Shown here: one piece after another, positions 1-64,000 of the stretch
Position numbering within the stretch: the first letter of the stretch is position 1
How the letters are laid out: each line of letters begins with the position of its first letter
NCBI GenBank assembly: GCA_037447655.1
Contig: JBBHKE010003573.1
Span: forward strand, 138,412-202,411
Source of the DNA: Zygnema cylindricum
Lineage: Eukaryota; Streptophyta; Zygnematophyceae; Zygnematales; Zygnemataceae
Reading direction: 5' to 3'
Length of the DNA stretch: 64,000 nucleotides
Made by a program: the position numbers and the translations under genes
Notes under the pieces: model-generated
What the model saw: the letters and a program-made list of their open reading frames with translations, nothing else
What the model was told of the DNA's origin: nothing
The model's database searches: none

Positions 1-1154
1 TCCTCATACATTCTAGTCCCATAAAACGAAAACATTGGCGTGTACGCGTGTTCTATTTAAACACCAACTCTTTTGGAGTTTTGGGGGATTAGACACCACC
101 GCTACGCATTGGCGCGTTATTCCATCCACTCACTGCCATTGTAACCCCAAAGAACATAAGTTGCCCTAGGTTCAACACATGTACGAGTGTGGTTACATCG
201 GGAGGTCTATGTAATAGTACGGACATCAATACGGACATGTAAGAAGAAAAATTAGTTCCCGCCGTCCAAAAATTGTCGCTGGAGTACTGGACTGCTTGGG
301 TTGCGTCCGTCAATCGTGGAATTTGAATCAAACTGCGGGAATTACGTACGCTTATTCGAACGGAATTACGCACTGTATTTATGACATAATTTGGCACATA
401 AGCCAATTTTTTGAGCTCGGTTCACTAATTTTTGTGTGATATGTGCGAGAGAACTCATGTTCAGACTGTTTAAAGTATACGTGGCCTAGAGGTAAAGGAC
501 CTCAAGAAATACTGAAAGCTAAGTGCGCGAGAAGTTGTTGATTATTTTCTCAATTCAAAGGATTAAACTTTTTAAATTAATATCAAAAACACTTGCTGTG
601 GAGTCTGACGAAATAAAGAGTCATATGGAGTTATTCTTGGCAGTTATTATTGTTTACTTTTATGGCTCCAGTGACTATGTGTGCAGAGAGTGAAAGAAGC
701 ACTACATGCTCTGTATTGCATGCTTTCCAATAAAAAAATAGGTATGCAGAGAGTGAAAGAAGCACTACAGGTTGTGACCAACGTCTCCAAACAAGACTGA
801 AACAATTTATTCCACAATGCGATATAAAATAGAAGCGGTTGTCACTGGAGGTCATGATTGCTCATAGTTGATTGAAACACCAAAGTTTTACGTCACAATC
901 ACAAAGAAACAAATGGATTCTGTGTCCATTCGACAAACGCAAAAAATTGAACAAAAGGAAGAGTAATGTAGCCATTTCTCTGTACACTGACAATAAAGTG
1001 ATAGCACATATGTTTCCCAAGTTGGTTACTCCTCCAACTACGGACCAAAAATTGAAACCTAAAAAACTATACATTGTAAGCTTCGCCTTCACTATCCTTT
1101 CAAAAGTACATCGATACTTGATATTACCTAAAACGTGGACAAATCTCAAGAATC
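1..1154. other. No gene recognised
   Basis: No reading frame here has recognisable protein content. The only structure noticed is a 24-base direct repeat (GCAGAGAGTGAAAGAAGCAC followed by TACA) at about 682-705 and 744-767. Confidence 0.5.
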
Positions 1155-1410
1155 GTCGACGGCGATCGATCGATCGAGGATCGTCGGCGTCGATCGATCG
1201 ATCGAGGATCGTCGGTGGCGATCGATCGATCGAGGATCGTCGGCGGCTATCGATCGACCGAAAATCGTGGCCGGCGGTCGATCGATCGAGGATCGTTGGG
1301 GGCGATCGGTCGATCGAGGATCGTCGGCAGCAATCGCGATTGAGGATCCTCGGCGGCGATCGATCGATCGATGATCGTCGATCGAGGAACGGCGATCGAG
1401 GATCGAGGAT
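1155..1410. repeat. GATCGATC minisatellite, array 1
   Basis: About nine imperfect copies of a 27-28 bp unit built on GATCGATCGAGGATCGTCGG. The same unit, in the opposite orientation, forms the larger arrays at 36.0-37.06 and 37.95-38.36 kb, so this is a dispersed minisatellite family. The unit is rich in CGATCG palindromes. Frames open across it on both strands are by-products of the period and carry no domain. Confidence 0.85.
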
Positions 1411-1429
1411 CAAAATTGGGGAAAGACAA

Positions 1430-2204
1430 CACGGAAAAGACAAGAAAAGACAAAACACATAAACGACATCACATAAAGGACAATATATAAAAGACAAAAT
1501 GCAAAAAAAGGGCAAAATACACGAGATAAGATACATATAAGACAATATACATAGAGAATAACATACATAGAGGACAATATAGAGAGGACAAAAAACATAA
1601 AAGACAACCTAAAAGAAAAATGCACAAAAGACAAAACAAACAACAGATAATAAACAACAAAAGAGTCATCATAAACGACAAATACATAATGACAAAATAC
1701 AGTAAAGACATTACACAAAAGACAAACTACAGAAAAGGCAAAACACAGAAAATACAAAATACAGAAATGACAACACAAAAAAAGACGTAAAGAACAAAAC
1801 ACAAATGACGAAATACTTGAAAAACAAAAGACATACAAGACGAAATAAAGGAAAAAATACATGTGAGGTAGAGAGGTAGAGAGGTAGAGCTTAAGGAGGC
1901 TTGTGCTCCAACACTTTGGTGGGGTGCAGGTGAACCATCTGACACACATAAAAGATAAAATGCATTAAAGACAAAAAGTGCATAAAGGACAAAGTATAAA
2001 AAAGCATGCATAAAAGACAAAAACATGGAAAGCAAAATATACAAAAGCCAAAATACAAAAAAGACAAAATATACAAAAGACAACCATTAAAAACCCTAAA
2101 AATACACAAACAAAATACATAAAAGAAAACAACAAAATACAAGAAAGACAAAATAGTTTAGACAAAATAAAGCAAAAACAAAATACAAAGAGCACAAAAT
2201 ACAT
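1430..2204. repeat. Degenerate GACAAAATACA-rich tract
   Basis: About 770 bp of loosely periodic A-rich sequence made of variants of AAAAGACAAAATACATAAAA. The tract at 12.39-13.40 kb is the same theme in reverse complement. A short GGTAGAGAGGTAGAGAGGTAGAG run interrupts it near 1865-1888. Long minus-strand frames here translate into Phe/Leu/Cys-rich low-complexity peptides and are not genes. Confidence 0.7.
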
Positions 2205-2700
2205 AAAAGTATTATTATTATGGGAATTGTTCTACTGTGTTAGTATTAGTATTATTATATCTGAAATTATAATTAATGTGACTAGTCATATTATGACTGA
2301 AATTATTCTAGTTATTGTGACTAGTCATATTATGACTGAAATTATTCGTAGTATTATTACTACTGGAATTGATATTACTAGTATTTTTATTACTCGATTA
2401 TTATTACGGGCAGTATTATTTCTCAAATTATTATTACTAATATTAGTATGACTGAAATTATTATTACTACGTATTATTATTTCTAGTATATTACTAGTAT
2501 TATTATGACTCAAATTATTATTACTTGTATTAATTATTACACAAATTATTATTACTAGCACTATTATGACTGAAACTATTGTTACTAATATTATTGTGAC
2601 TGAAATTATTGTTACCAGTATTATTACTACTCAAATTATAATTATTAGCATTATTATGACTCAAATTATTATTACTAGCATTATTATTACTGAAATTTAA
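2205..2700. repeat. ATTATTACTAG-type AT-rich imperfect tandem repeat
   Basis: About 500 bp of imperfect copies of a unit like ATTATTACTAGTATTATTATGACTGAA with trinucleotide ATT slippage. It directly follows the previous tract. No coding potential is seen. Confidence 0.75.
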
Positions 2701-3259
2701 GCTATTATTAGTTATTACCGCCAGGGATTTGAGTCATACCATAATGTATTTTTCCCTCTCCACACCAATTAGGGTTTCATCATTGGGGACAAGAATTTGT
2801 CACCGATACGGTCACGGGTTCTCCGGAACACAGGGGACTGCTTGCACACATTACCTGCCCGGAAAAAAAAAGCGCGGGAAAAATAATGCAAAGTCAGAGG
2901 TGAAAAGGTGTAGCCTTTGAACAAAGTTCAATTGCTACAACTAAGAGTGACCCTAGAAAGACCTCATGAAAAGCCTTTTAAAAAACCCCAAAAATCCCAC
3001 AGAAACGAACCGTTAACCCAAAAACAAAACGATAAAAAAAATACAAAAACAACATCCTTAAACATCTTCAACAATAGATAACTTAAAAAAACCCCGGAAA
3101 AAACCCAAAAAAACCCAAAAAATGAACTGCCAAAACAACCAAGAAACATTACCAAACAAATGTAAGAAGAATACGTTTGTTCTTAGATTTTATCAAACAC
3201 TATCATTAATTTTATTGACCTCGTAACAAGCCACACAACCCCTGCCATTCTGGTAGAGT
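2701..3259. other. No gene recognised
   Basis: Contains an A-rich, C-rich stretch (2975-3130) with repeated AAAAACCC words. No exon-like sequence was found. Confidence 0.5.
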
Positions 3260-3527
3260 TCATAGCTGACAGCTGTTGCCATGGTCCCATAGGCTCCGTT
3301 CTAACCTTATTATAAATTTTGGATAATAAGCTTCCTTATTATGACTTCCTTGAGCTTTTGACCGCTGATGTGCTTCAATGTACTTACAAAAAAAGTATCT
3401 GTAGAATGGTGTAGAATGGTCCAAAAAAGCACTGTCACTCTGTACTTCATTATTAATAAGCTCCAACATGCCCCGGGTGATAATGGACGTCACTTGAGGC
3501 ACACCTTCATCAAAGAAATAAAGATAC
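3260..3527 (-). CDS. VPS35-like C-terminal exon (retromer subunit), partial
   Basis: A minus-strand exon opens after a good acceptor (CTCGTTTTCAG, then GTATCTTTATTTC) and runs to a stop at 3260. It begins RYLYFFDEGVPQVTSIITRG and continues MLELINNEVQSDSAFLD. This resembles the conserved end of plant VPS35 (YLYFFEKGNPQIT then LIELI and EMQSD), the scaffold of the retromer complex that recycles sorting receptors from endosomes. Incoming phase 2 fits a Lys codon split before Tyr, as expected in an NKYLYFF context. The tail after the MQSD motif diverges from what I expect for VPS35. No other VPS35 exon was found within the next 900 bp upstream, so this may be the last exon of a gene with long introns, or an orphan duplicated exon. 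It may or may not belong with the exons at 4530-5773. Confidence 0.5.
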
Positions 3528-4529
3528 CTGAAAACGAGGCAGAAACACAGAATCCACAAATTCTGAGCAGCACGTCCCATATTATTCAGAAAAAAATAAC
3601 AAATAAACTCTCAATGCACAAAGTTTGAAGTCATAATATCATAGATTCTGCAGCAGGCGAACACACAACACCTTCAGGATAAAGAATGCATGGATTTTAA
3701 GGTGGTTGTATAAAGTGTAAAGTTAAATAAACCACTTCTACTATGCAGTACTTGAGCTGCTCCTCTACCATTAAATCCGCACACGAAACAATATACTTTT
3801 GATGCCAGTCACAGTTGTAGGGAGATAAACAACCAGGCTACATCATTTCAATATTGAAGTGCATAATCAAAACTGAAGTGCATACACACATACTTGCTGC
3901 CTGTAAGCATAACCACCAAATCCACAAAGAGCTACTATATTGAAACGGAAGGCATAAATCCCGGCTCAAACCAGTTTGAAAGAGAACGAAGCAAGCTCTC
4001 TTTCTAGTGAGTTGTAACGGCTTTCAACTATGCAGAATCAATGCTTTGGGTGTAGCACAGCAGCCTGTGGCAAATTCAAGCTGTAGCAGGAAAGTTAAGT
4101 GGATCTTAAACTATATACAGCAGACGCACCAAACAGAATACAACGGCTCACAATAGTGAGAGTAAGCCGTTTTGGAGAACCATATTCCCCAATGACAAAT
4201 ATGCTTTTGACATTTTAGGGTTTTGCTTGGAGAAAAACAAGCCTCGTCTATTTCTATTGAAAAGCTAGAGGATATAAAAGCAGTTGTCTATAAATACAAA
4301 AACCATTTTGTGTCACAAGAAACAAAATAACAGTATTATCAGGTAGTATTGAAAGTTAAAAAAAAACTTGAATATGAGAAACGAATGCGGACATCTGCCG
4401 AATGTACTCTAATGGTGAAAATTCTTAGTACGAATGTAACTATTGTCCAAACTTAAGCTGAAAGGGTCAATGGAAGTCTATAAAAAGAATAAGCTTCCAG
4501 CAAGATTAATCGCACCAAAAAGAACACAC
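3528..4529. other. No exon recognised; possible intron or intergenic DNA
   Basis: Lies between two minus-strand exon groups. No frame of 60 codons and no convincing splice-bounded block was seen. Confidence 0.4.
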
Positions 4530-5773
4530 CTTCAGATCCCTGTTTGGAGCAATCTCTTCGCCGACACATTCTCTCAACAAATTTGCAAAAGATCCACGTA
4601 TATTCTCAAGTGAACTATTCCTTGCAATAAGGGACCATTGAGGGTCTTCTATAACTTCTGACATAAGGAAATCCGGAAGCCAAGTTTCAGCAGCACCTGT
4701 CATCAACACCAACAAACAGTCTCCCACTTTTAGATATCCAACATCAAAGATCTTCAGATTCGAACTTGAATCAGATAAAAAATGATCAGAAAAGAAGCGG
4801 CTATACTTCATTGCTGCTAAGATGTTCAGGCCTTCAACATTATGAACTGAATACATTAGAACTGATCTTCAGTATTACAACTGAAGCTTGCATATTTTTA
4901 TACCAAAGAACATACTTGTTTCTGAAACGACAATTTTTTTGGGTCAAGAACAGCCAGGATTGGAAGGAATGGGAGAAAAGAGCCATGAGATGCTTATTAG
5001 CATGCCACCAAAGGAAAAACAAAAATGACACAGGGGACCCTTAGTAAGACATATTTATAGGGAAACATTCATCGACCCCCAAAAATATATTTATACATAA
5101 TAGGTTTCTTTTATTATTTTTTAGTACAGGAACCTTTAACTATATACTTTATCCGGCTTACCTCGAAGAAATCTACGGCTTGCAGCTAGAGCCTGCTGAG
5201 CCGCATGAACTCTTTCATTCTGGCTCGATTTGGAGGCTTCCAATTCCACCCACTGGTGATGCTGATGGAATGTCTCAAACACTCTTGCTGCGCCAGACAG
5301 TTGTAGAGAGAGTCAAGAGAGTCAGGAAGGATTCCATAAACTTTAGCAAAATGCTCCCGTCTACCTGAAACTGATAGCAATCAAACGGCAAAGAAAGGAA
5401 ATTGAATTACAGAAAATAACTACAAATTCCAGGTGCAAAGGGTTCAGCTGTTGCTAGCAATGACATGCAAATTACAAAGACATAAAACGCAATTGTAACC
5501 AAAACATTCAGTGGCATTTGTGTGGAACAAGGTTGCGAGTAAAATTGGCATCTTATGGGAACGTACTAGGCTCCTTTTCCCGCCTATACCTCTGCATTTA
5601 GGTCTAGAGTTTTCCACTTACCCTGCAGTCAATTTCCTCATTGTTAATGTGTAACAAGCCTCAACCTGTCAGATATGATCCAAATTCCAAAGCAGCAGGA
5701 TGGCTCTGGGAAGCTTCCCGAGTGCGAAGACCCGTAGGACGAACGTTCCTGGTCGCAGCTTTCTCTGCAGAAC
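4530..5773 (-). CDS. Unrecognised multi-exon gene, three phase-compatible exons
   Basis: I do not recognise this protein. Three minus-strand blocks have good splice borders and matching phases. Exon A is 5773-5666 (acceptor CTTGCACAG, donor at ACAG before GTTGAG). Exon B is 5287-5162 (acceptor GGCGCAG, donor GAG before GTAAGC). Exon C is 4846-4530 (acceptor TATTCAG, donor AAG before GTGTGT). All internal joins are phase 1, and together they encode about 183 residues with no stop. Exon B gives FETFHQHHQWVELEASK and a Gln/Ala-rich, probably helical, stretch. Exon C gives KIFDVGYLKVGDCLLVL and then TWLPDFLMSEV. The gene must extend at both ends, because exon A needs an upstream exon and exon C ends on a donor. 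The longest open frames at 5186-5380 and 5644-5928 are not the ones these junctions support. It could be the upstream part of the VPS35-like unit, but it does not resemble VPS35. Confidence 0.5.
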
Positions 5774-6373
5774 CTGTGCAAGGAAAGAAGGGAGAAGGAA
5801 TCAGGGTTTAGGGCTACAGATTGCAGGGAAGAACGGAAGAACAGAAAAAGGTAAGAAGGAAACAACATAAAAGTGAAAATTTCATATACATTACATTCCC
5901 TTCCATCCAAATAAAATACAATAAGCAAGAAGGAGCAAAAAACTTAGGACAAAATAAAATATAAAAAACAAAATGAACATAAATTAATACAAAACATACA
6001 AAAACCTGAAAAAAACGTACTCTTGCTTTTCACAGTTCATCCTTTAGACATGGCACCGACGAGATGTCCAAATTCAGCGATTTTCCTGCGCATGACTGAA
6101 TTCATGTACTAACGACCGAGAGTGGGAGAGATGACGACCGCGGATAAGTGAGAGACGGGAGAAAGGGAGGAAAAGAAGAAAGGGCGAAAAGAGAATAGCG
6201 ACAGGGAGACCAAATTCATGAAATGTTCCGGAAATGCGGATTTTTCCGATTACCGTTATTTGAGAATCCCACTTTGCCGCCGGAAATGGCGGTCGCCAAC
6301 GGGCTTACTGCTCAAAATCATCTTTAACCGTCAGATATCGTACCACTATTACCGTTCCACAACTTCTTACTAC
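5774..6373. other. No gene recognised
   Basis: A-rich, then GA-rich sequence (6110-6190). It may contain the promoter or upstream exons of the minus-strand gene ending at 5773, but nothing specific can be shown. Confidence 0.35.
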
Positions 6374-6917
6374 TACACCGCGCATCGTTATTAGTGTCAA
6401 AGTCACTAATTTGGGTTCTTAAAATTTTGATTTTTTTCCTCAAATAGGATACATGATTTTAATTTTTCCTTGACGTTAATTAAGGTGCCGTACAAATTAG
6501 CGTAAAGCCCGAAAGTACGATAAAATATAAATAGTGTGGTGTACGGTCGATATCAGACCGTACATAAATGTACCTTTTCAAGTGAAAATTAAAAAAAAAT
6601 GAGTTAAATCAAACGCTTACGCATAAGAACGTGCGCTCAAAAAAACGGGATTAGTCTGACACGTAAATTAGTATGGCATGTACGGATATTTTAAATTCAC
6701 GACGGCGTACGATTTCTAATATTTTGTACGGTAACATATATTATTGTGTACAATCGTACGGAGAATATTCCATTTTTGCTGTCCCCGAATTAGCGTTAAC
6801 GCCGAAATTAGAATAAACCTTTTTTTTTCTAATTTTCAAATTCTTAATTAGCGTCAATGACGGTATATTTACTTACACACTATTTAAACTTTGACACTAA
6901 TAACGATGCGCGGTGTA
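6374..6917. mobile_element. Non-autonomous inverted-repeat element (MITE), family A copy 1
   Basis: 544 bp bounded by TACACCGCGCATCGTTATTA and its inverse, with the inverted match extending about 27 bp. A second copy lies at 11585-12126. The terminal TA on both sides fits a TA target duplication as used by Tc1/mariner-type elements, although the superfamily cannot be fixed from these ends. There is no transposase frame. Interior words such as GTGTGGTGTACGG recur across the cluster. Confidence 0.8.
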
Positions 6918-7071
6918 CTACAATTCTACTTCCGTATACTGTACTTCCGTACTCAAATTTTACTTCAGAATTCCTACTGTGCCAAATTTTCGTGGCACCA
7001 CTATTACCGTCCCACAGTTCGACACCACTCTCCTACTCTTTCCCGTAATTCTGTACTCTACGAACGTACTC

Positions 7072-7292
7072 TACACCGCCAATCGTTATTAGCGTTGTGT
7101 ACGCTAATTCCGTCCCGCTTTTTTTTATTTTTATTCTCAAATATAATTATCCACACTATTTTAAAAAAACCCTAATTCTCAATTAGAATAGACGATTTCT
7201 TCGAAAAATTCCAAATTCCCAATTAGCGTAAACAACGCTAATTATTCGTATACGCTAAAAAAACTTACACGCTAATAACGATTGGCGGTGTA
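7072..7292. mobile_element. Short MITE with the same type of ends, family D
   Basis: 221 bp with perfect 23-bp inverted ends starting TACACCGCCAATCGTTATTA. Both ends differ from family A by the same compensating change (CGCC against GGCG). No coding capacity. Confidence 0.8.
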
Positions 7293-7306
7293 CAGTAGCG
7301 CATCGC

Positions 7307-7828
7307 TACACAGTGAATCGCTATTAGCGTGTTGGTCGCTAATTGAGGTACCCTGTTTTTTTGGGCAAATTCTCAAATAGAATTAGACATTCTAAATGTT
7401 CCTACACGTTATTTGAGGTGTTCCATAAAATAGGATTCATGACTCTAATATAGTGCCATCGTAAATAGTGTGGTGTACGGTCTGTCAGAGACGTACTTTT
7501 TTGTACTTTTTCAAGTAGAAAAGTACAGAAAAGATATTCACGCTGTCAAGGAGTCGCGCTAACATGTAATTGCGTAAATATTTTCCGGCATTCGCGGATG
7601 TCAAAAAAACGCGACGGCGTACGATTTGAACAATTTCGTACATGCACATATTTTAGTGTGGAGATATTCTGCACCGAAAATTTTTACAAAGCAGTTTGCA
7701 AATTAGAGTATACGAAAAATTAGAATAAAAATTACTTCAAAAAAAACGACATTCCCAATTAGCGTAAATAACGCTAATTGTTTCATTACGCTATCTATTT
7801 CATTACGCTAATAGCGATTCACGGTGTA
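7307..7828. mobile_element. MITE with TACACAGTGAATCG ends, family C
   Basis: 522 bp. The left end is TACACAGTGAATCGCTATTA and the right end reads ATAGCGATTCACGGTGTA, giving about 20 bp of near-perfect inverted match. It sits 14 bp after the 221-bp element. No coding capacity. Confidence 0.7.
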
Positions 7829-8094
7829 GTACCGTTTCACGGTTTACATGGCACCATTATGACGTTTCCATAGTACGTCTCACAGTCTTCCGTACTAGAC
7901 ATTCGTACTCTACTGTACTTCCGTAGTTAACGTCCGTGTTTTATCTCTGTACGCAGCAACCTCTGTTACTGTTCCGCAGTTTTGCAGCACCGCTATTACC
8001 GTTCCAAATTAATGTTTCACTATTACCGTTCCACAGTAAGTTTCGCCACTATTCACCACTATTCGTTTCACCACTATTACCGTTCTACAGTAAG

Positions 8095-8749
8095 TACACC
8101 GTCAATCGCTATTAGAGTAAAGGAATAAATAGCGTAAAAAAAAAAATAGTGTTATTAACACTAATCGGAATTATATTTTTTTTGAAATAAAATATATATA
8201 CTTCACCGCGAATCGTAATTAGAGTAAATAACGCTAATTCGGTCGCCCTAAATTTCGACTCTATTACCTTAAATAGAGTAGATGATTATAATTTTTTCAT
8301 TATTCTATTTAAAGTAAGGTTTAATTAGCGTAAAAAATTCTAACATATGTTCATTTTGAATAGTGTGGAGTAAGGACGACGTCCGACCGTGCAAAATTGT
8401 ACTTTTATAAGTAATAAGGTACAAATAATGATTTAAATTTTAATAGAATCACGCTCGCACGTGAAATCGCACTAAACAAAAAATCGATCACATCGAAAAA
8501 AAGCCGTTCGCATAACTCTCGTCCGTCGACAGCATCGTCGTCAGTGTGAACATTAACTGACATTCAGCGCGACAAATATTACTAACGTCAAAATGACGTC
8601 AAAACAATACGGACTGACAGATTTTGTACATCTACGTAATTTAGTGTTCATAATTTCAGCGCGGATAATTATTGCCGACATAAACCAATATAGAGTGCTT
8701 AAATAAATTAGAGTAAACTTCCTCTGTGAAAAAGTTCTATCACATAAAC
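8095..8749. mobile_element. Degraded family B MITE copy, possibly composite
   Basis: A left-end sequence (TACACCGTCAATCGCTATTA) starts at 8095, and a second family B left end (TTCACCGCGAATCGTAATTA) starts at 8202. The interior to 8749 closely follows the family B copies at 8750 and 11006. The right inverted end is missing, because the next copy begins directly at 8750. Confidence 0.6.
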
Positions 8750-9366
8750 TACACCGCGAATCGTAATTAGAGTAAATTACTCTAATTCGGTCGCTCGAAA
8801 TTTCGACTCTATGACATCAAATAGAGTGAACGATTCTAATTTTTTCATTATTCTAATTTAGGTAAGATTAATTAGCGTAAAAAATTGTAATATAGGTTCG
8901 TTTTAAATAGTGTGGAGTACGGACGACGTTCGACCGTGCAAAATTGTACTTTTCTAAGTAAAAAGGTATAAATAATGATTTAATAGAATCGCGCTCGCAC
9001 GTGAAATCGCACTACACGAAAAATCAATCACATCGAAAAAAAGTCGTTCGCATAACTCTCGTCCGTCGACAGCATCGTCGTCTGTGTGAACATTAAGTGA
9101 CATTCAGCGCGACAAATAATACTAATCATAATTACGTCAAAAATATACGGACTGACAGATTCTGTACGTCTACGTAATTTAGCGTTCATCATTTCAGCGC
9201 GGATAATTATTGCCGACATAACCCAATATAGAGAACTTAAATAAATTAGAGTAAACTTCCTCTGTGAAAAACTTCTATCATATAAACTAGAGTTCATTAC
9301 TCTAATTGTTTTTTTTTGTTTTTTTACTCTAATTTTTTCACTACTCTAATTACGATTCGCGGTGTA
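8750..9366. mobile_element. MITE family B, full copy
   Basis: 617 bp bounded by TACACCGCGAATCGTAATTA and its inverse, about 24 bp perfect. The interior is shared with 8202-8749 and 11006-11579. The right-end segment of about 78 bp (9289-9366) is repeated in tandem after 9366, and that second copy is interrupted by the Harbinger-like element at 9383-10109. Confidence 0.8.
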
Positions 9367-9382
9367 GAGTTCATTACTCTAA

Positions 9383-10109
9383 GGGTGAAGTTCCATCATA
9401 CGTTTTTGTAATCGTACGGCCAACTCTACAGACCGGGTCAATTGGGTCGAAGTTCCATCACGTAGAGTTTGTAATACACATGTTCGAACTTGATTGTCGC
9501 CACGCAAGCTACGATCCGATATTAAATTTCTTTCAGATTTTAAGCACCGACAGACTTAACTTCAAATCTTCACTTGCGTACCATGTACCTGCGTACGAAA
9601 TAATCATAAGACAAAATTATTATACTTTTTGCAGACGCCAGTCTGTACGCCAGCTCATGTTTCGGACATAACGAAAGTCCTTCGAGAGAAATAGTGTGAC
9701 AAGCAAAAGTTACTGAAAATAGCGTGACGAAAGAATGTTACGAAATTACATTTTAATTTTCGGTTGTATTTTTGAAAGCGCGTGTCATGTGCAAATCTTG
9801 TGATTTTTCGTTGGTTGTGCATAGTGACACGAAGCTTAATCTTCCAGCGTGTCACTATTTTTTTTTCTGTATCTGCCAACCCACCTCCACCTCCTCGAGG
9901 TGGGTTGAGAGTAACAGAGAAAATTGAAGCGAGCTCCTCGCATATGAACATTCGACGGCCAGTATTACCTCCAAGACCTTCGGAGAGTATTGGCAAGATT
10001 CTCTGTAATGTTGTTTCTCGTATAAAAACAAAATAGGCTATACGATTTGGTACAGAGAGTCGCGGATTTCTGTAAAAAACGCCACTTTTCGCTTGATGGA
10101 ACTTCACCC
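9383..10109. mobile_element. PIF/Harbinger (Tourist)-like non-autonomous element
   Basis: 727 bp with 16-bp perfect inverted ends, GGGTGAAGTTCCATCA and its inverse, flanked by TAA at 9380-9382 and 10110-10112. The 3-bp TAA/TTA duplication and GGG start fit the PIF/Harbinger family. Removing the element restores a MITE-B right end (TACTCTAATTG), so it inserted into pre-existing MITE sequence. Inside are two further perfect palindromes: TAGTGACACG/CGTGTCACTA (9822-9857) and CAACCCACCTC/GAGGTGGGTTG (9877-9907). A 150-codon minus frame (9655-10107) has no transposase motif and I do not call it a gene. Confidence 0.75.
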
Positions 10110-10112
10110 TAA

Positions 10113-10173
10113 TTGTTTTTTTTTGTTTTTTTACTCTAATTTTGTCATTACTTTAATTACGATCCGCGGTGTA
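10113..10173. mobile_element. Right-end remnant of MITE family B
   Basis: Continues the duplicated MITE-B right end (TACTCTAATTTTG and so on, ending GATCCGCGGTGTA) after the Harbinger-like insertion. Its other part is at 9367-9382. Confidence 0.7.
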
Positions 10174-11005
10174 CTGTATAATCTGGAGCGGGATCGAAAA
10201 CTGGGAATTGAACGGGAAATGCCAGTGAAAACCAAAATGGTGACGTCATTGCAAAGACAACGATAGCGGGAACTGCGACGTGGCAACTAAAATGAAAACT
10301 GCGGTTTTGTAAAACAAGAGCGGTAACGGGCACTGGGTAGCAGCAAGAAGGGGAATCAGGAACTGGAACAACATCATCAAAGAGAACTGACACAAAATGA
10401 CAACTGGAAAGTGCAACGGCCACGTTAATTGCATACCGGGACAGGAACGACAAAGAAAAACTATAATGAAAACGGCCATTGGGTACTGGAACGGCAACAA
10501 CGATCGCTAACTGCAACGACCTGGCAGCTGAACACTAGAACGGGAACAACGAATGGGAACGAGAACGGGAACGGAACATGCTAACCGCAACGGCGACGAG
10601 TACTTCCAACTGGCATGGAAACGGCGACTGCCAGCTGTAACAGCAGCGGGCCGAAAAATGCGACTGGCGCAAGAACAGGCAACTAGAAGGAACGTGAAAA
10701 TTACAACCGGAACGAGGAAGGGAACGTAAAACCGGGAAAAAACAACGACTGGGGACTGGAACGTGAATGAAATTTGCAAACTGTGAAAAAAAAATAGAAA
10801 CTGCAAATCTAAACAAAATGGGAAACTACGAACTGGAATGAAAACAGTGACTGCAAACTGAATCAGTAACGGCGACTATACATGGCAGCGTGAAAGGGAA
10901 CGGGATGGCGCAACGAACATGGACACTGAAAATTAGAGCAAAAGCGGAATTTGAACTGCATGATAAAAACAGCTGCAAACTGCGAGAAAAACGAAGGCTG
11001 AAAAC
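10174..11005. repeat. Degenerate GGGAACTGCAACGG-type low-complexity tract
   Basis: About 830 bp made of shuffled short words (GGGAAC, AACTG, CAACGG, GAACGG) with strong G/A and C/A bias. It lies between two MITE blocks. Frames open on the minus strand are low-complexity by-products. Confidence 0.55.
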
Positions 11006-11579
11006 TACACCGCGAATCGTAATTAGAGTAAATTACTCTAATTCGGTCGCTCGAAATTTCGACTCTATGACATCAAATAGAGTGAACGATTCTAATTTTT
11101 TCATTATTCTAATTTAGGTAAGATTAATTAGCGTAAAAAATTGTAATATAGGTTCGTTTTAAATAGTGTGGAGTACGGAGACGTTCGACCGTGCAAAATT
11201 GTACTTTTCTAAGTAAAAAGGTATAAATAATGATTTAATAGAATCGCGCTCGCACGTGAAATCGCACTAAACGAAAAATCAATCACATCGAAAAAAAGTC
11301 GTTCGCATAACTCTCGTCCGTCGACAACATCGTCGTCTGTGTGAACATTAACCGACATTCAGCGCGACAAATAATACTAGCGTCATAATTACGTCAAAAA
11401 AATACGGACTGACAGATTCTGTACGTCTACGTAATTTAGCGTTCATCATTTCAGCGCGGATAATTATTGCCGACATAACCCAATATAGAGCACTTAAATA
11501 AATTAGAGTAAACTTCCTCTGTGAAAAACTTCTTACTCTAATTGTTTTTTTCATTACTCTAATTACGATTCGCGGTGTA
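11006..11579. mobile_element. MITE family B, second full copy
   Basis: 574 bp with the same inverted ends and interior as 8750-9366, with short length differences in the T-rich right part. It abuts family A copy 2 with five bases between. Confidence 0.8.
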
Positions 11580-11584
11580 CAGTA

Positions 11585-12126
11585 CACCGCGAATCGTTAT
11601 TAGTGTCAAGGTCACTAATTTGGGTTCTTTAAATTCTGATTTTTTTCCTCAAATAGGATACATGATTTTAATTTTTCCTTGATGTTAATTAAGGTACCGT
11701 ACAAAATAGTGTAAAGCCTGAAAGTACACTAATATTTAAATAGTGTGGTGTACGGTCGATGTCAGACCGTACATAACTGTACCCTTTCAAGTGAAAATTT
11801 ACAATAAATGAATTAAATCAGACGCACACGCATAGGAGCGTGCGCTAAAAAAAATGTGATTATTCTGACACGTAAAGTAGTATAGCATGTACGGATATTT
11901 TAGATTCGCGACGGTGTACGATTTCCAATATTTTGTACGGATACATATATTAATGTATATAATCGTACGGCGAATTTTCCATTTTTGTTGTTCCCAAAAT
12001 AGCATAAACGCCGAAATTAGAATACACCTTTTTAAAAAAAAAAATCAAATTCTTAATTAGCATCAATTACGGTAAATTTTCTTCAACACTATTTAAACTT
12101 TGACACTACTAACGATTCGCGGTGTA
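11585..12126. mobile_element. MITE family A copy 2
   Basis: 542 bp, left end TACACCGCGAATCGTTATTA and matching right end, about 27 bp with one mismatch. It aligns along its whole length with 6374-6917. No coding capacity. Confidence 0.8.
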
Positions 12127-12389
12127 GCTTTCCACATAGGCGTGAGTTGCGCCACGTGTCTACCGAAAACGACAGAGGGACAGACGCTCCCATTTCAATG
12201 ACGTCCGCTGACCTCCTCATCTACGGTCTGTGAGACCCGTTAATGTCGTGGACGTTCGGGATTTATGGATACGGGAGAGACTTATCGGGCCGATAACTCC
12301 GACATGGATTGTGCAAAAAAAATCACAACCCCTTCCCCGCGACAACTCCGTCCTCGTTTCGTATTTGATAATTGATACCCGTATTATAT
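12127..12389. other. No gene recognised
   Basis: Unique-looking sequence between the MITE cluster and a repeat tract. Confidence 0.4.
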
Positions 12390-13405
12390 TTCCGTACTGT
12401 GGTCTTTTTTTGTATGTTCTTCTATGTAGTTTGTCTTTCTGTAATTCTGTCTTTTCTGTGTTTTGTCTTTTAGGTATTTTGACTTTTGTTTTTCCTGTAT
12501 TATGTCTTTTCTGTAGTTTGACTTTTCTATATTTTGCTTTTCACTTATTTCGTCTTTAGGTGGCTTGACTTTTCTGAAGCGTGCCTTTTTTGTAAAATCC
12601 TTTGTGAATTTTGTCGTTTTGTATCTTGTTTTCCCCTTATTGTCGTTTCTGCAATTTGTCATTCTGTATTTGTCTTTTCTGTAATTTGTCTTTTTTGATT
12701 TTTTGTCCTTTCTGTAGTCTTTTAACTGGTTTGTCTTTTATGAATTTGTCTTTTATGTATTTTTATTGTGTTTTGTCTTTTCTGTATTTGTCTGATGTGT
12801 ATTTTATCTTCTGTATATTTCATCTTTTTTTTGCAGTTTCTCTTATGTGTTCTGTCTTTTCTTTATTTCGTCGTTTTTAGTCCTTTTCTGCACTTTGTCT
12901 TGCTCTTCATGCTGTTTGTCCTTTACAAGTTGTCTTTTTTGTTTTTTTGTCCTTTCTGTATTTTACCGTTTATGTATTTTGTTGTTTCTGAAATTTGTAT
13001 TTTATGTATTTTGCCTTCTATATATTTGTCTTTTGTCTATTTTGTCCTTCCTCTGTTTTCTCAGTCAGTTTTACCTTTTCTGTTTTGTCTTTATTTGTTT
13101 TGTCGTTTCTGTTTTTGTCCTTTTTTATTTTGTCTCTTGTCCACTTCGTGTTTACCGTGTCTTGTCTTTTTCTCTGTTTTGTCTTCATTATTTCTTGTCT
13201 TCTGTCTTTTGTCTTTTACCTGTTTTCTCATTTCCTATGTTTTATCTTTTTTGTTTGGTCTTTTCCTATTTTGTCTTTTCTATGTTTTGTTTTCAGTTAT
13301 TGTCTTCTCTCTGTTTTGTCTTTTATATATTGTCTTTTCTGCGTTTTATCTTTCCTATGTTTTGACTTTTCTATTTGTCTTCTCTGTGTTTTTTAGGATT
13401 TTTTA
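12390..13405. repeat. Degenerate TTTTGTCTTTTCTGTA tract
   Basis: About 1 kb of loosely periodic T-rich words (TTTTGTCTTTT, CTGTATTTTG), the reverse-complement theme of the 1.43-2.20 kb tract. Frames of up to 212 codons open here are Phe/Leu/Cys/Ser-rich in all three plus-strand frames and are a composition effect. Confidence 0.7.
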
Positions 13406-13870
13406 GACTCCATTATAATGTTTAGAATGACAATGAGGGAGCTTTAACCAGTTTGAGCATTCAGCCTCTGGTAGTAAACCCCAATAATTAACACAGTTAG
13501 TCGTTATCAGCATCAATGATGATTATATCAGTGTCCCTAAATTGTATCCCTCGAACCTAAAACAACATCTATGCCAATTATTGTTTTTTCCTTGGCGTAT
13601 TTGTTAAACGGTTGAGAATGGGCCACACCCTCCGCAACTGAAAACAATTATATTCGTCTGTTTTTAATATATATTATCATCATTTATAGTTTGTCGAATT
13701 TAAATTTTGCTATGTCGTTTGTTTGTTTATTGCATTTACACCAAACACTTGACCGACGAACAATTCCTTCGGTAATTGATTTGTTTTTAAGACCATTTTT
13801 AATGTCTTATTGTGTAATCTCCAAAATGGTACGCTGCGTTTTGTGAAAAAATGCAAGTGCTTTCAACATT
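13406..13870. other. No gene recognised
   Basis: Anonymous AT-rich sequence. Confidence 0.4.
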
Positions 13871-13874
13871 ATTA

Positions 13875-14292
13875 AAGATGAAGAGGAAAAGGAAAGGGAG
13901 AGGAAAATAGAGAGAGAAAAAAACGAAGAGGGTGAGAAAACAAAAAGAGAGGGAGAAGGAGAAAAAGAGAGAAGGAGAGAGTGAGGATATGCTCTATCTC
14001 TCTCTCTCTATTTTCCTCTTCCTCTCCCTCTCTCTCCCCCTTTGTCTTTCCTCCCCTTTTCCCTTTCCCCCTCTAAAATTTGTAAGAAAACAAAAGAGCG
14101 AGAAGAAGAGGAAGAAAAAGAAAGGGTCAGGATGATGAAAATTGAAAGGGTCAAAAAGATATAGAGGGAGAGTGAAAAGGAGTTCCTCTCCCTCTCTCTC
14201 CCCTTTTGCCTCTCCTCCGCTTTTCCCTTTCCCCCTCTAAAATTTTTAAGAAAAAAAAAGAGCGAAAAGAAGAGGAAGAAAAAGGAAGGGTA
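13875..14292. repeat. Alternating polypurine/polypyrimidine blocks with a tandem duplication
   Basis: GA-rich blocks (13875-13988, 14080-14183, 14247-14290) alternate with CT-rich blocks (13990-14075, 14184-14246). Much of it is a tandem duplication of about 165 bp: CCCTTTCCCCCTCTAAAATT recurs near 14060 and 14225. Adjacent purine and pyrimidine arms can form hairpins or triplexes. Confidence 0.7.
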
Positions 14293-15078
14293 AATTTCAC
14301 GGTCCTAACATAGTAAAATAAGCCCTCACAGCGTTAAAGGACAAACCGGCCAAATCAAAAAGATTGTCCGTATTGATAGCATTGTACAATAATACGGAGA
14401 ACAACCAGTATTCTTTTGCCTCTTCAATAATCCGGTGGTGTCCACACTACACAAAAACAACCAAACTATTTTCCAACGTAGCACCGACATTTCATTCTGT
14501 ATGTTACGCGGTTGTGCTACGTCATGGTGGTCTGTAGACTGAACCATTTATCGGCAACGTTTTTCCGTGGCCCTACAACGGGTGCAGGCTTCTATCTTAC
14601 TTCGATCGTCTTTTGCAGTTATGGATCGACGACGTGTTCCGGAACTCCCTCCTCGTGCTCCTCCAGGATTCGGGGACTTGCGTGGTTGCTTTCCGTAGAT
14701 TTTTAGTTATGTTGGGGTTTTTTTTTTTTTTTTATACACGTTGGATTTTTCCTTTGATGTTTTGTTTGTTGGGTTTTGCTTTTTTGGGTGTTTTCGATTT
14801 CACTGCCATCTTTTCGTCTTTTCATTGTTTTTGCCTTGATTTTCCTTTTTGTTTATTCCCTCGTCATGAAGTTTTTCAGTTTTAGCAATGCTACTTCCTT
14901 TTGTTCCCATGGACTCAGATGGTTTACCATCGCGCTTTTTAATAAAGTCGGCCCCTTTTACGATTTAGATTGTGCGTCGTCGGATTCATCTAACCAAACG
15001 GTTCGCGCGACGCCTCACGTTCTGTGACGCTACACCTTATCACGATCCAATTACACAAGTGTTTCGCAAAACCACACA
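14293..15078. other. No gene recognised
   Basis: Contains a poly-T run near 14719-14736. Short frames only. Confidence 0.4.
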
Positions 15079-15725
15079 GCACACCTTTTTTTGATAAATA
15101 TACACCAGATTTTTGCCAAGCACACCTTTTTTGATAAATTTACACCAGTTTTGCACAAAATACACCGTTTTCTTCATAAATTTATTCCAATGTTTTTTCC
15201 AAACACACTTTGTTTTGATAAATTTACACCAGTTTCGTGCAAAGCACACCTTATTCTTATAAATATACACCAGTTTTTCGTGAAACACACCTTTTTTTGA
15301 TAAATTTACACCAGGTTTGCGCAAAACATATCTTTTTTTGATAAACTCGTTTTCCTTAAAACCCACAACACACCTTTTTTTGTTAGATTTACACCAGTTT
15401 TGCGCAGAACACACCTTTTTTTTGATAGATATACACCATTTTTTTGCAAAACACATTTTTGATAAATTTACACCATTTTTGTGCAAAACACACCTTTTTT
15501 GATAATTCTACACCAGTTTTTAATTAAAACACACCGTTTTGATAGAATTACACCACTTTATTGCAAAACACACCTTTTCGATAAATTTACGCCATATTTT
15601 CTCAAACCACTCCTTTTTTTGATACATTTACACCAGTTTTGCGCAAAACACACCTGGTTTACATAGATTACTCCAGTTTCTCACAAAACGCACCTTTTTT
15701 TTGATAAATTTACACTAGTTTTTCG
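15079..15725. repeat. Minisatellite of about 41-43 bp, roughly 15 copies
   Basis: The unit reads roughly TTTGATAAATTTACACCAGT, then TTTGCGCAAAACACACCTTT. Copies differ by point changes and T-run length. A 148-codon minus frame (15040-15486) is the repeat read as a Lys/Cys/Asn-rich periodic peptide and is not called. Confidence 0.85.
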
Positions 15726-17448
15726 CAGAAATAATTTTGAAGGTCAAAATGTTTTGCATTCTCAATTTGTGTTAGCTATCCAAAACAAATTGAGAAAAAA
15801 ATTTCACGGACAGCAAGGGGAACGGCACGTCATCACTATTTTGTTTGGAGTGACCCACATTTCAGCTTCCAATTTTATGGTCCTATGATGTGTATGTCCC
15901 AAAGCTCCCCAATTCCCTTCTTCAACAACCGGAAGTTCCTCATGAGTACAGCCATACGTCATCAAAAGATAGTCGCTGATGAATGTAAGAACCTTATTGG
16001 GGTAACTTCAGTTGAAGGACGCGATCGACTCTCCTCTTCTTCTGCTTGGCTTTATGCTGCACCAACCTCTGCCTCACTCCACTTGACGTTTCCACTAATT
16101 TTTGTAGCATTCGCTAACCCTAGCTCCGTCGCACATTCACTTCCTGTGCTACACTGTTTGAAAACGAGTAGACTATACCATACAAACCATTTATCACAGA
16201 TTATCGAAGAATTTTGCCACAATTGAAACGCCTACATTTATCAATCACGACAATAAATATCGCGGGGAAATCTGGATTTGGAGGACTCTAGGCTGACGGA
16301 CACTACATTAGGTTCAGACAGTCTGTCTCTGAGAGTAGAAGCATTTGGCAATTAAAATATCAGCAATTTATGCCTCGGATATTTTGTTACCTTGATAGCA
16401 ATTTGACTAAGACATGGCAAGATTGTAGCTAGTTAACTTAACAGTTGAAATCAACATAACAATGTAAACTTCAATTCATTTCGCTATGGCTGGCCAAACC
16501 AGCCACTAAAGAAAAAAATAGACGAGTTGAACAAAAGTACGGTCCAAAAGCTTGGATTCGCCAAAGTTGCAGACTAAAGTACGTTGCCATGGCATGAAAT
16601 TGAAAAAGAAGTGCAAAAGAAAGAGAAACCGGCACCTTTCATCAACGGATATTAAAAGTTACAATGCACAAATCATGAAAAAAACAATACAAAATTAGTA
16701 AGCGTTACCCTTGAGTCAAAATTTCCATTTGTAGCCGCTAAACACTGTCAAACTTGAGCATCTGACCTTGATTTCACTGAGGATACCCAAACGCATTGTG
16801 GCAATTTGGCGCTTGCAAACCATCACTGCCCGCAAACCTGTTCCTACAAAATACTAGAGGTTTCTCCTAATCAATCGTGAGGTGAAATATATACAACAAT
16901 TTAACGGGGTGTGCACACAACCCGTTACACCCGTGATACGTAAATTTGACAATAGTGGCTCGTGAGTCGTCTGCTAAAACACATTGCATGAACTACAATG
17001 GTCTACGACACTAGGAGACCATACTGCTAAGGGAAAAAAGACAGTACAAAAAACAATTGGAGCATCGACGTGCCCAGATTGCAGGATTCAAGGGGAAAAA
17101 CAGCCAGGACTTCTGACTGGTAGAGGTGTTCTTAGGGCTAACTCAATTGCACGACAAGGAACAAATTGATTCCCTGCAGTTTTCGATGTTGACCATAGGT
17201 TTGCGTTGGTTGGAGACTCTCCCTTGCCGCACGCTACGTCTCCAACAAGCTGCGAGGAAAAATGGCGTCCCTCGCGGATCGGTATCTCTCCTCCAGCATT
17301 CTAAACAAAAGCTCGTACCAATACCTTGCTTTTGAAAGATGTATGGCCAAGCTATGGATATATAAAAAAGGTTTCGAATTGTAAATGTACCCATGATGGT
17401 GTTCCTTTGCCCCGAAATCCCAAAGAATATAACATTTAGTTACTATAA
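15726..17448. other. 3' flank of the TZP-like gene; no further gene recognised
   Basis: AT-rich sequence downstream of the minus-strand stop at 17449. It should hold the 3' UTR; no polyadenylation signal is asserted. A short plus frame at 15885-16226 has no recognisable content. Confidence 0.4.
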
Positions 17449-20400
17449 TTAAGAAGGCCAGTTCTGACGCTCCCGGAACTTTGCCTCGATCTCATCAAAC
17501 ATAATGGTTGGTCGACCAGCTCCCTTTTGCCATTCCAAAAGCTCCACCTGCCAGAAACCATTTCCAGAAACTGCTAAGAGACGACCTTTGCAGGTAAATA
17601 AATGATACGGCATTCTATTTTTTTATATTCAGGGCAGCATGGAGAGATACAGATAAGGCAGGTGAAACAACAGGAAAGAACAATATGCACCTCGGTGAAC
17701 GGTTTGTTTGAAACGTACTGCCCATCCACCGTATATTCTCCGTCCCCAAAATCAACCACAAGCGTCATAGCCTGTCCCACTGAACGTTTTCGCGGGGCAC
17801 CTGAAGTAAGATGGGTTTAAAACAACAGAAAGGTTTGAGGCCATAAGTCCGAGTCAAATTTCATTTGGAATGAAGGTTGTATTAGACAGAAAATAGAAAA
17901 AGAGTGCCATGGAAATGATGGGAAGAAAACTGGAATGCTGCAAAGTGGCAGAAGCCCACCTGTAATACGAGCCATACGATAACCAGTACCGCTTGGGTCC
18001 TCCTGTCTCTTCCCAAATCGGAGACGAACAAAATATCCCTTGACTTTCCCCGCAAAAGAAGGTGATTCCGCCCATCTGACAAACCAAACATTACCCAATA
18101 AAAATCGGGCAAACTAGAGCAGCCCCCCTGCAGAGAATTCAATTTTCTTGAGAAAAAAACTTGCGTTTTCTCCAAACCCATATTGTTACACTATATTCTG
18201 TCCTATTCAAGCATCCAGCAGAACATTTCAATTCCCATTCCAGTTCAAATAAACTTCTCATCTCCTATCAAACAAGTCATGTACAAATGTACAATAATTG
18301 CTTAAGCTCAAAACCACCAGCATGAACATTGGAATGCAAATTACAAACAAGTAAAACATTGCGTATACATACAACTGATGTCATGGGCAAGCTTACAGCA
18401 CTAATATTTCGTCATCCGATACCATACAACTGCCAAGTCCTGTCCTTGTTTCGAAGACCTAAGAGTCTGTCCCTCACTCACTTGAGCAAATCTTTCCTCA
18501 AAAGCCGGATTGATTCGACACCCTCCAGCAAACCAGCAGGTTTCTCTGAAGTGGGATTAAGATTATTTGGCATCCTGCTAGTCTTCTCAGCTTCCAGGCC
18601 CGCATCTAAACCCTCCCCATCCAAAATCTCTTGCTCCTGTTTCTCCCTCGATTGCCAATTTTGCTCTCTTGCAATCGTCCCATCAGGAGTAAGCCCTGGG
18701 TCATTCCTCTCATCTCTTCCCAAAAAATCCACTTCTTTCAACCTTCTTCTTTCCCAAGCTGATGACCGTCCCCCACCGTTACGGCTAGCTGTTCTTTCTT
18801 CACCTTTCCAGTCATTCTCACCCCATTTTTTAGAACTTTTCTTGCCACTGTCCTCTCTCCCTTCTAAATCTGCCTCTGTGGCCGACAAGTTTCTAGCAGT
18901 GACCTCTTCCTCACAGCCTCCACCTTCTGTGAACCTGCCCCCTTTTTCTGCAGAATGCCTGCAATTTTCCCCATCAAACCTATGAAAACTGCACTTCTCA
19001 CAGACAATTGGTAAAACCCCACTTGCAGAGCTATGCCCTCCGTGTTCGGAAGTGACACATAAATTATTGCTGCAAAGCGAAAGCATTTCATGGCCAATAA
19101 GATTCCCCTCTCTTCTTTGTCCCGATGAAGACTCTCGTTCTCGAACTTTGGCTGCTGCTTCCGAGCACGTAAGCACACAATCCGCTCCCCAGTGTCCAAT
19201 TTCCAGACATCGAAGGCAAACTGGTTGCTTAGTAGAAGAATTCCCACCATGAATATCAGATTGATTCTCTAACACAGTACCTCTTGTCGCAGATGTTGGT
19301 CGGAGTTCTATTCGTTGTTGCGAGCCAGGGGAAAAGGCCGGGACAACCTGAGAAGAAAGGTCAGAGGAAGGTCCAGTGGTGGGACTCGGACCTGAGCCAA
19401 GAGACGCTTTTGAAGTGACATTGATTTCCATAGTCATCGCCCTTTTCACAAGCATAGGTAGCTCACAGTCTCTTGTCTCAGAACAGAGAACAAGAGGGTG
19501 ACCAGGCAAATTACAGAATGGACAGGCATGCCCTTCCTCAAATGATCGCACGGCGCTAGGGGCCCTTGTATTTAATGCAAGATGAGCCGAACTCGCCAGA
19601 GACAACTGTCCAGATGAATCTCCCCCGGCACCATATTCTTTTAAGACTGCTGCCCGGCTGCAAGCACTTTCTAACCGCCAAGCCCTCAAAGAAGCCTGAC
19701 TTGCCGCATACTCGGCCGCCCCGAGCCCACGGAGACACTCCTCTCCTGACCCATTATCTGCTTCCTTCTGTGCAACCATCATGCCACCTAAAGGTCCAAA
19801 TGGATGACCACTATTGCCCATTGTTCCTTGCAATTGGCGGATAACCCCACTAAATCCGGATCTTCCCAAAGAACCTCGTAAAAAAGGCCCTTCAGCAAAA
19901 GGTTGAGGCATCCTTATACCTACACCGGAGTTAGGTTTCTCTGACATCTTTTGCACATCTGTTTGATACCGCAAGTATGAGTTGTAAAGAGGTGCTCCCC
20001 TAGCTCCACCTAAATTTCCATCTGAAGGCTTATCACTACCTGCCATGGGGCTTTGAGCAAGTAGAGAATTGTTCTGCTGTCCCTTTGCCGCTTGAAACAA
20101 TTGTTTATCACCAGCTTGACTGCTGCCTTCTGCAAGATCCCCGCTACCAGTTCTGAGGGAAGCCTTACCAGAAGGGCCCATAAAGCGACCAATCCAGCGA
20201 TCTCGAAGTCTGTCCTCAGCAGTCACACCAGATGCAGGCATGGATGACGATACAATGCCAGGCAATGGAGTCGAAGAAAGTTTCCCAATTGCCGTTACTG
20301 TGGTTCCTGTTCCAGTCGTCCCACTCAGGCCTTCTCCTGTATTAGGAGACACCGATGGGAGTCCATCTCCTTGCTGACTTCTATTAATGGCTTGTGCAGT

Positions 20401-22915
20401 GTTGCCAGCTGACACTGCCCAGCTACCTGCCTGTTGACCAACAATATGGACACCATTTCCCTGTCTCGAGACTGGACCTAACCTTTGCTGCCATCCTCTT
20501 CCCCTTGCCAATTCTTGCAATTCCTCTCCATCCACAGATGTTTCACGGGGTCCTGCTAACTGCCCTTCTGCCTCTGGGTAGAGAACCTGTTCAACCTGTT
20601 CCGACCAGAGAGGTGACGCTGACGGCACTACTTGAATACCATGACTGCCCTGATTCTGAAATGCTCGACCTGTTCGGTAAGGTTCATCTGAATCTCCCCC
20701 GCGAAGGACCTGCTCGTCAGTGCCTCCACTTCGACTCTGTACTGCTGGAACTTCCACATCCCCAGGATGGAGACGTGCAGTCCGGCGTGGAGGTACAGTA
20801 GTCACTGGAGCAGATGCATCAACAACTCTAAGGATATCTCTCTCCCCTTCCAAAACATTTGCAGCTGGTAAAGGCATGTCTCCCTCAGCAACCATATCTG
20901 CCCGTCTCCCGCCCTCTCTTGCCACTACATCTGATGCTGCAACATTGCCTGCCCCATCTCTTGTAATTCCTTCAGCTGTCATATCTCTTTCTGTTTCGCC
21001 ATGGAGGGAAACCAAAAGATTGTCACCAACCCGAGTTGCAACTAAACCTGAACAATTCTCCATCCTTCCAAGAATCGGATTATCTCCATGAGTACGAGTA
21101 TCAGGTATCACCGTCTCTTTTGCAACATCACCAGCAACTGACTGACAGAAAGGAGCACTGATACCTTTCTCTTTGTCCCCGTGCTGAGCACCACTGTCAC
21201 CGCCCACTAGGGTGGTGTTCCTTTTCAAACCCAACTCTCCTCCTGCACCAGTAGCCCCAAGCCTTGTTGCTTTTCCCCTCTGTACTGCTTTTACCCAGCC
21301 ACGAAAGGAGCCAAAACCAGGCAATGATTCCTTCTCTGACGTTACAACTTTCGCAGCATCACCAGCAGCCAATGGAAGGCTCGTCCTGCTTGGAAACTGC
21401 TCTCTCAAAAAGCCGTTCGTCTCTTCTTTCTTAAAAGACACTGCGTCTGTGAAGTGTCGAATTACTGTGAAGCCCTTGCTTGTGCAGTCACTCCTGTGCT
21501 TCTTTGATTTTTTATTCCTGCTGCCACTCCACTGGTCCTGATCTTGTCCCCCATCCCTACCGTTTCCTCTTCCTGGGCCTGAGCTTTGTCCTTTCTCATA
21601 CGACGCACCAGCGAGATGTTTTTCGCCTCTCTTCTTGTCGTCACGCCTCCTTTCCTCTCTTCTTCTCTCTCTGCATTTCCGTTTTTCCTCATCAAAATTT
21701 CCAGTAGAGTTCTGCTGATTGCTTTCAGATGCCTCCTGGTGAAGTTTCATGGGCTGATCAAAACCACCAGATTCATTGCAAGCTTTATCCAACCCTGTTG
21801 ATCCTGCGCCTTCTTCGCATGAAGGCTTTCCCTTACCTGACACACTCACTATCTCTGCATCCTCTACCATTTCCCCTGGAGGATGGCTGAACCTAGCTTC
21901 GCCATTTGCTCCACTGAAGGTATCGCATGCCTTAACTATGCCCTTCTCTTTTTCTGTGCTAACAATTACCCGATTCCTTAAGTCTTCATTCTCAGATGCT
22001 CCAAGCTGAGCAGAATGGCCACAGTTTCGATTTGGTAGGCTAGGTCCTCCACTAACCGCCAGGACAGGCACCTCTCCGAAAAGTTCATTTCCATCTGCAA
22101 TAACCTTCTGTCTCTTCGCAGGTCCTGCCAGGCATGACACCCAACGGTCAAAAGACCAGCTGTGCAATACAGTTGCATAAAAAAATTTAGCATTCAAATG
22201 TCAACCAGAACTGTGTGAAAAAGAAACACCTGAGGGAAGGAATGCAATTGCACACATGATACATTTAGATTTGCAACTGACCTTGCAGATCCTGCGACAA
22301 CCTTGAAGGCTGTAGGTGGGTTGGGAAGGTAGGGTTCATGGCAACTCTGTTGCCAGCTGCGGTCTCCCATGCATTCAAACTCGGTGCTCTCAGAAGCGTC
22401 AGACTTGTCGGACTTCCTCTACCCCCTTGCTGTTCAGAAAATCTGAATGAAGAGTGGTTTGGACTGAACCGCCTCGCCGCATGAGCACTCGAGGGGGAAC
22501 GAAAATCGAATCCTACCCTGCGAGCAGACACTTTATCTGAGCCGTCTACTGGTGGCCAGGTAGAATGCCCTCCCTCTGGGAGAAAGGGTCCAGGTGGTTG
22601 ACTCGGGCCTTGAACAGTGCTCCTGTCGCCAAACCAGCTGCCAGTCAGAGGCTGGTTACTAGGGCCAACAGGAGCTTCCAAGACTGAGCTTCCACCCTCA
22701 ACTCTTGATGAAGGAGTCCACGGTACTGGAGAGAAACTTCCATCCCCAGGAAAGCTGCCTTTCAAATAATCCTGAAAGTCAAGCATACCTTTACTATGAC
22801 CCTGAGGAGAACCATTTCCATAGGCGGGCGACAACGTTGCCTTCTGGACCAGTGAACCAGTCAATTCGGTGAATTCACCTGGTGTGCACGTGGAAGCTTT
22901 TTTATTGTTTTCCAT
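17449..22915 (-). CDS. TZP: TZP-like nuclear protein: tandem CCHC zinc knuckles plus Plus3 domain
   Basis: Five exons join in phase: 22915-22282, 22124-18482, 18075-17960, 17800-17691 and 17547-17449, giving 1533 residues. The ATG at 22915 is the first in frame; an upstream GTG at 22930 is not needed. Residues 1-1070 are long and low-complexity, with charged runs in the first third of exon 2. Two C-x2-C-x4-H-x4-C knuckles follow, CPFCNLPGHPLVLC (about residue 1078) and CLRCLEIGHWGADC (about 1180), then a looser Cys/His cluster near 1253. The end (about 1425-1525) is a Plus3 fold spread over exons 2-5: VKGYFVRLRFG, then YRMARITG, VSNKPFTE and VELLEWQK, matching Rtf1-type Plus3. In Arabidopsis TZP is a nuclear, phytochrome-linked regulator of growth and transcription. 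The knuckle-plus-Plus3 order is diagnostic; the function here is inferred. No lesion is seen. Confidence 0.88.
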
Positions 22916-25600
22916 GCTAATCAATATCACAGACTACTTTTTTGCCTGTGAAACCCTGCCCATCATCCTTGATTATCTATTCTTGATTGGCTGCATGTGG
23001 GCAAGAAAGCGGGATATCCCCACTTTATCGTGGAAGAAGGCTGCAGTAAAACCTGCTATTGGAAGCAATAAAGAAACAAATTTCAAATTAACTTGCCATT
23101 TACAAACACGTCATCCCGACTCAGGTGGAAGTAATAATCAATAGCTATGAACAAATTCCTCGACCTTAAAGAAACTGTGATATAAAAATAATCTTTAGAA
23201 TCATCAGACAATTTCAAGAACAGTCAAGAGATGTTTGAATCTAACACATGCTCAGCCTGTGAAGAAAGGTTTGCTCTGCGGACCATCACCAACCCTCTGT
23301 TGAGATATCATCCTCGAATGCATGACTAATACTCTAAAACTGATCACATTTACAATCAACAAGATTGACTCTTGTACCTCGTTCCAAAAGCTTGAAAAGC
23401 GAGATATCAGCCTGCTGACTTGCATAACTTCTAACCGTCCAAACCTACATAGAAAGACCTGCTGTAGCATTGATTTGAAGGAGAGCCAGAATCCCAGATA
23501 AGTATATTAAGACTTACTTCAGAGCTAAAGGGTGAAAACTTCGACAGTAGGTCGCATAAACGAATGCTTTCAAACTACAGACAAATGCAGACTAACAGAT
23601 ACTCTTATCAGCTATTCACCTCATGGAAAAAGAAAACATAGATGCCTTCAGCAGCCAAAGGAAAATACATTATGCTTACATACAATGTAAGTCTCGAAAT
23701 AACCTTACTTACCGAATTTTCTGACAGTAGCAAGCACTTTTCCTCGTTAAGGGTTTAATCCCTACGGAGAGTGAAGCAGCAAATCATTCTCGACAAAGGG
23801 TCATCACCATCGTTCTCTCCCATGAGGTTGGAGGCTAAGTGGCAAGCATAAAAGCTTCAACTCGTTATAAATGCAATGCTAAAATCAATATACACAACAA
23901 GTTTTTAAGCCGAAGTTTTTAAGTAATTGACGTAGAGCAAGAGTGACAGTCCTCTGAAGTTAGATTACTAGCATCAAGTGATGCAATAAAACGACCTACA
24001 ATACCCTAACATAGAAAACCGTTAATCAGGAAACCATGATTCAAAACACAATCGTTTGGAGTAAAATCTATCCAAACCAAGCCGTATGTGAGACCCTGGG
24101 AGTTGAACAATGCTAATCCCATAGCCGCAGAGGAAAAGGCACAACCTGCTGACGTATCCAGCAGACAGCAGCTGACACGTCTGCAATATTTGGCCTTCTC
24201 AATCTTGCAAACCCAAAAGTGCAAGATAAATAGAAAAGTATCAAAAACTTACTATGACAATGAGAGGTACGGTGAGGAGAAAAGTGCTACGTGCACCCAC
24301 TTTTCCGTCTTCCTGACTCTTGATCCCATGGGAAAAGTGAATAAAAAGCTGTTTTTACGGGTTCCAGGACCGATCTATGCATGCGAAAACAATTTTGTGC
24401 ACTCGTACAGTAAAGTTTTTAAATTCCACAATCGAGGGTTGGGTCGTTAGCTCTCGTGTTAAAACCACTCGCCACGTTGCAGCATTTTTTCCTTTCCCGA
24501 TATCAGTTTTAAAAAAGCATCTGGGACGTTCATTTGTGACTGAACGCTCCAGATTTTTAAAAGCATGCAATGGAACGCATCACTAGTTCAGTGATTCCGC
24601 ACCTAAAACGGACTGGGCCGCCCATGTTTTATGAATTCTTTCAAAATCATCAAGATATGACACTTTGGACCAATGATATTTTACAGAGTTTAAGCCCATT
24701 GGTCCACAACCACTGGTATCACATGGGCAGGAGCATAGTCACGCTAAAATCTGTCCTATGAAAATGTCCATCCAGAGAACCTGAGAAAGTCCGTTGCACA
24801 TCCAGAACAGAAGTCGCCACGAGATCTTAACAAACACAGGTTGATGTGGATATTCTAAGGTTCTATGTCCCTTCATGTACACTATAAACTGACATTTAGG
24901 AGAGGATCCTGACCGTCCAGGGCTCGATTTGCCATGAGGATATAATTCTCGTACCCTGCCACACATTTGCCTTTCGTTTTAATCGGAGGCGCATCGCTCA
25001 TTGCTACAGAAGTACAGGTTCAAGACCATCCCGACCAAAATCATCCCGGGTGTGTATCGCCACCCAACGACGCCTTTTTTTTGTTGAGGCTTGTGTGGCG
25101 CAAAGAGTTGTTATTTTATTCGTTTCTTGGCCAATAATTGATTAAATATAAAATTGAGTACTCCCCTCCGATCTCGTTTCGTACACTTATGATGGTGTTC
25201 TCTATTACTTGTTAATTGCCCCTTCTTATAGTTTGGAATGCTTGCTCTTTTGTAAGAGAGTAGATAAATGGGTGCCATGCATATTTTTCCATGGAGGTCA
25301 CGGTGAATCTCTTTTCACTACGAGACGCCACTCCGGTGGGTCCCTAAACGTCTCAATCGATAACTTTTAGTTGCTTGACACTTCTCTATTTGCTCTTCGG
25401 TAAGATAAGTCAGTTGATTTCCCAACAGGCATCCGTGGCATGGCTCACTTAAATCCTTAGCGGGGACTCCCAATGTCGATTATGATTTTGTTCTTCATCA
25501 ACTTTCATAAACCTGTGAAGTTGCTCAAAGCGGTGATGCGAATGTGTTTATGAGTTGATGTTAACGTTGCCACTATTTAAAGTTTTAGTTATGTTTACAT
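22916..25600. other. Upstream region of TZP; no further gene recognised
   Basis: Presumed promoter and 5' UTR of the minus-strand TZP gene followed by anonymous sequence. Frames in this interval are short and lack domain content. Confidence 0.35.
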
Positions 25601-27138
25601 TGTTACTGGTTGTTAATATTCTTAGTGTGTGAGCCTCCATTACTACATCTTTTATTTTTTTTCAAATTACAGCTCATGCGTTTTCCGCTTATTACAAGGT
25701 CGTTTTCACCTACGTGCTACATGGAACAATTGATGGTCGCAGCGAACACCATTAATGCCAACGTTGGGTTGCACATCAGTCTACAAGGGACGACCGTCGG
25801 TTTTCCTTCGACTAGCGTGAGGTTGTCTTTCGCAAATATTTTTTTGTCTTGGTGGCTATATGGCCAAGGGTGCGACAATCCTCTACTTATGCTAAATGAT
25901 AAATGTTTCGCTTAAAGTTTGGTGTATATAACATGCCTCGCTTTAGATGCTTTCCCCTCCACTGTGACCTACATTATCCTCTCTCTTTTCATTTTGGCGA
26001 GGTTAACTTGGTTCTCCTCATAAAAGTTTTGATAAAAGCGATGATGGTGTTGTTGAAAAATCAAACTTCTTTGAAGCACGAACGTTATATCTCACCTCTA
26101 TCAATCATCGATTCGTCACACTTGACTCTAGTGGATTAAGTCCTCAAGGCAATCGACCTTGCAATGCTTTTTCTTTTCCTTTAATGCTTTTCACTTTTGT
26201 TTCATTGATTTTACCTTACTCAAAATTATAACTTTTACACGTTGTAAACAAATGGTCATGTTTCTTACATATTTTTTCATAAATTTTGTCGTTGTCATTG
26301 TATGATTCCAAAGAAGATGTTTGTTGTTGCGTTTGTCATCATCTTTCCTCTTGCTTGTGAAAAATCCATAGATTTTTCATTTCACTATGTCGTGATCTTA
26401 GTGTTGAAAATGTCATTTACAAATGACTAGATGAGGTCGATTTTTTTTTCATGTGGTTGATTTGTTTTGAAAAAACCTACTGACATTTTGCTCGTATTTT
26501 ATTAATAGCGAAAGCATGGATATTTTTTTTATGTAGATGTTGAGATCGATTGAGTCAACGTCGACCACTTGCTTGCATACATAAATGTTGTTTTATTTCG
26601 TAAGAGAACTTCCACTCATGTATTATTATTTTCTTTTTATAACCTGGTGTTGTTAGCACACAAGGAAAAGTTGCAACACTAATTAACTATAATCAAAATA
26701 AAATTCCATTGTCAAAGCCACCTCGGCTTTGTATTGTTATGAATGGTAGCTAATTCTTTTACGTTTTTTTGAATGACTTTGTGGACACATATAACAAAAT
26801 TTGGAATGAGCCATTGTGAGCTAAGGGATAACAATATTCGTAACCACACGCGCTCAATTGCGAATCAAATAGCATAAAGAAGGATAGAAAAACAAATCAC
26901 TAGGAGGTAGGCTATAAATAGGCGATTATATTGATAGATTCCATAGTAGACATAAGTGGCAATGATTGGAGCTTATGTGGTCGGCGCGTACTAAAATAGT
27001 AACTCAAAATTTTTATGGTGAGTACCAAATTAAGCTACAATCAAATGATCATGCTTGTAACTCCGAAAACCATTAAAATGATGAACTCGTTTGTCTTAAA
27101 GTTGATAAAAACAATCAACTACAATAAAATTATGTCTT
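25601..27138. other. No gene recognised
   Basis: AT-rich; plus-strand frames at 25610-25915 and 25903-26139 have no recognisable content. Confidence 0.4.
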
Positions 27139-27139
27139 T

Positions 27140-27700
27140 CAGTTTTACTTTGATACTTTTTATTATTACCTCTTGTCTGGTTGTAAATTCTATCAATTGA
27201 CCATTAAGTCGTTGACAATTGTGTTAAAAGTCATTTTGCATTGTTCATAGTGTATTTTTGTTTCTCCTAATTTTTTACCACCCTTCCGTTCATCTATCAC
27301 TTGAATTTGTACGTCCGTTATTTCTATTTATTTATTTTTTTATAAACTTCTACATGTGTTAATTGGTTTTTTTTTTACTTAATTGTTCAGTACTACACAA
27401 ATTTACTACTAAATTTATTTTACATGTTTAGATTTTACTTTGCTACTTTTTTTTATTTTCTCTTATCCGATCAAAAAGTTTATCAATTGACCATTAAGTC
27501 GTTCACAACTCTGTTAAGAGTCATTTTACATTGTTCATAATATATTTTTGTTTCTTCTAATTTTGTAATACCCTTCAGTTCACTTTGAGTTTTACATACA
27601 TTGTTCTTTTATTTATTTTTTAATAAATTTTTACATATGTTACAAAGACCGATTTTGCTTTAACTGGTTTATTTATTTATTTTAGTGTTCACAACAACAT
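27140..27700. repeat. Tandem duplication, period about 290 bp
   Basis: TATCAATTGACCATTAAGTC occurs at 27191 and 27481, and flanking sequence on both sides (TTTTACTTTG before, TTTTTGTTTC after) aligns over roughly 270 bp per copy with moderate divergence. Confidence 0.75.
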
Positions 27701-27800
27701 AATTTTGTTATTTATTTTTTTGCACAAGTAGAAGCTAGATTCATTTTATTGATTTGGTGTTATGCACTTTTAAATGTTGCCGCACCAAATCAATTACATC

Positions 27801-28313
27801 CATTCGCTCTCACCTTTCGAGACTTACTGATAGTCGTTGGCATTGGATTTATAGTCTTCAAGTAGAATGGGCTTACAACGCACGTTATATTCCACAATGA
27901 TTTTGGAAAGTGTAAAAGATTTTGTACAAGGAAATCTCGGTAATTATAAAAAGGTCCCAATTTACATTTTCAAATACCATAGCTTAAAACCCTCTTCTTC
28001 AATGGGATGTGCGCCTAACCATGCCACTTCAAAAATCATTCAAAATTTTGATGTCCACGAATGTTGTGAATGATCTTTATTCGCTCTCACATTTTATTAC
28101 TTACTACTAGTCATTGGCATTGGATTTATGGTATTCACGTACAATGGGCTTAAAACGCATGATACATTGTTGAATGATTTTGGATATTGTAAGAATTTTT
28201 GTAAAAGGAAATTTTTAAAATTATAAAAAGGTCACAGATTACATTTCAAATATCATAGCTTCAAACCCTTATCTCCAATGGGGTATGGGCCTAACCATGC
28301 CATTTGAAATAGC
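27801..28313. repeat. Tandem duplication, period about 277 bp
   Basis: Two diverged copies (27801-28076 and 28078-28313) share TTCGCTCTCAC, GGCATTGGATTTAT, AATTATAAAAAGGTC and GCCTAACCATGCCA in the same order. Confidence 0.75.
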
Positions 28314-28325
28314 ACTAAAAAAATT

Positions 28326-28791
28326 TAGTGTAGTGTATCGGCAAGATTTTGCCGAGAATCGATATGTACATTTTTATGGGTTGCCGATAATCAATATATT
28401 GGCACGATATATCGACACCGGGTTTATCGCCGATAAAAAACTGATAATAACGGTTTTTCATTACGATATCACCAATACCGATAACTATCGGCGATAATTG
28501 TACACTTCGTACCGTTCATCTATACGGTTTATTCCGTCGTATTGAGCCGCCGTTATTCCTTTACATAGAATACGGAACAGATTGTTACGAGTGGTATACA
28601 ATGCTATACATAGTGAAAAATGTAATACAATATCTAATAAAATTATGTAACGCACTATATTTTTTCCACTTATCGCCGATAAGGAATTTGTCAGTCTCGG
28701 AGCGATGTATTGTGACCTTGACCGTTTGATAACCGATAGCTATCGGTATCGGTGTTATCACGATAAATTTCTTGCCGATACACAACAATTA
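28326..28791. mobile_element. hAT-like non-autonomous element, copy 1
   Basis: 466 bp. The left end TAGTGTAGTGTATCGGCAAG and the right end, read inverted, TAATTGTTGTGTATCGGCAA give an 18-bp inverted match with few differences. Flanking 8-mers AAAAAATT (28318-28325) and AAAATATT (28792-28799) agree at 7 of 8 bases, fitting the 8-bp duplication of hAT transposons. The interior is full of CGATAA/TTATCG words that can pair. A longer relative lies at 61913-62808. No transposase. Confidence 0.55.
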
Positions 28792-31700
28792 AAAATATTG
28801 ATATTCACGATTATTTTGAATGATCATTAGCAACTATCGAATAATTAGAATTAAAATAATGGGAACAATTATTTTTCTCAAAGATTTCACATAAACTGTT
28901 ACTACAATGAGAAAAGGCATGCTTATAATTAATGCACAACACACAAAAGGCTAATGAAATAAAGATGTATCGTCTAGGTTGGCACGTCAAGAGACAAAAC
29001 AATCGACCACCTTCAAAAAGTTGATCTTTTGCTACAAAAACAAAAAGGAATGAAGATGAGGTGATCAAGGCACCTCAACGCTCGAACGAGGGGCTACTAG
29101 GTAACTTTTTCTCTAGTACAAATCATAAGGCTACTGAAATCAGTATGGTTGTACAAATGGGGGTAACATAGTTTTTTGGCCCTTGTATTAACCTATTTAT
29201 TGAAGATTACAATGACGTTGATATCTCAACATAAACGCATCTCTGGTTAATTGTAGGCGCGTGCTCGCTATGTGCGAAACTATACTAATCAATTTTCAGA
29301 CTCATTCTATGTGTCGCCCATTCCTATCAGAAGACTAACAAAAGTGGGACAGTCATAAAAGTGGGCTTGACACAGACAAATTCATAGGAGCGATCCACGG
29401 ATTTTCGATTTTTTTGTCACAAGCTCACATAATATTAGATTTCCCACCATAGATTTTGTGTATAGTAAACTTTGCAGTCATTCACCCCTTGGGAACTTGC
29501 GATTTTTTTTTTTTTACAATTCTTCCCTTCCCATAGGAAGTGCTAATTTCCCACCTATCCAAAGTCTCATAATGACTCTAGCTCATACAAACTAGTTCCT
29601 CATTTATACGAGGCAATAGAGTGGAGATCTGTCTTATGTGGTGCTTAGGGTCGCGTCTCGACATTCCATGTAGTAAAAGATCTAACAAAATTATAAAAAC
29701 ACATATGATCATAGGTTTGGCAAACCTTAGGCCCCTCGACCATACTTCCACAAATGTTCGATTATCTACATTTCGAAACGACAAAGAGGACATCAATTGT
29801 CTTATCTATCCTATACTTAGCATTATACGTAAACATGTAAAGATCATAGCCGCCGGATGGATTGAATTTGAAGGCATTCCCAATTATTGTATCCTTAGAT
29901 ACTGTGTTGTTGGTCGGCGCGTCCATGGATAAAAGTATTTTTTTTGAAAAGTTGGTTTCGTGCGTACTCGACATTTTGTGCGTACGCGACGTTTCGCGTG
30001 CGTAATATATTATCGAAAGTAATGTGGTGGTTTGAATGGATTTGCGGATCGGGGGAGTAAATGTACGAGTAAAATTAAAGGGACGTGAGGTAGTAATTGA
30101 GTGGCGCGGGATGCGTTAAGAAATAAACGGCGGATCGCGACGCGATCCGATGTGAAGTTTACGAAATGTACGTCGCCGGTACGGAACATATAATTTGAAC
30201 AAATGTAATTTATATGGGACAAGCGACATTTATGACAAATGACGTGTACTTTATTTGCCGCATTTATTGCAAAGGACGCGGCTGCGGTACGGAAATGATT
30301 TCGGTTGTACGATTATTATTTTAACAAGTGGACGTGAATGACTAAATTCGCTTCGCGACGTCGTGGGATATTTGACGACTCGCGTGGATTTCGTTTAGAT
30401 TTTGGTGACCACGTGGCTCGACATCGAGGGTGCCGAATAATATCTACGGACGGCGGATATGGGCCGCCGATATTTTTCAAGTAGTGGGGACGCGAAATCG
30501 CGTCAATCACAAGATGTTTATTTTGGACGTCCCGGATTGTTTGACGAAATTCGAAGAGTTTCATTGAGTGACTCAGCATGACTGAGCATACGATTTTGTA
30601 AGATTGTGTGTACTTTGTAAATATTTACAACAATGGTTTGTCTTTATGTGTATTAGTTATTAGTGTAGATTTACTCATTTTGACATACCTCGAAGTATTC
30701 GAGTATACCAACTTTAATAGAGGTAGCTAGTAGATTGCGTACGGCTGGTATGCCTCCGTACACTCAGTAATGAGCTCGTGTATATTTGTAGGACTAAGTC
30801 ATTTTTAGTCTTAGGAACTTTTCTGGACCAAAACTGTTTATGGTGATTATTGGTAATTTTATCTGAGGATTGCTCTCAGATCTGCTGGCAAAATTATGTG
30901 AAATTTTGCATGTATGTTTCTCATTGTATTTTTTACATTGCCACAGATTTTCAGGCCTATTGTGTGTCTGGTCTGTGTTTTACTTTATTGTGAAGTTGGT
31001 CGGTTTAATCAAAGTTCTGGCAGACTGTTTTTTTGCAACTTTGACTAGATGATGTGATCACTCTGTATATTATTTTTGTCTGAAACTTTGTAAGGTTATT
31101 CTATAGCCTAGAAAATATTTTTGATTGTAGTTTCAGCTTGGTTTGTTTTTTCTGTAGAATTCTGTGTTGATTCAAAGTAGGCTGTTTTTGGGTAGTCTGT
31201 GGTGCTTCCGAGGGTAAATCCATGGCTGAAAATGGCTATGGACAACAAAAAGCGCATTGGTAAAGTTATTTATGATGAGGACTTTCCTTAGAGAAATACA
31301 AAACAAAGCATTATCGTAGGAGGAAGAGGTCTTAGTGCCAATATTTGCGCCCCCATAGATGGTAGAATGGGCAAAAAATGCACTTCTTAATATGCGAGTA
31401 GAACGACAAGCGCGAACCCTCTCATAATTGTTATAAAATGTTTAGTCGACATTGTGGGAGTCCGTAATAGAACTTGTAGCACGCCAACACGTGATGGCGT
31501 CCATAGAGGGGAATGACTTTGTTCATTATAGCCTCTAGTTCTTCTTCCATTCATATCATTCAAGTTTTCTAATCAAAAGTAGAACCCAATTTCCCCCACC
31601 AATCTTCCTAAAAGACTCATAAATTGGTGCCAATCGTATCTCGTTTACAATAACAAACTGAAGAATTCTATAAATATCGGTAGTTTTCCATAAATAACCC

Positions 31701-32502
31701 TAATCCCACTAAAGGAAAATTAAAAAACGTCATGTTCTTTTAGACGAAATAAAACTTATCTAAATCAATATAAGAAAATCGTGAACAAATTATATCCTAC
31801 AAATGTTTATTTGTCGAAAATTAAAGACTTATATATCATCCTATACCTAAGGGATTACACCTCACATCCCACGACTATGAATTTCCCTCTATTTTTTCCC
31901 ACCTCATGAACCTATCCAATGAAAGAGATTAGTCTTTATCTAAGAGAGAAGTCATTCCATTATGGGCAACCGTTATCGATTTTCCTTGCTTCTAGGTGGG
32001 CATTTTTTTTTAAAGTTTGACTTTATGTTCAAAGACTTTTCTTTAAAAACCAGTTGCCATCTTTTCCCTTTAACTCCTCAATGCTCTCCAACAAAACGTC
32101 AGACAAAGGTCTTTCGATCTATACTTGTATAACTTAAACGTCGCAAATCCCTTGAAATAAAACAACCTGTCGGTGGTTTGAGTGTGGGTTAAACCACTCG
32201 AATTAAGATGCAAAACCAACACTATTGGCAAATTTCTTAATAAGAATCGTGGTTTCAGGTTCAGCTATTGGCACTCTACTTTTGTTAAGGACATACTTAA
32301 CGCGTAAAGGCGAAAGGCGCTCACATTAGGAAAGCCAAAACGTGCCATACTGACCAATATTCCTTGATCATCTTAAAATTCCGTTTCAATTACGTAATGA
32401 GGCAAATGATCGAGAAAACATGCCAAAATTCAATTTTATACATATCGGCAATCACCAAAATGTAGTTGACAAAAGACTAAAGCGGAGGCAATTAAACTTA
32501 CC
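28792..32502. other. No gene recognised
   Basis: Anonymous sequence. Between about 29930 and 30560 CpG-containing words (GCGTACGCG, CGGATCGCG) are noticeably commoner than in the surroundings, which may mark a different repeat. The 103-codon plus frame at 29621-29932 has no recognisable domain. Confidence 0.4.
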
Positions 32503-32613
32503 TAAATTAGAATAATGAAAAAATTAGAATCATTTACTCTATTTGATGTAATAGAGTCGAAATTTCGAGCGACCGAATTAGAGTAATTTACTCTAATTAC
32601 GATTCGCGGTGTA
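32503..32613 (-). mobile_element. Truncated MITE family B end
   Basis: About 110 bp matching the left part of the family B elements in reverse orientation, ending ATTACGATTCGCGGTGTA at 32613. The remainder of the element is absent. Confidence 0.75.
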
Positions 32614-34431
32614 CCTTCCCATCGCGGCAGTCTGCAGCCGCGTGTGCATGCTCGTGAGTATCCACGGGCAGTGGGAAAAATTTCCAGAACAGTGTTCTTT
32701 GTTTTTTATAGCTTTCTTTGTTCTCCATTTTTTTGTTTGTTTGTGAAACGTCAGCTTTTTCCGCCTTCCCGGAATTTGGTGTTGTGATAACGTCAAACGT
32801 GTGAAAGATTTTGTCTTGATTCCCTACACGCGGCGGTAAAGTTGATGGCCCAACCTCCCTTGGGATCTCCGCTGGGGAACTGGGAAGCTAACCGCGACTT
32901 CGCGTCTGAGAGGGGAATTGCGCTGGACTGCTCGCGGCTCCGTTAACTTTTTGGATGGGGACAAAGAAACCGGGTGTTCTTGGTTTTCACGGGAAAAACG
33001 CCCATGAATGGTCAATCCATTTTTGGCAAGATTGCTCTGTCAGAATGTCATTCCTGTATGCCAGCCTGTCAATGTTCTGCGACAGACCAGTGACCATGTC
33101 GGTCGCATCCATCCTGCATCCGTCAGGGAAGATTTTTCAATGGCCGTCATATGGCACGCGGAGTCACGTGCGTCGTTTTGCGGTTCGTAAAAAGAACTAT
33201 GATTTACCAAATCTGTGTGTTTTCGTCGCGAGGTTCAAATGCGGCCAGCAAAATCGGGCATTTTGTTGTCCTATTGTCCTTTTCTGAGAACGAGCTCGAC
33301 CAGATTCAGACGATCCGTACAAACCAAATTTTCCGGTCGGATCCAGCTGTCGTTTATGTTCACTAATTATTTTGTATGGTTGCGGATTGCGACTGTTCAA
33401 AAATTTCGAATGACGGAGATTCGTCAGTGAATTTCCTGGCATGTTCTGACAATGCTGACAGAAAACTGGTACAATGCTTCTAGAAGTTCTGAGTTCTGAC
33501 AGGACATTTTGTCGTTTGCGATTTTCCCTGGTAGCAACCCCACAACAAACCTTAAGCCCAAAAAGTTAAAGCTACTGTAGGATCCAAGCGCGTGCTAGTC
33601 ACACTTTTCTAACAGTGCAGAATTGTACTGTATATTACCGGAAGCTGTCTGGCACATTAAAGTACTCCCGGCCAAGAGTACGGTGTCGTCGGAACCACCG
33701 TCCTCTGGACAAAATCACGTTTTTTTTTGTCTTTGTTTCGCGCGAAAGTCTTTCTCGTATTCTCTCACGCTGAAACGGATAAACTCGTGTAGACTATCCG
33801 GCTATATTCCGTGCGATTTTTGTTGTTGGCTCGAAGAAAAAATTATTGTTTCCAAAGCCAGCTAGCGCCTCCAACGAGCATTTTATCGCGACGTGCTCTC
33901 CCATACCGTACAGATGTACCTTTGAGTCCCCTTATCTCCAAACGGCGGCGAGTCGCAACGTTCAGCGTGAAAAAAAAACTGCTCGACAAGAAAGATTCGC
34001 GCAAGATTTGACGCCTTCTGGCATCATGCCATCCGTGCTGGCATGTACGGCTTTTTCGTTGATCCAAGAAAGTCCAAAACGCTTACTTGGACGTCTCCAA
34101 AAATGAAAGACCCTAACAGACTTAGGGGCCTATTCCATGTCGGTGACGGTTTCTTTGATCCAAGTATGACTTCTGGAATATTGCTCATCGGGCCTTTCCG
34201 TGGTACTTGGATCCAAGAAACGTCCGTACATGCCAGGAAGACAAGACAGACACTGGTGTCAAATTTTGCGCGAATCTTTTTTTGTCACGCAAAATGTTTC
34301 CGTGCGAAAATGGCGACTCGCAGCCGATAAGGATCTCGTCAGCTCAAGCACCATTTGTGACTCATAGCTTTGTGACTCATAGCTCCCACCGGAAAAAAAT
34401 TCACTTCCGCAACAGACGGACGTTCGAATAA
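32614..34431. other. No gene recognised
   Basis: CpG-richer than the previous interval. Short frames on both strands, none with recognisable content. GATCCAAG-containing words recur between 34060 and 34215. Confidence 0.35.
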
Positions 34432-34489
34432 TGTACGGCTTTCCGAGCACCGACTTTGTTGTTCTCGGATGTTCCCGGAAAGCCGTACA
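34432..34489. repeat. Perfect 14-bp-stem hairpin
   Basis: TGTACGGCTTTCCG at 34432-34445 is the exact inverse of 34476-34489, with a 30-base loop. The half-word GTACGGCTTT also occurs near 34046. It may be the end of a foldback element, or a residual pair of transposon ends. Confidence 0.7.
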
Positions 34490-35553
34490 ATAGAACTTCC
34501 TCAAAATATTTGAGGATATTGAAGTCGGGTTAAGGTTGCGTTGCGTCTTTCTTTGAAACAGGCCAACGGTAAAACCAAAAGCCGACGAAGCAAAAACAAC
34601 ATCCGAACGGCTATTTCATTGTTTTCGCGCGAAAAAACTGTCCAACTTTGAATCACTGTTGCCGTCCTTCGAACATTCATTCTCTCTCGTATTAGTAAGT
34701 TTGAAAACTTGCGGGTTTGTTTTTGCGCCTATGTTTGATGACGTCGAAGCGTGTGACGTGTCACAGGACACCTTCAATCGGAGTTACGTGCCAAAAATTT
34801 TATGTGAACAAGACCTGTTTTCAGACGAGTTCTGGAAAAATCATCGGAATGGGCAAAAAGTTACGAATGCTCCGGTGGGAATAGTCTATCAGTCAAGCAA
34901 CGCGGCAGTATTTATTACGCCTAAAAAGAGACCGCCAGCAATCGTTTTCCATTTACTTACAAGTTACATCTTTGGTGTCGCTCGGGGAGGAAATTCGGAT
35001 TTCAGAGGAGCACGAGGCGACAAAACGTCGTTAGGCGCTAGAAAATAAACATTTTTCCGTTGAACTAGGATGAGGAACAACGCCATTAGGCCGTTTCACG
35101 CGTTAAAAACTATTTTTTGCTTATCTGCACACTTGCGAAACTGCAACATGTACTGTACGGCCGCGTTTAGTGTGGTGTATCGGGTAGTGTCATATCGCAA
35201 ATTGCAAGATCAAAATATCGTATAAACCAACAGTGGTTGGGTACGATACAACGATCCGGGACCAGCCGAATTTATCGCGATGTAACTATTGGAAGGTGGG
35301 GTCCATACCTGAGGTCGCAAAAGTCAAAAAATTTCATACCCGAAACCGACCGTTTTTTTTTTTTTTTCAAAATACGAGTAATCGACGCCCGACCGAGTTT
35401 TTTGACGCTCCAAAATTGTTAACCGTTAACCGACCGTCGTTTACGAAAAAAAACATTAACCGAATCTTGATTTTTCGCAACTAACCGTGCCCGCCCGTAA
35501 CCGAAAAAGTACAAAATTAATCAATGTACGGCGGAATAAGCCAATAATTACGA
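34490..35553. other. No gene recognised
   Basis: A hAT-like left end (TAGTGTGGTGTATCGGG) starts at 35168 but no matching right end was found. The 129-codon plus frame at 34659-35048 has no recognisable domain. Confidence 0.35.
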
Positions 35554-35683
35554 TTTGTCGCGTTCCCTAAGATATGCGAAATGAATAGTGTACTACTGTG
35601 TCAAATTTGCGACGCTTTGTCGCGTTCCCTAAGATTTTCGAAATAAATAGCTTACTGCAGTACCGTGTCAGATTTGCGACGCT
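35554..35683. repeat. Tandem duplication, unit about 62-66 bp
   Basis: TTTGTCGCGTTCCCTAAGAT occurs at 35554 and 35616, each followed by the same sequence ending TTTGCGACGCT. Confidence 0.8.
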
Positions 35684-35759
35684 AACCATGATGTCACGTA
35701 CTTCCACGATGCCAAAGAGTACAAAGTACAAGAATGTTGGATTATAGGGATAGTACAAA

Positions 35760-35940
35760 ATTTTCATTTTTTTTTGTTTTTTGGTTGACCGACCGCAACC
35801 GACCGTTTTTTTTTCCTGGTGAATCTACCGACCGTAACCGCCCGACCCCCAAAATTTGGCAACCGATCCGTTCCGGATCCGGCGCGGGCGGTCGGTTAAG
35901 GGTCGGTCACGGTTTCGGTTGACCGTTTGCGACCTCTGCC
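35760..35940. repeat. ACCGACCG-rich short repeat cluster
   Basis: Many copies of ACCGACCG / AACCGACCG interspersed with T runs; related words occur at 35385-35500. No gene. Confidence 0.5.
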
Positions 35941-36009
35941 GTACAAGGTAGAAAGAGGCTTGAATATCCTAGGTAAATAAAGGTGTGCCGAGAACGCACA
36001 CGAGCTTGA

Positions 36010-37058
36010 CAGCCAACGATCCCTAATCGACCAGTCCCCACTGACGATCCTCGATTGATCTGTTGTCTTCCACGATCCTTGATCAATTGGTCGCCGTTGA
36101 CGATCATCGATCGATCGGTTGTTGTCGACAATCCTCCATCGATTGGTTGCTGTTGACGATCGTTGATCGATACGTCGCCGCCGACGATCCTCCATCGTTT
36201 GATCGCCGCCGACGATCCTCGATTGATCGGTTGCTGCCGACAATCCTCAATTGATCAGACGCCGACGCCGATCCTCAGTCGATGGGTCGTCATCGACGAT
36301 CCTCGATTGATCCGTCCCCAAGGAGAATCGTTGATTAATAGGTCACAATCCTCGATTGATCGATTGCCGCCAACGATCCTTGATCGATAGGTCACCGTTG
36401 ACGATCCTCAATCGATAGGTCGCCGCCAACAATCCTCGATCGATCAGTCGCTGTCAAAGATCCTTAATCGATAGGTTGTCGTCAACGATTCTCCATTAAC
36501 CGGCCGCCCTCGATGATCCTTAATTGATAGGTTGCCGCCGACGATCCTCGATCGTAGGTCACCACCGACGATTCTCGATCGATCGGTCCCCGTCGACGAT
36601 CCTCGATAGATCGATAGCCGCCGACGATCCTTGAAATATCAATCGCTACTGACAATCCTCGATCGATCTGTCGCAGTCGAGAATCCTAGACGATCGGTCG
36701 GGCCGACGATCCTCAATCGAAAGTTTGCCGCCGCTGATCCTTGATCAATTGGTTACACCCGACAATCTTTGATCGATTGGTCGTAGATGTCGATCCTCGA
36801 ATCAATTGTTCGCTGCCAACGATCCTCAATCAATCGTTCGCCGCCGATGATCCTCGATCGATCGTTCGCCGGCGACGATCCTTGATCGATTGGTTGGCGC
36901 CGACTATCCTCGATTGATCGATCACGCCGACCATCTTGGATCGATCGATCGCCGCACACGATCCTTAATCGATCCGTCGCGCCCATGATACTCGAACAAT
37001 CGATCGACGCCCACGATCCTCGATAGATCGGTCGCTGCCCAAGATCTTCGATCAATCT
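36010..37058. repeat. GATCGATC minisatellite, array 2 (left part)
   Basis: About 1 kb of imperfect 26-30 bp units built on GACGATCCTCGATCGATCGG followed by TCGCCGCC. The array was cut by a solo LTR at 37059-37944 and resumes at 37945. The 173-codon minus frame at 36753-37274 is a periodic by-product. Confidence 0.85.
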
Positions 37059-37944
37059 TGAAATTCTGTGGTCTCCATTGACCCACATAATGAGCAGCCT
37101 ATGTAAAGCCTCTAGGATAATATTTGCCCCTTCCACTTTCCCACTGAATAAGCGCCGCCCAAGCACAAAATTATTCTGACCACCCTCACCTCTGTGAGGA
37201 CAAGACTCCCCTGAGTCAAACGCAAAAAGAATCACTGAATTTGCTCCCCTGAGCAGTAAGTTATGGCAGGTCAAAGATGACCTTTATAGTTACAAGCTCT
37301 CTTAGAGAGAGGTACCTAAATATTACTAAGTCTTGGTATGCCTACTCACGACGACCTACTACTAAACCCTAGTCCTATAGGAACACTATATAGTACAAGA
37401 AAAAACAATGGGCGATGTACTTATTGTACGTCCATTGTACAACAAGGTCTACAAGGTGACACCTGTTAAATCGGAAGCCATGGTTCCTCCTCCCATCTTC
37501 TTCGGTATCAAATAATGTGGCGCCACGTGGCACCGCGTGATGCTATCTCCGTATGCCGCTGAAAGCTCACTTCGCGTGGCGGCTATAATGCCGGTCGTCC
37601 GATCAAAACATATTTTACACGGTTCAGATTCGCGTACATGCATGAATTGCTCCTTTTAGTGAATCTGCTGTTAATTAGCTGTTGCGTTAATGTTTATATA
37701 TCTTTGAAACCCGTCATGTGTATCGTTACATAACGCCTTAGTGGTTAAGACGTACGACTATATTGAAGTCCACAGACCCAGGTCAAATGTGGACTTATGC
37801 AATATTTTAGTAAAATATTCTCTACTTCAAAATCAGCCACTTTCTAAATATGGCGGCAGCCATGGCGTGCCTTTGATCCTTACTCTCTTTCTTTAAAGTA
37901 AAACTAAAATAGAGAAGTGAACTATTAATTACCTCTTTTCAACA
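37059..37944 (-). mobile_element. Solo LTR of the Copia-A family
   Basis: 886 bp; on the minus strand it runs TGTTGAAAAGAGGTAATTAA to GACCACAGAATTTCA. It is flanked by AATCT at 37054-37058 and 37945-37949, a clean 5-bp target duplication inside a minisatellite unit. This is the usual product of recombination between two LTRs. Near its 3' edge it keeps the in-frame ATG (rc of 37078 region) described for Copia-A. Confidence 0.88.
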
Positions 37945-38361
37945 AATCTGTCGCCGTCCATGATCCTCGATCCATTGATTGCCGCCACGATCCTCGAACG
38001 ATCGCTCGCCGCCCAGAATCCTCGATCGATCGCTCGCCTTCCACGATCCTCGATCGATTGGTTGCAGCCCACAATCCTCGAATGATCGCTTGCCGTCCAC
38101 AATCCTAGATCAATCGCTCGCCCCCCACGATCCTTGATCCATTGGTCGCCGCAGACGATAGTCGATCGATAGGTCGGCTTCCAAGATCCTCGATCGATGG
38201 TTGTCGTCGGTGATCCTCGATCGATCGGTTGCTGTTGGTGATCGTCGATCGTTTGGTCGCCGCTGACGATCCTCGATCGATCGGTCGTCGTCGAGGATCC
38301 GTGATCGAGCGGTCGCCGTCGACGATCCTCGATCGATTGGTCGCGGCTGACGATCCTCGAG
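37945..38361. repeat. GATCGATC minisatellite, array 2 (right part)
   Basis: Continuation of the array at 36010-37058 after the solo LTR. Its right edge abuts a truncated Copia-A 3' LTR, with array sequence ending GACGATCCTCGAG. Confidence 0.85.
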
Positions 38362-38643
38362 TTTGCTGTTAATTAGTTGTTGCGTTAATGTTTATATATC
38401 TTTGAAACCCGTCATGTGTATCGTTTCGATAATGCCTTAGTGGTTAAGACGTACGACTATATAGAAGTCCACAGACCCAGGTTGAAATCTAGACTTATGC
38501 AACATTTTAGTAAAATAATCTCTACTTCAAAATCTGCCACTTTCTAAATATGGCGGCAGCCATGGCGTGCCTTTGATCCTTACTCTCTTTCTTTAAAGTA
38601 AAACTAAAATAGAGAAGTGAACTATTAATTACCTCTTTTCAAC
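38362..38643 (-). mobile_element. Copia-A 3' LTR, truncated
   Basis: Matches the first 282 bp (U3 side) of the 882-886 bp LTR, beginning TGTTGAAAAGAGG at 38643 on the minus strand. The polypurine tract TTAAGGGGAG lies directly before it. The rest of the LTR is replaced by minisatellite. Confidence 0.85.
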
Positions 38644-41600
38644 ACTCCCCTTAATTCCAAGTCACTTTTTAATTTTAATCCACAGTTTTCTCTGCAATAA
38701 ATCAACTTAGGGGAAGGCACTGGTTTTGTCATCATGTCTGCAATCATTTCTCTATCAGTTTTATGAACCAGTTTAATAATTTTATTTTCAACCTTTTCTG
38801 TGACAAAGCTTAGTCTTATATCCATATGCTTACCTTTAGAGTGATGTTTCGGATTAGCTGCAATAGAGATAGCAGCTTGATTATCACAAAACATTTTGAG
38901 TTCCAGACTTCATGAACCCAAGTTCTTCAAGAAGAGACTTAACCCACATTAATTCTTTGGTGGCAGCATAGGAAGCCATGTATTCAGCCTCCATAGTATA
39001 CTGAGCAACTACTCTTTGTTGCTTGCTACTCCAACAACATGCACCGGATCCAATTTGCAACACATATCCAGTCGTACACCGCCTTAAAGGCACATCTCTA
39101 TAACTGGCATCACTCCAGGTGGTGATGTCAGTGTGCTCCCCTCCCAAATGCAACCATAATTCCCTTGTCCCTACCAGATACCTCATCACCCTTTTGGCAG
39201 CCTCCTAGTCTCTCTTTCTTGGTTCATTTAGACTTCTACTAAAGACACCTACAGCTGCAACTATATCCGGACGGGTACAGTTCATAAAATAAATTAGACT
39301 GCCTAGAATATGCCAATAAGGGATATTTTCCATAATTTTTCTTTCTATCTCATCCATCTCATCATTAATGATCAATATTCCTCTCTTTCACTCCTCTCAT
39401 ACACTTTCTTCAAATCCATAGGAGTAGTACATCCGTTTGCTTTTTCCATCTGGAATTTTTCTAGCATATTATTGATTGCTTCTTTTTGAGTGAGTCTTCC
39501 AATTGTATTCCCTTTATCTCTCTCAATCTGAATTCCCAAAATATACTTTGCTTCGCCGAGATCTTTCATATCAAAATTGCGTCCAAGATCCCGTTTTAGT
39601 TTGTTAATTTTATCTAGGGACTTGCTTAAGACCAACAAATCATCGACATAAATAGCAATAAATATCACTCTATTCTCATCCTCAAATAAATATATAGAGT
39701 GATCTGAACTAATTCTGATATACCCCAAACCGGTCAAGAATTCGTCTAGCTTTATATTCGATTGTCGCGGGGCTTGCTTAAGCCCATAGAGTGATTTTAT
39801 CAGTTTACAAACCTTGCTTTCTTCCCCACTTTCCATGAATCCTTCCGGTTGCCTCATGGAAATTTCTTCTTCCAACTCTCCGTGCAAAAAGGTCGTTTTA
39901 ATATCCATCTGGTGTATTTCGATATCCTCCGCTGCGGCTATACTTAAAAGGATTCTAATGGAAGGAAATCTGACTTCAGGTGCAAAGGTTTCTTCGTAGT
40001 CTATCCCCTATTTCTGAGTATAACCTTTTGTAACTAATCTAGCTTTGTACCTCTCAATGGTATTATCGGGGTTTAATTTAAGTTTAAAAACCCACTTACA
40101 TCCGATCGGTTTTCGGTCTGGTGGACAATCTACCAACTCCCATGTATAAGCTTCCATGATACACGCCATTTTTTTATTTATAGTTGTGATCCACCGGCTA
40201 CTTTTTCGGGTGTTTATGGCCTCTAAGTATATCTGAGGTTCATTCGGGTGAGACATCTTTGTGAGTTGGTTATTTACTTGTCTTTCTTGAAGTCGTTTAC
40301 TACTTCTTTTTCCCCCTTCAAAATCAGAAGCCGATATGGATGGCATCCTTAGGTTTCGTTTAGGAAGATTTTCAGCTCCCCTATCTTCCAATTCCGGTGT
40401 CTCATCAAAATCCTCATCGGTTTCCACTTCGTATTGTGGCGTTGCCTCGGATGTTGTCTTTTCCTCCTCTTTTGGTAGATCTGCAAATTTTCCTTTTTCT
40501 CCGTCTTCCTTCTCTTTATTTTCAAAGTCAAAGTCAGAAAGCTGATCCGCTTTAAATCTGATCTTGACTTCCTTATTATATTTGAATGGATCAATGGACT
40601 TTACTTCATTCATCACCACTATGTGTTTTACCAAAATTATATCTCTCTTTTTCAAGTCATACACCCGGTATCCTTTTGTGCTCTCATCATATCCTAAAAG
40701 ATATCCTGGTTTCCCTCTTCCCTCTAAATTCCATTAAGTCTTATCGGAATCTAAACTATAAACTTGACTTCCGAACACTCTCAAACTAGACAAATTGGGA
40801 TTTCTTCCTGTCCACCTCTCATACGAAGTTTCCTTTTTATTTGCTGAAGTTAGGACTCTATTTTTGATGAAATTAGCATAGTTCATAGACTCGGCCCAAA
40901 ACTGCAGCCCTATGCTCTTGTCACTTAACATACTTATAGACATATCTCCTGAAGTTTAATTCACTCTTTCTGCTACTCCATTTAGTTCCGGATTATAGGG
41001 AACAATTTTCTCATGATGAATTCTTTCTTCTTTACGATATTCTTCAAATTCCCTTGAGGTGTATTCTTTCCCATTATCACTTCTTATCTCTTTTATTGAG
41101 GTTTCATGTAGCTTTTCACTCCATACTTTACACTCTTTGAAACATCTTAATACCTCCGACTTATGTCTGAGAAAGTATACCTTCGTGTATCTAGACCAAT
41201 TATTTGTGATAGTTGACATCCATCTCTTCCCCGCATGTGAAGCATACCTAACAGGTCCCCAAACATCAGTGTGAACTAGATGTAATACTTTCTCTCTCCT
41301 AAATGTGGTTGCCTTTGGAAATGGAAGTCTATGAATCTTCCTTTCGACACATCCACTACAATCATCAAAGGTCTCATCATCTTCAAAAGTAATACCCTCC
41401 ACTATTCATTTTTTCTTCATTTTCTTTAATCTATCTAGATGCACATGCCCCAAACTTTTATGCCAAAGCATCATCTCACTTGCACACGAGTAGAGAACAC
41501 TTTTTTCATTGTAAAGAACAATTCTGAACATTCCTTGACTGCCCTTCTCAGCTATGAAATAAACCTCATTATCAAAGCTTGCTGTGAAGATTCCTTTCCT

Positions 41601-43088
41601 AGTTCCTGTTTCAAACTTCTTTTCATCTACGACAGCTGTTTAGACTAGGTTCTTGCTAAGCTGTGGAATGTAAATAACGTCTGAGAGTGTTATAATTGAG
41701 GCCTTTCCATTAACTAAAACCTTCAAGTCAACTGTTCCAACAAGACTTGTGGTTTCTACTCTACCATCTTCGTACTCTATCTCAACTGTTGGGATCTTTC
41801 TGAGTTTATTGAACTACCGCTTATCTTTGCACATATGCATTGAAGCCCCTGAGTCTATGATCCACCCATCCTCGGGTGGATCCCTCTTACCTCCGAAAGC
41901 ACACTTTTGTCTCCGTGGAATGTCGACATGCTTTTCAGTGTTTTTCGGATTAGGAAGAAGCTCCTCAAGCTCCCTTTCTTGTTCATTTTTTTCTTTCACT
42001 TCCTCATCATGAACTTGAGTCAGGAAAGCATTTTTCTTTCCTCCATCCCTTGAGGTTTCTTAACCAACTTTCAGTCGTAGATCTACAAGTTTGACACAAT
42101 CTGCCATATAGTGTCTCGGTTTCTTGCAAAAGTGACATAATCCTCCTCAAGAAGTTCCTCTCCCCTGTCTATCAAATCTGCCACCTCCTTGTCCTCTTCC
42201 ACCAAAGTTTTGATAGGGGTCTTTACCTCTCTCCTCATCACGCTTCCGCCAATCAGCTCGTGAAGACAATGCTTGAAAACTGGGACTCCCTCTCCTAAGC
42301 TCTATGGTACTTTCTTTCACTAAAATCATTCCCACTGTGTCATCCCAATTCAAATTGCTATCTCCTATGTCTTGCAATCAGTTGATGATATTTTCATACT
42401 CTTTAGGTAGTTTCATCATTAATGTGTTCACTTTTTGTCTCTCATACTATGAATTATCTGCACGCTCTAACTCTCCAAATAATGCTCCTAAATCATTGCA
42501 ATAATTATTCATACTTCCTCTTTTATAAGTATAAGCTGCAATCTTATTTTTCCGCCAACTGTTGTTGCTGCAATGATCCTCTCTTGTATTTGTTAACTAG
42601 TGATATCCAAATCTGAGATGAAGATTTGACATGCATAAGGAGAATGACAATGCCCTTTGCTACACTTTTAAGAATTACGAGCTTAGCAACCTTGTCTTTG
42701 TAGTTCCACTTTCATACTCTGATCTTTCGTTCTGAACCCTTGTCCTTATTGCTGGTGGTGTTGTTGCTGGTATCGCCTTTGGCAATGGTGTCACTTGAGT
42801 TGCAACTCCTCCATTTTCTCCTTCCATGACAATCTCCTCTCCTTCCTCATCTTCATCCTCGGTGATGGTGGCAGGTGTTCTACCAACTGTAGAGGCGGAG
42901 ATGCTAGAAAATCGTGTCCCTCCAAACCCAGGTGGAGGTGGGCATCGAATTTGTCAAGACACTATGCCCCATAGATGCTTCTCAAATAGTTCTCCCTCCA
43001 TCATCATTTCCGAATACAAAAAGTCTGATCCATCAAATATGGGCACCCTAGAGGGTGGGCCTATAACGTGATATTCTGTGGTCTCCAT
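38625..43088 (-). pseudogene. Copia-A gag-pol polyprotein, broken
   Basis: Readable in pieces from an ATG at 43088, inside the LTR, to a stop at 38625, 18 bases into the 3' LTR. Pieces in order: gag start (PPSRVPIFDGSDF, near 43055); CCHC knuckle CHFCKKPRHYMADC (about 42100-42145); protease WIIDSGASMHM (about 41850); integrase with HTDVWGP, IRSDNGKEYTS and NGVAERVN (41402-40956); RT with [15 protein letters not shown] and an intact YVDD box (39908-39372, box near 39645); RNase H with ATKELMWVKSLLEELG (39189-38884) and CDNQAAISIA, then KHMDIRLSFVTEKV (38894-38625). Stops and frame changes separate the pieces, so no complete polyprotein can be made. Encoded enzymes would package, copy and integrate the element. 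Confidence 0.88.
43055..43068 (-). promoter_or_regulatory. Copia-A primer-binding site, mutated
   Basis: Directly 3' of the 5' LTR (minus strand) the sequence is CGTTATAGGCCCACC. The copy at 48304-48317 reads GGTTATGGGCCCACC, complementary to the anticodon-loop region of plant initiator tRNA-Met (GGGCCCAUAACC), so reverse transcription would start from an internal or half tRNA, as in Drosophila copia. Confidence 0.75.
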
Positions 43089-43950
43089 TGACCCACAGAA
43101 TGAGCAACCTATGTAAAGCCTCTAGGATAATATTTGCCCCTTCCACTTTCCCACTGAATAGGTGCCATCAGGCTTACAAATATTCTGACCACCCTCACCT
43201 TATGAGGACTAGACTCCCTTGAGTCAAACGCAAAAAAAATCACTGAATTTGCTCCCTTGGGCTGTAAGTTATGGCTGGTCAAAGATGAATTTTATAGTTA
43301 CAAGCTCTCTTAGAGAGAGGTACCTAAATATCACTAAGTTTTATTTCTGCCTACTCAGGACTACCTACTACTAAACCCTACTCCAATAGGAACACAACTT
43401 AGTACAAGAAGGTACAATAGGAGACGTACTTATTGTACTGCCATTTTACGACATGGTCTACAAGCTGACACTTGTCAAATCAGGAGCCATGGTTCCTCCT
43501 CCCATCTTTTCCGGTATCAAATAATGTGGCGCCACGTGGCACCGCGTGACGCTATCTCCAAATGACGCCAAAAGCTCAGTTCGCGTGGCGGCTACAATGC
43601 CCGCTGTCCGATCAAAACATATTTTACACGGTTTAGATTAGCGTACATGCAAGAATTGCTCCTTTTGGTTAGTCTGCTGTTAATTAGCTGTTGCGTTAAT
43701 GTTTATATAACTTTAAAACCAGTGTATCGCTTCGCTAACGCCTGAATGGTTAAGGCGTATGTCTATTTAGTATTCCACAGTTCCAGTTTCAAATCTGGAC
43801 TTAGGCAACATGTCAGTAAAATATCCTCTACTTCAAAATTTGCCACTTTCTAAATATGGCGGCAGCCATGGCGTGCCTTTGATCCCCACTCTCTTTCTTT
43901 AAAGTAAAACTAAAATAGAGAAGTGAACTATTAATTACCTGTTTTCAACA
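43069..43950 (-). mobile_element. Copia-A 5' LTR
   Basis: 882 bp, ends TGTTGAAAAC and ATATCA on the minus strand. Carries a tRNA-like segment (about 43735-43810) and, near its 3' edge, the gag ATG at 43088. Confidence 0.88.
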
Positions 43951-44733
43951 GTTCCAAGATCAGGAAACCATTTTTGTTTTTACGCATACCTGAGCGGATA
44001 TATGTAGCTTAAAAGTCTTAGTTTTTCTTAAAGTTGGCAATAACAATGATTCTCATGCGGCTCTGTTGGCCCAAAATAATACTGTTCGATGTGCAACAAA
44101 CTGAGGTTAGCTAACTGTATTTAAGATTGTCGAATGCAATCTGCCTTGTCTCTTTAACCCAAATTTGAATAGGGTTGTAATTATCGTTCCAAATATTGTA
44201 CCCTTGAATTAATAACGAGTGTCTGATACAAAACCCATTTGTATGACTTTAACAACATGGTTTGTAAACTTTTTATGGATATTTTCGTTAACAATAATTA
44301 AAAGTGTGGATATCCACAAAGCGTTAGTCATCAGCATTTTATTTTTATCTTCCTACGAAGCAATAATTTGTACACAAAGCTTAATTGTTGGTGCATTTTG
44401 AAGGGCATGCCGCGACATTCTTCTATAGGCACGCTTTAAACATGTTGTGTATATAAGTCATGCAACTTTATGTCCCAGGTGTAGAACTTATTGATGTTAT
44501 AAAAAATTTACTTATAACGTTTGTTCCACTAGAAAAGTGTTGCTACAATATAGTTGTGTATTCATTATAGTGATGGACGATACGCTTTTAGTTTGCGATT
44601 TAAAATAAACAGTCTTTCATCAAGAAAAACCATGTACGTACGCTTTATGTTTACACTTTTGTTGTAGCGTATGATATTTTGGGTTTTAAAAATCGCAATA
44701 CTGTCTAATTATACTTGTTTGAGCTTCTTTTTT
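43951..44733. other. No gene recognised
   Basis: Anonymous AT-rich sequence. Confidence 0.4.
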
Positions 44734-45160
44734 ATTCAACCGTCGAGCATACGACGAATGAACCAAGAAGCACCATAATTGCATAGAGTTTGAAAACGTA
44801 TAACCTTTAAAAGTATCAGTGGCCACAACCCTATAAACTTGTATAAAAGACTTCAAGAGGGTGAAAACCAAGTGTTTCGTCAATATATTGAGACATGCAA
44901 CGAGGTTTTTTTGTAGAGGTGTGTGTTTCGACCACGCTTTGTAATAACCCACCTATTCATCCGTCGAGCATACGACGAATGAACTAAGAAGCACCATAAT
45001 TGCATAAACTTTGAAAACGTATAACCTTTAAAAATATCGGTGGCCACAACCGTATAAACTTAAATAAAATACTACAAGAGGGTGAAAACCAAGTTTTTCG
45101 TCGATATATTGAGACATGAAACGAGGTTTTTTTGTAGAGGTGCGTGTTTCGACCACGCTT
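44734..45160. repeat. Tandem duplication, period 221 bp
   Basis: Copies 44734-44940 and 44955-45160 are highly similar (CGTCGAGCATACGACGAATG, GGTGAAAACCAAG, GTTTCGACCACGCTT in both). Confidence 0.88.
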
Positions 45161-45422
45161 CTGTGTTTTGTTAATATTATATATGAATATGCAGTATATA
45201 TATTAGTTTCAATATTTCATGTCGTTAGCATTGATACACACGTTTCACACAAAAATCATGAAACAAAGTATTATTGTGTACATTTCATACAAAGTCTTTA
45301 CGACACTTATCAATGGTAACAAGATTCACGTGTTAAAGTGAAAAGTATAACAAATCCCAAATCTAAGTACAACAATAAAGAAAATTTGCCATATATTTAT
45401 TGAACTCATCGTCACTTATAAG

Positions 45423-46931
45423 TTAACCTATGATTGCACGTAACTCCTCTAATTTCCTAAATCGCGACATGTTTCGCTTGAATTGTTTATCATTAACTCC
45501 ATCATTACGAACCGGTTCAATAAAAATAGCTAAAGACTCTTTTAGTTCCGCTGTGCTCCCATTAAACTGGTTTATTTTAAGTCCTTCTAAATATTGTATG
45601 ACTTTTGTTAAGTCCCACCCTGGAATAGTCATTAATTTTCCAATAGAATACATACTTATAGCACATCGCAACCACTTACTACTTTTTTTGTCCGCCCATA
45701 CTGAAAATGCAGAGCCTTGTTTTTTTATATTTGTTCGTTTCCTCTCGATTCAACAACAACTTTACTGTAGGGAGCCCATTTAATCCTTAATGGTACTCCT
45801 TAAATATCTCTTCCACGCTCACATTACTCCCGCTACTTTGTACGGTGTACCCTTTCTAATTCGCCCAATCTATATGAAGCCTGACAAAAAGTTGTGCAAG
45901 AAATGGTATGGATTGTTGATGTGAGGGAGTGTCGTTTGTAAAAGTGAAGGGTTGGGAAAGAGAAGGGTTGGACTGGAAAGGGGGGGAGGGGACATGGGTT
46001 GAGGTAGAGGGTTGGGAAGGAGATGGTGTGGAAAAAATAGGGGGAGGAGAGGCATCGGAGAAAGTAAGGGGTTGAGAAAAGGAAGGCGTGGACTGAAAAG
46101 GGGGAGCGGGGACATGGGTTGAGGTAGAGGGTTGGGAAGGAGGTGGTGTGGAAAAAATAGGGGGAGGAGAGGCATCGGAGAAAGTAGGGGGTTGAGAAAA
46201 GGAAGGAGTGGGTTGCGTTGATAATGGGGGTATCAGAGGGGGAAATGAAAAAAATGGTGAATTCTTATATGAAGAGGGAGGAGGAGTAGGAGAAAAATGG
46301 GGAGGGGAAAAAAATGGTCGTGAAGTAAAAGAAAATAGTTGCATATAACGTTGTGTGGAGTTCAAAAACAAAGACTCCATCTCGCAAAATCCCCCGTCAA
46401 GTTTGGACTCCATTCTCGAAAGTCCTCCGTGAAGTTTGGACTCCATTCTCGAAAAGCCTCCGTGAAGTTGGTGTTGAGTTGTCGTGAGTCTTGTGTCAAT
46501 CATCCTCATATACGTTTGTAACTGTTTGCCCAAATTCTCACATTCTCGAGTTGTTGTATTTTTCCTATGAGGGGTGAGATAACGTCGTTTCCAACTCGAA
46601 GCGCGTGGAGTTCAGCTTTGACCTCGGAGGGAATTGGAATTTCGGCAATAGGGGACCTTTCATCCTTCTTCTCGTCCATTCGCTGCACTACTTCCACAAA
46701 AGTTCGCCACTCCAAACCGCATTCCCCTACAATGGTTAGAAAGAATGGAGAATTGAAAAAAACGTGTCGCGAGAATTCCTTATGCAAAAGTGCAAGATCT
46801 TGCCATAAGGTTCTCCTAACGGTGCCAGTTAGTAACTCGAGAAATTTTTGGGCCGAAATATCTCGAGTGTCGTCACTTCCATGTAAATATCTCTGCGTTT
46901 TAAAACATAAAAACATAAATGAAAATATCAA
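45423..46931 (-). CDS. Unrecognised proline-rich coding candidate, three blocks
   Basis: I do not recognise this protein. Three minus-strand frames lie in order. Block 1 (46931-46506) has helical content such as DISAQKFLELLTGTVRRTLW and IPIPSEVKAELHALRV. Block 2 (46533-45856) starts with repeated GGFSRMESKLHGG units that look like a coiled coil, then a Pro/Ser/Thr-rich region with a 120-bp (40-residue) repeat, TPSFSQPLTFSDASPPPIFS in each copy. Block 3 (from an acceptor TTTTCAG near 45714, to 45423) gives WADKKSSKWLRCAIS, then a charged helical tail and a stop. Blocks 1 and 2 overlap by a few codons in different frames around 46506-46545, which suggests a frameshift or misassembly. It may be a host gene or a gene carried by an unidentified transposon. 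Confidence 0.45.
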
Positions 46932-47230
46932 GCAAAAACATTAAAAGGGTTTAACATACAATTTCGAAAATTTGAAATCATTTTTTTTGCAAGTGGAGAG
47001 GAAAAATAAACAAATTCATTAAAAATGGGAGTAATTTCATGTCCAAAAAAATTTCACTCTCACCACACCAAAGGACATACACAAAGCCTATTTAGCCTAT
47101 CTCTCCCTCCCATCTGCCCCACTATCCCACACTTTCCCTCTATTTTTTTTCCTCCCTCCATCCCTCATTTCCACCTTTCACTCTCTTTGCCACACTATTT
47201 CTTCTCCTCTCAACTGCACCTATATATATT

Positions 47231-47240
47231 NNNNNNNNNN
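47231..47240. other. Assembly gap (10 N)
   Basis: Ten N characters. Sequence on the two sides may not be contiguous, and any gene model crossing it is uncertain. Confidence 0.98.
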
Positions 47241-47276
47241 TCTAAACCCATAGTGATCAATTGTTTATATTCTCAC

Positions 47277-47465
47277 CTAGTAACGTCGTTGTTGTTGACC
47301 GCCTTTTATTCTAACGTCGAATATGAATATTTCCTCCTTCATACTTATTAATAACGTTACTAAATCCTCGTAATAAACCTCTCGATCTCTCACGTCCATT
47401 GAGTACCATACTCTCTGTTTATCACTTGTGTAATTACTACCTTGATGGACTATCGTAATCGACAA
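47277..47465 (-). CDS. Possible upstream exon of the proline-rich candidate
   Basis: A 62-codon minus frame with ordinary protein composition (VWYSMDVRDREVYYEDLVTL) ends beside a donor-like AG/GTGAGA near 47271-47276. It lies upstream of the block at 46931 across the assembly gap. No domain is recognised and the link is only by position and strand. Confidence 0.25.
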   Translation of the reverse strand: MSITIVHQGSNYTSDKQRVWYSMDVRDREVYYEDLVTLLISMKEEIFIFDVRIKGGQQQRRY

Positions 47466-47639
47466 TTGAGATCCTAATTACAATGCATCATATATCAAAC
47501 TACATTACCGTAATTCGTACATTATATATTAGTGGATCTATGTATCCCGTAATCCATTACAGTTAAATGATTTATCGTACGTATACATATTTAAATATAC
47601 ATCAAACTATATACTACGTAACATTAATCCTAGAGTTAA
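47466..47639. other. AT-rich flank of a truncated Copia-A copy
   Basis: No feature recognised. The junction with Copia-A gag sequence is near 47640-47653. Confidence 0.4.
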
Positions 47640-48317
47640 CAGCTAATGCTATCAGGTAGTTCCATCATTAATGTGTTCACTATTTGTCTCTCATACCATG
47701 AGTTACCTGCACTCTCTAGCTCTCCAAATAATGCTCCTAAATCATTGCAATAATTATTCATACTTCCTCCTTTATAAGTATAAGCTGCAATCTTATTTTC
47801 CGCCAGTTGTTGTTGCTGCAATGATCCACTCTTATATTTGTTAACTAGTGATACCCAAATCTGAGATGAAGATTTGACATGCATAAGGGGAATGGCAATG
47901 CCCTTTGCTACACTTGTAAGAATTAAGAGCTTAGCAACCTTGTCTTTGTAGTTCCACTTTTCAAACTCTGATCTTTCGGTCTGAACCCTTGTCGCCGCTG
48001 CTGGTGGTGTTGATGCCGGTATCGCCTTCGGCAATGGTGTCACTTGAGTTCCAACTCCTCCCTTTTCTCCTTCCATGACAATCTCCTCTCCTTCCTCATC
48101 TTCATCCTCGGTGATGGTGGCAGTTGTTCTACCAGCTATAGAGGCGGAGGTGCGAGAAAAACGTGTCCCTCCAAACCCAGGTGGAGGTGGACATCGAATT
48201 TGTCCAGACACTATGCCCCATAGATGCTTCTCAAATAGTTCTCTATCCATCAGCATTTCCAATTACAAAAAGTCAGATCCATCAAATATGGTCACCCTAG
48301 AGGGTGGGCCCATAACC
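47636..48317 (-). pseudogene. Copia-A gag fragment (second copy)
   Basis: A 208-codon frame (48262-47636) aligned with Copia-A gag. It has the retrotransposon gag core pattern, KSSSQIWVSLVNKYKSGSLQ then AAYTYKGGSMNNYCNDLGAL and ELPDSI, and is truncated after that point so knuckle, protease and all of pol are missing. The start is damaged: the LTR copy of the ATG is frameshifted by one base and a TAA follows FDGSDFL. The protein would form the particle shell. Confidence 0.85.
48304..48317 (-). promoter_or_regulatory. Copia-A primer-binding site, intact
   Basis: On the minus strand the LTR ends AGAATTTCA and is followed at once by GGTTATGGGCCCACC, matching 15 bases of the complement of plant initiator tRNA-Met around its anticodon. 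Confidence 0.8.
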
Positions 48318-48990
48318 TGAAATTCTATGGTCTCATTGACCCATAGAATGAGTAGCCTATGTTAAGCCTCTAAGATAATATTTGCCCCTTCCACTTTCCC
48401 ACTGAATAAGTGCCGCCCTCGCACACAAATATTCTGACCACCCTCACCCCTGTGAGGACCAGACTCCCTTGAGTCAAACGCAAAAAGAATCACTGAATTT
48501 GCTCCCCTGAGCAGTAAGTTATCGCTGGTCAAAGATGACCTTTATAGTTACAAGCTCTCTTAGAGAGAGGTACCTAAATCTCACTAAGTCTTGGTCTACC
48601 TACTCACGACTACCTACTACTAAACCCTAGTCCAATAGGAACACTATATAGTACAAGAAGGTACCATATGAGATGTACTTATTGTACGGCCATTGTACGA
48701 CATTGTCTACAACGTGACACCTGTGAAAATCGGGAACCATGGTTCCTCCTCCCATCTCCTCCGGTATCAAATAATATGGCGCCACGTGGCACCGCGTGAC
48801 GCTATCTCCAAATAACGCCAAAAGCTCACTTCGCGTGGCGGCTACAGTGCCGGCCGTCCGATCAAAAACCATTTTACATGGTTCAGATTCGCTTACATGC
48901 ATGAATTGCTCATTTTCGTTAGTATGTTGTTAATTAGCTATTGCGTTAATGTTTATATATCTTTGAAACCCCTCACGTGTATCGTTTCGT

Positions 48991-49066
48991 AGCGCCTTAA
49001 TGGTTATGGCGCTCGGCTATAGAGAATCTAGAGGTCGCAGGTTCAAATCTAGACCTAGGCATCATT
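48991..49066 (+). other. tRNA-like segment within Copia-A LTR
   Basis: Read on the plus strand, AGCGCCTTAATGGTTATGGC, then GGTCGCAGGTTCAAATCTAG, and ACCTAGGCA resemble a degraded tRNA. GGTTCAAATCT is close to a Pol III B box. Equivalent, more degraded segments sit in the other LTR copies (about 37735-37810, 38430-38505 and 43735-43810); in 43.8 kb the T-arm-like stem TCCAG/CTGGA is kept. It is antisense to the Copia transcript. A functional tRNA is unlikely. Confidence 0.4.
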
Positions 49067-49142
49067 TTAGTAAAATATCCAATACTTCAAAATCTGCCAC
49101 TTTCTAAATATGGCGGCATCCATGGCGCGCCTTTGATCCTCA

Positions 49143-50088
49143 AGTTACGTCCTCATGTAATCGGTACTTTTGCAAAGTATTTTGGACTGTAGTATAGATT
49201 CTCCGTATTACTTTGAAGAGTATCCTTATGTGCAAATATGAAATCGGAACTTTGAAATGTGACGGTTGTAGACGCAAGGTACTACTGATGAAGACTGAAG
49301 ACGACTTCGAAACTTCCGACGATTAGTGACGCCAACAAAAACAACGACAGTTGTAGACGTCTACATTTTTTTGAAATCGTGGATGTTTAGGGTTTGGTGA
49401 TATTGTGACATCACGCTCACTTGTGACAACGTCGACGTCACTGATTCAATAACTTTCCGCCATGGTTTTTCGATTTCGCTTTTTCTCCTTTTCTCACTCG
49501 ATTTGCGATTTAATAAAAAAGTAAAAAAAATCAAAAAAAATATTTTTTAAAGATCTTTCAATTTATACCAATATTGTCGTGTCTCATTCTAAAAAGTGTG
49601 AGATACAAGCGATAGTTTTAGAGGGAGAGAGGAGAGGCGCGACGGCGAAAAATTATGCAAATGACCAATGAATTAAAGTGGAAGTTCGAGACTCGTGCAA
49701 ATTTTTTTCAATACATAGCGCGTGACGGGTACGGAGAAAAATAGCGAGGACTCTCCCTCGTCCAAATTTTTTACAAATCGTGTGGCGCGTGCTTGGTTTG
49801 TTTTTCATTCGCTGTTTGGGCGGAACTTCACTAAAATCACCTCTTTCGTGTGATTTTGGATGAAGTTTTTTTTTGGGCTGGATTTTTTTGCCCGAGGGTC
49901 GAAAAGGGGAAAACGCCAAAATGCATTCATATGACGACAAACACGCCGTACATCGAAAGTGTGAATTGACGAATAATTTATTTTGGTAAGCATAATTTTC
50001 TCGTACGGTAAAAGTTTTTTTCCAAGTTCCCTGAATTTTAGGGCAAAAAGACAGAGAAAAGTATGTACTTTAATACATGGGGACGTAC
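49143..50088. mobile_element. 946-bp non-autonomous inverted-repeat element
   Basis: Inserted in the Copia-A LTR with a 5-bp duplication CCTCA at 49138-49142 and 50089-50093. Ends AGTTACGTCCTCATGTA and, read inverted, GTACGTCCCCATGTA share a roughly 14-bp imperfect inverted repeat. Uninterrupted LTR copies show the empty site. No transposase frame. Superfamily not assigned. Confidence 0.75.
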
Positions 50089-50188
50089 CCTCACTCTCTT
50101 TCTTTAAAGCAAATCTAAAATAGAGAAATGAACTATTAATTACCTCTTTTCAACAGATGCCTATAAGGTCAAAGAAAGGTTAGCAATA

Positions 50189-50647
50189 TTGTCCACTATG
50201 CTTCTCGAATCGAATAGCGAGGCTAAATCCTCAGATCTAACTAAATCTGCACATGCATTAAAAGCGCTTCAAAACCATCGTAGTACCCTTTCTCTTCAAG
50301 CAATTACTCTTGAAGAGCGTTCCAGTCTTACTCCACACATCAGTTTTCTGGATAATAGGTTAGGTGTGTTCACAGTTAATGGGGTAGCCCCAGCTTTACC
50401 TCTCATGGACACAGGGGCAAAACCCATTATCCTCGGATCAGATTTTGCCAAGAAAATAGGTCTTACTGCAGATACACTACAACCCACTACCATTATTTTC
50501 TTCACTTCCGCAGGAACCACAGAACTAGTCCTAGGTATGACAAAAGAACCACTATGTTTTCAATTTCAGTGTCAATCAGAATCCGTATTCGCAGAAATAC
50601 ACGCTCACGCCTTGGTCACCAAGTGTAGAGACGTCATTTTCCGAGTA
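50189..50647 (+). pseudogene. Ty3-type gag tail and aspartic protease
   Basis: A continuous frame (frame 2) gives about 150 residues. The protease flap and active site follow the retropepsin pattern: APALPLMDTGAKPIILGSDF, with catalytic Asp-Thr-Gly at 50408-50416, then the hydrophobic strand FAKKIGL. It would cleave the polyprotein. There is no zinc knuckle upstream, since sequence before 50156 is lost. The frame runs into a 23-base poly-G run and the following domain is in another frame, so run-length change has broken the polyprotein here. Confidence 0.82.
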
Positions 50648-50670
50648 GGGGGGGGGGGGGGGGGGGGGGG
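50648..50670 (+). repeat. Poly-G run of 23
   Basis: Homopolymer between protease (frame 2) and methyltransferase (frame 1). May be a true slippage tract or an assembly artefact; it decides the reading frame of everything downstream. Confidence 0.9.
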
Positions 50671-50676
50671 TTTGAT

Positions 50677-52010
50677 ATGCACGATAAAACATTTTCGTAC
50701 AAACCAAACAATTTTCCAAACCGCAAAGTTTGCTTACCTCTTATCTCAGCTCGGCAACCCATTCCTACTACAGCTCATTCGGCGTTTGTCTTGCCAGCCT
50801 ATGCTGCAGTTGGCATAGGTGCTGATATTTTTGAATCTTTAACTGCGGAAGAAATCTTACCAGTCCCCCCGAGAATGCCGGAATTATTTGGCACCCCAGG
50901 TTTTATTATTGACACTTCAGATTTTGACAGATTGTGTAAGTTTAATGTACCGATTCCTTTATTCGGTATTCCGGATCCACCCGCGATTTCATGAGATCCT
51001 TTCGGAATTCTGCCGATTAAATGGAAGCCAGTCAGTTTACAACCTAACCCGAACGGTCTTGTTCTCTTAGACCTGTTTGCAGGAATAGGTACCACACTTC
51101 TCTCATGCCTTAGGAACGGTATTCTAATCAAGCAGTATTATTACGTAGATATTGACCCTTTGGCTAGACGCGCTCAATTGCACCACTGTCAAATCTTACT
51201 TGAACAATACCCTCACCTCCTACCGCAGTCTGCGTTTTATAGTATACATTCAACTTTACCACAAGATATCCGTCTGATAGGTAATCACCACCTGGCGGAG
51301 TTAGAACCAATCGATCTCCTTTTTGCGGGATAGGAATGTCAAGGTATGTCTCAAGCTGGGAAAGGTTTAGGTATGGCAGATCCGCGCACTAAACTGTTCT
51401 TCGAGGTAGTGCGTCTTATCCATTTCTTTCAGTCGGTGAACCATCCCTTTAGATATGTTTTGGAAAACGTCGCGGCTCATAATGACCCTCGACCTACGGT
51501 TCTTGCAGTTTATAAACGTATCGAATCATTAATTGGACCCCCACTAATAATCGATGCCGCACGTCATGGGTCGCTGGCCCACCGGGTTCGTTCTAAGTGG
51601 ACTAATCTGGTGGACATAGGCCGGCTCCGAGAAGCTAACCTCGCTATCCGACCACCTAAACTTTTCATTCAAGAAGCACTTCTTCCTTTTCATAAGGTCC
51701 AGACATGTGTCCAGACAGACTGTCCTCCTGCATTTTGTCTTAACACCATTGAACAGCCATTATGTGCACTTCCTACACTAGTCGCATATCCAGACTCCCA
51801 TGGATATTCACATAACGGACCTAGTTTCCTTCAAAACACTCATACAAGCAGTCTAGAAAAACCTACTGTTGCGGAGAGAGAACACCTGCTCCATTTCATC
51901 CCAGACACTACGGTTGCCCCAGGACTCACTGAGCGGCAGCGCTACACTTTACTTGGTCGGGTTATGGACCCTCAATCCCTGTCATTTGTCTTGGGCATAG
52001 GGTTTGCAGC
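50677..52010 (+). pseudogene. C5-cytosine DNA methyltransferase domain of the Ty3-type element
   Basis: Frame 1 is open from the poly-G run to 52755 except for TGA at 50992 and TAG at 51331. The methyltransferase occupies about 51040-52000. Motif I (AdoMet binding) is LLDLFAGIGTTL (51064-51099). An acidic AdoMet-binding strand is YVDIDPLARR (51142 on). Motif IV is ECQGMSQAGKGLG with catalytic Cys at 51337-51339, where the usual Pro before it is Glu. Motif VI is YVLENVA (51457 on). Motif VIII is HRVRSKW (51580-51600). Motif X-like LLGRVMD lies near 51949-51969. The enzyme would add methyl groups to cytosine in DNA, plausibly on the element's own cDNA. TGA fits CGA to TGA decay; TAG fits loss of a Trp. 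Similar fusions have been reported in charophyte retrotransposons; it is not a host DNMT, since RT follows in register. Confidence 0.92.
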
Positions 52011-52384
52011 CGGTCGATACGCACATAACCATCCGTCTCAATCAGCTGGGGGGAGGAATACAGCATTCAAACACGCTGCTTCTAAATCCACACCTTCTCT
52101 CCGGGGTACAGCTTTTCAGCTCTCTCTTTTTCCTCCTTCCGCCAAGTCTGACACAAATCATACTATTAACGATTTCTTGGAACCTAGTCACATGAGTTGG
52201 TCCATCCCAGCATACACAGCGGCTAGATCTTTGGTACCAGTACGCGCAGTCCCACATTGGACAGCTACATTTCTATCTACAAGTTGGCATCATGCACTAA
52301 ATTGTTCGCGTCAGCTTCCACTTGAGTATGAGTTGGGACAGTCTTTAGTCGCGAATGAGCAGCTAGCGCTCGCACAGGCCATGG
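52011..52384 (+). other. Linker between methyltransferase and reverse transcriptase
   Basis: Same frame as the methyltransferase, no stop. The sequence (for example FLEPSHMSWSIPAYTAARSL) has no recognised domain and may include the end of the methyltransferase fold or an RT-proximal tether. Confidence 0.6.
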
Positions 52385-53833
52385 AAGCCAATACCATCAA
52401 CGCACCTGAAAAACCAACGTGGAAATTTGGGTCAGGACAATCAAAACCAGAACACGAACTGTTACATGGAATTATAAACCAACACAAAGACGCGTTCGCT
52501 TACTCCATGAAAGATTTGGGTCGACACACCACTTGCAGAATGGCCATTGACTTGGAAGATGACAGACCCATATTCAAACCCAAGCATCGTCTATCAGAAA
52601 CCGAATGGGAAGCAGTGGACAAACGATGTGCAGAGTTAGAAGAGGCAAGACTGTTTTATAGGTCCGACTCCACCTTTGAGGCGCCTATCGTCATGCCTCG
52701 TAAAAAAAAACGTAGAGGGGAATTTCACAGTACGTCGCATGTGCGAGGACTATAGAGAACTGAATTCCCGTACAATCTAGGACCGACATCCAATGCCTTT
52801 GGCGGTGGACATTTTTGATCACGTCGGCGAGGCTAAATATTTCAGCATTCTGGATCTACGATAAGGGTTTAACCAAATTGAAACAGAGGAGAACGACTGA
52901 CATAAGACTGTATTTTGGGGAAGTGATGGGCGTTGGGAATCGTCAGTTATGCCCTTTGGCTTGAAAAATGCCCCGGCCGTATTCCAAAAGGTTATGGACT
53001 CGATCTTAAGGGGGTGTAAGTTTGCCCGTTGTTACATTGACAATTTAATCATTGCTTTAGCCTCTATAGAGGAACACCGAGCACATATAGAGTGGGTATT
53101 AAAAGAGTTGAAAAAAGTGGGTCTCAAATGTCATCCTGCCATATGCATCTTCGGGGCTGAAGGGGTACCATATCTCGGGCATTTTATCTCATCCGAGGGA
53201 ATTACTCCGCTAGAAGCCAAGGTTGAAGCGATCAATAAACTACCGTCCCCAACAGATTTAACAAACATGCGTGCATTGTTAGGTTAGGCTAATAATTATA
53301 GAAGGTTTTTTTCGGGGTTTAGCACGCTCGCATCCCCACTTAATGAACTCTTAAAAAAATCAACGTCGTTTACTTGGGGACCCCCGCAGATTGAGGCATT
53401 CCAGGGAATAAAAAAGGCACTGTCCACCGCTCCCATTCTTCGTCCACCAAATCATAAGTTACCATTTTACTTACAGACACACTTTGGTAAGCCCGATATC
53501 GCCGCCATCCTAACTCAGTGTGAGCTTACATGTGAGGAATATGTGGTGGCTTATGCTAGTCGAAGCAACAATCAAGCAGAGTCGAACTACAATAGTTATA
53601 AGGGGGAGTGCCTACCCGTAGTTTGGGGAATTGTGCATTTCTGCCATTACCTTTATGGCAAGCCTTTTACTCTTCTTATTGACCATCAACCATTGCATTG
53701 GCTCATGACCAATGACAAACTATCCGGCAAGTTAGCCCGCTGGGCTCTTATTTTGCACGAATACGATATGTATATCATCTATCGACTCGGGCTCCTCAGT
53801 TTCAATGCCGATGATCTTTCTCAAAACCCCTAA
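52385..53833 (+). pseudogene. Ty3-type reverse transcriptase and RNase H
   Basis: RT starts in frame 1 (HELLHGIINQHKDAFAYSM, then KHRLSETEWEAVDKRCAELE). It shifts to frame 2 in an A-run near 52700 and continues CEDYRELNSRTI, FSILDLR, VMPFGLKNAPAVFQKVMD, then the active site YIDN at 53033-53044 instead of YIDD, and YLGHFISSEGI. RNase H follows: LPFYLQTHFG (the expected QTD is QTH), VAYASRS, YKGECLPVVWGIVHFCHYLY, DHQPLHWLM and FNADDLSQNP. In-frame stops lie near 52780, 52862, 52898 and at 53285. Loss of the second catalytic Asp alone should abolish polymerisation. The codon changes (GAT to AAT, CGA to TGA) look like decay after insertion. Confidence 0.9.
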
Positions 53834-54531
53834 CCAAATTCTGCCGATAATGGAGTGCGCCAGGATTTTGATGACGAACCAGTTGCATCGTTGTCTGCTG
53901 GAGCACTCCTGGTCTAAAGTTTTTTGGGTCCCACGGTTCACAAAACTGAACACGATCCATGGCGGGACAGCGCTCTGGTCTTATTTTTATCAACCCAGTC
54001 CTTTCGAACAGGCACCATAACAAGAGAGGAGGAGCGTGTTCGTAAAAGAGCTCAAAATTACTTATGGATGAGAGGTTCCCTTATCCGTCTCGTCGCAGAT
54101 GGAAGTCATCGGCAGGTTACTTGGCCGACATAACACCTATCACTTATCGATCAGATTCATATTGATCTGGGACATTATGGTACTAAACGGACTTTGAGTT
54201 TGGTATAGGCACGTTATTGGTGGTCGGGCATGCAGGCGGACGTTGCGGCCGTGTTACAAGGATGTAGCACATGTGACCGGTTGCGGACCTCCTTCTCTAA
54301 CCGTCAGACTACACTTCAACCTTTGCCTATCCGAGGTCTCTTCTACAGGTGGTCACGTGAGCTGGCAGGTCCTTTTCTTGTCTTGCGAATGGGCAAGCAA
54401 TACCTCATGATCAAGAATTTAAGCAAATTGGTGGAAGTGGTGGCCCTCCCGCACAAAACTGCCAAACTCACCACCGTCGCTTTCAAGGAGCATGTGCTCC
54501 TCCGATATGGAGCTCCTGCAGAAGTCGTTAC
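53834..54531 (+). pseudogene. Ty3-type integrase, N-terminal part (before Copia-B insertion)
   Basis: Contains the His/Cys zinc finger (HIDLGHYGTKRTL, then CSTCDR) and the start of the DDE core (WSRELAGPF, where the first catalytic Asp reads Glu), then FKEHVLLRYGAPAEVVT ending at the Copia-B target duplication. Stops interrupt it near 54131 and 54206. The enzyme would insert cDNA into chromatin. The core resumes at 60385. Confidence 0.88.
54527..54531. other. Copia-B target site duplication, left
   Basis: GTTAC, identical to 60385-60389 on the other side of the element. Confidence 0.92.
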
Positions 54532-55352
54532 TGTTGTTCTACAACCACTGGTGCAGGTGGAGGAGCAGCAGTAGTAGTAGAAGTAGACATGATACACTCT
54601 CAGAAGCTATCAAGAATCTTACAAAACAGCTGTTCTTAAGTGCTCACCAATTCTTATAGAAGCATCCAAACCTCACAAAACTCTATCAAAAAATAGAGTA
54701 GCATAAACACTGATAACTCCCAAACTTATAGCACAATTGACCCGACAACACTCAAGATATAATACTCAGAAGTTTCCAAAAAACTCTTTGCAGTTTTACT
54801 ACTTGGAAGTTTGGATACATAATATGCTATGAGTCCTAAGTCTTATACTTGTGTTGAACTGGCAACACCATTGTACTTGAGAGGTACATCAAACCACCAA
54901 GCTACCACTAATCTATCAAGCTACCATTGAGCTATCACTAAGCTACCACTGAGCTATCACTAAGCTAACTAGAATCGTATCTATCGCAGTTGCTCTATCC
55001 TGTACAGAATCACATTAAGAATATTAGACGTTGCGTTGTCCGTACGGACTATATCAAATATAATTATGGTTGCCTTGTCCTGTCTGTGTTGCAGCTTCGC
55101 TGCTGCGCTGCTTTGTTGCTGCGCTGCTATGCTGTATAGCAGCTGCTCTGCTGTATAGCAGCTGCTCTGCTATATAGCAGCTGCTCTGCTGTATAGCAAC
55201 TGCTCTGCTGTATAGCAGCTGCGCTGCTGTATAGCAGCTGCGCTGCTCTGTTGTATAGCAGCTGCGCTGCTTTGTCTGTATAGCAGCTGCGCTGCTTTGT
55301 CTGTAAAGCAGCTGCGCTGCTCTGAGACCGAAAGCTTTCCAAAAAGACAACA
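54532..55352 (-). mobile_element. Copia-B 3' LTR
   Basis: 821 bp; minus-strand ends TGTTGTCTTTTTGG and GTAGAACAACA. Includes CTG/CAG-rich repeats (about 55090-55325, unit like AGCAGCTGCTCTGCTGTATA) and keeps the gag ATG at 54590. The polypurine tract CTTTAGGGGAG (55353-55363) precedes it. Confidence 0.92.
55090..55325. repeat. CAG/CTG-rich repeat within Copia-B LTR
   Basis: Imperfect 15-21 bp units of the type GCAGCTGCTCTGCTGTATA. The 5' LTR has the shorter counterpart at about 60140-60355. Copy-number difference explains most of the 40-bp LTR length difference. Minus frames through it encode Gln/Ser/Ala/Cys periodic peptides. Confidence 0.8.
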
Positions 55353-55512
55353 CTCCCCTAAAGCTTTAGACTCAGTATCACGGCGCAGCTGCGGTGATAA
55401 ACTAGCGCAGCATCGCAGCATAGCAATATAGCAATTAGCTAGTCAACCAGTCCCACTACCTCACAATGGTGGAATTATCGTAGAGTGTCAGTATAGCAGT
55501 GTAGCAATTCAA

Positions 55513-56981
55513 CTATTCACTTAATCCCACTGCGTCCCTATAATACTTAAGCTTAAGAGCAGGAAGGGCTTTTGTGAGTATATCAGCAATCATTTTTGCA
55601 TCTGGCAAATAACATAATTTAATCACTCTAGAGAACACCTTTTCTCTTACAAAGTGTAATCGTACATCCATGTGCTTGCTTTTGAAGTGATGACTCGGGT
55701 TAGAAGTAATGGCAATGGCAGCCTGGTTATCACACCGGATCACCTGTGGACCAACTTGCATGTATCCTAGTTCTTGTAACATGGATTTTACCTAGAAGAG
55801 TTCTTTGAGGGCCGAGCTTGCTGCCATATATTCTGACTCCATTGTCGACTGTGCTGTAACCTTTTGAAGTTTGCTGCTCCAACAGCAAGTACCGTTCCCA
55901 ATTTGTAGAACGAATCCCGTGGTGGATTTCCGGCATGGCATGTCGCCATAGCTTGCATCACTCCATGTTTGCAGCTTGACTTCTCCTCCGCCTAGAGTGA
56001 GTTTGAGATCTTTAGTTCCTGCCAAATATCTTAAGACTCTCTTTGCTGCATCAAGATCAGATTTTCTCGGATTTTCTAGACTCCTGCTCAGTACCCCGAC
56101 TGCTGCAGCAATGTCAGGACGGGTATAGTTCATGAAATATATTAAGCTTCCCACTATCTGTCTATAAGGTATTATTGTCATAGGATCATTCTCCCCCGAC
56201 TCTAAATACTCGCTAACAATGACACTTGGTTCTGTCTCTTCTCCCTCTATCTTCTGCCGAAACTCCATTGGAGTTAAACATCCTTTTGCCCCCCGCATTC
56301 CGTACTCATCTAACATGTTTCCAATAGCCTCTTTTTGAGTCAATTTTATAATTTTCTTATTTCTGTCCCTCTCTACCTGGATACCCAAAATATATTTTGC
56401 CTCACCGAGGTCTTTCATCTCGAACCGTGAGTTTAGAGCAGTTTTGATTTTGTTAATTTCAACCATTGATTTGCTAATTAATAGCAAATCCTCTACATAT
56501 ACTGCTATATACACTATCCCATTTTCACCCTTTAGAACGTAGACAGAGTGATCAGAACTTATCCTTTGAAATCCTAGACTAGTCAAGAATTCATCAAGCT
56601 TTATATTCCACTGTCGGGGGCCTGTTTTAGGCCGTACAAAGATTTTAGCAACTTGCATACTAAGTGCTCTTTTCCTGGTTCCACATACTTTTCAGGCTGC
56701 TGCATGTAAATGGTCTCTTCTAGTTCTCCATGCAAAAAGGCCATTTTTACATCCATCTGATGAATTTCCATATCTTCTATAGCAGCTAGGGACAGCAAAA
56801 TCCTAACTGTTGGAAATCTTACAACCGGAGAAAATGTTTCTTCAAAATTGATTCCTTCCTTTTTATTGTACCCTTTCGCCACAAGTCTGGCCTTATAGCG
56901 TTCAATGGTGTTATCGGGATTTAACTTCACCTTGAATACCCATATGCTGCCGATCGCTTTTCGGTCTGGAGGAAGGCCCAC
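55513..56981 (-). pseudogene. Copia-B reverse transcriptase and RNase H
   Basis: RT begins with [20 protein letters not shown] and [11 protein letters not shown], then [15 protein letters not shown] and LYGLKQAP. A one-base frameshift near 56620 separates this from [15 protein letters not shown] onward. The active box reads YVED (about 56490) instead of YVDD. RNase H has SDASYGDMPCRKSTTGFVLQ, TAQSTMESEYMAAS, then CDNQAAIAITSN and KHMDVRLHFVREKV. A TAG at 55792 replaces the expected Trp in the LFWVKSMLQELG region. The stop is at 55513, before the polypurine tract. The Asp to Glu change and nonsense codon suggest an inactive copy. Confidence 0.9.
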
Positions 56982-57418
56982 GAGCTCTCATGTTTGAGCC
57001 TCCATGATCGACTTCATTTCGTCGTTTGCCGCCTCAATCCAGTGATTCCGCTCTGGTGATGAGAAGGCCTCTTGGATGGTCAAGGGCTCCCCTGAGACTG
57101 CCGCGTAGGCAAAGTGAGAGTTTGCTTGTAGGCGGCTTCTTGATCTTCTTCCCTCCGGAAATTCTGAGGCTGAGATCATCGGATGCCGCGCATTGTGCTG
57201 ATTGCACTGATTGCGCTGGGGGCAATCCGTGTGTATTGACTGCTCTTGGTCCGTGTGGACCCGAAGTTGGTGAGGAACTTGGAGAGAGTCTGACTCCGGA
57301 GTCATTACCAGAGTTTGTGGAATCTGCGAGACAATTTCCTGCATGCAATCTAAGATGACATACTCCTGTACTTTTTGTTGCTTTTGTTGCTCTGTCATTT
57401 GAAATAAATCTATGGAGT
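56982..57418 (-). pseudogene. Copia-B integrase/RT linker region
   Basis: Frame 57398-56988 gives a Gln-rich, low-complexity stretch, then FSSPERNHWIEAANDEMKSI and EAQT before a TGA where the family has Trp (EAQTWELV). A one-base frameshift near 57420-57430 separates it from the upstream gag-protease-integrase frame. Confidence 0.8.
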
Positions 57419-59662
57419 CTAGTTCATCCTTATGATGTTTCTAGCTACAACCATTTTCTGCCTTTCAAACACAAAGACTCTATAACCTTTTGAGTGATCA
57501 TCATATCCTAACAGAATACCCGGTAATCCCTTCGGTTCCATTTTCCATCTATCTATAGAAGTATCCAATATAAAGCATTGACTACCAAAGACTTTGAAAT
57601 GGCTAACATCTGGTTTGCTACCTGTCCAGATTTCGTAAAGAGTTGATTCTATCGATCTTGATCCTATCCCATTTTTAATATAAACTGCACAATTTAGAGC
57701 CTCAGCCCAGAATTTCGGATCCACATTTTTATCTGCGAGCATAGACCTAGAGCTTTTCGTGAGAGTTCTATTTAGTCGTTCCGACACCCCATTTTGTTCC
57801 GGTGAATACGGAACAGTCAATAGATGACTAATGCCTTCCTCGAGTAAAAAGGTTTCAAATTCTTTCGATGTATATTCACCAACATTGTCCGATCTGAGAT
57901 GTAAAATAGATGAATTATGAAGTTTTTCAGCCCATGCTTTATAGTGTTTGAAGTGACCAAACACTTCACTCTTCTCCTTCATGAAGTAAATTTCTGTAAA
58001 CTTGGAGAAATCATCTGTGAAGGTGACCATATATTTCATCCCTCCGGTAGATGGAACCTTCGCCGGACCAAAGACATCCGAATAAATTTGTTGTAAAAGT
58101 TTCGTTGACCGATGCTCAGACTCCTTAGGAAATGGCAATCTGTGGATTTTGCCTAAAGCGCAACCATCGCAAGTTTTGACCGGCCCATCTGTGATTGATA
58201 CACCCTCTATTTTTCCAGCAATGACCATTTTCCTCAAACTATCATAATTAACATGGCCTAATCTTTTATGCCACAACTCATCTGAGTGCAAAACACCGGA
58301 GTACAAAACATCATTCTCCTTTGTATTAGCCATATCCATGCGATACATCTTGCTACTATCTCTAGTACCTGTAACCGCAACCTTGCCATTTTTGCTAACA
58401 ACTTGCCGACCATTTTTCAAATTAACCTCAAAGCCTTTGCTCTCTTCCAACGACGTAGAAAACAGATTTTTCTTAAAGTCAGACACAAATAAGACATTGT
58501 GAAGAGTTCTTTCAATTGCTTTTCCTTCTACATCAACTAGTAATGACACATCACCCACAGCACTCATTCCACAAGCATAATAAATATTTTTCTCCGGCGT
58601 TGCTTTCAGATTTTTGAAGATGGCCTTGTTCCAGCACATGTGGGCTGACGCTCCTGTATCCATTATCCATCCGGGGTCCTTCGCGCCCTCCATTGTAGAC
58701 GCCATAGCGAAGAGATCTGTATCGTCCTTCGTAGAAACCGTCAAAGTCTCGTCTTGGAGAGACGAAGAAGCCAATAATAGTGCATTTCCACGAGGTGTAG
58801 TCCCCGTGAAGCCTTTGTAAAACTGGCTTTGTTCCCATCCCGGCCGGTATAAACCTGTATCGTTAGCTTTTTTAAGCTTAGGACAAAATTTGTATCCATG
58901 ACCTCTCTCACTACAATAAAAGCATGCATTGTTGGATTGTCTATCTCCACCTTGATTAAAATGTCTGAACTTATTATACTGATTTCTTTGCTGATTAAAC
59001 TGTCCTTTTCTCTCAAAGTCTGAATTAAAAGCCTCTACTTGCTCAACATTGAGAATATTAGATGTAGCTTCCTCCTCTAGTAAAATATTGATGGCTAACT
59101 GTAAAGTCCAGCTATCTTTATCTTTTTGTTTGAGCATGTCAGATGCTCCTTTCATACTACGAGGGAGACCCCTCATGAGCAAAGCTGCCTGTTGAAACGG
59201 AGGAAACACCCCACCTGCACAAGCATGTGTATCTCCAAGGATGCGGAATTTATTAGAATATTCAGCCATTCTACCGCAAGTGTACTTATAGTCCCAAATT
59301 TTTCCAGCCAATAGAAGCTCTTCCTAGACATTAGCCTTTTCATAATCATTTTTAAGATATTTCCAGATGTCAATTGCTTTTTTCATTTTTATCCAAGACA
59401 TAGCTAAGTCCTCAGATATACAAAATTTCATAATAGAACGAGCCTGCGTATTTTTCTTAGACCATGACGGATCACATTCATCCAGCGAACCATCCAATAT
59501 ATCTAAAAGATTGACATTCTCAAAATGTGTCTCCACCATATCCGCCCTGTAAACATACTTATCCCTGGAAAAGATAGGAATTCTTGATGACAGGCCCATA
59601 ACCTGTTGTTCTACAACCACCGGTGCAGGTGGAGGAGCAGCAGTAGTAGTAGAAGTAGACAA
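57419..59662 (-). pseudogene. Copia-B gag, protease and integrase
   Basis: One frame of 748 codons interrupted once, by a TAG at 59324-59326. Gag starts in the LTR (codon at 59662 is TTG here; the 3' LTR has ATG), reads STSTTTAAPPPAP and crosses the primer site as QVMGL. Then come the gag core, CCHC knuckle CFYCSERGHGYKFC (about 58890-58930), protease WIMDTGASAHM (about 58655), GAG-pre-integrase zinc site (LWHKRLGHVNYDSLRKM and CDGCALGKIHRLPFP), and a complete integrase triad in YSDVFGPAKV, LRSDNVGEYTSKEF and NGVSERLNRTL. Residues KVFGSQCFI and LLGYDDHSKGYRVF follow, typical of Copia. It lost its start codon and is cut by one nonsense codon, so expression is unlikely. Confidence 0.92.
59590..59603 (-). 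promoter_or_regulatory. Copia-B primer-binding site
   Basis: Directly after the LTR (minus strand, ...GAACAACA) comes GGTTATGGGCCTGTC; the first 11 bases are complementary to the anticodon loop of plant initiator tRNA-Met. The site is inside the gag frame. Confidence 0.78.
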
Positions 59663-60384
59663 GATACACTCTCAAAAGCTATCAAGAATCCTACAAAACA
59701 GATGTTCTTAAGTGCTCACCAATTCTTATACAAGCATCCAAACCTCACAAAACTCTATCAGAATATAGAGTAGCATAAACACTGATAACTCCCAAAGTTA
59801 TAGCACAATTGACCCGACAACACTCAAGATATAATACTCAGAAGTTTCCCAAAAACTGTTTGCAGTTTTACTACTTGGAAGTCTGGATACATAATATGCT
59901 ATGAGTCCTAAGTCTTATACTTGTGTTGAACTGGCAACACCATTGTACTTGAGAGGTACATCAAACCACCAAGCTACCACTAATCTATCAAGCTACCATT
60001 GAGCTATCACTAAGCTAACTAAAAATGTATCTATCGCAATTGCTCTATCCTGTACAGAATCACATTAAGAATATTAGAAGTTGTGTTGTCCGTACGGACT
60101 ATATCAAATATAATTATGGTTGCCTTGTCCTGTTTGTGTTGCAGCTTCGCTGCTGCGCTGCTCTGTTGCTCCGCTGCTCTGCTGTATAGCAGTGCTCTGC
60201 TGCTGCGCTGCTCTGCTGTATAGCAGCTGCTCTGTTGTATAGCAGCTGCGCTGCTCTGTTGTATAGCAGTTGCACTGCTCTGTTGTATAGCAGTTGCACT
60301 GCTCTGTCTGTATAGCAGCTGCGCTACTTTGTCTGTAAAGCAGCTGAGCTGCTCTGAGACTGAAAGCTTTTCAAAAAGACAACA
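59604..60384 (-). mobile_element. Copia-B 5' LTR
   Basis: 781 bp with the same TGTTG and CAACA ends as the 3' LTR. Gag start region lies 59 bases from its 3' edge, but the initiator is TTG in this copy. Confidence 0.92.
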
Positions 60385-60389
60385 GTTAC
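60385..60389. other. Copia-B target site duplication, right
   Basis: GTTAC, matching 54527-54531. Confidence 0.92.
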
Positions 60390-60960
60390 GACCAAGGGAC
60401 TGAGTTTCGTTGCGAATTTCAAGAAATGTTCGACGAGGCGTTGATCGATCACCGTCGAACAAGTCGAGATCACCCGAAGGTAGACAGTTTAGTCGAGAGA
60501 GCCGTGCAAACATTTAAATGGGCTCTACGCAAACACTGTTTCGAGAAACATATTACTGTGTGGGATGAATCATTGGTTATATTGTCATCGGTTATCGCAT
60601 GTCTGTACAGACCAGCCTAGCAAATTTTAGCCCCTTCTATGTGTTATTTGGTCGATAACCACTGCTCGGTAGAAATATACAGAAAGCTGCTAGTTTTCCT
60701 TTGGAGCTTATGTCTGATTCTCTTTTTTTGGAAAAACTAACCAACCGGGCTTTGCTTTTTGCTAGAGAAATTCCAATGGCCTTTGAAAACTTGCAGATTG
60801 CTCAACATCGCGACTCCTTGCGGTTTGCAACAACTCGCAGTGGCTGTTAGAGGACACAATAAAAACCATATCGGGTGGGGGACTATGTATATTTGCGTCG
60901 GCAAACATTTGAAACCCTCGATACGGATGTCTCATCTCACATATTGAGGATCACCAAAAT
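60385..60960 (+). pseudogene. Ty3-type integrase, C-terminal part (after Copia-B insertion)
   Basis: Continues the DDE core: DQGTEFRCEFQEMFDEAL (second Asp kept) and HPKVDSLVERAVQTFKWALR (Glu kept), with one frame change near 60620. Then FENLQIAQHRDSLRFATTRS and a GPY/F-type strand VGDYVYLRRQ and SHILRITKID. Several stops. This C-terminal part normally contacts DNA and leads here into a PHD finger. Confidence 0.88.
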
Positions 60961-61109
60961 CGACCCCAATGTATTATTTAGCCTACAAGGAGCCGACACG
61001 CGCACTTTGTGAGAACATTCGAAAAATTGTGCTCCCTGTTACCTACCTGATCTCTCCCAGTGATCTCTCCCACAGTATGGATCCGTGGCGGATGCCGATT
61101 ATCGAGGCT

Positions 61110-61290
61110 ACCGTGTGTCAGTTGTGTCGGTTGTCTGATGGAGAAACGACGATGCTTCTCCGCGACTATTGCAATCTTCGATTCAACATGGAGTGTTAGG
61201 TCCCACCTTTGCACGCTATTCCGGCTGGACAGTGGTTTTGCCACTGATGTCGCGACCTACCGGCTGTCCTCCGCAGCTCCCCAGCAGGCT
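61110..61290 (+). pseudogene. PHD finger at the C-terminus of the Ty3-type polyprotein
   Basis: In the frame following the integrase tail, the C4HC3 pattern reads: Cys 61116 and 61125 (CQLC), LLRDYC with ligand 3 changed to Arg (61161) and ligand 4 Cys (61170), FNMEC with the His ligand changed to Asn (61185) and Cys (61194), then VPPLHAIPAGQWFC with Cys 61239 and the last Cys 61248. The PPL and GxWxC spacing is diagnostic of PHD fingers, which bind histone H3 tails. TAG at 61197 and TGA at 61245 interrupt it. By analogy with chromodomain Ty3 elements it could steer integration to marked chromatin. The ligand losses fit decay. Confidence 0.85.
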
Positions 61291-61298
61291 AAGGAGCT

Positions 61299-61316
61299 GG
61301 GGGGGGGGGGGGGGGG
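61299..61316 (+). repeat. Poly-G run of 18
   Basis: Follows the PHD region and directly precedes a sequence repeated at 63370. Possible polypurine tract of the Ty3-type element, or a slippage run. Confidence 0.85.
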
Positions 61317-61505
61317 AATTCCATCCTTTTTTCCCTTTACCTACTAAACTTGGCGTTGTACTTTTATTTGTTTGTCTGTTTTCTTGAGCTAGTTCATTAA
61401 TATTTCTGTTGGTATATATCTCTTCTCTCTGGTGTTAGCATACATTTTTGGCAACGCTAATTGGGTATGATGCATGTCATTTAACGATTGTATGCTCATG
61501 CACGA
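61317..61505. repeat. Direct repeat, copy 1
   Basis: About 189 bp (AATTCCATCC ... GCTCATGCACGACA) highly similar to 63370-63563. Its position just after the Ty3-type coding region suggests 3' terminal sequence of that element; it ends in CA, as an LTR would, but does not begin TG. Confidence 0.75.
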
Positions 61506-61912
61506 CAACTGTCATGCCGCAGGACGTCGACGAGTATAATTGTTGATTTTCACACTAATTTGGGTATAAGGGAATATTACAGGTCAATGACGGAATGTTA
61601 GGATGAAGGTACGGACAGAACGGAATTCGTACCCTGTTATCGGCATAAAATCAGATTGGGGTACGGCATCACATTTCGCGAATTCGAACGGCTCCACATT
61701 TAACATATTATGGACTCAAACGGTTACATACCTGACACATGTCCAAGTCCTTAACCCTCGGAGGTTCATGCAATATTTTTGTAGCGTAGGGAGGTTTTTC
61801 CATCTTCGAGGTGTAGATGTAAGGTGCCCAGAGGTGGCCACGTAGCGGCCACCTCTAGAAACTGGCAGCGTTTGTACATAGAAAGTTGCTTTCTCACAGA
61901 AATAGAAATTTG
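61506..61912. other. No gene recognised
   Basis: Anonymous sequence between the repeat and the hAT-like element. Confidence 0.4.
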
Positions 61913-62808
61913 TAGTGTTGTGTACCAGTAAGGATTTGTCGATAACCGATATGGGCCTTTTTCCGGGTATCCGATAATCGATATATTGGTACGATATATC
62001 GACATCGGTCTTATCGCCAATAAGTAGCTGATAATATCGGTTACTTATCGGCGATAATGCTGATAACGATAATTTTTGGCGATAACTATACAGACAGTAC
62101 TGATAAATGTACGGTCTCTACACTCAGCTGTACAGTTTATTCTCCGGACATGTACAAACATAGAAAGTACCGTAGCCGCCATGAAATCTGTACGATTTTG
62201 ATACGGGTCCAATAAAAACGATGTACCTTTCACATCCGACGCCATGGCTTTGTCCTTTAATTCCTTGAAATCCACTGGGGACCTGCCACGTGTGAATCTG
62301 TCGGTTTTTTTGGCAATAGCTGCCAAAAGAGCCATTCCGGGATGTCGGCGCTCACGCTGACCCATTCGCTCGTGTTTTCTCATTCCAAGAAGTCTGTTCG
62401 ATTTCGTCGACGCGCAAAATGTTATTTTGGGTCCGTTGTACTTTTGTGTCCGCCGTCCTTTTCCAGTTCCATGTTCACCAATTTTTTAGTAAATTTCCGT
62501 ACGACGCCGGAAAATTTTTGTTCAGTTAACTGGCCCATGTTTATGTGCCGCGTTTACCGTAATAAATTGCAGTTAAACCGTAACGGAACAGATTTCTATA
62601 AGTGGCATGCCACGCTATATAAAATCAATAAAATAATACAATATGTTATAAAGTACTATTGTATGCATACTATATATATTTTTAAGTTACCGCCGATATG
62701 GAATTTGTTCGTCCCATACCGATATATTGGAACCTCTGACCGTTCGATAACCGATAACTATCGGTATCGGTGTTACCGCGATAAGTTTTTTATCGATACA
62801 CAACACTA
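61913..62808. mobile_element. hAT-like non-autonomous element, copy 2
   Basis: 896 bp. Ends TAGTGTTGTGTA and its inverse (12 bp perfect). Flanking 8-mers GAAATTTG and GATATTAG agree at 6 of 8. The interior has ATCGATATATTGGTACGATA and GATAACCGATAACTATCGGT-like words shared with 28326-28791. No transposase frame. Confidence 0.6.
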
Positions 62809-63369
62809 GATATTAGTGTAGCTGTATGATAAGCGACAGCATAGGATAAAGGCCATCTGGCCTTGTAAGATTAGTTGCAAATTACAGCACGGGAATCCAA
62901 CATTGGGGAGTTGTCGTTTTTCTGGCAATCTACATTCTCGGGATTTGTGGAGCCTCTTTCTCGTCTTCAGTTAGCATTTTACGGTGGCATATTTAATATC
63001 AGTTAGTGGTTGAGTTAGGGTTTCTCTTTTCTGGATCCTTGGTCTCTAGCTAGCTGTTGTCTTTGAGCTTTTCTTACCTCTATTTTTTGTACTAAAAGTC
63101 CTTACCTAATCTACTGCGCAGGCCAGCCTGCAAGGTATTCCTCCTGACAGTGTCTCACTTGTCGAGCTCTGTGAATTCTAAAGTGGAAATTCTGCGTTTG
63201 ATTATTGTTGTTGCGGGGTTTTCTGTCGTTTGTCTCCTTTTCCTTTGACTTTGGGAATGTCGGTTTTCTCGGCGGTCTCATCTAGTTAAGGAGAGTCTGC
63301 TGCCTGCTAGTTCGACTCTTGTAGGGAATATTGGAGACTTTAGGGCCTAGTGGCCACTGTTGCTAATAT
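62809..63369. other. No gene recognised
   Basis: Anonymous sequence between the hAT-like element and the second direct-repeat copy. Confidence 0.4.
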
Positions 63370-63563
63370 AATTCCATACTTTTTTCATTTTACCTACTAA
63401 ACTTGGCGTTGTACTTTTATTTTTTTGTCTGTTTTCTTAAGCTGGTTCATTAATATTTCTGTTGGTATATATTCTCTGCTCTCTGGTGTTAGCATACATT
63501 TTTGGCAACGCTGATTGGGTATGATGCATGTCATTTAACGATTGTATGCTCATGCACGACATC
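63370..63563. repeat. Direct repeat, copy 2
   Basis: Same sequence as 61317-61505 with scattered changes, ending GCTCATGCACGACA. The 1.9 kb between the copies includes the hAT-like insertion. Confidence 0.75.
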
Positions 63564-64000
63564 ATGGCGATCGCACATGAGAGGCAAACGCAAAAGCTTT
63601 TTGTTGAACCATGAACATTACATCTGTAAGGTTGTACATTTACCATGTCACACAAAGACAACTGACGTACCAAAACATTTCAAAAAATACAATGTCTTTT
63701 GACATACCAAGAATTTCTAAAAATAGGGTGCGTCAAGGCAATTGTATATTAGAGATGGAGCACGATTTACTACAGAACATTCAATCAGAATGGCATGCGG
63801 AAGCATTCAGGTAGGAGCCCACAAAATTCCCCAATCAACAATATATTTAATTGAAGACTTTCTTACAACATATTTTTCATCCTTCTCTTCTTGATGATAA
63901 TAAACTACACAACTCTCCTCACTAAAGATACTTCTGCCTAACCGACATAAAACTACCACTAACACTTAGTGATAAAGCTGCGGATGAAGATGTACCAAAG
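63564..64000. other. No gene recognised
   Basis: Anonymous sequence to the window end. Confidence 0.4.

Follow-up and report, generated by a model that had tools for sequence, protein, structure and literature searches.

A dead, nested Ty3/Gypsy retrotransposon copy encoding a DNMT3-like cytosine methyltransferase in its polyprotein

Known methyltransferase-bearing retrotransposons and the element in the window

Methylase-carrying Ty3/Gypsy and DIRS elements have been reported from several lineages, green algae and charophytes among them (PMC6338049), and a 2018 paper is credited with describing some DNMT3 members in LTR Copia and DIRS elements of streptophytes and dinoflagellates (PMC12344493). 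For example, KnitGypsy-Dnmt3 from Klebsormidium nitens combines a Gypsy domain set and DIRS-like split repeats with an unrearranged Dnmt3-class DNA methyltransferase (DNMT) in the Pol ORF, and its DNMT domains are under purifying selection (de Mendoza et al. 2018; PMC5890265). Similarly, SymbioDIRS-Dnmt3 and SymbioLINE-Dnmt from Symbiodinium are retrotransposon-borne cytosine methyltransferases, of the Dnmt3 class in the DIRS elements (PMC5890265). In the sections of that paper considered here, the Klebsormidium Gypsy DNMT domain gave no methylation in yeast, a result judged inconclusive, and the sole active domains among the retrotransposon enzymes tested were two from SymbioDIRS-Dnmt3, which methylated CG de novo (PMC5890265). 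An earlier note on this DNA had referred to published DNMT-bearing retrotransposons with evidence for de novo CG methylation; the literature agrees on the existence of such elements, but reports the activity only for SymbioDIRS and not for the Klebsormidium Gypsy domain (PMC5890265). Methylation of cDNA upon reverse transcription, escape from recognition as foreign and slowed transposition have all been proposed already (PMC5890265). The methyltransferase passages of PMC9033089 concern host enzymes, and among the literature matches listed, judged by title and the start of the abstract, there was no other primary description of Gypsy elements with a PHD finger or of retrotransposon DNMTs.

The window (the whole 64,000-nucleotide stretch of Zygnema cylindricum DNA analysed here) contains a dead, nested copy of a Ty3/Gypsy retrotransposon that encodes a DNMT3-like cytosine methyltransferase in its polyprotein, the original order of which was protease, methyltransferase, reverse transcriptase (RT), RNase H, integrase and PHD finger (Table 1). 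DNMT-bearing Gypsy elements are already known from algae and the window adds a further, broken one; the pairing of DNMT and PHD finger, the two layouts found among relatives and the Glu before the catalytic Cys may be new. Compared by description rather than by sequence, KnitGypsy-Dnmt3 and the window element share a Dnmt3-class domain (assigned in the window by profile and fold ranking) inside a Gypsy Pol ORF. The sections of PMC5890265 on KnitGypsy-Dnmt3 covered here, figure aside, do not state the position of the DNMT relative to the RT or a motif IV Glu, and the term PHD has no occurrence in the main text of that paper, Figure 4c lying outside the comparison. The Symbiodinium elements rely on a tyrosine recombinase or on LINE machinery, in contrast to the rve-type integrase parts, DTG protease and RT-RNase H-integrase series of the window element.

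Protein searches yielded P0001-P0017, from public contigs and EukProt models, and family counts are based on the 13 proteins with a DNMT core (P0003, P0004 and P0007-P0017). P0001 and P0002, in which the domain lacks its N-terminal part, were excluded from motif counts, and the bacterial-type C5 methylases P0005 and P0006 (E 3.1e-4 and 8.3e-4) were excluded from family counts. The complete relative, P0007, is a 2358 aa protein in one open frame on an 18,357-base ENA contig (protease 663-711, DNMT about 935-1275, RT 1443-1596, RNase H 1685-1789, H2C2 1925-1977, integrase core 1996-2090 and PHD 2300-2344). It is co-linear with the window element from protease to PHD finger, is open throughout, and has in front a gag-like part that is absent from the window; its N-terminal part shows, by eye, a zinc knuckle (CYRCGDPAHLANAC) unmatched by Pfam.

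The DTG protease and the protease-RT-RNase H-integrase order are those of Ty3/Gypsy elements, and the protease stretch at 50312-50632 is 40% identical to P0007 643-749. The methyltransferase element lacks gag and its 5′ end, having been truncated at about 50155 (where the repeat ends) by the LTR end of a separate, partial Copia. The linker piece 50671-50991 had no Pfam match. The earlier note had overlooked the 3′ half of the element, namely the integrase C-terminus and the PHD finger, which lie beyond a Copia nested in the integrase gene; this continuation (integrase from 60390 to about 61060, then PHD) was revealed by aligning P0003 and P0004 to the window. The PHD fingers of P0003, P0004 and P0007 match PF00628 at 3.8e-11, 2.9e-10 and 5.8e-11, respectively. 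The nested Copia has TG..CA ends, LTRs that are 90.5% identical and a target duplication, GTTAC, at 54527-54531 and 60385-60389.

Table 1 Coordinates of the methyltransferase element, the Copia nested in it and the repeats that follow it
Feature	Position in window	Strand	Evidence or remark
Protease remnant, DTG in LMDTGAKPI	50157..50668	+	Asp_protease_2 6.3e-5 (24.0 bits; cut-off 24.3, just missed)
Linker, protease to methyltransferase	50671..51051	+	In-frame TGA 50992-50994; poly-G run 50648-50670 just before
C5-cytosine methyltransferase domain, DNMT3-like	about 51052..52011	+	Motifs, profile and P0007 alignment; in-frame TAG 51331-51333
Pre-RT region (WKFG...FKPKHRLS) and RT core	52375..53365	+	RVT_1 3.4e-15; P0002 and P0007 alignments; frame change near 52700
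RNase H	53288..53830	+	RT_RNaseH 6.6e-28
Integrase: H2C2 zinc domain and core, first part	54053..54531	+	Integrase_H2C2 4.3e-6; P0003/P0007 alignments; broken by Copia
Copia nested in integrase gene, foreign to the methyltransferase element	54532..60384	-	LTRs about 54532-55352 and 59604-60384; Copia-type domains
Integrase: core second part and C-terminal region, several stops	60385..61060	+	P0007 2062-2123 68%, 2131-2297 52%
PHD finger, broken	61113..61253	+	Alignment to PHD fingers of P0003, P0004 and P0007
Direct repeat, first copy, just past coding end	61317..61507	+	95% identical to second copy
Direct repeat, second copy	63370..63561	+	95% identical to first copy

The window copy is dead and does nothing today, since its P0007-aligned stretches contain 16 stops, to which a TGA at 50992 and changes of frame are added. 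Relative to P0007, in-frame stops number 0 in the protease, 1 from the DNMT to the start of the RT, 8 from the RT to the integrase, 0 and 5 in the integrase stretches and 2 in the PHD finger (16 different codons overall), and the TGA falls outside the aligned part. The aligned stretches also occupy different frames, and the copy cannot yield its polyprotein by ordinary translation. Single positions have changed as well: the YIDD position of the RT reads YIDN, which alone may not be fatal because P0002 likewise has YIDN, the P0007 integrase stretch WSCDLAGP reads WSRELAGP, and the PHD finger has, besides its two stops, one Cys ligand replaced by Arg and a His replaced by Asn.

Identity and catalytic site of the methyltransferase domain

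The C5-methyltransferase motifs that the earlier note had claimed between a DTG protease and an RT are all found in frame 1 of 50671-52755 (+), in the order LLDLFAGIG, YVDIDP, ECQGMSQAGKGLG, YVLENVA, HRVRSKW and LLGRVMD. Motifs I (LLDLFAGIG), VI (ENVA, with the ENV signature) and VIII (HRVRSKWTN, with RxR) thus occur in the order of C5 enzymes, with motif IV reading (stop)-ECQGMS and LLGRVMD lying at the C-terminal end. However, the frame is not open, two in-frame stops (TGA 50992-50994 and TAG 51331-51333) having been overlooked in the note, and ECQGMSQAGKGLG thus begins right after a stop. Likewise, the span of 50677..52010 first given to the domain needs trimming: its downstream part coincides with the domain, but 50677-51051 is linker.

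Profile searches support the assignment. When scanned alone, the piece after the TAG matches PF00145 (DNA_methylase) at 30.8 bits and E 2.7e-7, above the cut-off of 22 bits, which is the result of the HMM search that had been proposed as a check, and the piece before the TAG gave just N6_N4_Mtase (0.12) and TRM5 (0.32), with no C5-methyltransferase match in Pfam. With stops written as X, TIGR00675 (dcm) matches the whole frame at E 7.7e-11, spanning the pieces on either side of the TAG, at a score of 42.2 bits that misses the model's own cut-off of 100.65. Thirteen proteins match the window domain at E 2.1e-33 to 4.7e-88, among them P0007, which shares 45% identity with it across 98% of the query (E 4.7e-88). 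Judged by these sequence matches, the methyltransferase domain is genuine, far beyond chance, and the profile matches together with the co-linearity of P0007 uphold the original claim of a cytosine methyltransferase within a Ty3-type polyprotein.

To assess the class of the enzyme, the PDB was searched with a nine-domain profile (window, P0007, P0008, P0003, P0009, P0010 and P0014-P0016) drawn from the fourteen DNMT-core sequences. DNMT3A ranked first (8.7e-17), followed by DNMT3C and DNMT3B, plant DRM (3.7e-9), HhaI (1.3e-7) and DNMT2 (about 1e-5); DNMT1 and CMT do not appear by name in any of the 59 rows, of which the final two, unrelated proteins at E about 2, were discounted as chance. The window piece after the TAG also found DNMT3A first when used alone (E 0.006), and every member of the profile matches TIGR00675 at E <1 (best 2.3e-12). 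In an AlphaFold model of P0003, the DNMT part resembled DNMT3A/3B/3C catalytic-domain chains (target TM-scores 0.59-0.66, among 50 matches listed) and the integrase part resembled retroviral and Ty3 integrases (among the matches listed), a comparison that is supportive only because the model has low confidence (mean pLDDT 52.9, pTM 0.33). The profile and fold rankings suggest that the domain is DNMT3-like, in the sense that DNMT3 is nearest among solved structures. The domain shares the linear, unpermuted motif order of animal DNMT3A and DNMT3B (that of DRM is permuted), and the blocks DA..S.AHR.R..W.NL and ER..G.....R..LLG align with theirs. In contrast, many family members have Glu-Cys where the animal enzymes have Pro-Cys, and the stretch between motifs II and IV is longer in the family. 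Pfam scans of the window pieces and of 15 of the 17 fetched proteins (all but P0013 and P0017) revealed no ADD or PWWP domain.

Motif IV of C5 methyltransferases usually reads Pro-Cys, a pair that is present in the bacterial-type matches P0005 and P0006. The window copy departs from this rule, with the Cys kept, Glu instead of Pro and a stop codon immediately before. Among the 13 relatives, the catalytic Cys is preceded by Glu in nine, including P0007 (AGWECQGHS), by Pro in three (P0003, P0010 and P0016) and by Ala in one (P0014). However, the DNMTs of P0004, P0009, P0011, P0012, P0013 and P0017 are 97-99% alike, so that the 13 proteins represent eight lineages and Glu is found in four of them (P0007, P0008, the P0009 group and P0015), Pro in three and Ala in one, plus the Glu of the window itself. 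The earlier note had offered family trait or decay as the source of the Glu; because Glu recurs in open relatives, the alignments identify it as a family trait, and decay is ruled out. Elsewhere in the catalytic site, the motif IV Cys and the motif VI Glu-Asn are kept in all 13 relatives and the motif VIII pattern HRxRxxWxN in 11, but Pro before the motif IV Cys is replaced in 10/13, the motif I Phe is Cys in 10/13 and ENV is strict in just 4/13. With several such departures, activity could be altered or lost.

Family layouts, origin and possible roles

Two layouts occur across the relatives, with the DNMT either before the RT or after it, towards the integrase. In P0001 and P0002 the DNMT end runs into the RT, as in the window and P0007, and in nine relatives (P0008, P0009 and P0011-P0017) the RT comes before the DNMT; P0003, P0004 and P0010 start at the DNMT and continue into the integrase, and P0013 stops before any integrase. 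According to the earlier note, its reading would be refuted if relatives did not carry the domain between protease and RT. Such relatives do exist, as 12 of the 13 have the DNMT after the RT or at the protein start, but none of the 13 lacks the DNMT; elements without it were not findable because the search aimed at the domain. Most of the 13 have both the integrase and a PHD finger, the latter (PF00628 or LLCDxC) being present in ten and absent from P0012, P0013 and P0017, and the relatives include open frames of about 1,750-2,470 codons with Pol parts.

Some members continue beyond the PHD finger. P0014 (about 1780-1993) and P0008 (about 2260-2472) have an extra C-terminal domain with DPF.G.G and T.PPF..LD patterns, a diverged version of which occurs in P0016 and P0010; P0007 ends soon after the PHD finger and is without it. 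This is possibly a second, amino-methyltransferase-like domain: in P0014 it has weak Pfam matches to UPF0020 (0.037) and D12 adenine methylase (0.044), in P0008 it has none, and the P0014 domain returned just two unrelated rows from the PDB (E 0.2 and 1.5). In a search for viral or bacterial relatives, the family profile gave 67 pattern matches in IMG/VR contigs and 30 in GTDB genome contigs, and P0007 alone gave one in IMG/VR, none of which was confirmed; these scans are weak negatives because they were based on two, six and one short patterns.

Trees without outgroup were built for the DNMT (11 rows), RT-RNase H (9) and integrase (9) from eight of the 13 relatives, the window and, where they reach, the partial P0001 and P0002. 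All three part the window, P0007 and, where present, P0001 and P0002 from the rest with support of 100 each (96 and 100 when the integrase pieces of the window are treated separately), and branching inside the second group is weakly supported. As the three trees share this deep split, the DNMT has been inherited along with the element, and the shared split, together with a motif II-IV stretch that is longer in both groups than in DNMT3A (36 profile positions versus 19 residues), favours one old capture of the DNMT and a later move within Pol. It is unlikely, by comparison, that related Gypsy elements captured a DNMT twice, once before the RT and once before the integrase. The two DNMT positions do match the two deep branches, and trees without outgroup do not directly address a common origin of both DNMT groups; against this, the RT and integrase show the same split as the DNMT, most members of both groups have PHLL-like and LPQD-like blocks in addition to the longer stretch, and DNMT identity between the groups (33-43%) overlaps that within the second group (39-53%, the 83% pair P0009-P0015 aside). 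A single capture may belong to a longer history, which we put forward as tentative: an old Ty3/Gypsy clade would have captured a DNMT3-type writer once, paired it with a PHD reader, moved it across RT-RNase H within Pol and evolved the Glu-Cys loop, with some members adding the amino-methyltransferase-like domain. If so, such elements would determine, through a writer as well as a reader, how their own copies are marked epigenetically.

Transposons are usually silenced by DNA methylation, and it is therefore puzzling that an element should retain a methyltransferase of its own. The best explanation, and a reasonably probable one, is that the window holds an element of a layout in which the Pol-borne enzyme of live relatives methylates the element's own cDNA and the PHD finger aids placement in chromatin. 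In live relatives, the methyltransferase would be synthesised within Pol, be packaged with it and act on the double-stranded cDNA during or after reverse transcription, while the PHD finger at the integrase end would help to place that cDNA in chromatin with a particular state of the histone H3 tail. A new copy would then be methylated on arrival, which may cut the cost to the host or avoid treatment as foreign. The PHD profile is closest to readers of the KMT2D, KMT2C, CHD4, KDM5, KAT6 and UHRF type (best 60 of 105 matches), although likeness to chromatin readers does not fix which mark is read. The CpG observed/expected ratio is 0.946 for the window and 0.802, 0.816 and 1.053 for the 5′ part, DNMT and 3′ part of the element; CpG is at most mildly depleted, which gives no indication that the window copy was heavily CpG-methylated over a long period.

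Alternatively, the DNMT may act after integration on the host chromatin of the insertion site or its surroundings, as part of a PHD-guided writer-reader pair that shapes the target or silences competitors. The joint presence of DNMT and PHD finger in 10/13 relatives, the position of the DNMT directly before integrase and PHD in the larger group, and the likeness of the PHD profile to chromatin readers among those same best 60 matches all suit this explanation. Against it, the window, P0007, P0001 and P0002 have the DNMT ahead of the RT, far from the PHD finger, and the protease normally cuts Pol proteins apart; we consider the explanation unlikely. Marginally less likely again, the domain may no longer be a DNA methyltransferase, but may methylate RNA (for example, primer tRNA or genomic RNA) or merely bind nucleic acid structurally in Pol. 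The replacements in motifs I and IV and the rarity of a strict ENV are consistent with such a change, as is the inactivity of the published Gypsy domain on yeast DNA (PMC5890265, where it was judged inconclusive); the invariant motif IV Cys and motif VI Glu-Asn, the motif VIII arginines of 11/13 relatives and a profile closer to DNMT3 than to DNMT2 argue against it. The chance nesting of a host DNMT pseudogene in an unrelated retrotransposon, which the abundant nested repeats of the window might suggest, is refuted by the co-linearity of P0007 with the window through the DNMT-RT junction and by the presence of the same domain and Pol parts in 13 relatives, including long open frames.

Methylation of the element's own cDNA, like the alternatives to it, is open to experiment. 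The family offers long open proteins, with all parts in P0007 and most of Pol in P0008, P0009 and P0014-P0016, and spans two layouts, members with and without the active-site Pro, and a linked histone reader, making activity, substrate and benefit testable.

Repeats and other features of the window

Past the coding end, the element is followed by one copy of the direct repeat, then by about 1.86 kb in which a foldback-like element is nested, and then by the other copy of the repeat (Table 1), a pattern other than that of flanking long terminal repeats. The pair could be half of a pattern such as the DIRS-like repeats of KnitGypsy-Dnmt3, and it is possible that it is part of a DIRS-like split repeat; no upstream partner was found in the window, where the 5′ end of the element is lost. 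Between the direct repeats, the stretch at about 61913-62808 has inverted ends (TAGTGTTGTGTA) and 76% matches at 28321-28787, and looks like a foldback or MITE-type insertion. Poly-G runs at 50648-50670, inside the element, and 61299-61316, at its end, are the sole runs of at least 12 G or C in the window.

No tRNA was found in the window (ARAGORN, bacterial code) and no Rfam family reached its gathering score there. On the minus strand, 18481-22200 is a 1240-codon open frame with Cys-rich, knuckle-like stretches by eye and no Pfam match at E 0.01 or better, and 46509-46940 matches NDC10_II weakly (E 0.0013), short of the model's cut-off. The nested Copia has CTG-rich tandem repeats and a CpG observed/expected ratio of 0.563, compared with 0.946 for the repeat-rich window as a whole. 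Two further Copia copies, at 37059-43950 and 47639-50155, have in common the LTR ends ...TTTTCAACA; the former carries an RT (RVT_2 7.4e-58 at 39375-40007), and the latter is reduced to gag (Retrotran_gag_2 4.5e-13) and an LTR.
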